Shown: one piece after another, positions 1 to 64,000 of the stretch
Numbering within the stretch: position 1 is the stretch's first letter
Layout: every line of letters starts with the position of its first letter
Assembly (NCBI GenBank): GCA_027475525.1
Contig: JAMWFC010000031.1
Coordinates: 372,001-436,000, forward strand
DNA from: Macrolepiota albuminosa
Taxonomy: Eukaryota > Basidiomycota > Agaricomycetes > Agaricales > Agaricaceae
Direction of reading: 5' to 3'
DNA length: 64,000 nt
The notes under the pieces: model-generated
What the model saw: only the letters and a program-made list of their open reading frames with translations
Told to the model about the DNA's origin: nothing
Databases searched by the model: none
Position numbers and translations under genes: made by a program

Positions 1-412
1 AACTTCTCTCGGAACTTTATGAACCTTTCTCGAGGCAGTGCCTTAGTAAATATATCTGCCATCATCTCATGTGTGGATACAAATTCAAGTTTGATATTTT
101 GATGTTTGATTTGTTCCCTGATAAAGTGATACCGAATATCGATGTGTTTTGCACAGGTATGTAATACTGGATTCTGAGATAGTGCCATGCTCCCTGAGCT
201 GTCAGAAATGTATGATTGCAGCCAATGTTTGTGGGAAATTGAGTTCCTTTGACAGAGTTCTAAGCCATATGGCTTCATGTGTGGCATTTGAAGAAGCTAT
301 GTATTCAGCCTCGACAGTGGAAGTGGCAACAACTGGTTGTTTCTTGGATGACCAAGAGACAGAGCTTCCATTAATATCAAATTTCCAACCACTGATAAAT
401 TTTCACTTGTAC
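1..412 (-). pseudogene. pol: Ty1/Copia RNase H fragment (pol 3' part)
   Basis: Read on the minus strand, this encodes the end of a Copia polyprotein. Visible are the RNase H start (SWSSKKQPVVATST, then EAEY), the central block with EAIWLRTL, and the typical tail AKHIDIRYHFIREQ followed by EMMADIFTKALP. RNase H removes the RNA strand during reverse transcription. The fragment runs off the left edge of the window. It has in-frame stops and a solo LTR inserted at its upstream border, so it is dead. The same polyprotein continues upstream at 1192-1637 and, beyond the Gypsy-1 insertion, at 29586-31480. Copia identity is firm; the exact family is unknown. Confidence 0.88.
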
Positions 413-1191
413 TGTCACAACCTGTTACCCTGGCACACCATGCAAGCCCTGACATGCCACGACCTGGCATACCACATGAACCCTGACACCCTGCCCTCAT
501 TATCCAATCAAGCAACTGGTACCAGCACCTGCCCACAAGCTCTGGGCCCCACTGATCACCCCCAGCATTCAGCCCTACACCAACCAATGGGCCCTGACTG
601 ATTTCCCTGGTGCCACACCCATATCTGGACAATACACCATAAAGGACTTGCACTCAGACAATACACTGCTTGGGACTAACCACATGGAGCCTAGCCCCAG
701 AGCTAACCCAAACACCCCAGACCTTAGCCGCCAAAGGTATATAGCTGGTAGCCAGCAATCTATTACAGTAGTCTGATATTGCTATAACTCCTGCCTCTAT
801 ACTCTCTTGTCTATCTCGTATTACTTGCTCAATCTATTTTGTTACTCTTTCAAGTTTCCTGGTATACTAAGTCTCACTTTGATCTTCTCTTCATCTCCCA
901 GTCTCAGTCTCAGTCTCCCAGTCTTAGTCTCTTTCTCTGATCACTCCTCTATTGCCTCTTTGCCCTAACTGGCTCTGCTTCCCCCTTTGCCATATTCCAG
1001 ACTTAGCCTGGGATCCTACTCCACCATATCCTCAAACTCTGGCACCCCATGTACTCTCCAGAGCATCCTCATGCCTCACCCAAAACTCTGGAACCTGCCT
1101 CCCATTGCCTGGAGACATTCTGTAGACTTTGAGTCCACCTTGTAAGGACCTGCTTGTCTCTGGAAGCCCCTGTTATTAGCGGAACCTGACA
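413..1191 (+). mobile_element. Solo LTR (779 bp) inserted in the Copia RNase H
   Basis: The segment starts TGTCA and ends TGACA, a perfect 5 bp inverted terminus. It is flanked by TGTAC (408-412) and TGTAT (1192-1196), a 5 bp target duplication with one change. Removing it rejoins the Copia polyprotein from WSNVNWAQDT into the RNase H block. A TATA-like GGTATATAG near 736 suggests plus orientation. No internal coding DNA remains, which fits recombination between the two LTRs of a full element. The small ORFs inside have no recognisable domain. Confidence 0.75.
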
Positions 1192-1637
1192 TGTATGTGT
1201 CTTGTGCCCAGTTGACATTGCTCCATCCTACTAACTTTATTTCTTTAATATTAAGACCACTTAGTTTTAACACAAAATCCTTGGTTCTCTTTAGATATTG
1301 TAGGATTCTTTTACAGGTGGCCAGATGAGAGGTCTCAGATTTCCAGCAAATTGAGCTATTAGGTTCACTGCATACTGTATGTCAGGACATGTCTGAGTGG
1401 CATACAGAAGTGATCTGACTAGTGAGAGATAATCAATTCCATTTGTGTATTGAATATATTTATTAATTTTCTTGAAATTATCAGGAGATTGTGCCAAAGA
1501 TAAATTATGATTTGTTGAAATGAGTATTGATACCAGAGTAGACATGTCCATGTTAAATTGTTTGAGTATGGAGTTGATGTATAAGAATTGACTGAGGTAA
1601 ATGCATTAGTTGTTATGATCTTGAATTGCTCATATGC
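1192..1637 (-). pseudogene. pol: Ty1/Copia reverse transcriptase C-terminal fragment
   Basis: The minus-strand frame reads SILKQFNMDMSTLVSI, then YLSLVRSLLYATQTCPDIQYA and a hydrophobic block ending ILQYLK. This is the conserved Copia segment in which 'GSLMY..TRPDI.YAV' precedes RNase H. A few stops are present. At 1637 the frame stops abruptly at the Gypsy-1 LTR and resumes at 29586 with LGEIHYILGI. The joined sequence ILGI-stop-AIQDH matches the normal order of the domain, so the two pieces were once one gene. Confidence 0.85.
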
Positions 1638-1828
1638 TGTAACGGCCCAAACTTACATTATGATACCTATCTTCTTATTATGCGACGTAACGTTGCATTT
1701 ATACTAGTGTTTATAGTTATTTGGACTTTAGTTCTTTTTCTTGTGTTACATAGCTGAAATCGAGAGGCTAGTCTGATTCACTTGTGTGACTAAGGACTTA
1801 GAATTTCCACTATTGTAACTACGTTACA
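1638..1828 (+). repeat. Gypsy-1 5' LTR (191 bp)
   Basis: Starts TGTAACGGCCC and ends ACTACGTTACA. It matches 29395-29585 in length and almost base for base. Several differences are C/T or G/A changes at CpG sites, for example GCGACGTAACG in this copy against GTGATGTAACA in the other. Confidence 0.92.
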
Positions 1829-1958
1829 TTTTTTTGAATCTCCTGGTTCTCAGCTATCAGCTATTGGCACTCCGTCAAACTTGTTGAACTTTATCAGCTT
1901 CTCTGCTTCTTATACAGCCACTCTAAAAAATTTTTCTGTCAAGAATACTCGGTCCAAC

Positions 1959-4684
1959 ATGGTCGATCCTCGTGGAGATAAAGCACCTGACGTGTCCAGT
2001 CTGGACAGTGGACAGCATGGGGAAACAACAACAAAGTCGTCAACATACTTACCTCCATCCAAGCATGACAAGGGGCGAGAGCCCTCAACCTCGGTCACTA
2101 GTGAAGGGTTTGGAATGCCAGGGGGCCTATCTGTGAAGCGGATGAAGGGGATTCTGACCCTGGCCCCTGGAGGCAGCATTCCAGTAGCCATGTCAACTGG
2201 GGCCAAGGCGGGTCCAGCTGGACCCGAGCAGAAGCAGACAGTATCCTTTTGGGCAGCGGGGCCCAAGGACCAGGTGTTGGGGGCGCTGCAGTCTGAGGAG
2301 GTACGCCTAGGCACCGGAACAGTGGAAAGCTCGCCATTTCGTCTGGCCAAGGCAGAGCAAGTAGGGGGCGAAGGTAGGAAAATGCCCCCACATACAAGGT
2401 CAGGAGCACGCTATGGGGCATCTGTAGTGCGAGCAAGGTCTGTGTTGCATCATGAGGTATGCACCATGGTCAAAGGTGAGCCCGATGGGGAGGGCGATGT
2501 AGCTACATTGCAGGTGAAGGCTGAACAGGAAGGGGACGGTGTAGGTTGCTGAGCATACGTGGAGAATGCGTCCTCAGATGAGGAGGAGCAGGACAGGGTG
2601 TTGTCCACGCTCAGAGTGCAACTGAAGATTGTACTTGCGAAGTATCTGCAGGTGACAAAGAAAACGATGCAAGCACACCTGCAGCTGTATGTGGTAAAGC
2701 ACATCCAGATGATGAGGCGCTGCCAGCAGGCAGTGCCCCCTAAAGAGTCAGAAGGGTATGTCGAGCTGTTTGCTCAAATCTTTGAGCTTGAGTTGCAGCA
2801 GTACTTTGAGTGCAAGAGGATGAGGAGTAGTACGGCGTCTACTGCTACACTGACGAGCTCAGTGGGATATGACTCCCTGTGGTTCAATTGTACCCCAGCA
2901 ATAGAGGAGGCGATGGAACTGCTAGAGGTGCCCAAGAAGGCTAACGAGTCTCAGGAAGACTTTGTTCAGCGGTGTGCTGCTGCCAGCAGGCAGAGATACT
3001 CAACAGGGATGGATAATGAGGGGGAGTCAACAGTCAAAACATTGACACAGGATGTAGCAGGAGGTGTGAGAAGTGAGACAGGGGCAGAATACCACCCAGT
3101 ATAGAGTGAAGGAGTCTCAGACTCTGGGGAAGAAGCAGAGTCACCGCAGGTGCAGGTGGAGCAGCTGAGGCCAGTGAGGCCAGTGGAGCCGCAGCAGAAC
3201 CAGTGGGTGGCAATGGCTGATACTATGGCTGAGCGAGTCAACTTCCAGAGAATGAGGAACCAGGACCTCTGAGTTCAGGGGGGGTCACGGGTAGATGATC
3301 AAGGCATTGTGTTTGAAGGTGCTAATGGCGTGACGCCTGTGGATAACATGCGTCAGCAGTATGTGCAAGGGCAATGGGCCATGGGTGGCCCAAGGCACAA
3401 TAGCACCATGCACAGAGAGGTCAGAGGTGAGAGTTGCGAGTCGACCAGCCAGCAGGCAGCCAGTGGGCGACAGCAGGGGAGCAAGGCAGTGCAATCTGCT
3501 GTGCCTGAGGCATGAGAGAATACGCCTGGGATGAATGAGGCGGCTAGGGCACATAGGGAGAACATGCACAATTGGTTGATCTGCCTGGTGGATGATGCAC
3601 TGGGAGCATGTTTCAATTTTCCTGATGGGGTTAAGCCCTGTAAAGCAGAGGCAAAGACTATACGGTCTTATACTGGGGGTTACCGGTTCTCGCAGCTCAA
3701 GGACTGGGCCATTGACGTGTGCTATCATCTGGCGGCGTGCCGCTATGGGGGAGATGATATGGATCACAAGCGAGTGTTTGTTTTGCAGGAGTTTTTGGAA
3801 GGAGAGGCAAAGGCGTGGTATCGCCACCATATTCTGCATATGAATCGAACGGTCCAGGAGTGGATGTTTAAGGACGTCCTCATTGGACTGTAGAATCAGT
3901 TTGTAAGCCCATTGTTGACTATGCAGAATGCGCGTGAGGCCTTTTGGAAGGCACAGTATAGTGAGAAGACAGGCGTGCAAGGATTTTATGATGTGCTTCA
4001 GGAGCACACTCAGAATTTGGCTGTCTACTCAAATGAGTATACTATACGTGAGGCGTTCCTGGACAGATTGCCCTCGGAGATGAGGAGGTCACTGATCCAC
4101 AATGATAATTTGTCTCTGGAGATCAATACTGTGGATGAATTTTTGGTGTATGCTGTATGATACGAGCAGTCGCTGAAGACGGCAACGCACTATGAGCAGC
4201 GGACGATGAGGCGGCAGACACTTCAGCAGACAGCTGATAAAATTGGCACATTTGTGATGCAGCGAGCTGACCTGGTGTTGGGTAGCATCCCGCAGATTGT
4301 GGTTCATGATGATAGAAAGGGGAATAGGGCTGCCCAACAGGGAGGTGGAGATGAGAAGCCACAAGAAGATCGGGCCAAGAATGAGGGAAACGTGCAGGGC
4401 CAGGGCCAGCTGCATAAAGACGAGGGTGGAGGCCTGAGGGCAGGACTGAAGATCGTGAATAAGGCGAGAACACCTGGGGTCTAGTGATGCTTCAACTGTG
4501 GAGCGTGCAATCATTTTGCGAATTCTCCAAAGTGTCCTCAGTATAGGCCATGGGACAGTATGCAGCTTTGAGCTGCCCATATGGTGGATGGTGGTGATGA
4601 GGAGATGAGTGAGGCCAGCAGCGGGCTGGGAGGGGACTTGGTCACCAAATTGGCTGACAGTGAAGCGAGTGATGATGAATGCGC
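1959..4684 (+). pseudogene. gag: Gypsy-1 gag, one frame with many stop codons
   Basis: From the ATG at 1959 a single reading frame can be followed to the element A junction with stops only and no frame change. Stops lie at about 2550, 3102, 3270, 3513, 3891, 4158, 4482-4487 and 4569. Each can be explained by a transition from CGA, CAG or TGG. The capsid region (about 3530-4200) has the Gypsy pattern ending in a track such as AWYRHHILHMNRTVQEW. A zinc knuckle CFNCGACNHFANSPKC (about 4490-4537) has spacing CX2CX4HX6C instead of the usual HX4C. The frame continues after element A into the protease at 20757. Gag would package element RNA; this copy cannot. Confidence 0.82.
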
Positions 4685-5635
4685 TGATGGGACCCCATAC
4701 AGGTTAGGCGCATCAACGGCAGGCTCGGCACCGGCTCCGGAAACCTTGCCGCACTCGTTCCGAACTTAGCGCACGCGTTCTACCTATTTTAAGCCATTTC
4801 TGACGGCCGCGCACGGCAAGAAGCAGATCCAATCAGTGATAGCGCCGATCGGCAGACAGAATGACAACTGACAGATGGCATCAGTCACTGACGACAGCGC
4901 TTAGCGAGAAGCTTGATGATCTATCAAAAACTGACGGACAGCTTGGCGTTTGACCTTGGCGTCTGACACCGCTTAGCGTCTCGATTTGGCGCCTGACATC
5001 GCTTAGGTGCTCTGACGGACAGAAGGGTGATGGAGTGATGGTTTAGCTTCGCGATCTGTTGCCTGGCGTCGCTAAGGCTCTTGAATGGACGGTAGGGATC
5101 TGAAACCGTTGGAGCTACCCCTTTGAAATTTTCCAGTTTACCGCACTCTGGCGTCATTAGCCACTGGCGACGGCGAACTCATTGTAGTATAAAAGTACTT
5201 ACCGACTTGTACATAGGACGGAGGAGAACAATAGACCACAGTTTACTCCCCTTTCCTCAGTCTCCCTTACGCTCAAGAGCTCATTTACGCTACAGTCGGC
5301 AACGTCAAACTCATCGGCAGTTACAGACGCTCGCCAACACTCGACACACTCGCGCCTTGCAACTACGGCAGGCATTATCGACGCTTAGACTTCGCTAAGC
5401 TTACCGTGCTCTTGCCGCTTACCTTTGCCGTGTTCGCTTACCGCTCTTTCCTAGGCGCTTTACCTTAGCGCTTTACACTTGCCGACCCCGTTACCGACTT
5501 TTACCCTTTTTCACAGACGCGTTCTCTGGGACCTGCCCAGGACTCCTCATATCACTTATAGCGCGCCCAACGCACACTCTTGGTACGGTAACACTTTAGT
5601 TACATTTGTTATTGACCAAACTTTGGGCGTCATCA
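4685..5635 (+). repeat. Element A 5' LTR (951 bp) with TATA box
   Basis: Starts TGATGGGACC and ends GGGCGTCATCA. A clear TATAAAA lies at 5188-5194, so transcription should begin around 5210-5230. It is rich in the words CGCTAAG and TTAGCG. Four differences from the 3' LTR were found by eye, all transitions at CpG dinucleotides. Confidence 0.92.
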
Positions 5636-5638
5636 AAT

Positions 5639-5656
5639 TGGAGCCCACCGCGAGGG
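5639..5656 (+). other. Element A primer-binding site
   Basis: TGGAGCCCACCGCGAGGG starts three bases after the 5' LTR and begins with the TGG expected to pair with a tRNA CCA end. The same 18 bases occur in opposite orientation beside element B's 5' LTR (10503-10520). The implied tRNA has U at the discriminator position, which fits tRNA-Cys; that assignment is an inference. Confidence 0.8.
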
Positions 5657-6899
5657 ATCTCTAGGGCAGAATTCCGCCAGAAACCCGTCTCCAGCGTAGG
5701 CGCCGCCTGCTAGACCAGTCGGCAGAAGGCATAGCTCCTTCCCACCCATCAACCCCACAACCACCTGGTGCCTTACTGGGTCTCTCTCTAGCCCAGGAAC
5801 TACAGAACGCCACTGTAGACGCTTTTCCTGATCTCTTCCCGCACTCCCTCGATTATAGTGCCGACGACCCCTTAGCGTCGCCCTTTACCGTACCGCAACC
5901 AATCACCCCCATTACTCCGCTAACGCCCCTTTCACAACTCATTTCTCTTACCCCGTCGCCAATTTCTAGAACTCCTTCCCCACTACCGCTAACCGAACTC
6001 GCCAACACAGTCGCCATGGAACAACAAGTCCAGCGCATGCCGCCACGCAACCACTTCTCGGCACCGAAATGGGACGAGTCCAAGCCACGGGAGCTCTCCC
6101 AGTATTTCAAGGAGTTGGAGTATCTATTCAGAGATTGTAACATTACCGACCACACGCAGATGAAGGAGTACGCGGCAAGATACGTATCATATGACACGGC
6201 AGAAACGTGGACAGGTCTTACCGAGTTTGCTGCCTTTGTCCCTGCCGCACTGCCAGTTCCAGCCCAAGGCGCTTCGTATGAGGACTGGAAGACGGCAGTG
6301 ATCCAGTTGTACCCTGGCGCAGAGGAGGCTACCCGATACACGGTAAACGAGCTCCAGAAACTAGTTCAGGAATCTTTCGACAGTGGCACATCGTCGCTTG
6401 GCGCATTTTCCACGTATTACCGCGAGTTCCAGAAAATCGCTAGGTGGCTTCTGCAGAACGGCAAGCTCTACATTAACGAGGAACGTCGCCTATTTCAGCA
6501 AGGCATCCCGACGTCACTGTGGACTCGTATTGCTCGTCGCCTAGAGATAGTTCATCAGGCCCATCACCCTGATGAGCCCTATAACGTTGCCGACGTCTTT
6601 GAAGCCGGTAAATGGGTTCTCAAGGGAACGGACACTGGCGTTGGACTGCAGCGCGCTAGGACGAGCCCACCACCTGAGCGAACTAACGGTATCATTCCCA
6701 TCCCGCCTCCTGTTGCCGACTTCGTTAAGAAGGAGGAGCTCAATGCTGCCATTACCGCCGCTGTCGCTTCCGCTATGACACGTATCGAAACTATGATCAC
6801 GACCAACCTCACGGCTAACCGACCCACCAACGTACCCGCACCTGGCCCTTGCCACTTCTGTGGGGAAATTGGCCATACTATGACTAGAGGACGCTGCGC

Positions 6900-7884
6900 T
6901 GATGACGCCCAAATCGAGCTGGGCGCTGCGTGGACTATCACTAGTGCAGCTACTTAGCCGATATAGCTTTGGGCGTGCTAAGTGTGTGAGAGAGTCCCGG
7001 ACAGGTCCCAGAGAACACACGGTAGGCAAGAGGTTGGTGGCAAGGAAAGTGGGTAATTGGAGGCACTTGCGTATGGCTCCAAAACGTGGCTACAGTGCGC
7101 TAAAAGTCGCTAAGGGGGAGCGCTAAGAGCGTGGGAAAGTCGCTAAGGAAGGCGCTAAGAGGTGCGGGAAAGGGTCGCTAAGAGGCGCTAAGTGTTAGCA
7201 CCTAGAACGTGATAATAAAAGGATGAGATTGCTTAGCGGATCTAAGCACGAAAGCCAAGCCGTAGTTGCAAGGCGCTAGAGAGAGAGAGATATAGAAAAC
7301 TAGAGCAGAGTCCCCTTGCTTGACACGGTCAACAAGAGGTAGTCTGTTGCGTATGGAGACCAAAATGTTGGGATACGATCCCTACTGCCAAATTGATTCC
7401 CTGTACTACTAACAAAAAGTAGGTATTTATAGTAAAGAAAGTTAGCCGACGCTAAGAGGTTAAGCGCCGCTAGAGGGTGGTGAACTGATAAAAATGTAAG
7501 TAAATGTGGTGAATTGAATTGTATAGTAAAAAGGTCTATAATGATGCTGTCACGGAAATACTTCATCATTTCCCTTTGTAAGCGCTGCCACTGGCTAAGA
7601 GCATTATGCCGGATTGACTGATGCCAAGTGTCTGTGTAAATGTGTAGCCTCGGAGTGCAAGTGGCAAGGTGCGGCAAGGTGTCAATAGTGGTGCGAAGAA
7701 TAAGTGGTGCTATAAAAAGTGGTCTGAGAGTAATTGGAGTCTGTAGCTGCGAGTTATTAGTGTAAAAATATGAGAAAAATAGCGCTGGAAGCGCTAGAGC
7801 GTGGCGCTTCTGGTGGTACTAGTGGGCCTATATGAGGTGTGGGTATTGGTGCGATCTGTAGCCAGCCACGATGCAGGCTCATCA
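6900..7884 (-). repeat. Element B 3' LTR (985 bp)
   Basis: In plus-strand reading it starts TGATGACGCC and ends GGCTCATCA; in element orientation the ends are TGATGAG and GGCGTCATCA. Six CGCTAAG words fall within about 105 bp (7090-7195). This is the undisturbed length; the partner LTR is 77 bp longer. Confidence 0.9.
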
Positions 7885-8279
7885 TCTCCCCCCAACTAAA
7901 ATGCTGACTGTCCTCAGTCACTTTTTCCAAGGGTCGCTAGTCTGAAAGTCAGCAATTGAACAAGTAGTCGGCAAGAAGGGGAATGTAGGTGCTAAGGTGC
8001 GCTAGAAGCTGGCGATGTCGGCAAGGTATAGTGGTGCTAAAAACGTTAGAAACTCAGAGCTAAAATACGAAAAAGATCAAGAATAAACAAAAAGTATAAC
8101 AATGCATGCAAAAATGAAAGATAACTCAAGGGTCAAGTATGTAGCAAACTTGTAGTGATCTTGGCAACAAAATTCAGTATAGGTAGTGGCAAAGATTGTC
8201 TATGAACGTATAGTAAGAAAGCTAATAAAAAGATGACTCAAGAAAGATGACTTAGCAAAATATTGATGTTTTAGTACTT
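7885..8279 (-). other. Element B 3' untranslated region and polypurine tract
   Basis: Between the Gag stop and the 3' LTR no ORF is recognised. The plus-strand TCTCCCCCCAACT directly beside the LTR is a polypurine tract on the minus strand, the primer for plus-strand DNA synthesis. Element A has a very similar tract at 19788-19801, followed by its own LTR. Confidence 0.75.
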
Positions 8280-10355
8280 TCATCCATTTTCTGAAATAAT
8301 GTCGGCAAGCGCTGGTGTTAGCGCCTTATTTGGGGTTCCTAGTGGTCCTTTGGAGGCTATATGGGCGCTAAGAGTAGCGCTGCAAGGTGTGGTAGAGGTA
8401 CTATTGAGGAAACACGTAAAAACGTCGCCAGTAAATGCAAGTTCAGAGAGGTCGTAGTAGTAGTGATTATTGCCCAAGCTGAAAGCGCTAAAGGGAGCGC
8501 TAATGGTAGCGCCTGTATCATCAGAAGGTGCTAAGACAGTGCCTGTTGGTGCGCTTGAGCTGGGAGCTATACCGCAGAGTTCTTTAATTGTTGCTGTAAC
8601 TCGTGTTGTCATAATATGATCCGTCACTTGTTGAGGAGCTTCTAGCTCAAAAACTCGAAATGTCGCCAAGGAATTTGTCCCGAACTGCCTCTGAGGAGCG
8701 CTAAGAGCTGGCACTATGGGCTGGAGGTAGCTAGTAGGCAGGTGATTGCATGGTGGCAAGATAGGTGGCGCTAATGTCATGGTGCTAGAGTTTGCGTTAA
8801 CAAGAACTGAGTCTTCATAGAAGGTGCTAAGGGGTTCTGGAGAGGCGCTAGGGAATGCTGAGGAGGTGCTAGGTGGTGCGCTAAGGCCTGGTGGAGCGCT
8901 AGGGGGCAAACAGCTAGATTTAAAAGGTGCGCTAAGAGGAACACTAGAGCTGTCCTCAATGACAGCAAGATTGGTGGTAACGTCGGGAACTTCAGATTGA
9001 GCTTTCACAGGAGTGTCAAGAGAGGCGCTAGGAGGTTCTGGAGAGGCGCTAGGCAGTGCTGGAGGAGCGCTAGACAATGCGCTAAGAGGTACAGCAATGG
9101 AAGTGTTGACAATGGCTAAGTTAACGTTGGAGGTGCTCTGAGACTTGGATTGAGAAACCATGGATTGCGTCGCTACTGGTGCCCTAGATTTAGTGCTAAA
9201 GCTGGTGCTGGAGGTGCTAAGAGTGGCGCTAGACATTGGCGAGGGGGTGCTAAGGATTGGAGTAGTTTCTGGTGTGGCAATTTCTCCTCGTAATATTGCA
9301 AGTTCGTGTTCAATCTGAGCAATACGTTCCTGGCGTGATAGTCCTATAAACTCCTGCTGAGGGGGTTCCTTGGCGTCCTGATCAGGTCCAAAATAGTAAA
9401 TCTCCTCTATATATGCTTCTGATGGTGAGTCCTGGAGCTGGCTATTTGCTAATGTAGCAGCAAGCCAATTTTCAATTGGCAACATAGCAGTGGCGACGGC
9501 AGCATTGACCTGAGTTTCTAGGTCTTTATAGTCATCGGAAGCGCTAACATTTAGCGCTTGGGTTACTGTGGGAGTGCTAGGAAAACCTCCAGAATGAGTG
9601 CTAAAAGAGCTGGAGGTGCTAAGAGGATCGAAGGTGCTGGAGATGCTGGAGACGCTAAGGGGACTGAGAGTGCTGGCACTAGTAGCGGTACCAGTGAGTA
9701 CCCATTTGCCTGCTTTAAAGACCTGATCAATGTCATAGAGCTCATTGGGATGGTCCATCGGTAGGAGAATCTCTAGGCGACGTGCTATTTTTGTCCAAAA
9801 GGAGGTTGGAATACCCTGCTGAAATAAGCGACGTTCTTCATTTATATATAGTTTGCCATGTTGTCGGAGCCATTTAGAAATGCGTTGGAAGTCACGGTAA
9901 TAGGTAGAGAATGTGCTGAGAGTGTGCAGGCCAGTGGCAAAGGTGTCCTGTACTAGCTGCTGGAGGTCGCTAAGCCTATAACGGGTGGATTCTTCTGCGC
10001 CAGGATATAAATTGATTACTGCTGTCTTCCAATCTTGGTAGCTAGATTGGCCAGGTGCTAAGGGGTCTGGAGAAGCGCTAGACGCAGGTGCTAAGGTGGC
10101 AAATTCCGGTAAACCTGTCCAACATTCTGCGGTGTTGTAGGAGACATAACGGATAGCGTAATTCTTCATTTGGACATTGTCGGTAACACCACAATCACGG
10201 AAAAGGTGCTCTAGTTCTTGGAAGTACTGGGGTAACTCGCGTGGGTTGGCTTCATCCCATTTGGGTGCGGCAAAGTGATTCCGACTGGGCATATAAAGGA
10301 GCGGTGCTTGGCTCATAGTAGGAGTAGCAAGAGTACGCATGGGGATAATCGGCAA
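8280..10355 (-). CDS. gag: Element B Gag-like protein (691 aa)
   Basis: This intact ORF is a homologue of element A Gag: PSRNHFAAPKWDEANPRELP, YPGAEESTRYRLSDLQQLVQ and LYINEERRLFQQGIPTSFW align without gaps to A. The part after residue about 230 is rich in Ser, Thr, Ala and Pro. The zinc-knuckle segment of A is missing. Two later blocks that flank A's protease boundary are kept (EERIAxL-like SRQERIAQIEHELA, and KELCGIAPSS). The ORF stops before any DSG protease motif. It probably makes particles or helps package its own RNA, with enzymes supplied by A-type elements. The ATG at 10355 follows the primer-binding site by about 150 bp. Homology is clear; the packaging role is inferred. Confidence 0.85.
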   Translation of the reverse strand: MPIIPMRTLATPTMSQAPLLYMPSRNHFAAPKWDEANPRELPQYFQELEHLFRDCGVTDNVQMKNYAIRYVSYNTAECWTGLPEFATLAPASSASPDPLAPGQSSYQDWKTAVINLYPGAEESTRYRLSDLQQLVQDTFATGLHTLSTFSTYYRDFQRISKWLRQHGKLYINEERRLFQQGIPTSFWTKIARRLEILLPMDHPNELYDIDQVFKAGKWVLTGTATSASTLSPLSVSSISSTFDPLSTSSSFSTHSGGFPSTPTVTQALNVSASDDYKDLETQVNAAVATAMLPIENWLAATLANSQLQDSPSEAYIEEIYYFGPDQDAKEPPQQEFIGLSRQERIAQIEHELAILRGEIATPETTPILSTPSPMSSATLSTSSTSFSTKSRAPVATQSMVSQSKSQSTSNVNLAIVNTSIAVPLSALSSAPPALPSASPEPPSASLDTPVKAQSEVPDVTTNLAVIEDSSSVPLSAPFKSSCLPPSAPPGLSAPPSTSSAFPSASPEPLSTFYEDSVLVNANSSTMTLAPPILPPCNHLPTSYLQPIVPALSAPQRQFGTNSLATFRVFELEAPQQVTDHIMTTRVTATIKELCGIAPSSSAPTGTVLAPSDDTGATISAPFSAFSLGNNHYYYDLSELAFTGDVFTCFLNSTSTTPCSATLSAHIASKGPLGTPNKALTPALADIISENG

Positions 10356-10502
10356 GTAGTAGCCACGGCAAGTGGCAAGCGTATATCAAAAATGTTGTAA
10401 AGGGGGTGCAGCAAGGCACCAGGAAACTGTGGTAAGGTTGCCAACTGCGCTAGCAGCTAGCTACTCTAGAGGTGGGTTTCTGGCGAAATCTGTCCTAAGA
10501 TA

Positions 10503-10520
10503 CCCTCGCGGTGGGCTCCA
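10503..10520 (-). other. Element B primer-binding site
   Basis: Reverse complement of the element A site, identical over 18 bases, and three bases from the end of B's 5' LTR (10524). The shared site implies the same tRNA primer. Confidence 0.8.
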
Positions 10521-10523
10521 ATA

Positions 10524-11585
10524 TGATGACGCCCAAATCGAGCTGGGCGCTGCGTGGACTATCACTAGTGCAGCTACTTAGCCGATATAGCTTTGGGCGT
10601 GCTAAGTGTGTGAGAGAGTCCCGGACAGGTCCCAGAGAACACACGGTAGGCAAGAGGTTGGTGGCAAGGAAAGTGGGTAATTGGAGGCACTTGCGTATGG
10701 CTCCAAAACGTGGCTACAGTGCGCTAAAAGTCGCTAAGGGGGAGCGCTAAGAGCGTGGGAAAGTCGCTAAGGAAGGCGCTAAGAGGTGCGGGAAAGGGTC
10801 GCTAAGAGGCGCTAAGTGTTAGCACCTAGAACGTGATAATAAAAGGATGAGATTGCTTAGCGGATCTAAGCACGAAAGCCAAGCCGTAGTTGCAAGGCGC
10901 TAGAGAGAGAGAGATATAGAAAACTAGAGCAGAGTCCCCTTGCTTGACACGGTCAACAAGAGGTAGTCTGTTGCGTATGGAGACCAAAATGTTGGGATAC
11001 GATCCCTACTGCCAAATTGATTCCCTGTACTACTAACAAAAAGTAGGTATTTATAGTAAAGAAAGTTAGCCGACGCTAAGAGGTTAAGCGCCGCTAGAGG
11101 GTGGTGAACTGATAAAAATGTAAGTAAATGTGGTGAATTGAATTGTATAGTAAAAAGGTCTATAATGATGCTGTCACGGAAATACTTCATCATTTCCCTT
11201 TGTAAGCGCTGCCACTGGCTAAGAGCATTATGCCGGATTGACTGATGCCAAGTGTCTGTGTAAATGTGTAGCCTCGGAGTGCAAGTGGCAAGGTGCGGCG
11301 AGGTGTCAATAGTGGTGCGAAGAATAAGTGGTGCTATAAAAAGTGGTCTGAGAGTAATTGGAGTCTGTAGCTGCGAGTTATTAGTGTAAAAATATGAGAA
11401 AAATAGCGCTGGAAGCGCTAGAGCGTGGCGCTTCTGGTGGTACTAGTGGGCCTATATGAGGTGTGGGTATTGGTGCGATCTGTAGCCAGCCACGATGCAG
11501 GCTCATCATTCTGGTGGTACTAGTGGGCCTATATGAGGTGTGGGTATTGGTGCGATCTGTAGCCAGCCACGATGCAGGCTCATCA
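10524..11585 (-). repeat. Element B 5' LTR (1062 bp including a 77 bp duplication)
   Basis: Matches 6900-7884 except for one G/A change at a CpG (about 11299) and a tandem repeat of its last 77 bp (11432-11508 and 11509-11585). Without the extra copy both LTRs are 985 bp. Confidence 0.9.
11432..11585. repeat. 77 bp exact tandem duplication 1
   Basis: Bases 11432-11508 and 11509-11585 are identical. The duplication ends exactly at the LTR/Gag junction. Confidence 0.95.
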
Positions 11586-12114
11586 GCGCTACCCTCGAGA
11601 ATTACGTTCGCCAAGGTAGAATTCGAAGGGCTATCGACGGCAAGATAGTTCTTACCACTGGCGCCACCATCCCCAACTACCCCGACAAGAAGTCCTTCCA
11701 GGAGCGAGTTGATGAGTGGCATAGGCGCAACCCAGGACAAATCGTTACCGGCACGCTATCTGGCAACGCCAACCCCGACCCTGAACAGGCGACCCAACAG
11801 CAGATGATTCACGAGGTCTTACACTTTGACAGCGTTGGCGACCACCCTACTTTCTCGCGGGAAGAGCGTATCGCCAAGCTGCAGCAGGAATTAGATTCGC
11901 TAAAGAACCAGGTCTTTGATGGGGTTGAAGTTAAGCAGCCTAAACAACCTCTTAAAGGATACAAGCCGATGCCTCCCGCTAGCAAGTTACCGACACCTGC
12001 TCCTGCCGCACCTCCTGCCACTGCCCCTGCTCCTGCTTCAGAACCACCGTCGTCCGCTACCGCTCCCGAACCACCTTTGCCGCCTCTACATCCCTACTCA
12101 GGGATTCCCGACCG

Positions 12115-12268
12115 TTATCATGCTCCCGCACAACGAAACTTTGCCGCTCCCGAGAAACGTCCTGAGGGTGGCTACCGACCAACCGCGCCAATTATCATGC
12201 TCCCGCACAACGAAACTTTGCCGCTCCCGAGAAACGTCCTGAGGGTGGCTACCGACCAACCGCGCCAA
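12115..12268. repeat. 77 bp exact tandem duplication 2 (breaks element A gag)
   Basis: Copies at 12115-12191 and 12192-12268 are identical. Removing one restores the gag-protease frame. Confidence 0.95.
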
Positions 12269-13067
12269 TATTTGACATCGAGAAATCTAACCACGTCTTT
12301 AACCGTATCATGAAAACCCACGTCACCTTGTCAGTAGAAGAACTTTGTAGTATTGCTCCCGACGTCCGCAACCAAGTCAAGACGGCAGTCACTCCCCGAC
12401 GACCCTTGGCGACAGCCGTTGCCGAGGTCGAGGATCTCGACGACGCGCTCCCTGGTTTTTCTGTTACTATCGACTCTCTAGACACTGAAGATACTCCTGC
12501 CGACCCTATCGCTAACGCTACCTCTGTGGATCCAGTGGAGACCTACCTTAGGTCGGTAGACCATGGAGAGGACCCAGCAATTCTAACCGTCGCTCAAGAA
12601 TCGCACGCTATCCGCTCGGTAGCGCTAACTGTAGACAACAAGCACGAGGTAGAGGCAATCGTGGATAGCGGGTCTCAGATTATTTCTATGGCAGCAGAAG
12701 TCGCTAACGATCTAGGCCTTATTTACGACCCTACCGTTATACTAAACATGCAGAGCGCTAACAGTACGGTGGACAGATCTCTAGGCCTCGCCAAGAATGT
12801 GCCGTGCACCCTTGGCGACATCACTTTTTATCTTCAGATACACATCTTACGTTCACCAGCTTACGACCTACTACTTGGCAGACCCTTCGACGTCTTGGCG
12901 CGATCAGTCGTCAAGACAGTTACCGACGAGGAAACGACCCTCACAATTAGCGACCCCAATTCCGGAATCCGACGAACGGTGCCAACGTTCCCTAGGGGAC
13001 AACGAAAAGGCGCCCGCGCTAAGCCCCCGGAGTTTACCGACCAACACGCCAACGAGCCTCCCCACTG

Positions 13068-16000
13068 GTGTTTTCACAGACCATTGAGGAGGTGATTGGC
13101 GACGATCACGGAGATGTGGCGCTAACGCTGGAATTTGACCATTCAACTGGTCTTGTAACTGTTTTGTCTACTGCTTTTCTTGACGAAGATATTTTAACTA
13201 CATTACCCACTACCGACGCAGAGCCTTCCCAGAAAAATCAAAATATTACCGACTCCTCTCTTGCCTACTTATATCTTACCGCTTCCGAGTCATTTCAGAA
13301 TATTGCGTCTACCGACACCTATCTCACTACTCTTCCCGGAGCCTCGTCTCCTGCCGTTCTTGGACTTGCCGCTCCTCAGGCTACAGTTCCCCTTTCCACC
13401 TCTGTATATAACCAAGCTAACGCTCCCAAAAGGAAAGGGGTTCAAGTTAAAAAGAAATATAAGCCAGTTGCGCTTAAAACAAAGCCCATCGCTACGCACT
13501 CTCCCGAGACGTTTAGAATCGAGCGCCAGATCATTGGCGACCCTCTTGCCGACATGCCAGCCTTATCACCGAATCCGCCACCCTTTCAGCCCACAGGACG
13601 TTTTACCGAGGAACGCCAGCAGCAGTTCGCCAAGGAGCACGACACAGGATTTTTGACCAAAGATGAGTTAAACGTCCTTACCGATCTTGTCGCTAAGCAA
13701 GACAAAGCCTTCGCTTGGGAGGACTCCGAACGCGGCAGCCTACGTACAGATTTCTTCCCGCCTGTTGTAATCCCGACTATTCCTCACGTGCCGTGGACTG
13801 AGCACAACCGACCGTTACCGCCTGGGATCGAAGCCGAGGTCTGCCAGATTATTAGGACCAAGATACAGGCTGGCGTCTACGAGCCCTCAAACAGTTCTTA
13901 CCGCTCCCGTTGGTTCTGTGTCCTCAAAAAGAACGGCAATCTACGCATAGTTCACAGTCTTGAGCCGCTGAATAGAGTTACCATACGACACTCTGGCGTA
14001 CCGCCTTTCCCTGATCACTTTGCCGAGTCCTTTGCCGGGCGCATTTGTGGCGCCACCCTTGACCTCTACGTTGGCTACGATGAACGCTTAATCCACCCTT
14101 CTTCCCGCGACCTCACTACATTTCAAACTCCGTTCGGCGCCTTGCGCCTAGTCACTTTACCGATGGGCTGGACAAACTCAGTCCCTATATTCCACGACGA
14201 CATCACTTTCATCCTCCAACCCGAGATACCGCATAACGTCCTTAGCTTCATCGACGACGTTGGCGTCAAAGGCCCCAAAGACTGGCGACTCGTAAACGGC
14301 TTACCGGCAACCCATCCCAACAACTCCAACATTCGCTTAGCGCTATGGGACTTTTTCCAGCTGCTCAATCGAGTTCTCCAACGTATGAAGTATAGCGGTG
14401 GTACCTTTAGCGGTCACAAACTTCTTCTTTGCGCGCCTAGGTTCAAAATACTAGGTCACATCTGCACTCCTGACGGTCGCGTTCCCAACGAGTCTCGCTT
14501 AGCACTCTTGGAGCGCTGGGGTCCTTGCCGCGACTTATCTGAAGTTCGCGCCTTTCTTGGCACCGTTGGCGTTCTTAGAATATTCGTCAAAAACTTTGCC
14601 CATCGCGCACACGCCCTTAACCGACTCACCCGCGCCAACGAGCCCTTCGAATTTGGGCCAGACCAGGTTACCGCACAACGAGACTTAGTAAAAGCTCTAC
14701 AAGACGCCAAACCCCTAGTCCCCATCGATTATACCTCTGCCGACCCTGTTATCTTGGCGGTGGATACCTCGTACATTGCCGTTGGCTACTTTTTGTGCCA
14801 GTGCCTTAGCGACAATCGGAAACAGCGATGCTACAACTGCTTTGGGTCTATTACGCTAAACGATCGAGAATCTCGCTACAGTCAGCCTAAGCTAGAGCTC
14901 TATGGACTCTTCAAAGCCTTCCGGTCGCTAAAGATGTATTTGATTGGCGTGCGGAACCTTATTGTTGAGGTCGACGCTAGGTACATCAAGGGCATGCTGC
15001 AGAATCCCGATATCCAGCCATCCGCTAGCATGAATCGGTGGGTAGTCGCTATCCTCATGTTTCACTTTGAGCTGGTACACGTCAAGAGCTCTTTCCACGG
15101 CCCAGATGGACTTTCTAGGCGACCACGGCAGCCTGGCGACCCGGCAGTGGACCCACAGGCTGATAGCCTTTCCACGGCCCAGATGGACTTTCTAGGCGAC
15201 CACGGCAGCCTGGCGACCCGGCAGTGGACCCACAGGCTGATAGCGATTTTGAGGATTGGATCGACCGACTACATGGTTTCGTGCACCTCATACAACAGCC
15301 AATCCCCCTACTACGACGGCAACAGCCTACCAGCGTATTTCTACATCCCATTATCCCTTACCGCCCCGAGACCTTTAGCGCACCCCTCACATTCTACACG
15401 GCAAGCATCCTTGGACAAGACTTGCCTCCAGTAAAAGTCGTACAGGAACCCCAGTCGCTAAGAGAAGACAGCAGAAACCTGACCTACGATGCCGTTCCCC
15501 GATCCGCCAAGGCAAAGGCGGAAGATAGTCGCCTGTTAGTAGTCGAGCAATGGATACAAGACCTTAAGCGACCCCCAGACCTTACCGACGAACAATACGC
15601 TACCTTTATCCGATATGCTACCCACTTCTTCTTTACCGACAACCGACTTTGGCGACGAAATCGAGATGGCGCTCACAAGCTGATCATCAAGCCAGAAGGT
15701 CGCTTACGAGTCCTGCGCGCCATGCATGACGAGCTAGGCCATAGAGGTCTGTACGCTACCCGCGCCTCTCTGTTAGAACGATTCTGGTGGCCACACGCTA
15801 GTGCCGACGTCGCTTGGTACATCAGGACTTGCCACCTCTGCCAGATTCAACAGACACGCCAAGTGCTCATTCCGCCAACCGTGGCAACGCCAGCTCCCCT
15901 TTTCAGCAAAATCTACGTCGACACTATGCATATGCCCAAGTCTGGTCGCTACAAGTACATCATTCAAGGTCGTTGCTCGCTAATCCACTGGCCTGAGTTT

Positions 16001-16894
16001 CGCATGCTGCAAAGAGAAAATACCGACGCGGTCGCCAAGTGGCTATTTGAGGACGTCATTTGCCGTTGGGGAGCGCTAAGAGAAATCGTCACGGATAACG
16101 GTGCGCCCATCATCAAAGCGCTAACTTACCTCGCCAAGAAATACAACATACACCACATTCGAGTATCTGGCTACAACAAACGCGCCAATGGCCTGGTAGA
16201 GAGACCACATTTTGACGTTCGGCAAGCGCTCTTTAAGGCAGTCGATGGCGACGAGTCTCGTTGGAGTGAGGCAACATATTCAGTATTCTGGTCAGAGAGG
16301 GTTACCATTCGTAAGCGCATGGGTTGCTCTCCCTATTACGCGGCTACTGGCACCCATCCGTTACTCCCTGCCGACATTATAGAAGCGACCTATCTTCAGC
16401 CAGCACCCAACAGCATCTTAGCGACTACCGACCTTATCACCAGACGAGCCATTGATCTCCAGCGAAGAAAAGAAGATTTGGAGCGACTTCACGAGGTAGT
16501 TTTTAGCGCCCGTCGCCAAGCAGCCCTACGATTCAAAACCGAGCATAGCGCCACTATCAAAAATTACAACTTTCCGAGAGGAGCGCTAGTGCTTATGCGC
16601 AACTCCAAAATTGAAACCTCATACAACAAGAAAATGCGCCCGCGCTATCTTGGACCTTTGGTAGTTATCTCCCGTAACCGTGGAGGCGCTTACGTGCTCT
16701 GTGAACTAGATGGTTCAGTGCTACATCGACCTGTTGCCGCCTTTCGTCTATTGCCGTATCTCGCCAGAGAACACATTGACTTGCCGCTTGAAGCGCTAGA
16801 TATCGACACCGCCAAGTTAAGAGAACTTGAGGAAACCGAACTATTGGACGATGATGACTTGCCGACTTTAGTTGAAGAAGAAGAAAACGATTAG
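13068..16894 (+). CDS. pol: Element A pol: reverse transcriptase, RNase H, integrase
   Basis: RT spans about 13,850-14,600: RSRWFCVLKKNGNLRIV, motif A TLDLYVGYD, LPMGWTNS, and the catalytic FIDD where most Gypsy elements have YVDD or FIDD-like forms. RNase H (14,740-15,120) starts ILAVDTSYIAVGYFL. Integrase has an HX4H...CX2C zinc site (HDELGH, then CHLC) and a DDE triad in YVDTMHMP, IVTDNGAP and LVERPHFD (15,920-16,210). A GPLVVI...GAYVLCELDG tail resembles the GPY/F module. A 77 bp tandem duplication (15091-15244) breaks the frame; without it the ORF is continuous, about 1249 residues. The start relative to gag-pro is in the -1 frame, so expression probably needs a frameshift. No ATG start is evident. 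Confidence 0.9.
15091..15244. repeat. 77 bp exact tandem duplication 3 (breaks element A pol)
   Basis: Copies at 15091-15167 and 15168-15244 are identical. Removing one joins RNase H to integrase in one frame. Confidence 0.95.
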
Positions 16895-17317
16895 AAAAGA
16901 ATATTATTGATAAGCTCCTTTTTCTATTACTTACTTTACTTATCTTTCTTGCCGTTACTTATTATACTATATTCAACAGACATTTCTTTACATAGTCAAG
17001 TCGCAGCGCTAGCGTATCGCCAACGCTTAGCGCCTTGCGCAACTCTCGCCAAGGGTTTTTCGCTATGATGATTTACTGAGCGTTTCCCTTTTCCTCAAAA
17101 CTTGTCTAAGTCCCTCACCTACTACTCCTCTTGCTAATACCTACCTCAGAATACTTACCGCTTGCTTTCTCTTTGCTATACTTTCCTTGCTCTCTGCGGC
17201 TGCGCTAACTCAAATTATGGGACTTGTCCTTCCACTCGGCAAGAAGGCGGCAAGAAATATATTTACGCGTACAAAACAAAAACTAAATACACGACGGCCT
17301 ATCTACCCTAAGGTCCG
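16895..17317. other. Element A spacer between pol and the convergent antisense gene
   Basis: No coding sequence is recognised. The pol stop (16894) and the antisense gene stop (17318) point at each other across this AT-richer stretch, so it probably holds the 3' ends of both transcripts. Confidence 0.5.
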
Positions 17318-19632
17318 TCAGTCTTCACGATCGGAAAGCGGCAAGGAGTCGTCGAATGGCAGAAGGTCGCCAACCTGGACCTGATTGAGGACTTGCCACT
17401 CTAGCGCCTCGTTGCAGTCGGCTTGGTATTCCTCCAGGGTCTCCATGCTACGGGTCAAGTTGGAGTACCTGAGTCGCGAAGCCATGATCTGTTGACGAGC
17501 GCGTTCGCGCTCGCGACCCAAAACCGCACGCATGCTTGCCGCACGAACCCCCAGCCGCTCTATAACCTGAGGCGGGTAAAGGGCCACCACGGGATACACC
17601 AAGTCCTCCCCCAGCCACTCGTAAGAGTCGCCAGTGACTCGTGGCTGAGGCTGGGGGGTCCACGACGAGGGCCCACTCGAGCTCGTCCAGAGCTGTGTCG
17701 CCAAGTCGCCTTCACTTACCCAGGGGGCGGCAGGCTCCACCGTCGGCAACTCCTGGGACTCGCCAGGACCGTCCCGCAAAGTCTCCTCCAACTCCCCCTC
17801 AGCATCCTCATTGCCGCCCTCTTCCTCCTCGCGGCTTGGCGACCCTTCCCTTTTCTCCTCCTCCCCGGCCAACTCCTGTGCGCCAGCGGGCTCCCCCATT
17901 ACCACGTCACCCTCATCTCCTGGGGCGCCAGCAGTCGAAACATCGTGTGGCGCGTCTTCAGGCAAAGAGAGAGGGGACAGTAGGCGGCTGGGGCCAGCCT
18001 CACCGCTAACGGGAGGAAGGCGGCTGGCGGCAAGAGCTTCTCCAAGCTCCCTCATCTCCGTGTCCTCAGCAATTGGAGAGGGGGAGGGCGACTCGATACG
18101 TACGCGCTTGGCCTTACCCTTGCCCTTGCTTGGGGAGGAGGCCTTGCGCTTTTCTTGGCGCTCGCCAGCGCCGCGCTGTCCGACCGATTCCGATTCATCT
18201 CCTTGGCGCGTCGGCAGCGCCAAGGAGGACTTGCTGATCTTCGCCGCTCTCCCAGCGGCAACCTCCCTACGTTCCCCCTCGACAAACTCCCTAGCCCGCT
18301 TGACCAAAACCGCCCGGGAAAAGGTCTTCTCGACAAAGGCATCAGGCGCCCCGCCACGCTCACGACTCTTGGCACCGTCGATTGTGCAAGCACGCTTGAG
18401 AGTGCCGCAGCGGTAACAGGGTTGGGCGCCAGTGGGGAACCAGCAACTTTCTGGGTCGTTATCGGCCCAACATTTGTCACACTACTTTGCTTGAGAACAA
18501 AAATCATACAAAAAGGCTAAGACAACTTACCGCTCCACGCGAATCTTTGAACTCCTGGCGCGTCGCCAGGGAAACCGTGCGCTTGTTCTTCATCTCGGGA
18601 ATCTCCACTCCTCCCTCGATGCCCTCGTCCATCACTACATCTTCCCGGCGCGGCAAGAGCAGACCCTTCAACTCCTTGTCGTCGAAAGTAGTCTGACTAG
18701 GGAGCTGGGAGAGAGTCAGTAGAAGGTCGGCAAAGTGTCACGACGGCGTACCTCGTATTGAGGACCCTTCCCCTTGCGAGACTAGCGACAGTTACCACCG
18801 GTAAGAAGAAGCGCCAACGACAGCAGACTTACCTTTTTCTTCAAAGCCTTTCCAGGCTTTGAAGGCGAACCCTGTGTGCCTGCCGGCAGTGTGGGGCTCT
18901 GAACACTGCCGGCGCGAGACCCCTTGCTGGAACCCTCGGCAACGGACTCCTTCTTCTGCTCCTTGGCGAGCTCTGCCCTCGCCACCGCCAAGGAGTGCGC
19001 GGCAGCGGCAGCGGCAGCCTCCTCCTGCTCTTGCTCGATCTGCAATCGAGCAAGAGGCTCCAGTACCTCTTGCTTGCTACGAGGGGAGTGGCAGCCTCCT
19101 CCTGCTCTTGCTCGATTTGCAATCGAGCAAGAGGCTCCAATACCTCTTGCTTGCTACGAGGAGATAATTCAGTCCATAGCTAGGGAAGGAAAGGTCAGGA
19201 GATACTCACTCGGTTGCCGATGCGCTTACAGTCATCGGCAACGCGCCAGAAAGGATGTCCTCCAGCTCATCTTCGATGGTGGGGACAGGGGGAGGCACCT
19301 AGAGAGCAATCAGCTTAGCGACATGCCAGGCAAAAACAACAACTTACAAAGCGGGAGAAGGGCGCTAACCACTCAGCACCACGATTGTCGACATACCGTG
19401 CGCGGCACCACTCCCGCACCTCGATCTCGCGGTCCCACCCAACGCCAAGGACTCTCACCTCATACCACCTCTCCAGCAACTTCATCACGCCAACCACCAA
19501 GTTTTGAGACGCCTCGGCGCCAACGCCCTCGATATGCCGAATGAAACGGTTTGCCTTGGCGATGTAGGCGTATGCGGCTTCTTGAGCAGCTTGAGATGGG
19601 ACGGGGGGCGGAGTTGGAATACGGAAGGACAT
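17318..19632 (-). CDS. Spliced antisense gene in element A (about 661 aa, Zn2Cys6-like cluster)
   Basis: Six minus-strand exons fit with canonical GT-AG borders: 19632-19348, 19298-19210, 19076-18833, 18781-18752, 18704-18531, 18481-17318. Introns are 46-56 bp except intron 2, which is 133 bp because of a 77 bp duplication and would be 56 bp without it. Donors are GTAAGT, GTGAGT, GTAAGT, GTACGC and GTAAGT, and the frame stays open throughout. The protein begins MSFRIPTPPPVPS. It then has an acidic/Ala-rich coiled stretch (IEQEQEEAAAAAAAH), a Lys/Ser tract, and a Cys cluster opening the last exon: CDKCWADNDPESC, then CYRCGTLKRAC, spacing CX2CX8CX8CX2CX6C, like a fungal binuclear zinc cluster. 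A basic nuclear-type tract (KRKASSPSKGKGKAKRVR) and an acidic tail follow. Being antisense, its introns are not removed from the element's genomic RNA and so survive retrotransposition. DNA or RNA binding is a guess. The 30 bp exon 4 is the least certain. Confidence 0.75.
19014..19167. repeat. 77 bp tandem duplication 4, slightly diverged
   Basis: The unit at 19014-19090 repeats from 19091 with the same 77 bp period, but with two internal substitutions and a changed end. It duplicates the splice acceptor of antisense exon 3. Confidence 0.88.
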
Positions 19633-19787
19633 ATTTTTATTGTTGAGCGCCAGAAAAAGATGGGGAGAAGAAACAAAGTCCAAATTCACGCGCCAGGACT
19701 ATAAACAAAATTTCAAGAACGCACGGACCACCTGTCACAAAAGCGATAACGGTAGCCTTATTTGGTGACTGAGGACAGTCAATTTTT

Positions 19788-19801
19788 CAGTTGGGGGGAG
19801 A
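19788..19801 (+). other. Element A polypurine tract
   Basis: CAGTTGGGGGGAGA lies immediately before the 3' LTR start at 19802, the normal place for the plus-strand primer. Element B has the same kind of tract on its own strand. Confidence 0.8.
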
Positions 19802-20752
19802 TGATGGGACCCCATACAGGTTAGGCGCATCAACGGCAGGCTCGGCACCGGCTCCGGAAACCTTGCCGCACTCGTTCCGAACTTAGCGCACGCGTTCTAC
19901 CTATTTTAAGCCATTTCTGACGGCCGCGCACGGCAAGAAGCAGATCCAATCAGTGATAGCGCCGATCGGCAGACAGAATGACAACTGACAGATGGCATCA
20001 GTCACTGACGACAGCGCTTAGCGAGAAGCTTGATGATCTATCAAAAACTGACGGACAGCTTGGCGTTTGACCTTGGCGTCTGACACCGCTTAGCGTCTCG
20101 ATTTGGCGCCTGACATTGCTTAGGTGCTCTGACGGACAGAAGGGTGATGGAGTGATGGTTTAGCTTCGCGATCTGTTGCCTGGCGTCGCTAAGGCTCTTG
20201 AATGGACGGTAGGGATCTGAAACCGTTGGAGCTACCCCTTTGAAATTTTCCAGTTTACCGCACTCTGGCGTCATTAGCCACTGGCGACGGCGAACTCATT
20301 GTAGTATAAAAGTACTTACCGACTTGTACATAGGACGGAGGAGAACAATAGACCACAGTTTACTCCCCTTTCCTCAGTCTCCCTTACGCTCAAGAGCTCA
20401 TTTACGCTACAGTCGGCAACGTCAAACTCATCGGCAGTTACAGACGCTCGCCAACACTCGACACACTCGCGCCTTGCAACTACGGCAGGCATTATCGACG
20501 CTTAGACTTCGCTAAGCTTACCGTGCTCTTGCCGCTTACCTTTGCCGTGTTCGCTTACCGCTCTTTCCTAGGCGCTTTACCTTAGCGCTTTACACTTGCC
20601 GACCCCGTTACCGACTTTTACCCTTTTTCACAGACGCGTTCTCTGGGACCTGCCCGGGACTCCTCATATCACTTATAGCGTGCCCAACGCACACTCTTGG
20701 TACAGTAACACTTTAGTTACATTTGTTATTGACCAAACTTTGGGCGTCATCA
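19802..20752 (+). repeat. Element A 3' LTR (951 bp)
   Basis: Same length as 4685-5635. It differs at four positions seen by eye (near 20116, 20657, 20690 and 20704), each C/T or G/A in a CpG context. Its left part may also serve as promoter region for the antisense gene that starts 170 bp away. Confidence 0.92.
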
Positions 20753-23700
20753 GCGCGGTGGAGAAGGATGATGAGTTGATGACTGTGGATGTGTACGCCA
20801 ATGATTACTATAGTCACGATAGCAACTTGGAACACTTGGTGGCGCTCATGGACTACTCAGAGGATGAGTATGATTGTCCAGAAGGGGACTAGCATGTTCA
20901 AATGCGGCAAGTAACGCTGCATAAGACCTTAATGAAGCTGAGTCGCCCGAGGTATAAGCGAGATGAGAAGGCATGTCTGTTGACATACGTGAATGTGAAT
21001 GGTAGTCCTGCATGGATGTTGTGGGACTCGGGAAGTACCACGTCAGGAATCACACCCCAGTTTGCGCATGTGCACCAGATTCATGTTAACGAATTGGAAG
21101 AGCCCATAACTCTCCAGTTGGGGATAGTGGGCAGTAGGTCAGTAGTCCAGTTTGGGACGAAGGCCAGGGTGGCCATGGGAGGGGTGTCCATGAAAGAGTA
21201 CCTCAATGTAGCACACTTTGATTGCTATGACATGATTATTGGTACGCCATTCATGTGCAAGAATGGAGTCCTACTGGACTTTAGCAAGGATGAGGTAGTC
21301 GTTAATGGTGAACGACTGAAGGCAGAGCAAGTGGTCTTGGAAGACATGGATGGACGCCTGCATCAACAGAGGGCGACCGAGAAGCGTCGCGACGAGAACT
21401 GACTCCATGGTCGCCAACGCAAGGTGGCAGTGGAGGAGATGAAAGAGGAAGTTGAGCCTGTAGCAGTCTACCAGTGAATTTGCCATGCCTGATGATGACT
21501 GAGGAGGAGTTTCAGGCGGGTCGAATGGCTCAGCCTGAGACAGTGAGGAATGGGGATGCTGGAGTGGAGATGAGGTGCACGGTGTGAGCGTCGAGAGAGT
21601 GCCAACCAATGACATCGAAGGTCAAAGTAGAGGACCTTGTAATGGAGGAAGAGGAGCAGCAATGGGCCATGGAGGCGGCGTCAGTAGCAGGTGCCGGGTG
21701 CACCCTGTGGGACCGGCCCTGTGTTGTGCCCAAGGTGCAATGGGCCTATGACCTGCGGATGCCACGAGAGTGGAACAAGCTGGTGGCATCAATGTGCGTC
21801 TGCAATGTACACAGGGGGTCTAGTAGAGGCGAGGTGTATCGCCTAGCTACTCCGGATAAAGTGTCAGCACCTTCGGAGATTAGGTTCGAGGGGGTGGCGC
21901 AGTCAGCGCTGGGGCTGCTACTGCGACTGAACATTGGAGATTGCAGCGCTGAGTGCCTGCAGGTGCTCAATGACAGGTTTTGCAGGCACCCATGGGGAGT
22001 GGTGGACAGACACTGACCGGCTGACAAAGGCAAGAGGCCAGGGGTGGATGTGGAGCTGCTGTGCCAGCGGTGGCAGAGGGAATATGCCAATATTGTCAAT
22101 GGGACAAAGGAGGAGTTGCCTCCCTGGAGGGATGTCAATCATGAGATAAATCTCATTGATGATGGCAAGCGGTATAAATATCATCTGCCTCACTGTCCAC
22201 AAGCGTTGCAGGACCAGCTGTGGGACAAGACCAACTGTTACTTGAATGCATGTTGGTGGGAGGCAAGGCCGGCGGTGCAGGTGACGCCACTGTTGTGCAT
22301 TCCCAAGAAGGATGGGACATTGCACACCGTGATAGGCTTCTACTTGGACTGAGCGCATCAAGGCACATTATAGGTTGACCAACACTTGACACACTGGAGA
22401 CTCTAGTGACCAGCTTGGGGTACAGAGCAGCCCTAGCGCTGGTGCTCTATGGCAAGACTTATCCATTTATCTTAAACACCAGTAGCAGCCCCTCAGCATA
22501 CTCCACTCATTTATTTTGAAGACCAAGGAGGCTTAGAACCACTAGCACAACAGAGGGAAGCTGATTCTGACCAAACCCCGATCAATACCGAAAGGAGTTA
22601 GCAATTGGCGCTGTCAATCACCGAGGTGCTTCAATCAGAAGTCTAAAGAAATCAATGACGATGAGACAGGATACATGCAGACCCGACATTTAAATCTATC
22701 AAAAGATGGTACAATGTTAGTGCCGGGACTAGCGCTCACGGCGTCTGTCGAGGATTCTCTGACCATATCCTGGGATGGCATGGCCAATTTAATTACATCA
22801 AAAAGTGAGCAAATTCGTATCATTTCTAAGTAGTTTTAGAGTCGCCGTTGGTCGCCATCACCCATGTGCTGCAGGTCGCCATTGACAGGTGGCCATTAAC
22901 TACAACCACAAGGAGAGGCGCTAATTGGTAGCACCGTCAATGGACTTATTTTGGAAATACCGTAGTGCATAGTATAAAAACTAGCTATTTGCCATGTATA
23001 TAGCAACGAATCGTAACCTCTTGAGCACCCAGTTACACTTAGCGTTCAAATCACACTAGTATTGCCTGACTTTGTCACTAAGTTTGGTGCTAGCTTCGTC
23101 TATCTCGTCTTCATCGCTTACGGTGCTACCTACAGGCACACTACGCTGCGCTATTCGCTTTATTCTCTATAACTTCTCCTAAACTATGATGCTTACCACT
23201 TGTTAGGTAGCACCTGAGGTTCTATCATATAGCGCATCACCCTATCACCTCTGCTCAAGCACACCGGGACCCTGCTGGGACTCCTCACAAACCCGCACAC
23301 CAGGCACTGGAGACGGCGTTGTACTGCATATATGTCCAGCGCACCCAACCACAGTTGGCATCATCAACAGCGCTGGATGCACAGCAGTGCAATGATAACA
23401 CTGTTAAGGACGTGACACCCCTGCCAGACTAGGAGGTCATCTGGGAGGATGTGGCTCAGGCAAAGGTGTGGTCAAAAATTGACCTGACTGATGCGTATGA
23501 GCAGGTGCACATATATACGTCCGACATACACAAGACGCTGTTCACGTCACCCATGGGGACGTTTGTGAGTAATATTATGCAGATTGGCAACTGTAATGCG
23601 CTGGCAACGTTTCAGAGGTTGGTGACCTCAATATTTTGTGATGTTATCAGGAAGTTCATGCATGTGTACTTGGATGACATATTTATATTCTTGGACTCCA

Positions 23701-26301
23701 TTGAGGAGCATGAGGACCATCTCAGGGTCGTGTTTGAATGACTTAGGGAGAACAGGTTGTATCTTAAATGGAAGAAGTGCGAGTTGTACGCAGAGATGAT
23801 TGACTGCTTGGATCATGTAATAGATGACCAGGGGATCCACCCTGATGCATATAAGATTGATAGGATTTGGGAGTGGCGGGTACCATGGAATTACAATGAT
23901 ATCCAGTGCTTTGTGGGGTTGATAAATTATATTGGCACCTTCTTGCCAGACATATCGGCCTATACAGGGCCACTGATGGCCATGATGCTGAATGGGGCCC
24001 CGTTCCACTGGCAACCACTGCACCAGCGGTGCTTCGAGATAATCAAGCAGATTTGTGCTAAGATGCTGGTGCTGCGTCCTATTGATCCTAGACAGAATGA
24101 GCCTATATGGCTCATTTGTGATGCGTCCAAGACTGGAGTCAGGGCAATGTATGGGCAGGGGGCGTCATGGCAGACTTGCCGCCCCACCGGGTTCATGTCA
24201 AAAAAGTTTACAGCGGCGCAGCAAAATTACGCCGTGCATGAGCTGGAGACACTGGCCATACTGGAGGCCCTGCTGAAATGGGAGGACAAATTGATGGGGT
24301 ATAAGATATACATCATCACTGACCATAAGGCTCTTGAGTTCTTCAAGACACAGGTACACCTGTCACCGCAGCAACACTGCTGAGTAGATTATATGTCGAG
24401 GTATCAGTTCGACATTACATATGTGAAAGGCGAGCTGAATAAGATTGCTGACTGTTTGTCCCGATACTTCGAGAGTGACATGAAGGAGGACATATATGAT
24501 GAGTACAAATATGTCCAGGCAGACAGGCGCATGGATCCGGATGGGGAGGATTTACCCATTCAGAGATATGAGGAGATCAAGGAGCATGTGATTGAGATCT
24601 GGGCCATGCAGGTTCAGGAGGCTAGGTGCAGTCGGTGCCTATGGGACCAGCAGGAGCAGCGTGAACTGGAGGCATGTGATATGGCATGGGCTCAGGAGAT
24701 GCCCGATGGATGGATGGGAGATGGGCTACATGCAGCAGGGCTGGGAAGCCTAGTGCTGGGGGAGGCCCTGAAGTCGAACTGGCGGTGAAGCAGGGCTGGT
24801 TGGCCCAGAGGATCGCAAGTTTGCAGACATGGTGAGACGTGAATATGCACGTGATGTGCTGTTTGCGGAGATCATGGTGAGCCTGGGGGATCATGCCTGC
24901 TTTACCGTGGAGGACGGGTTGGTATACACCAGCAATGTGGTGGGGAATAGAGTGCTCAGGGTGCCAAGAAACCAGCAGCTGATTACGACTTTGCTGGAGC
25001 AAGCGCACTGTATAGTGGGGCACTTTGGCCTCCAGCAAATGCTGGCCTATGTGCGGTGGTGGTATTGGTGGCCTCAGATGGTTGCGGATGCGACTAAGTT
25101 CTGTGGGATGTGCAAGTCGTGCCAACGGTCAAAGACATCCAACACAAGGCTGGCAGGCTGGCTGCACTCTCTGCCTATTCCTGTTAGGCCTTGGGACTTG
25201 ATTGGGATGGACTTTGTTGGTCCTTTCCTGAGGTCCCAGGATTATGACTATCTCTGGGTGGTCATTTGTTGGATGACCAGTATGGTGCATTTGATACTGG
25301 TCAACACTACCATGACAGCAGCTGAGTTGTTGTGGATATATCTCAAGGAGATAGTGCGGTTGCATGGGCTGCCAAGCTCCATTGTCAGCGATAGGGATGC
25401 AAAATTCACTTCCGCTTAGTGGAGGGAATTGCACAAATTGTTGGGAGCAAGGCTGCTCATGTTGACGTTGTTCCATCCACAGACTGATGGGCAAACGGAG
25501 TGCGCTAATTGCAATGTGGCACAGATTTTTAGGACGGTGGTCTGGCTGGACCAGGGGGACTGGGTTGATAAGGTGCCCATGACCGAGTTTGCAATCAACG
25601 CAAGTGTGTCTGAGATGACGTGTTATGCACTGTTTGAGCTGAATGGTGGGTATATGCCTACCATGCTGCGAGAGTTTTGCAGTGACGGGATTGCGCACCG
25701 GGGGGTGCATGAGTTTGCACAGCAGGCATTGGCTAATCTGGCAGATGCACACAACACGATTATTGAAGCTCGCGTATTTCAGACATGTAACACAAACACA
25801 TAGAGGGGTAAGGAACCTGTGATTGCACAGGGTGATTTGGTGTTCTTGTCTACAAAGAATCTCAACTTGCCTAAGGGCAGGGCAGCAAAGCTTTGCCCAA
25901 AGTGGGTAGGGCCCTATCGGGTCCATAGCGTCGAGCTGAGCACATCAAACTATGTGCTGGAGTTGCCAGCTGCGTTGCAGAAGAGGTGGATTGTGCTTAA
26001 GTTTCATGTGTCATTGCTACGACTTTACAGCCTGAGTGATGATGCACTCTTTCCTAACAGGGCCACCCCAGAACCCTATGACTTTGGGGCTGCCAAGGAT
26101 CAGGAATGGTTTGTCGATGAGATTATTGGCCATCAGTGGATGGCGCGGGGTGGCCTTGGATTCAAGGTGTATTGGAGTCTGGGGGACACGACGTGGGAGC
26201 CATTGCGCAGTTGCGTGGAATTGGAGGCTCTGAGCTGTTACCTGGAGCTGCAGGGTGTTGGCTGCCCACGGGATCTAGCAAGACATGTGGGTAATGTGTG
26301 A
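20753..26301 (+). pseudogene. pol: Gypsy-1 pol with chromodomain, decayed
   Basis: The aspartic protease (DSGSTTSGI about 21027, DMIIGTPFM about 21230) continues gag's frame. RT begins LPPWRDVNHEINLIDD and CIPKKDGTLHTV, is split by solo LTR C, and resumes NDNTVKDVTPLPD, KIDLTDAYEQVHI and HVYLDDIFIF, the YLDD catalytic motif. RNase H (24,070-24,460) ends YVKGELNKIADCLSR. Integrase has a zinc site (HCIVGHFGL, CGMCKSCQ) and DDE residues in GMDFVGPF, VSDRDAKF and TDGQTECAN. A chromodomain (about 26,080-26,280) reads EWFVDEIIGHQW and FKVYWSLGDTTWEPL. There are several stops and at least two frame changes (before 21609 and before 24829), so it is not functional. Confidence 0.87.
22357..23369 (+). 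mobile_element. Solo LTR C, related to the element A/B family
   Basis: This 1013 bp insertion splits the Gypsy-1 RT between TVI and NDNTVKD. A direct repeat AGCGC flanks it (22352-22356 and 23369-23373); removing it with one repeat keeps the frame. The 3' part resembles element A's LTR: a TATA box (GTATAAAAAC about 22974), then GGGACCCTGCTGGGACTCCTCA and an end CATCATCAAC. The 5' end does not show the expected TGATG, so it may be eroded. Confidence 0.7.
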
Positions 26302-26474
26302 GGGAGGTGGTTGAGCTGGGCTGCCGGTCCCAGCGGCAGTAAGGGTGACATGGTGGAGTGTGACCATGCTTGGATGGGGTTATGTCAGCATGGCTGAGTT
26401 TGTCAGCAGCATAACGAGGAGAGATTTTTCTTTCTATCCTGGCTTTAGTCTGCTCCCCCGCAATTTATCGTAAG

Positions 26475-29213
26475 ATGTCATACTATCAGCGATGTAAACA
26501 GCCTGAGAGTTTGAGCGCAGGCTTGAGGAGGGGGGGAACTGGGCATGATCCAGTGGACTATAAGGAAGAGAGTTACAAAGAGTTGGGGCAGCAGTCAATG
26601 CAGGCATCGCCTGTGCAAATGTTTTATGTGGGAGGACGGTATCAACAAGGTCCCCCAGGACAACCATATTATCAAGCTACTCAGTGGGGGTATCCACAGG
26701 TGATGCCTGGCCCAGTTGGCCTGGTACCTATGGAAGTCGATGACGAAGTGCAGAATGCGCCGCAGTACTACTACCCACACCTGAGGGGAGCGGTGCAGTC
26801 AATTCCACAACCATGGAGAGTGGCACAGTATGTGCTGAGAGGATATATGGGAGCCTCCCTAGCACCACAAGTGCCTCTGCAGGCACTGTGGCAATTGCAA
26901 AATGTTGGAATGGAGTCCCGAGTACACCGGATGCAAGGGGGTACTGTGAAGACTCCAGTTGCTCGATCCTCTGGTGCTGAGACACCAAAAGCCCCTATTG
27001 CCATGAGAAGCAGGCAGGAGAAGGGCAGGGGACAGGTGGAGGAGGAAATGCAAGAGGCCATGCAGCGGAGATTGGGGGCAGCAGGGTACTCGGTGCCCTT
27101 GGATGCCAAGTTTTTGAGTGATCCGCTCGTGATGATGGTGCTGAGTGGGCTGCTGGATGAAAACGATAATCTGCAATGTCAGGAGCAGATGGCGCTGCAG
27201 CAGCTATCAAATGCGCAGAAGTGCAAAATGCAGAGCCAGACAGAGGACCGCGAGAGTGAGCCCAAGAGGGCTAAAGTAGCAGAGAAAGAGCATGGTAATT
27301 TACTACGGGCATATGAAAAGCAGCTGATAAAGCCGTTAGTGGAGTTGGTGGAGGGACCGTTCATCAGGCTTACAGTGGAGGGCCGTGATGAAGGTATGGA
27401 GGCAGGAGAAGTGTCGACTGCAGAAAGTACGGAGATCTGCAGAGTGGAGGAACTGGCAGTAAGAGTGAGTGAGACACCAGCGGGGAGAGTGGGGGCGCCA
27501 AGTGCACCCAATAAGGGTATGGAGGCTTCCATACATGCACCCAGCCCTGTGATGGCAGCACCAGCGAGGAGGCAGGGGCCCAGGCATCAGGTTGATGTGA
27601 GCAAGCTGGTCTCACGAAATTTCCCTGCTGATGTTCCGTTTGGGGCAGGGCCTGCCCAGCTACAATTCATACTTCCAGAGCTCCTGCCCACTCCAGCCAG
27701 CATGTTTGTCGTAGCACTGGTTCTGAGTGACCCACGACCTGCTCCCAGCAGGAAGGAAGAGGGTAAAGGCAAGGCTAAGACAGCCTTTGGAGACGTAGCG
27801 GACAAGGACAATAATTACAGGCAGAAGTCATCCTCATCCATGTTGGAAAGCAAAGAGGATAGGCCTGGAGAGTCCTCAATAGATCGTCTGGGGAGACAGC
27901 TGTATCTTGTGCAGGTGCACAAAAAGAAGGCGAATCGGAAGCTGGAGGCAGAATGCCTTGTGGAGCGACAGGCCAAGTTGCAGTCTGGGAGAATCCTGGA
28001 CTTGCTAGGGGCATACGTTTGGAATGTCAATAATGTAGAGCGACGCAACTCCTGTTTTGTGGGGGGTCTGGGAGAGTATTTCTACTGGTCCCCTTACTCC
28101 AATGCTGTTTTCTTTGGGAACGAGGCCAATAAGGCCTCATATTTTAAGCAGCAATATCAGAAGAGTGTGGCTGTACCATGCACCGTGGTATACAAGCATG
28201 CGCCACGGGAATTCCCCATGAACCCGCACGAGCTAGACAGGCTGTTCAAGTACCTGTCTAATGAGCACGCTCCATGGCAGGAACGTATTGTGGTGTACAT
28301 GCTGTTTACGGAGTTCCAGCACTTTGCTGGGATGATTGAGACTGACTTCAGAGACGACACTATGAGGTATGCGCTGGACAATGCAACATTCACGTCCCCA
28401 GTTGACCCTCAATGACTGGGCGTGTCTGAGGACGATGCCATGATGGAGTGGGTGACCATACCCTCTTGGTTGACAACGCACAAGGAAGATGGCAGCTTGC
28501 AACTTGTGGCTATGCATCCCCCTCCATCTACGCAACCATTGACCTCGACACATTGGCGTGGTATGCCATTTGTAGTTGGCCATCCAGGCCTGGATAATGC
28601 ATTTACCAGTCTGGCCTTTGACTTAGTGTATCAGATACACTACTGTACACTCTTTGGTTATGCCTTGGCATGGGCAGTATGTGCCAGTGGAGCAGGTCAA
28701 CCCACCATAGTGCGACAGCTGGCACTGGTGTTTGCACAACCTGGATTGTATAGGGAGGCCATAGTGGCCTTCAATGAGAAAGCAGCCAATAATGAGTGAC
28801 ATCATCGCTTGGCCACGTACAGCGTGCCTCCTGCCATCCCAAACTGGGACGGGTAGTATGAGATGGATGCAGATGATTGATATTGTCTATTGTTTAAGAT
28901 ATATGAGGAGGAGAGGGCAAGCATGCCCACACAGAGCAGGGGAATGTACTACTATATTGGTGCCAACCCCAACTTTGAGTATTTGCGGATGAGACTGCAG
29001 AAGGACATTCCTCCCATCCTGACACTCCCAGGGTGCCCTGTGGACACCGAGGCAACTAACGTCACCCTGGAGAATACAGAAATGGCCACCTCCAAAGAGG
29101 TCATGGATGCCCAACCATTGTTGTCGACTAACGTCGACTTAAGAGATGAAAGCGGCAGCAGATTGGGCGAGGCTCCTAGCCCATTGCCCACCCCATCTGG
29201 ATATTCAGCGTAG
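26475..29213 (+). pseudogene. Gypsy-1 extra ORF after the chromodomain (ORF3)
   Basis: A 646-codon open stretch (26475-28415) is followed in the same frame by two more blocks to 29213, interrupted by about four stops and no frame change. The N-terminal half is Gln/Pro/Gly-rich. The middle has charged helical segments (EEEMQEAMQRRLGAAGYSVP) and a nuclear-type PKRAK. The C-terminal half is better ordered, with ILDLLGAYVWNVNNVERRN and YMLFTEFQHFAGMIETDFRD. I recognise no known domain. Its position between integrase/chromodomain and 3' LTR is where extra or env-like genes lie, but there is no signal peptide or membrane segment, so it is not env-like. It is the longest open frame in Gypsy-1. Confidence 0.65.
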
Positions 29214-29394
29214 ATCAGAACACTGCATGCGGGAGAGTGGCGCAGTAGCGCCTGGCAATATTGAGAGATGAAGACAAAGGGGCGGCAATGCTGCCCCATC
29301 TGAAAAAAAAAAACGAGAATGCACCGAGGCAGCAATTGAGCCCTCGATGCAATATGGATATGTTAGATCATGATAACAATCTCAATGGGGGGCA

Positions 29395-29585
29395 TGTAAC
29401 AGCCCAAACTTACATTATGATACCTATCTTGTTATTATGTGATGTAACATCACATTTATACTAGTATTTATAGTTATTTGGACTTTAGTTCTTTTTCTTG
29501 TGTTACATAGCTGAAATTGAGACGCTAGTCTGATTCACTCGTGTGACTAAGGACTTAGAATTTCCACTATTGTAACTACGTTACA
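29395..29585 (+). repeat. Gypsy-1 3' LTR (191 bp)
   Basis: Starts TGTAACAGCCC and ends ACTACGTTACA, then TATGC, the target duplication. The A-rich, G-rich stretch CAATGGGGGGC just before it is the likely polypurine tract. Confidence 0.92.
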
Positions 29586-31480
29586 TATGCCTAGAATATA
29601 ATGTATTTCACCTAGGTCTGTCACATCAAAGTCTTGGACAAGTTTCTTTTGAAATTTATAATATCCAATGTGTTTTCTCTGGCTATAGCCATGTTATCTA
29701 CATAGACCAGGACAATTAAAATAATCATTCTTTTGTCTTGGACAATATAAAGGCAGTCATCTGATAATGTCTGCTTGAAGCTGAGTTTAAAGAGTACCTT
29801 ATGTAGCCATTGTTTCCACTGTCAGCTGCCTTGTTTAAGCCCATAAATGGCTTTATGTAGTTTCCAATATTTCTCTTTTCGAATTTTGAATAGAGCTTTC
29901 ATGTAAATTTCTTCATCAAGATTTTCCTCCAAATAAGCACCAATTATATTAATTCAATGAACATTGAAATTTAAAATAGCAATAAGCAACAGGAAGATTC
30001 ACAGCATGGTAAATTTGACAACTGAAGAAAATGTTTTTTTGTAGTCTATACTAGGTATTTGTGAGAATTCTTGAGCTACAATTCACACTTTATACTTTTA
30101 AAATTGTCTGTTTTCATTAAATTTCTGTTTAAGTACAATTTTGCTTGTAATAGCCCTTTTTTTGGATTGGTACCTTGTCAACTTCTTCAAATACCCTTTT
30201 GGTTAACAAGCTGATTATAGTCTTTTTTCACAGCTTGTCACCATTTGATTGCTTGAGGAGAGGCCATTGCCTCTGCATATAAAGGTCTAGAAGTGGCAAT
30301 AAAAGCTGAGTGGTTATTCAGATCACTTGATCTTTCATTGTGTCAATACCTTTCAGGTAAACATTGCTTATGAGTACTGGGCTCTTGCCTGGGCAAATTG
30401 TTTTATTTAGAAGTTTTACAATGAGCAGATGGAGTCTGTAATGATTCAACATGCTGATTGGATGTAGTTAGATGAGTTAGATATTGTAACTTAGTGGCAG
30501 GAGAAAATTTGTGAGTGGTTTCTTCATCTGTCTCCATCAGTTCATGCTTTACATCTGATTTGGAGTGCATGGTTGGAATAAAGACACAACAAGGTTTATT
30601 CTCTTCAAAGTACAAGACTGTGTCAATATTCTTAGTCTAAAGAGCTATTTGTTTGTGATCAGGCTCTATTCTGGCCAATTTGCTAGGAGTATTATCCTCA
30701 TGAAATTAAACATCTCTGTACATAATTAACTTTCCATTTTATAGATCTTCTAATTGATAGTCTTTTGTTTTATTGCTCCACTATCTGAGCATTTGTATTC
30801 ATACTGCTCTTGACTTGAGCTTTCCATGTTGTACTTCTTTCAGTACATAAGCCCATTCAAGAGATCCAAATATATATAAATGTAATACGTCAGGTTTTTT
30901 ATTTTGTCTGAACCATTCTGTGTAAGGAATTCTCCCTTGCAGTGCAAATATGGAAGTAATGGATCAGATGTAGATGGCATACATGAAGGCTTTGCCTCAG
31001 TATTGTAGGCCCATTCTTGCATTATAAAACATACAACAAGTCATTGTCATGAGCACAGCTATTGCTTATTTGGCTATGCCATTTTGTTGAGAACAATATA
31101 GATTTGTAGATTTGTGTTTTTTAATTCTATTTAGAGCACAAAACTTGCTCATAGTAGAGTTTACAAATTTGGTGCCATTGTTTGTCCCAATAATTTTGAT
31201 CTGTCAATCTGACTGTCTTTCAATTCTAGATACAATTTTGCATACTGCATTAGTGACATCCTCTTTTAGTTTGAGGAGGATAGCAAAGAAATAATGGCAA
31301 CTGGCTTTGATTATGACAAGACTATATCAATAATAGTCCCATATTGAGATACTGTACATGTACCACCTAGAACAAGAAGTGTAAGTAAAACCAGTTCTGC
31401 AGGAAACTTTGACTTTGACAGCCTTTCTCTAAGTAAGAAATAATCATGGTCAAAAGAAACTTTCTCTGACAACTATCAAA
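29586..31480 (-). pseudogene. pol: Ty1/Copia integrase and reverse transcriptase, upstream half
   Basis: Minus-strand reading, from high to low coordinate, gives integrase core blocks IIGTNNGTKFVNSTMSK and YCSQQNGIAK (31,080-31,230) and the later segment with KKPDVLHLYIFGSLEWAYVL (about 30,840-30,910). RT follows: IDYKKTFSSVVKFTML, then ENLDEEIYMKALFKIRK, KAIYGLKQ, and the catalytic YVDN (normally YVDD, about 29,700), ending LGEIHYILGI at the Gypsy-1 junction. Stops are scattered. The order proves that this and 1-1637 are one element split by Gypsy-1. CpG is nearly absent. Confidence 0.85.
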
Positions 31481-32269
31481 TTTTAAATTGGTGCAACATA
31501 AAATATAAACTGATTCTACCCATTACTTCTCTCTCTGTGTAGTTAAATTCCACATTAGCAACAAATACCTAATTGAATTATTTTCATTGTGTTGTTCCAT
31601 ACTTGGAGCCTTAATATCACTTTGTTTAGTTAAGGTGGAGGCTGTGTTGGAGGAAATTTTGGAGCAATTTAGGAGTGAAGCCTCCAACAAGCTATGAAAT
31701 TTGTGCTTTTGGCACAAATCATAGCTTATAATTATAAAAAGTACATCTGAAAAGTATTTTAAGTTTATAGGTGCATAAAACATGAAAGTGATCCTGAGAG
31801 AGAAGTGTCAAAGATAAAGCACTGAGAGCTAACTGTGAAGGATGAAAATAGAGGTAATAGAAAAAAAAACACTGACCGATAAAAGATGAACATGACAAAA
31901 ACCATGTAATTAGTCAACAGTGTTGCCCAATGGAAATCATGTAATTATGTAACTACTGTGCACTGCACCCTTCACTATGTTGGTGTTTATCACTTATAAT
32001 GTTACATTGGCTACCACTTATCACATACTACTTCACACTTTACAATATCACATTGGCCACTCAACATACAGAGCCACCACACTGATGCTTTGTTTAATAT
32101 CTTTTTATTATTCCCATTGTTCATAACAAGTATATAAATGTAGCTACTGCAAGTGAGCCTCTCAGTTGATTATACTAGACTGAGAAATTGAACTAGATAC
32201 TTGTTTATAAGTCTGAATTCTAATAGGTTATGGGCTTATTGTCAATTGCTCTTTAATACAGACATTGAC
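31481..32269. other. Copia upstream remnant and AT-rich spacer
   Basis: The minus strand at about 31,520-31,790 has an open stretch that could be the protease/pre-integrase part of the same Copia element, but no motif is convincing. From 31,870 to 32,260 the DNA is AT-rich, with a TATA-like AGTATATAAATG (about 32,130) upstream of the Copia gag that follows, so it may be a decayed LTR. Confidence 0.35.
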
Positions 32270-33330
32270 ACCAGACCTTGGAATTACTTTTTCTTTGATC
32301 AAGACCTCTATCCAGTCCATTCATATGCTGCATCACATATCTGAACTCTTTGTCTATCTTCTCTATCTCTTCCAGGTGATTCTGCTTGCTATGGCACCTA
32401 TCTTTCTCTTGTCTGTCTTGCTTACTGATGCTACCAACCCCTCTGTCCCAGAGCATGTTATATGCCACAGATAAAAAGGCTCAAAGTATGCTCATGCTGA
32501 TGGCAACTTCTCACAGTGGACTAAGAAACTTAAAGATGCTCTTATTCTTGATAGCATATACTCTCATGTTTTTGACAATATTGCTGTTTGACCAGGCATT
32601 AATATGGAGCCTTGCATGTACACCAACTAGGGTCTGAACAACAGACTCACCATCACTTTCATCAAGTCAGCACTCAACAATGCCAAGCACTGTAACCTTG
32701 TTACTGATAGGGAAGCAACTGCCTGCTATGCTGATTTGAAGGCACCCATGCAGAGAGAGGGTCTTATCAAACAGATTGCCCTTCTCCAGGATGCTTCATC
32801 TACTTACTGCTCAACAGCAGAACCTCTTCTAATCACAGCTAGATGAATTGTCAATATGGTCAAATGTATCTTTGACATTGAGAAAGTTGATGTAAATTTA
32901 TTCACATGCATAGCCTTATTAAACAGCCTCAATGACCATAATTTCAAATCTCTCCAGAACTCCATCTTGACTCTTCTCAGCACTAGTACACAGAGTGCAC
33001 CCTGCAGTCTGGCTGACATTTACATATTTGTAGAGAATGCCCAGAACATTTTTAATGCTAAAGCCAAGTTCAGCCCTGCTACTTTTTTTAGCATGAGAGA
33101 AGGCACCAGCACCAGGCCAACAGACTTGCAAGGGCATAACAATGGCCCTGAGCTACTTGTTGCAAAAATTGTTTTGCACTGAAAAGACCATGCAAGGGAC
33201 ATATAAAGGCCTTCTGCATACAGAAAAGAGGAGAGATGATAGGCAAATTGATTGACTGCCTCATTTATTCCAGGCATACTTTCACACAACTCATGAGGTA
33301 TGGGCATTAAAAATGCTGGAGGCTTTGATA
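32270..33330 (+). pseudogene. gag: Copia-type gag relic
   Basis: A plus-strand frame with several stops reads DGNFSQWTKKLKDALILDS, AYADLKAP-like CYADLKAPMQREGLIKQI, and VNLFTCIALLNSLNDHNF. It ends in a knuckle-like segment KGHIKAFCIQKRGEMIGK, resembling basidiomycete Copia Gag tails in which a GHxxxxC knuckle precedes a 'GGxMAGK' motif. No protease follows; an LTR-like segment begins at 33418. It is opposite in strand to the Copia element at 29.6-31.5 kb, so it is a separate relic. Confidence 0.6.
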
Positions 33331-33417
33331 TAAGTGCTCATTGGCCATTCTTTCTGGTCATGGTGCAGGCTGCTGCTGCACATCTTGATCTACTAGTAGT
33401 ACACCAGAGTGTCTACC

Positions 33418-33792
33418 TGTAAGGGCGACCTCTAGAGGCTGTGGCTCAGTCACACAGCTGGCAGAGGGTCCAAAGTGTATTAGAATATATACTGATAATA
33501 TCAAGGTAGCTACTCACCTGGCAGAGGGAGATCCAAAGAGAGCAAGTCTAGGGATTCCCTATGCCAGGTTGGACGCTTCTGGGGCCTCTGAAGCATGGGA
33601 AACAACTGTACAGTACAACAAAACCTTAAAAACTCGAAAATTGCCTACACAAACACTTGTACAAATAAGGGGCAAACTCTGGCAAACTCTGGCTTATATA
33701 AGCAGTCTGGAAGCGGTGCTGAGTGGGCCCACACTTGTCTGAATGGTGGCTAAAGAACCAGAGCATCTCAAGGGCTGAGAGTGGTACTGACA
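33418..33792 (-). repeat. LTR-like segment (375 bp)
   Basis: It starts TGTAAGG and ends CTGACA. On the minus strand it has a TATATAA about 115 bp from its start. No target duplication is visible (CTACC against GATAG), so it may be one LTR of a broken element. Confidence 0.35.
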
Positions 33793-33869
33793 GATAGTGT
33801 TGAAAGAATAGAAACAGTAAAATGAAATAATGTCAGAAGAAATAAGAGAATGAATGGAAGGAGAGTGAA

Positions 33870-35290
33870 GAGATAAGGAGTGAGAAAAGGAAGAAATGAG
33901 GAGTCCCCTGACACTACCACTATCACAACAATTTCTGTCATCTCAATTGTTATTTCTACAATCATAGCCTCCATTATTGTTATTGCAATTATTATGCTCT
34001 CTGTAATTGTAGTATTCACTATTATTGTCACTACCCTCTGGATTTCTGTCTGGTTTAGCAGTTCAAGCAGCAAACTGTTGCCACATATCAACCACAGGCA
34101 TCACTTCTTCATGTCTTTCAAATATTATTCCCTGGTTGTCAATTAATGAATCTATAGTTGTGCAAGTTCTAATTGCACACTCTCTGATGATTAATGTGTT
34201 TGTTCTAATTGTCTACCAGGTAGACATGTCACATTACATGACAAGATCTAGCATGTTCTTCTAGAATATGAACTTTGTCCATCTTTTTCTTGATGGTGAT
34301 TTACTTCTGAGGTGTCTTCACCTCCTAAACTACAATTGGCTCATCTAGCTCAGCCAGAGTGGTTGTCACAGTCTCAACCTCAGATAATGCCTGTTGAGGC
34401 ACCCCACTAATACTATATTAATAGTTTGCAGCATTTTGATGCTGAATATAGTCTTGATGTGACTCATTTGCCTGACAAGACACATTCAACAGATCCATCA
34501 CATCTGCAATTACTGGCACTCATTGGCACACAATTATTTTGCATTTTACTGAGTCAGCTAGTGTGGCTGTCAAGACTGCTGACCATTGAGCTGCCTTACA
34601 CTTTAGATACTCAATTACTTTGAGTTTAAAGATGTGTACAATATATTCTGTTGAATCTGCTTGAGATACATTGTGGCTCTTAGCAGCCAACAATTGTAAA
34701 TACTTCATTACATAAAGCTGCAAATGCTTTCATGTTGATTCTTTGGTAGCCAATGGATATTGGTCTAAAACTAGTTGTAACTAGATAGACAAGGTCAAAA
34801 GTGACCTTTTACTCTCCTCATCATCTGAGGATTCTAGTTCAGACTCTAAATCCAGAACTTTCCTGAGGCCTTCATGCCTCACTTGCAGTTGTCTGCTGCC
34901 TTTCTCATGCAACTCCTGTTCCTTAGATGCCAACAGCATTTGTTCTATTCATACAACTTTGTTGTTCTCATTACTGACCCAGATTACTAGTCTTTGCTGA
35001 TGCTGAGTTGTTGTTGATGATGACTGCTCTGGTCCAGCAGTATTGTCCACTACAAATTTTAAGTACTGCCTTGCACCATCTTCAAGTACTGGGTGAGGTC
35101 CAGTTGACTTTTTAACTGAGCTGACAAGCTCTCAGGCAATACTGGATACATTAGTGAGGGCATCTGGATTGCTGGCAGCAATACTCTTGAGACCACAGAT
35201 TTCTTCTCTAGTTTACCATCAGGCCTCACTATGGACATCATCTGTGACATGGATAGACCTTCTGGCATTTCAAATCTCATGCTAGTGTCA
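33870..35290 (-). pseudogene. gag: Gypsy-1-type gag relic 1
   Basis: Minus-strand fragments match Gypsy-1 Gag in order: FEMPEGLSMSQMM (Gypsy-1 FGMPGGLSVKRM), ESSDDEESKRSLL, HLQLYVMKYLQLL (Gypsy-1 HLQLYVVKHIQMM) and a low-complexity Asn-rich end. Many stops and frame breaks occur. The same arrangement is found at 60,768-62,010, so these are two old copies of a relative. Confidence 0.6.
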
Positions 35291-35479
35291 TAAAGTAGCT
35301 TGTTATCTTGCTTTAGCAGAGGCTAGTATGCAGACACAGCTGGCATCTTCACAGCATGTGAAACAGGTGGATTACATGTATTTAGGAAGGAGAGCTCCAG
35401 ATCAAGTGAGCCAGTCATAAATGCACATTTTCAACATGATACTAAAAGAAGTCAAGAGTTTTGATGCATTGTGATAGCA

Positions 35480-35665
35480 GAAGATTTAAAAAACTGTAAC
35501 TGGAGGTTATGAGTTAAAACGCCCATGTGTAATTCACACAGTGCTAGATCAGACTGCTTTATCAGATTGACTAGAACTATAGAGTGAATGCAAGGTGTTG
35601 CTTATATAATGGTCTACAAGCTAGCAATAGTGTTGGTGATGCATATAACTAATGTGACAATCTGT
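35480..35665 (-). repeat. Short LTR-like repeat, copy 1
   Basis: Upstream of gag relic 1. Shares a run of similar words (ATTCACTCTA, CTAGTCAAT, CAGTCTGAT, GCACTGTGTGA in element orientation) with 38466-38640 and 62190-62360. Boundaries are uncertain. Confidence 0.45.
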
Positions 35666-35949
35666 TATAGACTGGCATTACTATATAAGACCTTGGTCTA
35701 TCACATTCTCAACATCTACAAATAGAGCAAAGACAAGCACCAAATCTCAGAATTGATCACAGTATAGTTTACCTGCCTTATATAAAGTTATCAGAGATGG
35801 TTGTGAAACTATTGGCAAAGCATGGAAAAGATCAACATCAAAAGATACTTATATTCAGTGCATTAGCTTCTCACATTTTGCAAATTTCATTCTATTCCTG
35901 TTTCTCTCCCTATTTCTGAAGATATTTTGTGCAATTTTGCTTTTTTTTT

Positions 35950-36620
35950 GTGAAAAAAGTCTCTGATGATGTCTCTGATGATACTATCTCAGCTAAGTGT
36001 AAAGCTATTCAAGCCTGGCACATTCAAAATGGGGCTCTCTACCTTGGAAACATTCATCTCAAATAGATTGGACTTCACTGTTGGATATATGCATCTATTT
36101 CATGGCTGTTACTTGCTTTTGGGCACAAATTTGCCTTGGAAAATTCCTGCTTAAACTCAAACTAGAATATGACTCTCTTTTATTTCTAAAATGGTCAAAT
36201 TTATAAAGATCATGTTCTTCTAATAGGTCTAGAGTCCTTTATTTGCCAAATACAAAAATGGATGGTATCAAAGAAGAGGATGTTCTCTTTACTTGTTAGT
36301 CAGCATTAGATCCTATTACAGCTTTGGAAATCCATAAAGTAGTAAACTATGCACATGATGACAAGACCCTGATTATGTACTTGATATCTATAGAAGAACA
36401 GCATTATTTTTTGCAAACAAAATTTCTATCTTGAACATTGTGTTCTAAAACAATGGTTTTCCTCAAATTTCTAGTCATTGTCTGCACATAGGAGGAACTA
36501 CACATCTTTTTCTATCATGTATCCCTCCTGATGTTGTAAATGTTCTGGGACATTGGTCATCAGATGCTTTTCTTTATTATTAGTGCTTACTTGAACTATT
36601 GGCTCTATTGTACATTGAAT
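35950..36620 (+). pseudogene. Tyrosine recombinase relic (Crypton/DIRS-type)
   Basis: The plus-strand frame near 36,460-36,590 reads SSHCLHIGGTTHLFL, then IPPDVVNVLGHWSSDAFLYY. This matches the C-terminal active-site region of fungal tyrosine recombinases, where the pattern is HxxRxGGxT...G(R/H)WSSDAFxxY. The conserved Arg is read as His (CAC, one transition from CGC). Upstream, the frame has the N-terminal type SAKCKAIQAWHIQNGALY (about 35,990). Several stops and frame breaks are present, so it is inactive. Confidence 0.6.
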
Positions 36621-36733
36621 TTCTTCAACCAATTATGCAGAATTCAGGCCTTTTCCTTGATTCTGCTTCTTAAAGAATTATTGTCTCTCAGCTTTCAGTA
36701 TTCTGTTATTCAATATGTTGCCTCCTTTTGAGT

Positions 36734-37270
36734 CTTTGAGTTGAGTTCTCACTTGATGAGGCTGCAATTCTTTATTTGTGCAGCATTTCCAGAAAATAAT
36801 ATGCAAATCTCCTGTAATTAGCATGAGGATATTGAGGCTAGAATTACATATGTTTCAATATTATAAACAATTATATATATTCCTTTTCACAGTTGAAACA
36901 AGAGCACAAAATAAAAGTCTGCAAAAAAGAGGAACAGAAGAGATGCAGACATGTTTTGGGCCAAGTGTCATAGTCACACATTTGTGTGCTCTCTTATACT
37001 AGAACCACTACCTTTCTGATACTATTACATTGTTAGTATTTATAGTTTTTGCTGACCTACCCACTTATATCCTGTTTCTGGCTAATATTCAATAATATGA
37101 AACATCAGGTAATTCTAGACAAATAGATTCATGTTTGCATCTTTAGCTTGGTTCTCACTTGACAAGGCCACAACATAATCAGCATGAGAATATTGAGGCT
37201 AAAATTACATATGTTTTTAAACAATTATATATCCTTCTTTTCATGATTGAAATGAGAGCACAAAATAATT
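36734..37270. repeat. Diverged duplication of about 130 bp
   Basis: A segment with CATGAGGATATTGAGGCT and ACAATTATATAT at about 36,820-36,910 recurs at 37,175-37,265 with substitutions. Both copies are preceded, at different distances, by GTTCTCACTTGA. No coding is seen. Confidence 0.45.
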
Positions 37271-38465
37271 GTAGGAGGCTATCTAGTTGATCAGCAAAGT
37301 TGGTTGTGTTTTTCTGTCCACAACTGTAGTATAAACACTGGAAAGATGAGATTGTAAAATGACTATGAGGCAGAACTGGCACACTTGAAAAGGCATCAGG
37401 CTAGAGTATTTACTAGGATGTGTCTATAATTACTGCTTCCTTACTGCATTGTAGGACCTAAGACACAGTTAGCTCAAGCATATAACTCTTTGTATGGTTA
37501 CATGCATAAAAATAGGTCTCTAAACAAATAAAAACCGATTCTTCTCTTCCTCACTATATTGACCTGTCAAGTATTAAACAATAAGTTCTACATATTTTGA
37601 TAAGTAAAAGTAAGTAATGGAATAATAGTGCACTCATCCTCAGAGTCTTAACATAATGTTAAGATGACTAAGAGATGAGGCATACCATACATGACTATTG
37701 TGTACTTATCAAGGCTGGCTACTAGAAGACAAAAGAGAGTAGGATGGGCTGAGCAGTCATTCTGATGTGCTAAGAGTGGGTGCATTGTCAGACTAGGCTT
37801 GGGATAGAGTTGGACATGGTCTGGAGACTGATCTCCTGACACTTGCCATCTTCAGTCTTAGCCAGCCCAGCATGGTGTCATGCCAGTCAAAACTTTTGAC
37901 TAGCTTGTTGAAGTCCATCCCTTACTATTGCAGTAGACATGCATGCATCTCTGAAAACCTGTTCCTGAACCTTTAAAAGGTCCTCACTATTGAGTGCTCC
38001 AAAGACTCATTGGGCAAGAGATAGGCTGGCTGTAGAGATAGGCTCTCAGCTTAGGCTCACTGTAGCAGTAGCACTAGTTACTTTCAATAAAGTTCTGTTT
38101 TCTCTTTGTCATTTTTATTTACATAATACTGACTTTCTAGTATGATCAACATCAATTGTTACTATATAGTTTCTCTAAGCCACCACTAGAGTGGCAGTAC
38201 TTGGTAGTTTTTCATCGGAAAGACCCTCAGTTCTTTTTCAAAGACTAAGAGTGCATATTTTATCTCATATTTATTCTTATAATTATTACTCATTAGCTGT
38301 AAACAAATAACTTATATTACTTCATACTACAGGTTAAACAGAGGTCTTTTTCAAAGACTGAGGACAGATAGTTTATATTACTTTGTACTACACTGGCAAG
38401 TGGTAACAACACAGCTACTCTAGCAACTGCATTGCTCTCAAAAGTGGCTTTCAGAGTCAATGTAA
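37271..38465. other. AT-rich stretch without recognised genes
   Basis: Only short ORFs occur and CpG is rare. A CAATAAAGTTC poly(A)-type signal lies near 38,085. It is probably transposon residue. Confidence 0.4.
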
Positions 38466-38640
38466 TGGAGCGTCACACATGTTAAAAGCATCAACAATGC
38501 TATTAGCAGACAGTAGAGTATTATGTAAGACAACATCTTGTATTCACTCTAGTTCTAGTCAAATCCGATACAGCAGTCTGATTTAGCACTGTGTGATCTA
38601 CACAAGAGAGTTCTAGCTCATAACCAATGGTTACAGTCAA
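38466..38640 (+). repeat. Short LTR-like repeat, copy 2
   Basis: Plus-oriented copy sharing TTGTATTCACTCTAG, AGTCAAATC and GCACTGTGTGATC with 62190-62360 (minus) and a diverged form at 35480-35665. Confidence 0.45.
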
Positions 38641-38931
38641 TGTATATTCTACTCACTTGATGTTGTTAGCTACCAAGGAATCCACTGTGTAACTTAGCTT
38701 GTCAAAGCACTCAGCAGTCTTGTTGGCAATATCATTTGTGATGAAAGATGCAACATAGTGTCCACATTAAGCAGGAAAGCTACTACAATAGTTCCATTTC
38801 TCAAGTCCAGTTGCTTGGATGCTAGAGCTACCATTACAATGATATTGTTGGCCTTTGCACAATCATATGGCTTGGCTCCAAGAATCTAACCTCTGGTCTT
38901 GAGCCATTTGCATGTGTCATCAAGTGATTTG

Positions 38932-38977
38932 ACACCGCTGGCAGGACAGTATGTGCTTCTTGATGGCATCTTAGGGT
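38932..38977 (+). repeat. KDZ left terminal inverted repeat
   Basis: Begins ACACC directly after the GATTTG duplication. It contains GGCAGGACA and GTGCTTCTTGATGGCA, matched in inverted form at the right end. A subterminal direct repeat (39116-39143) of the AGAGGTTGxGAGGT kind recurs at 51529-51556. Confidence 0.8.
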
Positions 38978-39471
38978 ACTTATTCGTGTGGGAAGCAGAT
39001 ATCCTAAGAACGCGGAACGCACCTCTTCCTGAAGCGTGAGATCCAGATCGAGCCCAGTTTCGAACTCCCAAGATGGAGGTCAGTAGGATGGTCGGACTGG
39101 TGAAGAGGTCGGGAGGTGAGGTCAAGAGGTTGAGAGGTCGAGATAAAGGGCTTTTTAGATACACAGCATTAGTGAGATGTCTTGTTTTCCCAGAATAACA
39201 TTGGTTGTAAACATATCATTATTGAGAGGATGTAATATATAGGTATATACAGCGCTAGTATCAAGAAGCTATAGTACTAAGTCAAGAAGCTATTGACCTA
39301 GATAGGGTGGGTAACTGCGGCAAAAAACAAACAACTTAGCAAGGAAAATGTAGGTGGGTGACGGCAGCAAAAAATCAAGCAAGAAGCAAGCAATAATGTC
39401 CAAGATAGATGGGCGACGGTGGCAATATAAGACAATGAGGGGATGATGTCAACAAGCAGGCAGAAATACAT

Positions 39472-42400
39472 CTAACTCAGCATATCATCATCTCCATTTC
39501 CATCCTCCTGCCCATACTGCCCAGACGAACCCCAGCCACGATCACCGCTGTATCCATGCAGAAGAGTCTGAGAATGTGGCCATCCCATGTTTGATGAGGC
39601 TGGTGCATGCGAAGGGCCAGCATTGGAGGCTATACGGCCACGGGGGGGACCATACCCCGGATGGTAGCGTGTTGGTCGCATGGAAGAGGGATGAGGCTGA
39701 TGCCCAGACTCTTGAGATAGAGGTGGATATTGCATTGGGCCCCGTGGGTAGGGATGACGAGGATACCTTGCATAGCGTTGGGGAGGAGCACCACTGGTGG
39801 GATGTCGTAAATGAGGATTGTATGGAGCCTCATCATGGTTGTAATCCATATACCTGCCTGAGTTCCTAGCATAATTACTGTCATTGTACATCTCCTCGTC
39901 ATATGGTGCGTCATAACTGCCCTTGTTGAAGTAAGGGTCTTCATCCATGACAGCATCAAACTGGCCAGACGTGGTAAATGTATGATAGTTTTCGACAGGC
40001 TGAGATGCTGTGGGGATGCTCGCAGGGGGGAAGCTATCGACGAGATCTTGACCAGTTTTAGGACGTTTTCGACAGGCTGAGATGCTGTGGGGATGCTCGC
40101 AGGGGGGAAGCTATCGACGAGATCTTGACCAGTTTTAGGACGATGGGCTGGTTGTGCAGGAGCTTGCTCTGAGCTGGGCGGCAGTACTTGAGAATCTGGA
40201 GCACCCCCTACTTGGATGCATGGTTTGTCAACGGTTGGAACACCTCCCACTTGGGTGTGTGGTTTGTCAACAGTTGTCGACCTAGACGTCACTGGTTTGC
40301 ACTGGGTGTCTGTCATAGTGGAGACAGCGGGTGATGCACCAGTATGCTTACCACTGGGCTGGGATTTGCTGGAGTTTGTCGGTAAGGTGGCAGTGGGCTT
40401 CAGAGGTAGAGGTGGTGCAGCAATAGCTGGAGTCGCAACCGAAGTCATTGAGATTGGTTGAGCAGACTGGGCAGTTTTTGCTCGAGTCACAGGCTTGGCG
40501 GCGTTGGGCTGAGCATTTGGTTGAGCCCTGATAGCACCAATGGGGACATTATTTGTGGCCTTTGCCTTCATCTTCACATTGCTTCCCTTACTCTTAGCTG
40601 CACAAGTACGACGGGCATGAGGAGTCAGTACAACTCCACTCTCAGACTTGTCATCTTCTTCATTGATGTAATTGTCATCCGACCCGACATGGTCTTCACT
40701 GGCATCAGGTGAGTTACTCAGGGCCGCATGAGTACGATGGGCCTGGGGGTTCAGTACAACTCCACTCTCAGACTCGCCATCCTGTTCGTTGATGTAGTCA
40801 TCACCCAACGTGACATGGTCTTCGCTGGCATCAGGTGGGAAGAACCTACGCCGCTTCTTAGCGTCAGAGAGAACCTCATTGCCATTGTCGTCACTGGCAA
40901 TAATTGCCATGCGCTTTTGACAAGGTTGTTGATTAGCAGGACGAGATAGAAGGGATCGGTCCTTATCAACATTCTTGATACGTGACTGCGGAATGGGTGG
41001 GGGAGAAGGAAGCTGGTTACTCTTCTGGACTGGAGGATGGTCCTTGGTTTCGGATTCAGTGCAGACATCATCTAGGCGCTTCTTGGGCAATGGCTGCTTT
41101 ATTGTTGGGACTGGGAGAACGTCTTCAGAGTCACTGCTGATGTTATAGACAGGTTGCTGCTTCGTAACCTTGGTAGGAAGAGGTAAGTTGGTTTCTTGCT
41201 CGTCATCAGAAAGGACCTCGATAGGCATAGGCTTCTTTCGCTTAACACGGGTAGCTGCAGCACTTCTTGGAGCACGCTTGCCAATCCGTGTCTTTCCGCT
41301 TGCAAATACTGCCTGCAAATAGATGGTGGGTGGGTCGCTTGTAGTTGGCTCGGCAGTAGCGATAACAGCAATCTCGTCATTTTTGATCTTGTCAATATCG
41401 GACTTGACTATTTTCAGATCACCAGTCTGAAGGGCAGCTAATAGGAGACGTCCGTCTTTGTTTCCAAGGTCTTTAATGCCTTGCTTGCCCTTTTTGGGCT
41501 TGCAAGTCTCAGTTGGCATTGCACAGCTTGGAGGCCATCCTGTAATCACATGAGATATTGCTACAAGGTGATTCGGAAGGGTAGTCCAGGGCAGCCGATC
41601 ACCAGTCCACCGTTGACCAGCAGCCTCGGTCGCAGTCTCTACATTGATGGCATTGAGTATGCAATGTTGTACAATTAACATAGACAGTAAAATACGCACT
41701 GAGTAATGAAATTAAATGCTTCTTGCAACTTAGAATTACATTGGAGTCGTCTTCTAGAGACACATCATCATTGTTGTCTGGTCCCTTAGTAAGAGGACTG
41801 GGTGGACGCTTGAGCTCAGCCTCAATCGAATCAAAAGCCTTATTTAAATCATCAATGAGCTGCTGAGCATCCACATCCTCAGTGACCTTCTCAGCCACAG
41901 CATTGCTGGTGAGTATCCAATTAGAATGAAGAATAAACATGCTAGACGAGAGTGACATACTAAGCTTCTACCTTGACTAAACCCAAAAAAGTGGTATCAT
42001 CGAGCTTGAGGTGTTTAGCAATGAACTAGAATAGTAATGGATAATATTCTCTGAATAGCATTGGAGTGATACTCACATCCGTCAAACCTGATGTTGCAAT
42101 AATGTTTCCAAGGCCTTGATCCTCCTGAAGGCAGTCACCGACTACAATAGCAAAGGTTTGAAAATGGAGGTCAGCGCCTTCTTGGTTCTACAAATGAAAT
42201 CAACACGTTAAAAGCACACATGGAAGCTGACAGCTTACGAGCTTCTCTAATTTGGTGCAATGTTTCTGGAAAAGCTGATTTCGTTGTTGTTGAGTTTGAT
42301 TTCGATTAGAAACTCGTTCGATATCAAGTGCCGCTCGCAGAACAGCCTCCGTATTGTCTCCCCATTTCTCTTGAAAGCTTGGCCAGCAGTCAGAGTCTAG

Positions 42401-43503
42401 ATCAGTTGTCAGCGACAAAAAACTACTGAAAGAATAGAATACATGCCTGTACCCTCTTTAAGCCTGCAACGTTGGAGTTCATCTTCTTGATGCTTTGCAA
42501 AGTATGCTTGGTATAGGTTCCAAAGGCTCGTGATCCGTGTTCCCTTCAAACTAGAGAAAAACCATTTTTTGACGTGAGGTACTGGCCGCTGCAATAAATG
42601 GCTAAGCTCCACGAAAATTGCCTCAATACAAGCAAAGCCATCTTGACACTGTTTGAAAGTCAAGTTGGATGGACGGCCCTCAGAGGATACCTTAGGAGCC
42701 AAAGTCTTGAGAGGCGGAGTGCACATGCTAGGTTCTTTCGGAATGTTTGCAGTGTTGGCAGGTTCCTTGATGAAAGGATTGGGTGTTTCACTGCCGGATC
42801 GTGTAGGGGTCAAGATTGATGTCATAGCAGCATGTGAATTGTCGATGGTAGGACCAGGTGAGACAATAATTGGCTCAAATCCGCCAGCAATGTAAAAATC
42901 CTCCAAAAGTGCTACAGATTTCCTCTTTTCGACAGGAGTAAGACCTTCGACAAGAGACAAGGAATTTTCTCTAGCTGGAGCAGAGAAGTTGTCGAAAGCA
43001 GGGCTATCTTTGGTGCTCTTTTTAACGTGAGCAGAATTTGGCTTCTTGACCTCCAAAGAAGAAGCCAGAGGAGAAGATAATGGAGAGGAAAATGGAGAAG
43101 AGTGGTCGTATGCCATACTAGCGATTGCGTCATCATCCAGACCATCTACAAAATCCTGTAACATGTCATCATTCTGTGCATTTTGCACAGCAGGAGATGG
43201 GGAAGGAGCTGTTTCAGCACGACAACGAGCAAAATTATGGCTCTCAGGAGTTTGAGACCCCAAAGGAGTCAGAGGAATACGTTGGCGAAAGTTCCAAGGG
43301 ACTGCATTATTTTGAGGCTGTCCACCACCACCAATTTGCTCCTCCAAGAGGTTTTGGTAGACCGGAATGGGTCCATAAAAGGTAGGGTTACCCAGCAGTA
43401 GATGTGAGTTTTCACCATTACCGTTATTCTCAGTAAAAACATCTCCACTGGCATCCCCACGTTCTGCTTCATCATACATGATTGTTGAGTCGGGTGCTTG
43501 CAT
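39472..43503 (-). CDS. KDZ-borne unknown protein (about 1212 aa, six exons)
   Basis: Exons that keep one frame: 43503-42453, 42396-42239, 42187-42077, 42025-41961, 41905-41740, 41636-39472. Introns are about 50-60 bp with GT-AG borders; the last one (103 bp) is the least certain. The final exon contains a 77 bp duplication (39988-40141); with one copy removed it runs to the stop at 39472 (QYGQEDGNGDDDMLS). N-terminal parts are acidic and Ser/Pro-rich. The central part has TLPNHLVAISHVITGWPPSC followed by KGIKDLGNKDGRLLLAALQ, a block I have seen as a recurring theme in mushroom-fungus hypothetical proteins. Basic tracts (KRKKPMP, KKRRRFFPP) suggest nuclear location. The tail is rich in Tyr, Pro and Gly. 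I cannot assign a function. It may be a transposon accessory factor. Confidence 0.68.
39988..40141. repeat. 77 bp exact tandem duplication 5
   Basis: Copies at 39988-40064 and 40065-40141 are identical. It causes the apparent frame break in the KDZ unknown gene. Confidence 0.95.
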
Positions 43504-45148
43504 CTAATGTGCAATAAGTTCAATGTGAAGTATACAAAATCATTAGACTCATGTCTGGGGCAGAAAATTTTTTTTCCGTCGCAAAAGCACAAACTGGGGG
43601 CAAAAAAGCAAGAGTATAGGCAGTGTCAACACAGTTGATCTGTTGCTAAGTTGAAAATTTTATAAGTCACACAGTTATAAAGTAGAAGGTAAGGCAGACA
43701 AAGAAGCCATTGTCGCATTGCATTTTCAGTCATGATAAGCTTGTGGCAGCCACAGTCACCAAGTCAAAGCACATTCAAAATACACCGAGATGCATATAGC
43801 AAGCTTGTCGCTGGATGACAGTCTTTGGAAAGGTGATTATTGCTCAGATATACAAGAACATATGAAAAAAAAGATAGTAAACGTAAGCGAAGATGTCATC
43901 AACAAACTTTCCCATGCGCCTGTAGTCACTTTGAAATAGAAGTCTCTCTTACCACCACCAATTTACAACTAATGAGTGTCAATGTACCATTAAAAAATGT
44001 ATGAAGGAATGCTATGGCTAAGAAAGAGCCGAGAAGAGAACGAAGTAAGTAAGTAAAGGAGCATGTGGGGTAGCATCAAAACCCTCGTAAGGGAAAGCTT
44101 GCCACCACAGCAGACGAAGGTATGTAAAGCAACAAACAAATGGCCAGAGCATCTAGTCCGTTTGCGACCTGCCATTAATCGCTGGACTTGATGTTTGACC
44201 TAGATAGAAGGCAGTAAAGTGGAGAGGCACACAAGTGGGTTATCCCAAAAGATAGACTCAGCGGCATTTATAAGACTATTGGCCTCATACTCTGTGATCA
44301 GCTCCTTGGCCCGCATTTTGGAGCATTTCAGATGGGTAGATTGACAAACTTCGGAGAGATGATTGTACCGTTGATGCACACTTGACATTTATCTGGAGGC
44401 AAAGTGGTCTTGATTCTTGCATGGCTTTGTTTGTTTTTAGTCCAGTGAGTTGTAGCAAACTTGGCAAATTTGTGTGACGAGATTTAGCCTCCAGCATTAG
44501 AGTACTATACTGCCCATTTGAAATGTGTGCGACGGAAATACAATCGCCACTCACAAGCAAGCTATCTCAATTCCATACAAAGCGCAACAAATACTCCGGA
44601 ATCATTATGCCCAGAAGGATGGACTGTGAGATATGAATACAAGATGGCTTGTTTTGCTAAGTTTTGCTGGGAAGATGAAGTAGCTTTGAAGTCAGTTGGA
44701 ACCGTTCCTGAGGAACTAATCATTCCTCTCAAAAAAAGCCTTGCCATGGTTGGTAGGGAAGGATGGACTGTGAGATATGAGTACAAGATGGCTTGTTTTG
44801 CTGAGTTTTGCGGAGAAGATGAGATAGCTTTGAAGTCAGTCAGAGAGATCCATACCGTCTGCAAAAAAGGGTTACCCAGATTTGGGACTGTATACACACT
44901 TACAAACACCCAGCCCGGATGTCGTTGAATCTCTTAGCCATTATTATACGTGCTACAGAGCACAAGGCCCCTAAGAATCACGCCACTGAACATCTTGAAG
45001 ACTATATAAGCTGGTGTGCTAAAGAAATTTGAAGTCTGAGCTGGAATTCAAAAGGTAAGACAAAAGTCCAAAAGGTAAGATGATGACCTGCAATTGCTTT
45101 ACACTTGTATCTAACGTTGATCCTCAACTTCTATTGTCTCTCCACACC
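43504..45148. other. KDZ internal spacer with small ORFs
   Basis: No domain is recognised. The plus strand has an ORF at 44518-44928 containing two in-frame copies, 144 bp apart, of a GWTVRYEYKMACFAxFC unit. The minus strand at 44,200-44,560 has overlapping open stretches that could be an exon of a KDZ gene, without a usable motif. Confidence 0.35.
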
Positions 45149-45314
45149 ATGGCTCGGTGCTGCATCTATCATACTGCAGAAGAAAGACGACTTGCAGCTA
45201 ATGCTAAAAGCCGGAGATCTTACCATAAGTGAGTCCTTTAGTGCTCCAATTAGGTCGAAAATTAATCATATAATCCATGGACTCTGTAGGAACAAGATGG
45301 TTATCTGTACCCGC

Positions 45315-46376
45315 TGATGACGCCCAAATCGAGCTGGGCGCTGCGTAGACTATCACTAGTGCAGCTACTTAGCCGATATAGCTTTGGGCGTGCTAAGTGT
45401 GTGAGAGAGTCCCGGACAGGTCCCAGAGAACACACGGTAGGCAAGAGGTTGGTGGCAAGGAAAGTGGATAATTGGAGGCACTTGCGTAAGGCTCCAAAAT
45501 GTGGCTACAGGGCGCTAAAAGTCGCTAAGGGGGAGCGCTAAGAGCGTGGGAAAGTCGCTAAGAAAGGCGCTAAGAGGTGCGGGAAAGGGTCGCTAAGAGG
45601 CGCTAAGTGTTAGCACCTAGAACGTGATAATAAAAGGATGAGATTGCTTAGTGGATCTAAGCACAAAAGCCAAGCCGTAGTTGCAAGGCGCTAGAGAGAG
45701 AGAAATATAGAAAACTAGAGCAGAGTCCCCTTGCTTGACACGGTCAACAAGAGGTAGTCTGTTGCGTATGGAGACCAAAATGTTGGGATACGATCCCTAC
45801 TGCCAAATTGATTCCTTGTACTACTAACAAAAAGTAAGTATTTATAGTAAAGAAAGTTAGCCGACGCTAAGAGGTTAAGCGCCGCTAGAGGGTGGTGAAC
45901 TGATAAAAATGTAAGTAAATGCGGTGAATTGAATTGTATAGTAAAAAGGTCCATAATGATGCTGTCACAGAAATACTTCATCATTTCCCTTTGTAAGCGC
46001 TGCCACTGGCTAAGAGCATTATGCCAGATTGACTGATGCCCAGTGTCTGTGTAAATGTATAGCCTTGTTGTAAGCGCTGCCACTGGCTAAGAGCATTATG
46101 CCAGATTGACTGATGCCCAGTGTCTGTGTAAATGTATAGCCTTGGAGTGCAAGTGGCAAGGTGCGGCAAGGTGTCAATAGTGGTGCGAAGAATAAGTGGT
46201 GCCATAAAAAGTGGTCTGAGAGTAATTGGAGTCTGTAGCTGCAAGTTATTAGTGTAAAAATATAAGGAAAATAGCGCTGGAAGCGCTAGAGTGTGGCGCT
46301 TCTGGTGGTACTAGTGGGCTGATGTGAGGTGCAGGTATTGGTGCTATCTGTAGCCAGCCACGATGCAGGCTCATCA
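45315..46376 (-). mobile_element. Solo LTR of the element B family
   Basis: Plus-strand ends TGATGACGCC and GGCTCATCA match B's LTRs, with scattered substitutions. CCGC flanks it (45311-45314 and 46377-46380). Its 1062 bp include a 77 bp duplication at 45991-46144, so the true length is probably 985 bp. No internal sequence remains. Confidence 0.9.
45991..46144. repeat. 77 bp exact tandem duplication 6
   Basis: Copies at 45991-46067 and 46068-46144 are identical, at a different place in the LTR from duplication 1. Confidence 0.95.
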
Positions 46377-47020
46377 CCGCTGCCAGGAAGAGTATCAAAA
46401 GGCTAAAGCACAACGGTATCTATCTTCATTCATTTTATTCTTGAGCATCAATTGATGCCTGAATAGATTAGAATTGAGGCCAAAGAAACAAATGGACGAA
46501 AATAAGTCTGACAGTGCTTCTGAGTAAGCTCTTCATTTCCTCTGCTACCAAGTGAACAGTTACGAAAATGATACGCAGGGATGACTCTCAAAATGTCAGC
46601 GTTTGGACAGTCAAGGTTGAGTTAATTGCTAGAAAGCTCATGAAGTATGTTGGCGACTCTGCATATAGCTATCTTGAGTCTCTTTATACTCAATGTGTGA
46701 AAGCACATGATATCGCTAGCATTTTCAGAGCTTTGGTGGACATAGAGAGGCTGGATAAATGTATCCAAATCTACCAGGATAAGATCTTACAGTTGACCGG
46801 GGCTCAAGATGAATGGAAACGAGCGGAGGAGGTTGCGAAGAAAGTTCACTCAGTTTTGCAGGCCTTGGAAGACTTGGCAATGTATGCTACACTTCCTGGA
46901 GAGGATTTACCAGCACTGTATACATCGAAAGAGTTATTATTCCAGAGTGTCTTAGAATAGGTTTTTCAGATATGTCTGACAATTGTTTTTTTATGCACAC
47001 GTACATAAAATTTGATCTAC

Positions 47021-50000
47021 TTACACTGAGACTGGTAATGCTAAGAGCGCACGCAAGATTGAACTTCTAACTAAAGGTATATCATGTTCTTGAATAGCAG
47101 TGAGAGAGTATCCTGAGAGAACAGCTGCGATATTGGCGATGACCCATACTCCGCAATCAAAGCTATTGGTTTGTCGAGGATATGTGACAGTTGGGCGAGC
47201 AATCCACTGTGAAGTAATAACAGGAAATGCATATCCATTTTGATTTGCCAAGGCAACAAGGCGAACAATGAGTCCCATAATTTCCTGAGTCGACAGGGTG
47301 ACTTGATGAACACACAAATTTAGAAATGAAGAGCTTACCTTAATCTCTGTTTTCCAAGGATCCTGCTGTGCCAAACTATCAAAAAGGTGTATTTCACCAA
47401 TAGACGGAATGATGGTGCACATCACCCAATGTTGGGTAGTGGAGCGGTGAATGGGAAGTATCCAAATGGGGCATTGCCAATACTCAGTATGCCGTGTTCA
47501 TCGCCAAATTTCAGCATCACTAGCATTATACCGCACCATGGACATATCGTAGGTAGATAAGAGGGCGCATTTTTGACTAAATTGAGATGTAGGATTGGCT
47601 GGCAGCAAGAACCGTTGTTTCAACAACATAGAAATGCCATTGATACACACATCATTGAGCCATGCAGTTGGAGAATGCATCATTTTGAGTTCTCGTGCAC
47701 CGAAAACAAAGCGCCTATGGAGATGAAGAAAATAGCGTGGTTGAGTGAGAGGTGCAAAGTCGGCAGACATTTGAAATACGAGTTCTCTCAGAAGATCTTG
47801 GTGAAGGACCAGGGATTGCTGATAAAAGGAAGTCAATCATTGTTGGAATAAATGATGCTTCACAACGTACCGGTAACTGCCAGATTAATGTTATATCCAC
47901 ATCCAAACCCACTATATCCGGGTCAACTATTTCATCAGCTGTCTGTAATAGGTAATCATCAAATAAGATTTCGTCAGTGGTCTTCTCGATATCTGGGGCA
48001 TCGTCCTCTGGAAAATCGTCATTATCAATGCTCTCTATGGTTTGTTCTGGTTGTGGTTGACAATTGAGAGAGTTATGATCACGTCAGCATGGATCAAGTT
48101 TTTGTGTCACCTCTGTGGCCTTCAAGACAAGGGCATTGAAGATGTGTTGAGGAGCAAGTGGATTGGGCCAGAGAGAGCGAAGATTGAGAAGGTGTGATCG
48201 TCGTTGTTCAAGAGGAACACGTAAACATGCATCTATCACATGTGAGTAAATACTGTGTGAGAAAATAAAGTACATACTTGAAGGCTCAATGAGCGCAAGC
48301 TCGATAGCAGCAAGTTCACGACCAAACCACCGAGAAAGATTGATTGCCTCTGTATGCAACCGCCGCAACTCCTCAGTGCACCTCTCAACCTTCAGCATTG
48401 CCTGAATACCTTCTCGTATGGTACTGTCACTGAGCCAACGAGGCACTTTTCCCATTGGACGGCTAATCCAGACATCTTCCATGAGGTTTGGAGCATCACA
48501 AAGTGTTTTCAATTCAGTGGGCAAAGGTTGAGGTAAGGGAATATTCCATTCAGGTTTGTACATGGCAGTGAGAGTTGCGCAAATATTGTTGTATTTTTGC
48601 AAACCTGCCATTAGTGCAGGGGCACGTTTTTTTATGGCAGCACGAGCGACTTGGTGAAGCTTTGTGCCTAAAGTCAGGATCACTGAGTTAGAAGACGTCA
48701 AAGCAAAGGAAGCATGAAAAAGAGACCTAACACCTGGTCTCGGCCACCTGATGCCCTATCTAATCGTTCCCACTCGAAGAAGCTACCAATGGCCCGTTTT
48801 CGAACATTGATCTTCAGGTCGCGAGCAACCAGAAGATATTTCACAAACTCAAGATCAACTCCTCTTAGCTCCGGATATGAATCTTGAATAGTGAGTGATG
48901 AAAATAACTCATCTATATCATCTCTGAGGCGCTCGTGGTGATTTTGAAGGTTGCTGAGAATTCGTAAGGAATGGGGAGATGGTAGTGCCTTTGATAGAGT
49001 CAAACGAGTAGCTTGAATATTTTTTTCACTCATTTCGAGGTCACCTTGGAGAGCTAAGATAGTGTCAAGCTCCTTTTTGAGGCGAACTGGTGCTTCTAGA
49101 AATAATCGTAAATAATGGGAGTAAATACAAAGTGCTCAGGCTTACGAGCCCTTATTGAAAGCTCAGAAGTGTGTTGTGACTCCCATTCTGACTGCAAAAT
49201 AGCCATGTCAATCCCACAGGACTCCAAAATCTGCCGTGCCTTAGTGCCCTGAGTTTGCACACCTTTGTTGAGCCGGCGTCGAATCCAAGCACCAAGGTCT
49301 TGCCGCAAGTCCGTGCCTTAGTGCCCTGAGTTTGCACACCTTTGTTGAGCCGGCGTCGAATCCAAGCACCAAGGTCTTGCCGCAAGTCGAGACCAATTGA
49401 GGTCACTTGTCGATCAACAATGTAAATACGACGAGAACGCTGAAAAGGGCTTGTTAAGTCTGGCAGAAGATGCCAACAAGCAATACACGCACCCCACATG
49501 CCCTTGTCACTGCAATAAGTTTTCGCATCCGTGACCAGAGACGCTCAACCCCTTCACCATCGGTTAAGCCTAAGCCTGTGCGAATGCAAGGATTATTAAC
49601 TATTTGACATGCCCACTGGTGCACAAACGCATGCATGACACTAGTTGCAAGGAGTAGACGACTGGTGAGCCCAGGGGACAGAAAATCATACTAGAGAGAA
49701 TCAATGAGTATAACCATGCGATGTCCAAAAGAAAGAACTCGCCGTGTGAAGGCTGCGATCCAGCATGCATCCAACATCATATAATACAGCCAGAGTGGCT
49801 GACAGGGGAAGGAGGGAGAAAAGGTACTCTATCATTGCCACAGCATATTTCTGCTGTTCTCCAGGCGTATCAATGTTGGCGAGAAAGATGGGAATATCAT
49901 GGCGACAGACAAGGGCCATGAGACTGCCATCATCGAATTTGTCCATATTTGTCTTAACGTTTGACCCGTTGCCTGCAGTGTGAGAAGATTCACACTCATT

Positions 50001-51470
50001 AATTGCTTCGTCTGGTACAACAGACTTTCGGGGGCGAGGTTTGCGTGTGGTTCATAGTTTCTCCATTCGAATACCAATTTGATCAACAAACTCCTTTGGA
50101 GGGACATACGTGGGCTCATAGAAATGCGGTGAGTCTCCTGCTGAACGCAAATGTCGATGGTTGAAATTCCCATCAACACAAACTTGGATATTGCCACCAC
50201 TGATAGGTGATGAGTAGCAGTCTTCCTGAGAACTCAGATACTTACTCGCATTTCAAAGACTGCCCAAATAAGTCACCTCCAAAGCAGCAAGGGCATCGTT
50301 GGTGCAGAACACGTGCACATTCAGCAGGGACTAATTCGATATGCGATGAATTTGGAGGCTTTTCGGGAGAAGTCGGAGATGGTGAAACAGTTGGAGGAGG
50401 CTCTGAAGGCAGTGGTAATAATGTCGTGTGAGACGGTGAAAGCTTCATTGTTTCGCTATCCTGTATTTGATTGTCTGCGTCCCAAATGGCAGCATCCACC
50501 TGCTGTTCCAGACGAAGTTGCAAGTTATCGTACCATTGGGCTGCATACCCAAGACCTCGGCGAAATGCATCCTGGATGGGTTTACCCTAGGTACTTTGAT
50601 GAGCTTTGTACGGCTTAGCTGACATGAAGACACACCTTGTTGTCAGTAACAATAAACCCTCTCCGCACATAGAATGTATTCAAAGCACTCGCCATAGCGT
50701 TGACGGCATCACACGATTGTTCGAATAGCGCACGGTAAAAGTCAAGGAGATGGACGGAGATCGCGAAGCGGGGAAATAAAGGAGCAGTGGGGAAAGTCCA
50801 TTAGCAACAAGGACATAAGGCAGCTCCTCACAATTACACCACTCCACCAAAAATTTTTGAAAGTCTAAGATGATGAGAGGCAGAATAATAACAAGCAGAC
50901 GGACTTACAGTCTTGGAACAAGCAAAGCACTTCATTTGTCCTCTTCATACAGCTGCCGTCAGCCCTGCACTTCGCCTTCAAGCTAGTGACTCTCTCGGGA
51001 ATCTTTCCAATAGTCTTAGAGATGTACTCCAATAAAGGAGTCACAAGTCTCGTCAATAAGTTTGTCCAATTCGTATATAAGTCCTTGGCTGCTTGATTCG
51101 GAACAGTTCGGCGGGAAACACGTTCTTCATCTTGAGTTGTAACACATTGTGGACCTGGCAATAGGTCCTCCAAGTCGTCGAATGCAACAACAGTAGCATC
51201 GCTAGTGGAAGGTTCAGGTTCAGATGTCGTAACTTTGCCGTCGAGGGTCGCAAAATTCAGAGGTGGCGAAGAACCGATAATGCCTTCAGTCTGTTTCTTC
51301 AGCGCTTCGAGTTTTGCCTTGAGTCTCGAGATCTCCTGTTTCTGACCGAAGAATTGGACATTTGTGGTTGTCTTGCGTTTGTCTTGACGTTTGATCGGAC
51401 TCGTGAACTGCTTACCCAGGCCCGTCGTCGTTGGCTGTTCGGCGCGTCTTGGGACCTTGGAGCGGGGCAT
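47021..51470 (-). pseudogene. KDZ transposase with C-terminal Ulp1-like protease
   Basis: Starts MPRSKVPRRAEQ (51470). Exons 51470-50909, 50864-50636, 50586-50246 and from 50199 onward are clear. A CPCCFGG Cys pair is followed by VDGNFNHRHLRSAGD, the acidic catalytic block of KDZ. Further KDZ blocks are CRHDIPIFLANIDTPGEQQK, VLYDVGC, LTDGEGVERLWSRMRK and DLGAWIRRRLNKGV. The C-terminal part (47,830-47,021) is a C48/Ulp1-like domain: WLNDVCINGI, then TTQHWVMC, LFDSLA and QTNSFDCGVWV give His, Asp and Cys. Damage: a one-base frame loss near 50,793, TGA stops at 50052-50054 and 47498-47500, and a 77 bp duplication at 49234-49387. The transposase would cut and join the element ends. This copy is inactive. 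An intron near 49,455-49,515 may use GC-AG. Confidence 0.82.
49234..49387. repeat. 77 bp exact tandem duplication 7
   Basis: Copies at 49234-49310 and 49311-49387 are identical, inside the KDZ transposase. Confidence 0.95.
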
Positions 51471-51674
51471 GAAGGTGGGAAGCAAGTTTCGTGTTACATT
51501 AGATATATTACTAAGGCAATAGTAGGATGTGAGGTCGAGAGGTTGGGAGGTACAGAGGTATGAAGTGGTTGGAGGTGCGGTTGGACGGTAGATCGGAATC
51601 TGGGCGTTTCTATTTTGGGTGTGACGGACCAACCGGTCGTTTCATTAGGCCCCATCCGCTCCAGTCAAATAACC

Positions 51675-51720
51675 CCCCTAAAGTGCCATCAAGAAGCACG
51701 AAGTGTCCTGCCTTAGGTGT
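51675..51720 (-). repeat. KDZ right terminal inverted repeat
   Basis: Reverse complement starts ACACC and contains GGCAGGACA and GTGCTTCTTGATGGCA. GATTTG follows at 51721-51726. Confidence 0.8.
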
Positions 51721-51726
51721 GATTTG

Positions 51727-53734
51727 ATCAGGCTAGTATCTACAGACATGAGTGGTTTCAGATATGACTGGGTGCATGAGTCAGGAGCAAACAGGTGTGG
51801 ACCAGGGTCCCTACTATGGTAGAACCACCCAGGGGAGCCTGGATGACTGCCTTGACATTGAGGACATTGCTGGAAGCAGCAAAGAGTAAGCAATCAGAAT
51901 GAGAGTAAGTGATGAGCAGTATCCAGAGAGTACAGAATTGCCAAAGGGCAAGAACAAGGTCAAGTTCACTACCTATTGATCTTAAAACTGCCAAAAGAGT
52001 ACATTTAGTAAGATCACCTGGGCCATCATTCATCCATCCATGCATCATACATATTCCCTAACTATTGATCCTATCTAGTTATAGATTGCATGAATGGCCT
52101 GCACAAACCACCTGGAAAAGACTCATTTGCCACTCTACCATCCATAGAATCCCAGAACCCAATTCACCAGCTGTACTTTACATCTACAATTGTACCTTTC
52201 ACCAGGACTTGCCACAAAAGTTTTATCAACCCCAACAAAAAAAAAACACCAAACCAACAAGGACTTTTCATAGCAGGAATTAGTACAATCCTCAAAGTTT
52301 TATCAACCCCAACAAAAAAAAAACACCAAACCAACAAGGACTTTTCATAGCAGGAATTAGTACAATCCTCAATCAGCACATGTTAATGATGTAGCCTGCA
52401 CGAAGCACCAACTCAACTTCCTTCCTTCCATGTATGTATGTATGTATATATATATGTATGTATTCAACCCCACTTAGGATACGCTCAGAAGTCCATCATC
52501 ACTACATAAACGCCGCCGCACCTAAAAAATCCGAATCCCCTTCCCAGGCAGGGTCTTCACTCACACGCGCACTCGGATGGAGATGGAGATGCATCCATCA
52601 ACTTTCTCTCGCTTTTCATGGATCAGTAAGTAACGCGATATATATATATATATATATATATACTCATTACATACCCTCGCTCCTCCGTACACCCGTGCAC
52701 CTCCGGGCTCCGCGCATCTCCAAATAAGCACAATCTCTCACTCTCCCACTCCCACAGCTAGAAATAAGAAAACAAAAATAGAACCTGAAATCAACCTCGA
52801 ATCAAAAATAGAATCCCCCCCCCCTCGGGCTCCCTTCCCCACCCCAAAAATAGACAGACACATCAGGATCAGGATCAGGATCAGGAGTTCGAAACAAGAA
52901 CCCCCACCCCCCGAGAAACCCGGAAAGGGAGACCGGGGGGGCACGCTCCAGCTCCAGCTCCAGCGGACCGAACCTCCGTGCTTCTTTTCTTCTCACTCTC
53001 CCTGGGCCTAAAGGTGCGGACCTCCGAGCCGGGGGCGGCGGGGCGGCGGGGGAGCGAGGAGAGCGGAAGTGACGTGGGGGGAAGGATGTGGTAGTACTTG
53101 GTACTTGTCGTACGCACGCGTGGGGGGGTACTCGTGGTACTGTACATGATCATGATGCATGGGTACCAGAAACCCAAAAGAATAAGAACACCACTAACCA
53201 ATGGGCTAACCTCACCACCACGGCCCCACTACTATCAAACCGCAAACCGCAAAACACAATCATTCAAGCTCTACGTACCACAACACAAGCACAACACAAG
53301 CACAAGCACAACATAACGTACGTCGCCGTGGTAGGTGGGTAGGTGGCGAGGGGAGGGTGGGTAGACAAAACAAGATAAGAGACAAGGGTATGGTAATGCT
53401 AACGGTAACGGTAACGGTAAATGGTAACGGTAATGACATGGGGACAAGCCAATTTATTCATCATAGACACAAAAAAACATTCATTCATTCATTTCTTCAT
53501 TCACGAGAGGGTAAGGGATAAGGAAAACGCAAAGAAACAAAACAAAGCAAAGAAAAAAAAAGAGAGAGAGAGAGAAGCGAAAAGGGAGGGGGATCCGCAT
53601 CGCATCGCATCACAACACAACACGATCCCCCCCTCCCCCCTCTTCACAAGAAGTAAGAGTAAGAGTAAGAGTAAGAGTAAGAGTAAAACTAAACCAAGAA
53701 AAAAATCAAAAGCAAGAAACAAAAAATCACATCA
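51727..53734. other. Intergenic DNA with microsatellites
   Basis: No gene is recognised. It holds a 77 bp duplication (52217-52370), a TA run at about 52641-52662, and hexamer repeats: GGATCA (about 52863-52886), GCTCCA (about 52948-52968), GGTAAC (about 53402-53430) and GTAAGA (about 53651-53690). The last ones lie just past the copper-fist gene stop and may be in its 3' untranslated region. Confidence 0.6.
52217..52370. repeat. 77 bp exact tandem duplication 8
   Basis: Copies at 52217-52293 and 52294-52370 are identical, in non-coding DNA. Confidence 0.95.
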
Positions 53735-55823
53735 CTACTCAAACTCGAACTCGAAACTCCTCGGGCTGGGTGAAAGAGAGCCAGTATGACTCCTCGCAGG
53801 CCCAGGGCGGGGGAGTGGGGGGAGTGAGAGGGGGCCTTCAGCGCCAGCATGCAGCCTGAGTCCTCCCATATTCACATTCACGTGCCCGTTCGCGCTCCCA
53901 CTCGCGCTCCCATTCGCATTCGCATTCCCACTCACCCCGCCCGCGCCCGCAAACAACGACGACAACGCAGGAGGCACCCCCCGACTCGAGCCCGAATGCG
54001 AATGCGAAGACGACGTCGAAGTCGAGGACGACCGGCTCCTCGGCGGGTCCTGGTACGCATCTAAATACTTGCTCCCGTGCTCGTACTCCCCCCCTGCTCC
54101 CACTCCCCCCTGAGCCTGGGCTTGCGCGGCGGTAAAGTACCCCAACCGCCCACGCACCGGCATCTGCATTTTAAACCCGCGTTCGTTCCCATTAGCGTTT
54201 GCGTTCCCGTGGCCATTAACACCATTACACCTCCCATCCCGACCCGGCCTCTCATCTTCACACTCGGGCTTACGATCAACCTCAACCTCGCCCTCACCCT
54301 CCCCCTGGCCCTCAGCCTGTCCCTGTCCCTGGCCCTGGCCCTGAAAAGTCGGAAACAGCATCTCACGACGACAATCGTACCCGCGCTCGTCGTCAATATT
54401 ACACTCGCACGTTTCGGGGTCGCATTTACACAGGACACCACAACACGGTTTGATCGCGTACCCAAACGCGTTGGTAGCAGCAGCCGGGTGGACCTGTTGC
54501 TGATGCTGTTGCGGGTGGTACTCCCACTGGTGAGTCTCAGACTGGGACTCTGCATTTACGTTTACGTTTACGTGCGGAGCCGGGGACGCACAAGGCGGGA
54601 GTGCAGAGACGTCGCGTATCCAATCATCGAGGGACGTCTGCAAGTCGTATATTGACAATGCGGTGTCGGCGGGCAAGGACGCTGGGAGAGAGAGGATGGT
54701 GCAGTCTAGACAGGTGGTGCACGTGCTTGGGTTTACGCAGGAGGAAAAGGCGGTGGAGGCGGGTGCGATGTCTGGATTGTGCTCGACGCAGCCGGGGCAG
54801 CGGCAGCCGTCGCCGCAGCCACATGTTGATGGGAAGGAGGGGATGAGTGCGCCTGCGCCTGTGCCTGGTTGTGCAGAGTCGTTGAGCGGGGCACAGGGCA
54901 GCCAGGGTGCATTGGCGTTGGCGGTGGCGGCTTCGAGGGCGCGCAGCTGGTCGCGGAAAATTTGCTCGTCGGTGGGGAAATCGGACGGGACGGGGAGGTG
55001 TTGTTGGAGGAGGTGCTGGTGCTGGTGGTCGTCGTAGGCGCGGCCGTAGGGACTAAAGTAGACAAAGTCGTGGGCACGGCGCGGCGCGGGGTGGCGGTCT
55101 GACGAGGGATCGTGGGCGGGGGCAGCGCGGCAGTTGCCGGCAGTGCGGTGGGAGGGGCGCGGGAGGACAGGGCGGAGTTCGGCGAGGCGGGCGAGGATGT
55201 GGGACGGGGTGCGCATGGACGGGGCGGGACTCGGGACGGGGACGCCGGGGTCGGGGACGGGGACAGCGTCCTTCCTGCGGACACGCGGGGCCAGCTTGCG
55301 CGGGACACAGCAGTGGCACGCGGCAGACGACTTGCACTGGCAGTGGTCTGACTCGGACGACGGCTCGGGCACAGCGTGCGCAGGCAGCCCGTTCGGGAAC
55401 GTGGCGCAGTCAGGGATCTTCGTGTGGCCTGTCCGGGCTCAGCAGCCGCACCCACACACTCACTCAGGCTCACCTTTCTTTGTGCCCGTCTGTGGCGCAG
55501 GAACCTGGTCCTCCCGTGCCTCGCAGATGCATTTGACGTGCACCTGCTTTGTCTTGCGCAGCTCCCTGCAGTGTTCGCACTGCGTCACAGGGCGTCCTTT
55601 TTTCTTGATTTCAAACAGCGGCCGCTCCGTGTGGCGGCAGTTTGACGATCGATGACCTTTGATGCAGGTCTCGCTGTGGCAGGGGGCAGGGGGTCACGGA
55701 TGAGTCCGGACGGGGCGGGGCGGACGAACATACCATGCATATTTATTCCCGTTCACGAGGACCTGCTCTCCGTCAGCACCAGCGCACGCAACACCGGCTG
55801 CGACAGCGACGACGACGTACCAT
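53735..55823 (-). CDS. Copper-fist transcription factor (about 641 aa)
   Basis: Exons 55823-55821 (ATG only), 55762-55734, 55673-55474 and 55428-53735 join in frame with GT-AG introns of 45-60 bp. The start gives MVLVNGNKYACETCIKGHR. Zinc ligands C11, C14, C23 and H25 sit at the copper-fist positions, followed by the minor-groove KGRP at 36-39 and TQCEHCRELRKTKQVHVKC. The long remainder has two copper-sensing-type Cys clusters: CGCGDGCRCPGCVEH (CXCX3CXCX2CX2H, near residue 280) and CCGVLCKCDPETCEC (near 410). Gln/Gly and Ser/Asn tracts follow. Fungal copper-fist proteins (Mac1, Cuf1, Ace1 types) switch copper uptake or detoxification genes in the nucleus. Which branch this belongs to cannot be told from the domain alone. 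It is intact and CpG-rich like a host gene. Confidence 0.9.
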
Positions 55824-56344
55824 GGCTGCGGGCGCACCCTCGGAACTGGGTTATTGGCAGGGGAGAGGCTGGGACATGGCGTGTTGACGACCGTTGACGA
55901 CCCTCCCTCTCGCACTGACCATGCACTGCTTTAGCTTATGTAAGCGCGTGCTTTTCGCCACAGGCCCGGCCTCGTTCGCACCGACGTTTATCCGCCTTGG
56001 CAACACCGAGAAAAAAGGACCTCTCTGGCGCTTATATGCTTGATTTCAAATGCCACAAGACTCGCCTCTCGTGGTCTGGATACACAATCTCAAAAATGCT
56101 TTTCTTCGTAGCAATTAAACGTATGAAGTGAAAAAGCTTCTTTTAAGTGCTACATCAAGTTATGAAGAACCCCCATTTCCACCATTACCACCGTTCCCGC
56201 CGTTCCCACCAGACCCTCCCCGCTACCGCTTCCATTCCCACCATTCCCGCCATTCCCGCCACCACCACATAGCCGTAGCCATAGCCGTAGTAACCTCTGT
56301 AATACGGGTACGACCAACGAGATCCGTAATTGTACGTATCATAA
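55824..56344. other. Upstream region of the copper-fist gene
   Basis: Should hold the minus-strand promoter of the copper-fist gene. No clear TATA box is seen. Near 56,220-56,290 the minus strand has a Tyr/Gly-rich frame (YYGYGYGY) that may be a further exon of the small secreted ORF next to it. Confidence 0.4.
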
Positions 56345-56608
56345 TCATAATACCCTCTCTACGGACGTAACGTAACATAACACGAGCAACGTCAGCGTCA
56401 GCGTCAGCATCCATGTTGGAATGAAAGAAACACGCAAGGAAGTACGAACTTCGTTGAGGATTGTAGAGTGGTCGGTGGTCGTAAGAGCAGGAGTAGGAGG
56501 AGCAGGAGAAGGAGAAGGAGAAGGAGCAGGAGCGCCGAGCGAGGGCGGTATGAGCGCCGTGTGGCTTGTGATCGCGGTGATAGCCCCAGCAAATACAGCG
56601 AACTTCAT
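56345..56608 (-). CDS. Small putative secreted protein, gene model incomplete
   Basis: The ORF begins MKFAVFAGAITAITSH, a plausible signal peptide, then a Pro/Ala/Ser stretch. The distal part of the ORF is repetitive and may belong to an intron or wrong frame, because a Tyr/Gly-rich frame lies just downstream (56,340-56,220). A TATAAA box (56775-56780) lies 165 bp upstream on the same strand, as expected for a real gene. No family is recognised. Confidence 0.4.
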   Translation of the reverse strand: MKFAVFAGAITAITSHTALIPPSLGAPAPSPSPSPAPPTPALTTTDHSTILNEVRTSLRVSFIPTWMLTLTLTLLVLCYVTSVERVL

Positions 56609-57382
56609 AATTGTACTTGTACTTGTACTTTCTCTAGATCGCGGATCGTGGATTTGGTCGGAGGGTACGACACAACGAGGTAGTCGTAGATTGGTTTTAT
56701 AGGCAGGGGAAGCAAATCCGCTGCTGCTGCTGCTACTGCCGCTGACGATATCCTCCCACCTTCGCCCACCCGCATTTATACCCCCGCCAAACGAACGGGG
56801 TGATGTGGATGTGGCGTTAGGGGTTGTCTTATCTTATCTCGTTCGTTCGTTAGTTCGATGATCGACGCCCCAGACCCAGACCCAGACCCGCCCCTTACTT
56901 GGCATTGGGGCTGTGCGTGCGTGTGCGCCACAGTGGGCGTTGTCTCGTGTGTTTTGTGCTGTGTGCTGTGTGCTGTGCAGTGAGAATAGGGAGCGGGGAA
57001 TAGGGAGCGGGGAACGGAGAATATGGATCACACGCACACGCGAATCAAGAGGGGTTGATATATTTCTATGTATGGTTAAGATTAGGACAGTAGCCCCGCG
57101 AACCAGCGATGCACGAAAACGAAAAAACGAAGAAAAGAAAAAAAAATCCGGATAGTGTAGGAGGGAGGGGAGGGTTAAGCAAGTAAGACTACGGACAGGG
57201 TCAATAAAGAGAACAAAAGAGAAATGTACCAAAAAGGAAGGACAAAAAATGTGACAGTAGGGGGAAATATGTTTAAACATGGAAGGAGAAAGAGTAACAC
57301 GGAGACAACGAGTTGATGGTGTTCTTGCATTGATTACATGGTGGGTTCCCACAAGAACCTTTGCACTACAATACTCAACGTA
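56609..57382. other. Intergenic region, no gene recognised
   Basis: Contains the TATA box of the small ORF and the region beyond the terpene synthase stop. A 172-codon minus-strand ORF (57352-56834) is hydrophobic and repetitive with no motif, and is not called as a gene. Confidence 0.5.
56775..56780 (-). promoter_or_regulatory. TATA box of the small secreted ORF
   Basis: TATAAA on the minus strand in a GC-rich setting, about 165 bp before the ATG at 56608. Confidence 0.45.
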
Positions 57383-58688
57383 CTAGAAGGACTTAAAGAC
57401 GTTTGCTGTCGAGTGACGAATAGGGATCAGAAGACTTTGCGCTCTTAAAAAGCACGACACTAACCGAGGAAGCAAGACGACTTTTCTATTCCGCTGAATT
57501 TCTTTCCCACCTCTAGCGAAATACCTTTGGCTTTCAAAGCCCCAACAATCATTTGCCCTAACCCAGTTGCCCAGGCCGTCCACGTAGCGATTCACATCAT
57601 TTTGGAATTCTTCTCCAAAATACGGGACAGAATCGAGATCGTCCAAGAAATTGTGCACACGCGTTGAGGCATAGTCACCAATCCATTTCATCGCTCCATC
57701 CAAATCAAGGTTCTCGTGATGCATCAAGATGGTGACAAGGTTATGATCATCACCACGGGCTTGCTCCACATTATAAGAGCATATATCCTAATCGATAGTG
57801 ATTAACATGGGATATATAGAGAGAAGTGGAAAATCGAAAGCTTACATTGCTGAGAATTATCATCTCGACAACGACATCTACGAGTCTCTGAATAACAGGA
57901 TCCTCAAAGACTTCATCCGGCAGACTGAGCCCAAATTCCAAGACCACAAGCGATGGCTTTACTCCAATCGTGTCGCGGCGGAGAGAAAAGTATTCGTCAA
58001 TGCTCCTGATGTGGTTTCCAACACGATCTTGAGCTTGTTGAACAATAGAGACAGTAAATTTGTCCATTGTATCGATAAAGCGACGGCGTGTACTCAAAGA
58101 CGCATATTGCGACGACAATTTCCAGAATCTAAACGAGTGAACACAATATGAAGTTTCGTGTATATCTGAGGTTTCAGGACGTACTGTCGTGTAGCCTCTC
58201 CAATGACGTGCTCGTCCGCCGGCCTTGCCTTGTCAGGATTGCGCATAGCATCCATGGCTATTTCAGCAAATTCCTGAGCTTGTTGCGTCGTCGCAATGTC
58301 AGTACACTCATCAAAGAGGAAGAACCAATTCATGAGGTCACATCCCACACGGAGAACATCTGTGTGTGTGTGTCAAGTTCATGGTTTCCAATGTACTAGA
58401 GGCGGGAAATATCCATACCGTCGTTCTCCAGGGGATATGCAAGGGAGGATAGCAAATCTAATCAAGTCAAGCAACTGCAATCAACTTAGTATCTGGGATG
58501 TACGCACTAAAATTACCACGTTCATATACTTCTTTCAAACGAGGTGTGGTCGTGATCAAACTCTGAATCCACGCCGATGATTTGGTTTTGGCCTCAGAAT
58601 TTGTGTTTGGATGGACGTTACGCTTCCACGGCCAATCCGCAAGAAGATCTGGAAGAGTGAAGACAGTTTTAGAAACGTCAGTGGACAT
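57383..58688 (-). CDS. Class I sesquiterpene synthase (about 360 aa, five exons)
   Basis: Exons 58688-58508, 58457-58419, 58359-58185, 58128-57846 and 57787-57383 join in one frame; introns are 50-60 bp with GT-AG borders. The protein starts MSTDVSKTVFTLPDLLADWP. The metal-binding motif is DECTD at 90-94 (DExxD). The NSE motif is N226, S230, E234 (ILSNDICSYNVEQARGDDHN, joined across intron 4). The R314-Y315 pair lies in WGFESQRYF. These place it with fungal enzymes that ionise and cyclise farnesyl diphosphate in the cytosol, needing magnesium. Length is normal and all key residues are present. The product cannot be predicted. The final 30 residues after LLPR look less conserved and could hide a last intron. 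No P450 or other tailoring gene is seen close by. Confidence 0.92.
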
Positions 58689-58789
58689 CTTCTGGGATGA
58701 TTTATGGTCTCAAGTCTGCACCCAAATGGCCTCTTTTTAAAGGTAGGATCGTGTGTTCTTCCATTTTCAACATAAGACATGGTGGAGCA

Positions 58790-59170
58790 TACTGTTTCGT
58801 AACAATCCTTGTATACCCACCGCGTATTAACATCGGACTCAACCAGTCCTTGGCAGGTCACTCCGGTGGCCAGTAGAATTTCCTGGAAAAAATAGAAGGG
58901 AACGATTCATGCCTTGTCCAACGCATGGAGTATCTGTCGGAATATTAGCCAAAGGAGGGAGCCGACATGAAAGCGGTATCACTTACGGATTTCTTCGTAG
59001 ACATCCCGACATGTTGTAATAAGGTTCTGATCCGGACTTATTATAACGTTTATAACGTGATCCACAGCTTCTTCATTCTGATGCCGCTTCAACAACCAGG
59101 AACTTTCTGATACATACATCTCCGAGAAAAACTCTTGAGTAAGATGATCAATGGCCAGGAACGTCAAGTC
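58790..59170 (-). other. Unidentified coding segment upstream of the terpene synthase
   Basis: The minus strand has an open stretch including HLTQEFFSEMYVSESSWLLK (about 59,100-59,160) and, past a probable 110 bp intron, the segment GLVESDVNTR. A related module occurs twice at 63,478-63,960 on the other strand. The intron phase is ambiguous and no family is recognised. Confidence 0.4.
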
Positions 59171-59679
59171 AGTATCATTTCCAAGTCAAGGCTCACATTC
59201 TGACATCAAGTGCTTATGTTAGATATATGCCTAAAGGACATCTTATTCTTAGGCTTCAACTCTCCTTATTGTCTTTTCCACCATTCCAGAGGTCATTACA
59301 GTTGAATCCCTAGTTTCCCATGCTGTTTGCACAATATGTACTGCTGTACTCAAGAGGTACCCACCGGAGAAATCCGAGGTACGAGGTTGGGGGAGGGGGG
59401 GGGTACCGAGGGTCTTAAACATGAAAATTTTTTAGCCAGAATCTATGCTTGCAGAGCTTATCCTGGGTTGTCAGACACATTAATTCACATTGATTATGAG
59501 TATTTAATGTGTACAGAGCATGAAATAAGCATTGAAGTCAAATTGAAGTCCAAATTTGGTAATAACAGTGACATTATGATGTCATATGATGGGCAATTTT
59601 CGTACCTAAACCCTGTATTTGCCCTGTATACTTCAAGGGTAGCCAGTGCACTATCTACAATTTTGACTGTACTCAGCTG
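59171..59679. other. No recognised gene
   Basis: AT-rich. A plus-strand ORF of 117 codons (59327-59680) has no motif and overlaps a poly-G run near 59,390-59,402; it might be the front of the PHD relic that follows, but this cannot be shown. Confidence 0.35.
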
Positions 59680-59828
59680 AAATAGCTCATGATAATGTCC
59701 CTTGTTCAACCTGTGGAATGACAATTAAAGAGAAGGATTTGCTCCTATGTGAGCTGAAATAGCTCATGATAATGTCCCTTGTTCAACCTGTGGAATGACA
59801 ATTAAAGAGAAGGATTTGCTCCTATGTG
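59675..59828. repeat. 77 bp exact tandem duplication 9
   Basis: Copies at 59675-59751 and 59752-59828 are identical, inside the PHD relic. Confidence 0.95.
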
Positions 59829-59974
59829 AAAGCCCAGGATGTATTGAAAGAGTATGTTTGAATTTCCTTTGATGAGAGTACCTATGATTATTGAATCATC
59901 TTTCATAGTATCATTTAAAATGCCATGAATTCCTCCAGAAACCATTGGAAAACTGGTTCTGTGACTCTGACTGA
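59680..59974 (+). pseudogene. PHD-finger relic
   Basis: The frame reads HDNVPCSTCGMTIKEKD, then LLLCESPGCIER, a 57 bp GT-AG intron (59852-59908), then YHLKCHEFLQKPLENWFCDSD and TGA. This gives C-X2-C, C-X4-C, H-X2-C and the Trp-Phe-Cys of a PHD finger, but the last zinc ligand is missing. The first exon is duplicated by the 77 bp repeat. PHD fingers bind histone tails. It may come from a transposon or a lost host gene. Confidence 0.5.
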
Positions 59975-60767
59975 ATGTTGGAAAAATGCTGGATTATGAG
60001 TAGCTGATCATTCAAAAAGATGATGGTAGTTTGTCAGTAGTTGGTCTTACTCTTTATATCAATTTAAAATTCCAAATTCCAAATATGGTAAGTTTACAAT
60101 CACAAATTTCTAAATATGGTAGGTTTAAAATCACATAATTACCAAATATAATAAGGGGTGGGGGGTTCCAAGTAGCCTTAAATATAACCTTGTGCCTCTG
60201 TATTTTTTTTGCATACCTCTTGGCTGTACTTACAACTAAAATATTTGAGTATGAAGATGAATATAGGGAATAACATGGCCTTGTTTGGCCATAAATTCTA
60301 AGTGTCATGGCTTAGTGGAATGTCTTCCAACATAAAGTAAACCTAACCCATTTGGTCAGAAATTGCTAGGGTTTGTAACCATGCACTAGTGATGTTTCTT
60401 CAACTCTCATCAAATTTGGGCTCAATGGCTTCATACCAGGATATTGCCTCTATCAGGAATCAATCTACTAAGCTGTGTGGCCTTAGTGGAATGTATCCCA
60501 AAATTTTGCATTTCACACTTATCTAAGATAAGTTGCATTCACACCACTAAGGTTGAATACTATATGACCTGTTTAACAACCTTGACAATACTTTATCCAT
60601 TAATGATTGCTTTTTTTTTCTTTTGGTGGTATTATGATGGAAAACATGGGCAGTTCACAAAGTCAGCTTCTGTGCTCTGGGATTTTTGGGAAAGTTCTAT
60701 ACCCACTAAAACCTTGGATGCATCCTAAACTGCATTATTCAAAGACAAGAAGCCAGAGCCAAAGAAG
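59975..60767. other. AT-rich stretch without recognised genes
   Basis: Only short ORFs. TTAGTGGAATGT occurs twice (about 60,312 and 60,482), perhaps a small diverged repeat. Confidence 0.35.
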
Positions 60768-62010
60768 GTGAGCACCTTCTGGGTGAAATACAAAAATATG
60801 CTGGATGTTATGAACCTCTCAGGAGACTTCCCTTTCTGGCACTCCCTTGGCACCTCCCAGCACTCCCAAAGTGACCACTCCAACTTATCTTGTCCACCAG
60901 GTGGACATGTTGCACTACATGATGTGGTCTTGTCTGTTCCTCAAGAACATGGACTTTGTTCACCTCTTCCTTGATGGTAACCTGCTTCTGAGATGTCTTA
61001 ATCTCCTGAGCAACAATTGGCTCTTCTGGTTCTGCTAGAGTAGTTGTCAGTCTTGACCTCAGATAATGCTTGTTGAGGCACCCCGCTCACACTCCATTGA
61101 TGGTTTGCAGTGTTCTGATGCTGAATATAGTCTTGATGCAACTTATCTGCCTGACAATATGCATTCAACAAATCCATCACATCTGCAATTACTGGTGCTT
61201 GTTGGCACACAATCATTTCACATTCTACTGAGTTGGGCAATGTGGCTGTTGAGACTGCTGATCCTCAAGCTGCCTTATGCTTGAAATACTTAATAACTTT
61301 GAGTTCAAAGATGCATACAAATAATTCAATATATTCTGTTGAATTTGCTCAAAGATATCATGGCTTCTAATAGCCAGCAATTGTAAATGCTTCACTATAT
61401 AAAGCTGCAGATGCTTTTGTATTGATTTTTTGAAGACTAATGGATATCAGATGATGAGGAGAGTAAGAAGTCACATTTGACCTTGTCTATCAAGTTACAA
61501 CTAGTTTGGACTGAGGAGTCCAGTTCAACCTCTAAGTCCAGAACTTTTCTGAGGCCTTCATGCCTCACTTGCGGCTGTTTGCCACCTCTTCCACACAACT
61601 CCTGGTTGTTACAAGTGCCAATGATGCCTGTTCTCTCTGTATGACTTTGTTGTCCTTACTACTTACTCATATTGTTGGTCCCTGCTGATGCTGAGATGTT
61701 GTTGTTGACAACTATCTTGGTCCAGCAGTATTGTCTGCTACAAACTCCAGGTGCCATTCAGTTGGAGCAGTCTGGAACAGGTGCTATGCATTAAAGTGCT
61801 GCTTTACACCAGCTCCAAATACTGAGTGAGGTCCAGTTGACCTTCAGACTGAGCCAATAAGCTCTTGGGCAATACCAGATACATAAGTGAGGGCATCTGG
61901 CTTGCTGGCAGCAACACTTCTAAGACCACAGATTTCTCCCCTGGTTTGCCACCAGGCCTTACTATCATCCATGATATAGATAGTCCACCTAGCATTCCAA
62001 AGCTCACACT
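60768..62010 (-). pseudogene. gag: Gypsy-1-type gag relic 2
   Basis: Minus-strand pieces FGMLGGLSISWMI (compare Gypsy-1 FGMPGGLSVKRM) and LMYLVLPKSLLAQ align in order with relic 1 at 33,870-35,290. Adjacent non-coding DNA is also similar (GACATGTTGCACTACATGAT here, GACATGTCACATTACATGAC there). Heavily broken. Confidence 0.55.
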
Positions 62011-62189
62011 AATATTGCAAGGTAACTTTTAATCCTACTTTGCTCTCAGGTGGATCACCTGTATCTGGAAAAAGAAGCTCCAGATCAAGAGAGCCAGTTA
62101 TAGAAGCACATTTTCAATGTGATGCCAACAGAAGTCAAGAGTTTTGATGAGTTGCCTAGTTGGTAACAAGCCAATAGCAGAAGATTTAA

Positions 62190-62360
62190 AAAAATGTAAC
62201 CAGAGGTTATGAGCTAGAACTGTCTTGTGTGGATCACACAGTGCTAACTCAGACCACTGTATCAGATTTGACTAGTACTAGAGTGAATACAAGATGTTGT
62301 ATTATGTAATACTCTACAATCTAGTAATAGTGTTGGTGACATGCATAGCTAGTGTGATGA
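62190..62360 (-). repeat. Short LTR-like repeat, copy 3
   Basis: Beside gag relic 2, in the same relative place as copy 1 beside relic 1. The minus strand reads TGTAACAAATC at its start (about 62,367), which looks like an LTR end. Confidence 0.45.
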
Positions 62361-62685
62361 TTTGTTACATTTACATATGCATTGGTGTGATATTAGAGTA
62401 CCTGTTGCATGGGGTCTTTTTTTGAAGCCATGAAGCCATCAGTCACTGGTCTAGCAATGCTTTTTACAGGTATTTATCAAAGCATGAGCAAATCCTTGTG
62501 CCTTATCTACGAGCCATTCTGACCTTACACAAGTCTGTATTGAGACTTATGCTAGCATTTCAGAAGTAACGGATAGGCTGGGGTGAGTCTATCTTTCATC
62601 TCAGTAGAGACTAGGAACCATGCTACTTTCATGGGTATCACAAGAGTCATTATGCAATGTGTTGTGGACTCCTAGCTTGTGAACA

Positions 62686-62963
62686 GGGAATCGCGGCTGA
62701 CCCACCTTCTTGCCAGGCATGTGGTCTTTGAAGGAGGTGGCTGTACAATTCTCAGGAATTCTTTTTCTCTGCGACAGTCTATACTCTTTGAAGTTTGTCA
62801 CTTGTGTAAACACGAAATATATGGTATTGATATTACAGTATGGTACTATTGCTTTATATTAATTGCTGATTCGGGCAAGACCCATTGCGTGTCACTCCGG
62901 ACTCTCAAGTTAGCAATTTTCTAAGACAAAATGAGCCTGGCAAGGTGGTCAGCCGCGATTCCC
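62686..62963. repeat. Inverted repeat pair, MITE-like
   Basis: GGGAATCGCGGCTGACC at 62686-62702, continuing to 62718, recurs inverted at 62935-62963 (GTCAGCCGCGATTCCC). The arms are about 29-33 bp with small gaps around a 216 bp centre. No clear target duplication is visible. It could be a small non-autonomous transposon. Confidence 0.5.
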
Positions 62964-63477
62964 AGGAGGGCGGGTGGGAGATCAAAGCCCGTACGAGTTA
63001 CCTTTAGCTGACTAACCCTTGATCATCTCCGGCTCGTCTGGCTTTCTGACTCGAGCGAACTGTATGGCACGAATTCCTTGGTACTCCTCTCTATGGCAGT
63101 TCCTTTTCTTTACAACCTAAGACGAGGAGGCTTTGATTGCTGTGGAGGAGAAGGGGAAGCGGCGCTGTGAACCGATACTACCTTCGCTACTCGTTCCGAC
63201 CTGTGGTCTTGAATATCGCTTTCTATTTACGTCTGCCTGCAAAGCGCTTTTAAATTGGTTTGTCTGTATGGTGTTAAGCAATTACGTGTTGAAACTGCTA
63301 CTTCGGGCGGGCGGGTGAGGAAATTAATTCATGAACAAAGCGAGTACGAGAAGGCAGTGAAAAAGGTTAGCAGGTGACTTGATTTGTTTACGACAGTGTC
63401 GGCAAACTCCGAAGGTCACATGTCTGCAAAGGATTTGCTGGGTCAATAGAGAGCTTCCACTGCATATATCTCAACAG
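62964..63477. other. No recognised gene
   Basis: Mixed composition with CpG sites and small ORFs, none with a motif. Confidence 0.4.
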
Positions 63478-63960
63478 ATACCGCTTTCATGTCGGCTCCC
63501 TTCTTTGGCTAATATTCCGACAGATACTTTATGCGTTGGACAAGGCATGAATAGTTCTCTTCTCTGTTCCTCTGGAAATTCCATTGGCCACTGGAGTGAA
63601 CTTCCTTGGACTGATTGAGTCCGACATTAATACGTGCAGTCAGTGAACAAGTAATTGTTACGACATATGTGACCAAAGTCCTGATCAGAACGTTCTTACG
63701 ACATGTCGGCTCTGTCTATGACAAGATTCGTAAGTGATACCGCTTTCATGTCGGCTCCCTCCTTTAGCTAATATTCCGACAGATACTCCATGTGTTGGAC
63801 AAGGCATGAATCACTCCCTTTTCTTTTCTCCAGGAAACTCCATTAGCCACTGGAGTGACCTTCCTAGGACTGATTGAGTCCGACATTGATACGCGCAGTC
63901 AGTGGACAAGTCATTGTTACGACATATATGGCCAAAATGTAGTAAGTATGCCCCGCAATG
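63478..63960 (+). repeat. Two tandem copies of the module found beside the terpene synthase
   Basis: Two units about 260 bp apart share TACCGCTTTCATGTCGGCTC, an intron-like stretch, and an exon-like part with GGACTGATTGAGTCCGACAT. The minus-strand segment 58,790-59,050 is a third copy. The second unit has a GTAAGT donor after KI and a TCTCCAG acceptor. Confidence 0.55.
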
Positions 63961-64000
63961 TCTTGTGTTGAAAATGTAAGAACACATGATCCTTCCTTTA

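Follow-up and report, generated by a model that had tools for sequence, protein, structure and literature searches.

The window, that is, the whole 64,000-nucleotide stretch of DNA analyzed here, lies on contig C79 of a genome searched over 100,137,612 bases in 129 contigs, and contains an LTR retrotransposon, element A, delimited by two plus-strand long terminal repeats at 4685..5635 (5′ LTR) and 19802..20752 (3′ LTR). Self-BLAST of the window showed that the two repeats measure 951 nt each and are 99.6% identical. Their edges reveal TG..CA ends—the 5′ LTR starts with TGATGGG and ends with CATCA—and a GCGC target-site repeat on both outer sides, directly in front of the 5′ LTR (4681-4684) and directly after the 3′ LTR (20753-20756). 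According to Pfam, pol is laid out on the plus strand in Gypsy order, protease, reverse transcriptase, RNase H, and integrase: an aspartic protease region (12166..13095; PF13975, E 1.6e-7) is followed by a reverse transcriptase/RNase H frame (13023..15434; PF17917, E 1.7e-11, and PF17919, E 1.3e-10, with RVT_1 matching at E 8e-4, below its cut-off) and an integrase frame (15167..16894; PF17921, E 9.5e-16). The RT_RNaseH and Integrase_H2C2 matches exceed the Pfam cut-offs. Judged by its LTRs and by the order of its pol domains, element A is a Ty3/Gypsy-type LTR retrotransposon from a lineage with many copies in this genome. The open frame behind the 5′ LTR (5665..6957, plus strand), for which a Pfam search returned no match, is probably the start of gag in view of its position. 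At 6900 it enters a nested LTR element (6900..11585) that splits the front part of this copy of element A. The insertion, also delimited by self-BLAST, has LTRs of about 986 nt and GCGC flanks at 6896-6899 and 11586-11589; it shares its primer-binding-like sequence with element A, and that sequence points to the opposite (minus) orientation. One long frame (8280-10385, minus strand, 701 aa) without a convincing Pfam match is found within it. The insertion may be a non-autonomous relative of gag type, and another LTR-like sequence of this kind stands alone at 45312-46376. The GCGC flanks of both elements may reflect a target preference.

An antisense gene is located on the minus strand between integrase and 3′ LTR, exactly where the original prediction had placed it, running from an ATG at 19632 to a stop at 17318. 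Its six exons, joined as the window stands, form one frame of 1986 nt encoding 661 aa plus stop, in agreement with the roughly 661 residues that had been proposed. Exon 1 (19632-19348) carries the ATG and encodes a 95-aa N-terminal domain predicted as four helices (pLDDT 86), a fold for which searches returned no informative match. Exon 2 (19298-19210) and exon 5 (18704-18531) follow from the copy alignment and the joined translation, and exon 4 (18781-18752) comprises 30 nt. Exon 3 is in frame at 19076-18833, within a region (18833..19153) that includes a 77-nt near-exact tandem duplication. Exon 6 (18481-17318) opens with the cysteine pattern CX2CX8CX8CX2CX6C, whose segment is folded at a pLDDT of about 40, and continues through the basic and acidic low-complexity tracts also noted in the prediction to a coiled-coil-like C-terminal end and the stop, tracts and coiled coil being judged by eye. 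The introns measure 49, 133, 51, 47, and 49 nt in the window copy. All five are of the GT-AG type, as expected, and the expected length of about 50 bp holds for four of them (47-51 nt) but not for intron 2, which reaches 133 nt because the duplication, identical at up to 73 of 77 positions, sits where exon 3 begins. This duplication is absent from 28 of the 29 other copies compared, the exception being L015; without it, intron 2 measures 56 nt (54 nt in the chimeric copy L034), and under the 56-nt model the window copy is out of frame. The 169-nt leader between the ATG and the 3′ LTR (19633..19801, minus strand) contains a polypurine tract, a TATA-like TTTATAG, and a pyrimidine tract, its identity amounting to 0.82-1.0 per 20 nt among 19 chosen copies of several types; it includes a candidate antisense promoter.

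Eight exact 77-nt tandem duplications occur elsewhere in the window (11432-11585, 12115-12269, 15091-15244, 39988-40142, 45991-46144, 49234-49388, 52217-52372, and 59675-59829), two of them within the pol frames, and 77-nt inserts were found in many other gene copies as well. They are probably overlaps of length k left by the assembler, and given their number in the window, the duplication in exon 3 is most likely caused by assembly, too.

When the genome was searched with exon 6 at the DNA level and the best 40 of 413 candidates were scored, at least 40 places showed an identity of 87% or higher across most of the query; three more short pieces matched at 79-89%. The first 30 places (L009-L038, L009 being the window copy) were aligned. 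Judged by its structure—unrelated sequence and an opposite-direction LTR upstream of an exon 6 that is 90% identical—L034 is a chimeric or rearranged copy. In the other 29, which all contain the five introns, indels lie in the predicted introns or the leader, apart from the 77-nt inserts and four exonic events: a 12-nt deletion in L014, an 18-nt insertion in L024, a 4-nt deletion in L036, and a 2-nt deletion in L038, two of the four being multiples of three. Most of the 30 copies have retained their splice sites. Exceptions are intron 1 of L031 and L037, which starts with ATAAGT, and intron 3 of L023, L025, L026, L027, L030, and L031, which is off the common columns. In the two of these that were printed, L023 and L025, intron 3 is displaced to a position three bases earlier and can hardly be aligned; it looks replaced although both adjacent exons are well conserved, and the remaining four show the same pattern. 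Spliced at the common columns, 16 of the 30 copies can be read through without interruption, 15 of them giving 661 aa and L014 657. The open copies include L031, which lacks the GT of intron 1, while L025, L026, L030, and L031 are one codon shorter if their own intron 3 is used. Among the 14 copies that are not open, eight are broken by an exonic 77-nt insert—under the common-column model this includes the window copy—and five by a stop or a small indel (L023, L024, L036, L037, and L038); the fourteenth is the chimeric L034. The frame postulated from the window is thus conserved in other copies, with exons that are largely free of indels.

Comparing dN/dS among copies had been suggested as a check against neutral decay. 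It was carried out on 19 copies differing by at least 1%, chosen from the 29 that remain when L034 is left out. Across the gene frame, dN is 0.039 and dS 0.279, yielding a dN/dS of 0.138; exons 1-6 give 0.07, 0.10, 0.13, 0.11, 0.10, and 0.17, with exon 1 the lowest. Codon positions 1, 2, and 3 differ by 0.055, 0.034, and 0.200. Four of the other five frames have ratios of 1.3-2.7, and the 0.24 of the fifth, an opposite-strand frame, can be taken as a by-product of the third positions that the frames share; on the opposite strand of exon 6, the three frames contain 2, 7, and 10 stops (counted in L012). Introns 1-5 differ by 0.15, 0.08, 0.31, 0.09, and 0.24, and the leader by 0.07. Since introns 2 and 4 and the leader (0.07-0.09) vary no more than the exon average (about 0.10), not every non-coding part evolves freely. 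Over the 171 pairs formed by the same 19 copies, the dN/dS of the gene comes to 0.112 and that of the integrase end to 0.070, so that the gene is constrained, yet less than integrase. Ratios of 0.11-0.14 denote purifying selection and not neutral decay. Given that indels avoid exons, that splice sites are kept, and that the low dN/dS is specific to one frame, the conserved exon-intron frame is, on comparative grounds, more than chance. The constraint on the spliced antisense frame would mean that copies with a working gene left more offspring. The preservation of the protein by evolution, which the copies demonstrate, suggests that the gene is needed by the element.

The association of the gene with the element extends beyond the window. 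In 29 of the 30 aligned copies, the ATG is preceded by a correctly oriented LTR edge with 76-100% identity to the window LTR, and integrase lies downstream of the gene in all 30. The motif at the start of the cysteine cluster, CDKCWADNDP, searched as a DNA pattern with up to three mismatches, was found at 692 places in the genome and at none in a reversed control. Among the zero-mismatch loci, the first 30 on the list (L039-L068, of which L045 is the same place as L016) contain exons 5 and 6 throughout and exon 1 in 27 cases, the best-match identity of exon 6 to the window ranging from 49 to 100%. Exon 6 is open for at least 380 codons in 16 of these loci and shorter in 14. Leader/LTR sequence precedes exon 1 in 27 (78-97% identity), which, together with the LTR beside the ATG in 29 of the aligned copies, is the placement of an antisense accessory gene of the aORF-3R kind. 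In all 30 motif loci the cluster codon is immediately preceded by AG, and 28 of them have a donor site 46-51 nt upstream. Intron-less copies were seen neither among the 30 aligned copies nor among the 30 motif loci. The proposal that antisense introns travel intact is borne out by the five introns in 29 of the 30 aligned copies and by the last intron in 28 to 30 of the 30 motif loci, and such retention is as expected for replication through sense RNA; the antisense gene shows how a retroelement can retain a multi-intron gene. From the opposite direction, 17 of 40 full-length LTR places were checked against the listed motif places. Eight have the motif in antisense 1.25-1.39 kb inside. Of the nine without a listed motif, four are the distal member of an LTR pair and the motif accompanies the near member, two lie on contig C79 outside the listed motif places, and three have no motif among those places. 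Five motif loci (L040, L047, L050, L064, and L066) look decayed by eye, showing R to C/H/Q and E to K changes, a pattern expected from C-to-T mutation of silenced repeats.

Four loci chosen for their diverged genes, which fall into two types by eye, were read further. Their exon 6 proteins are 54-67% identical, and dS reaches 1.0-1.6 in exon 1 and 1.5-2.4 in exon 6, values near saturation and hence imprecise, at a gene dN/dS of about 0.04-0.15. Their integrase proteins, in contrast, are 91-98% identical with a dS of 0.25-0.33, and leader/LTR identity is 86-96%. By these measures, ancient gene variants sit next to a younger shared pol. In nine diverged loci, identity is at least 0.93 in 24 of 27 alignment windows of 100 nt between 19700 and 19984, amounts to about 0.4-0.86 inside the gene, and increases once more across roughly 200 nt beyond the stop. 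The integrase windows of the four loci read further mostly lie at 0.88-0.98, but L070 can no longer be aligned below 16.1 kb. Within exon 6 of L052 and L062, one stretch is back at 0.78-0.90, suggesting that exchange takes place inside the gene as well. Gene and integrase trees of the 19 close copies reject each other (AU p 1.4e-51 and 2.6e-5), and the pairwise dS values of gene and integrase correlate at 0.145. The rise in divergence near the gene edges suggests that gene variants have been swapped between elements by recombination during reverse transcription. LTR elements recombine between co-packaged RNAs in reverse transcription, and such recombination would be the natural reading of the discord between gene and integrase, with faulty repeat assembly as its rival. 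By eye, variation is greatest in the long acidic and basic tracts, while exon 1 and the cysteine cluster have changed less, as would be expected for a protein with a common target and a variable partner region.

The sequence itself establishes the gene, its exon map, its position in the copies examined, the purifying selection on its protein, and the strongly diverged variants next to close integrases. It is reasonably likely that, in this lineage of Ty3/Gypsy elements, the six-exon antisense accessory gene encodes a trans-acting LTR regulator or an anti-silencing factor. A promoter in the leader or in the 3′ LTR would drive transcription of the gene, and the antisense RNA would be spliced at five introns. 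The sense genomic RNA would keep these introns, since their reverse complements are not introns, and via this RNA the whole gene would be copied at each transposition. The protein would be nuclear and act through its zinc-bound cysteine cluster on transcription from the element's LTRs or against silencing, following a logic like that of HBZ/APH or VANC. Regulation or anti-silencing appears to be the most likely function, and the element probably needs the antisense protein for control of its own activity. A bolder extension, tentative and on balance doubtful, is that the gene constitutes an exchangeable specificity module: while pol is shared and the LTRs less closely so, ancient versions of the gene would be swapped and held apart by selection for rarity, directed against host silencing or rival elements. 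If true, this would give a retrotransposon a system of types resembling that of mating types or immunity alleles.

The same divergence of the gene, but not of the adjacent integrase, could also arise if the protein were an effector or anti-silencing factor targeting host proteins and not LTR DNA, its variants lasting because host silencing adapts to common ones. The variable acidic and basic tracts next to a better-kept exon 1 and cysteine cluster would fit such a role. It is nevertheless considered unlikely, for dN/dS is low in every exon (0.07-0.17), indicating no rapid adaptive change at that level; the fold of exon 1 is uninformative in this respect. Assembly offers a different account of the mosaic, in which the gene is real and its types stem from separate lineages wrongly joined to a common integrase. 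This account is compatible with the other readings, and the exact 77-nt duplications and inserts do represent assembly faults in repeats, so that the apparent recombination between copies may in part be mis-assembly. However, all four integrases sampled next to diverged genes fall within one and the same close group, contigs reach several Mb, and mis-joins would have to hit near the gene edges every time, which leaves a wholly artefactual mosaic rather improbable. 

Another explanation holds that the antisense RNA itself has the main function, as dsRNA or in the control of sense RNA or copy number, the protein being secondary. Antisense transcripts of retroelements can indeed act as RNA according to a review (PMC7264820), and the low divergence of introns 2 and 4 and the leader would agree with this. 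The constraint follows codons, though, with third positions differing by 0.20 versus 0.034 at second positions, and indels avoid exons, while an RNA role alone would leave the spliced reading frame unprotected; this explanation is already disfavored and has very little probability. Slightly less credible still is a host gene family recently caught by the element and carried as a passenger. Its introns are typical of host genes, and an origin from a host locus long ago is possible. A recent passenger is at odds with the element context in 29 of 30 close copies and 27 of 30 motif loci, with the selection visible among element copies, and with homologues that are several and diverged in three Termitomyces strains.

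An accessory protein of the element, serving as regulator or anti-silencing factor, remains the preferred reading. Two protein searches for relatives of the antisense protein, evaluated for the best candidates by shared words, yielded at least 21 and at least 16 matches, all of them hypothetical proteins from these three Termitomyces strains, up to 684 aa in length and with the same order of parts where long enough. Relatives of the reverse transcriptase are far commoner (1355 at E ≤1e-100; the few names in the 120 listed include Sphagnurus, Meripilus, and Mycena). Taken together, these relatives indicate that the host is probably a mushroom-forming species close to Termitomyces. A Pfam search with 12 family members gave no convincing family match and five weak ones. 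The original prediction had likened the cysteine cluster to a fungal binuclear zinc cluster. The Zn2Cys6 pattern (Zn_clus, PF00172) reads CX2CX6CX5-12CX2CX6-8C. While the predicted spacing is present and the likeness holds for six cysteines in two halves, with CX2CX6C as the second half in both, the first half of the antisense protein is CX2CX8C, and 0 of the 12 members match the Pfam model at E up to 1; membership is therefore rejected. The same applies to Retand TRP28, whose Transposase_28 domain (PF04195) is not among the five weak matches, and to the bZIP family of HBZ, with no bZIP match in the 12 members.

Although reports of antisense genes in LTR elements go back years, no role is known for them (PMC7264820). 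Genes in this position are already known from the plant elements Grande, RIRE2, and Retand and from Boty of Botrytis; the original prediction had mentioned antisense ORFs in plant Gypsy elements. Within the literature searched, four features appear to be new: a structure of five introns whose constraint has been measured, a protein family with a cysteine cluster, a host that is probably a basidiomycete, and the disparity between gene and integrase. With hundreds of motif places in one genome, an exon map, measured selection, and an old, diverse gene set against a younger, close integrase, the question of how an antisense gene benefits its element becomes testable in a fungus.

Among comparable systems, the plant aORF-3R genes (Grande gene23, RIRE2, and Retand TRP28) resemble the gene of element A as extra genes lying antisense between pol and 3′ LTR, and they are kept in most copies and in several species (PMC7264820, PMC11963269). 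The portions of these sources consulted report an own promoter for the Grande gene and suggest nuclear location or DNA binding for aORF-3R products; they differ from the present case in their plant hosts and in TRP28 or SMC domains, with no mention there of a cysteine cluster or of introns, as opposed to the five introns of the element A gene (PMC7264820, PMC11963269). The Boty-like elements of Botrytis are fungal elements reported to carry the antisense gene brtn between pol and 3′ LTR (PMC7264820, PMC8365987, PMC4227169). Boty, however, resides in an ascomycete and has a chromodomain in gag-pol (PMC4227169). HBZ of HTLV-1 and APH-2/3/4 are described as products of spliced antisense RNAs from genes near the 3′ LTR, as mostly nuclear, and as acting on LTR transcription (PMC10186651). 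Stemming from human retroviruses and being bZIP or unrelated proteins, they share logic and arrangement with the present gene, and no homology is claimed. The VANC anti-silencing proteins of VANDAL transposons, finally, are likewise element-encoded accessory proteins that have evolved into variants between related elements (PMC5735166). In these plant transposons, the targets are reported to vary considerably among related elements (PMC5735166), whereas in the element A lineage, leader and LTR vary less than the gene.
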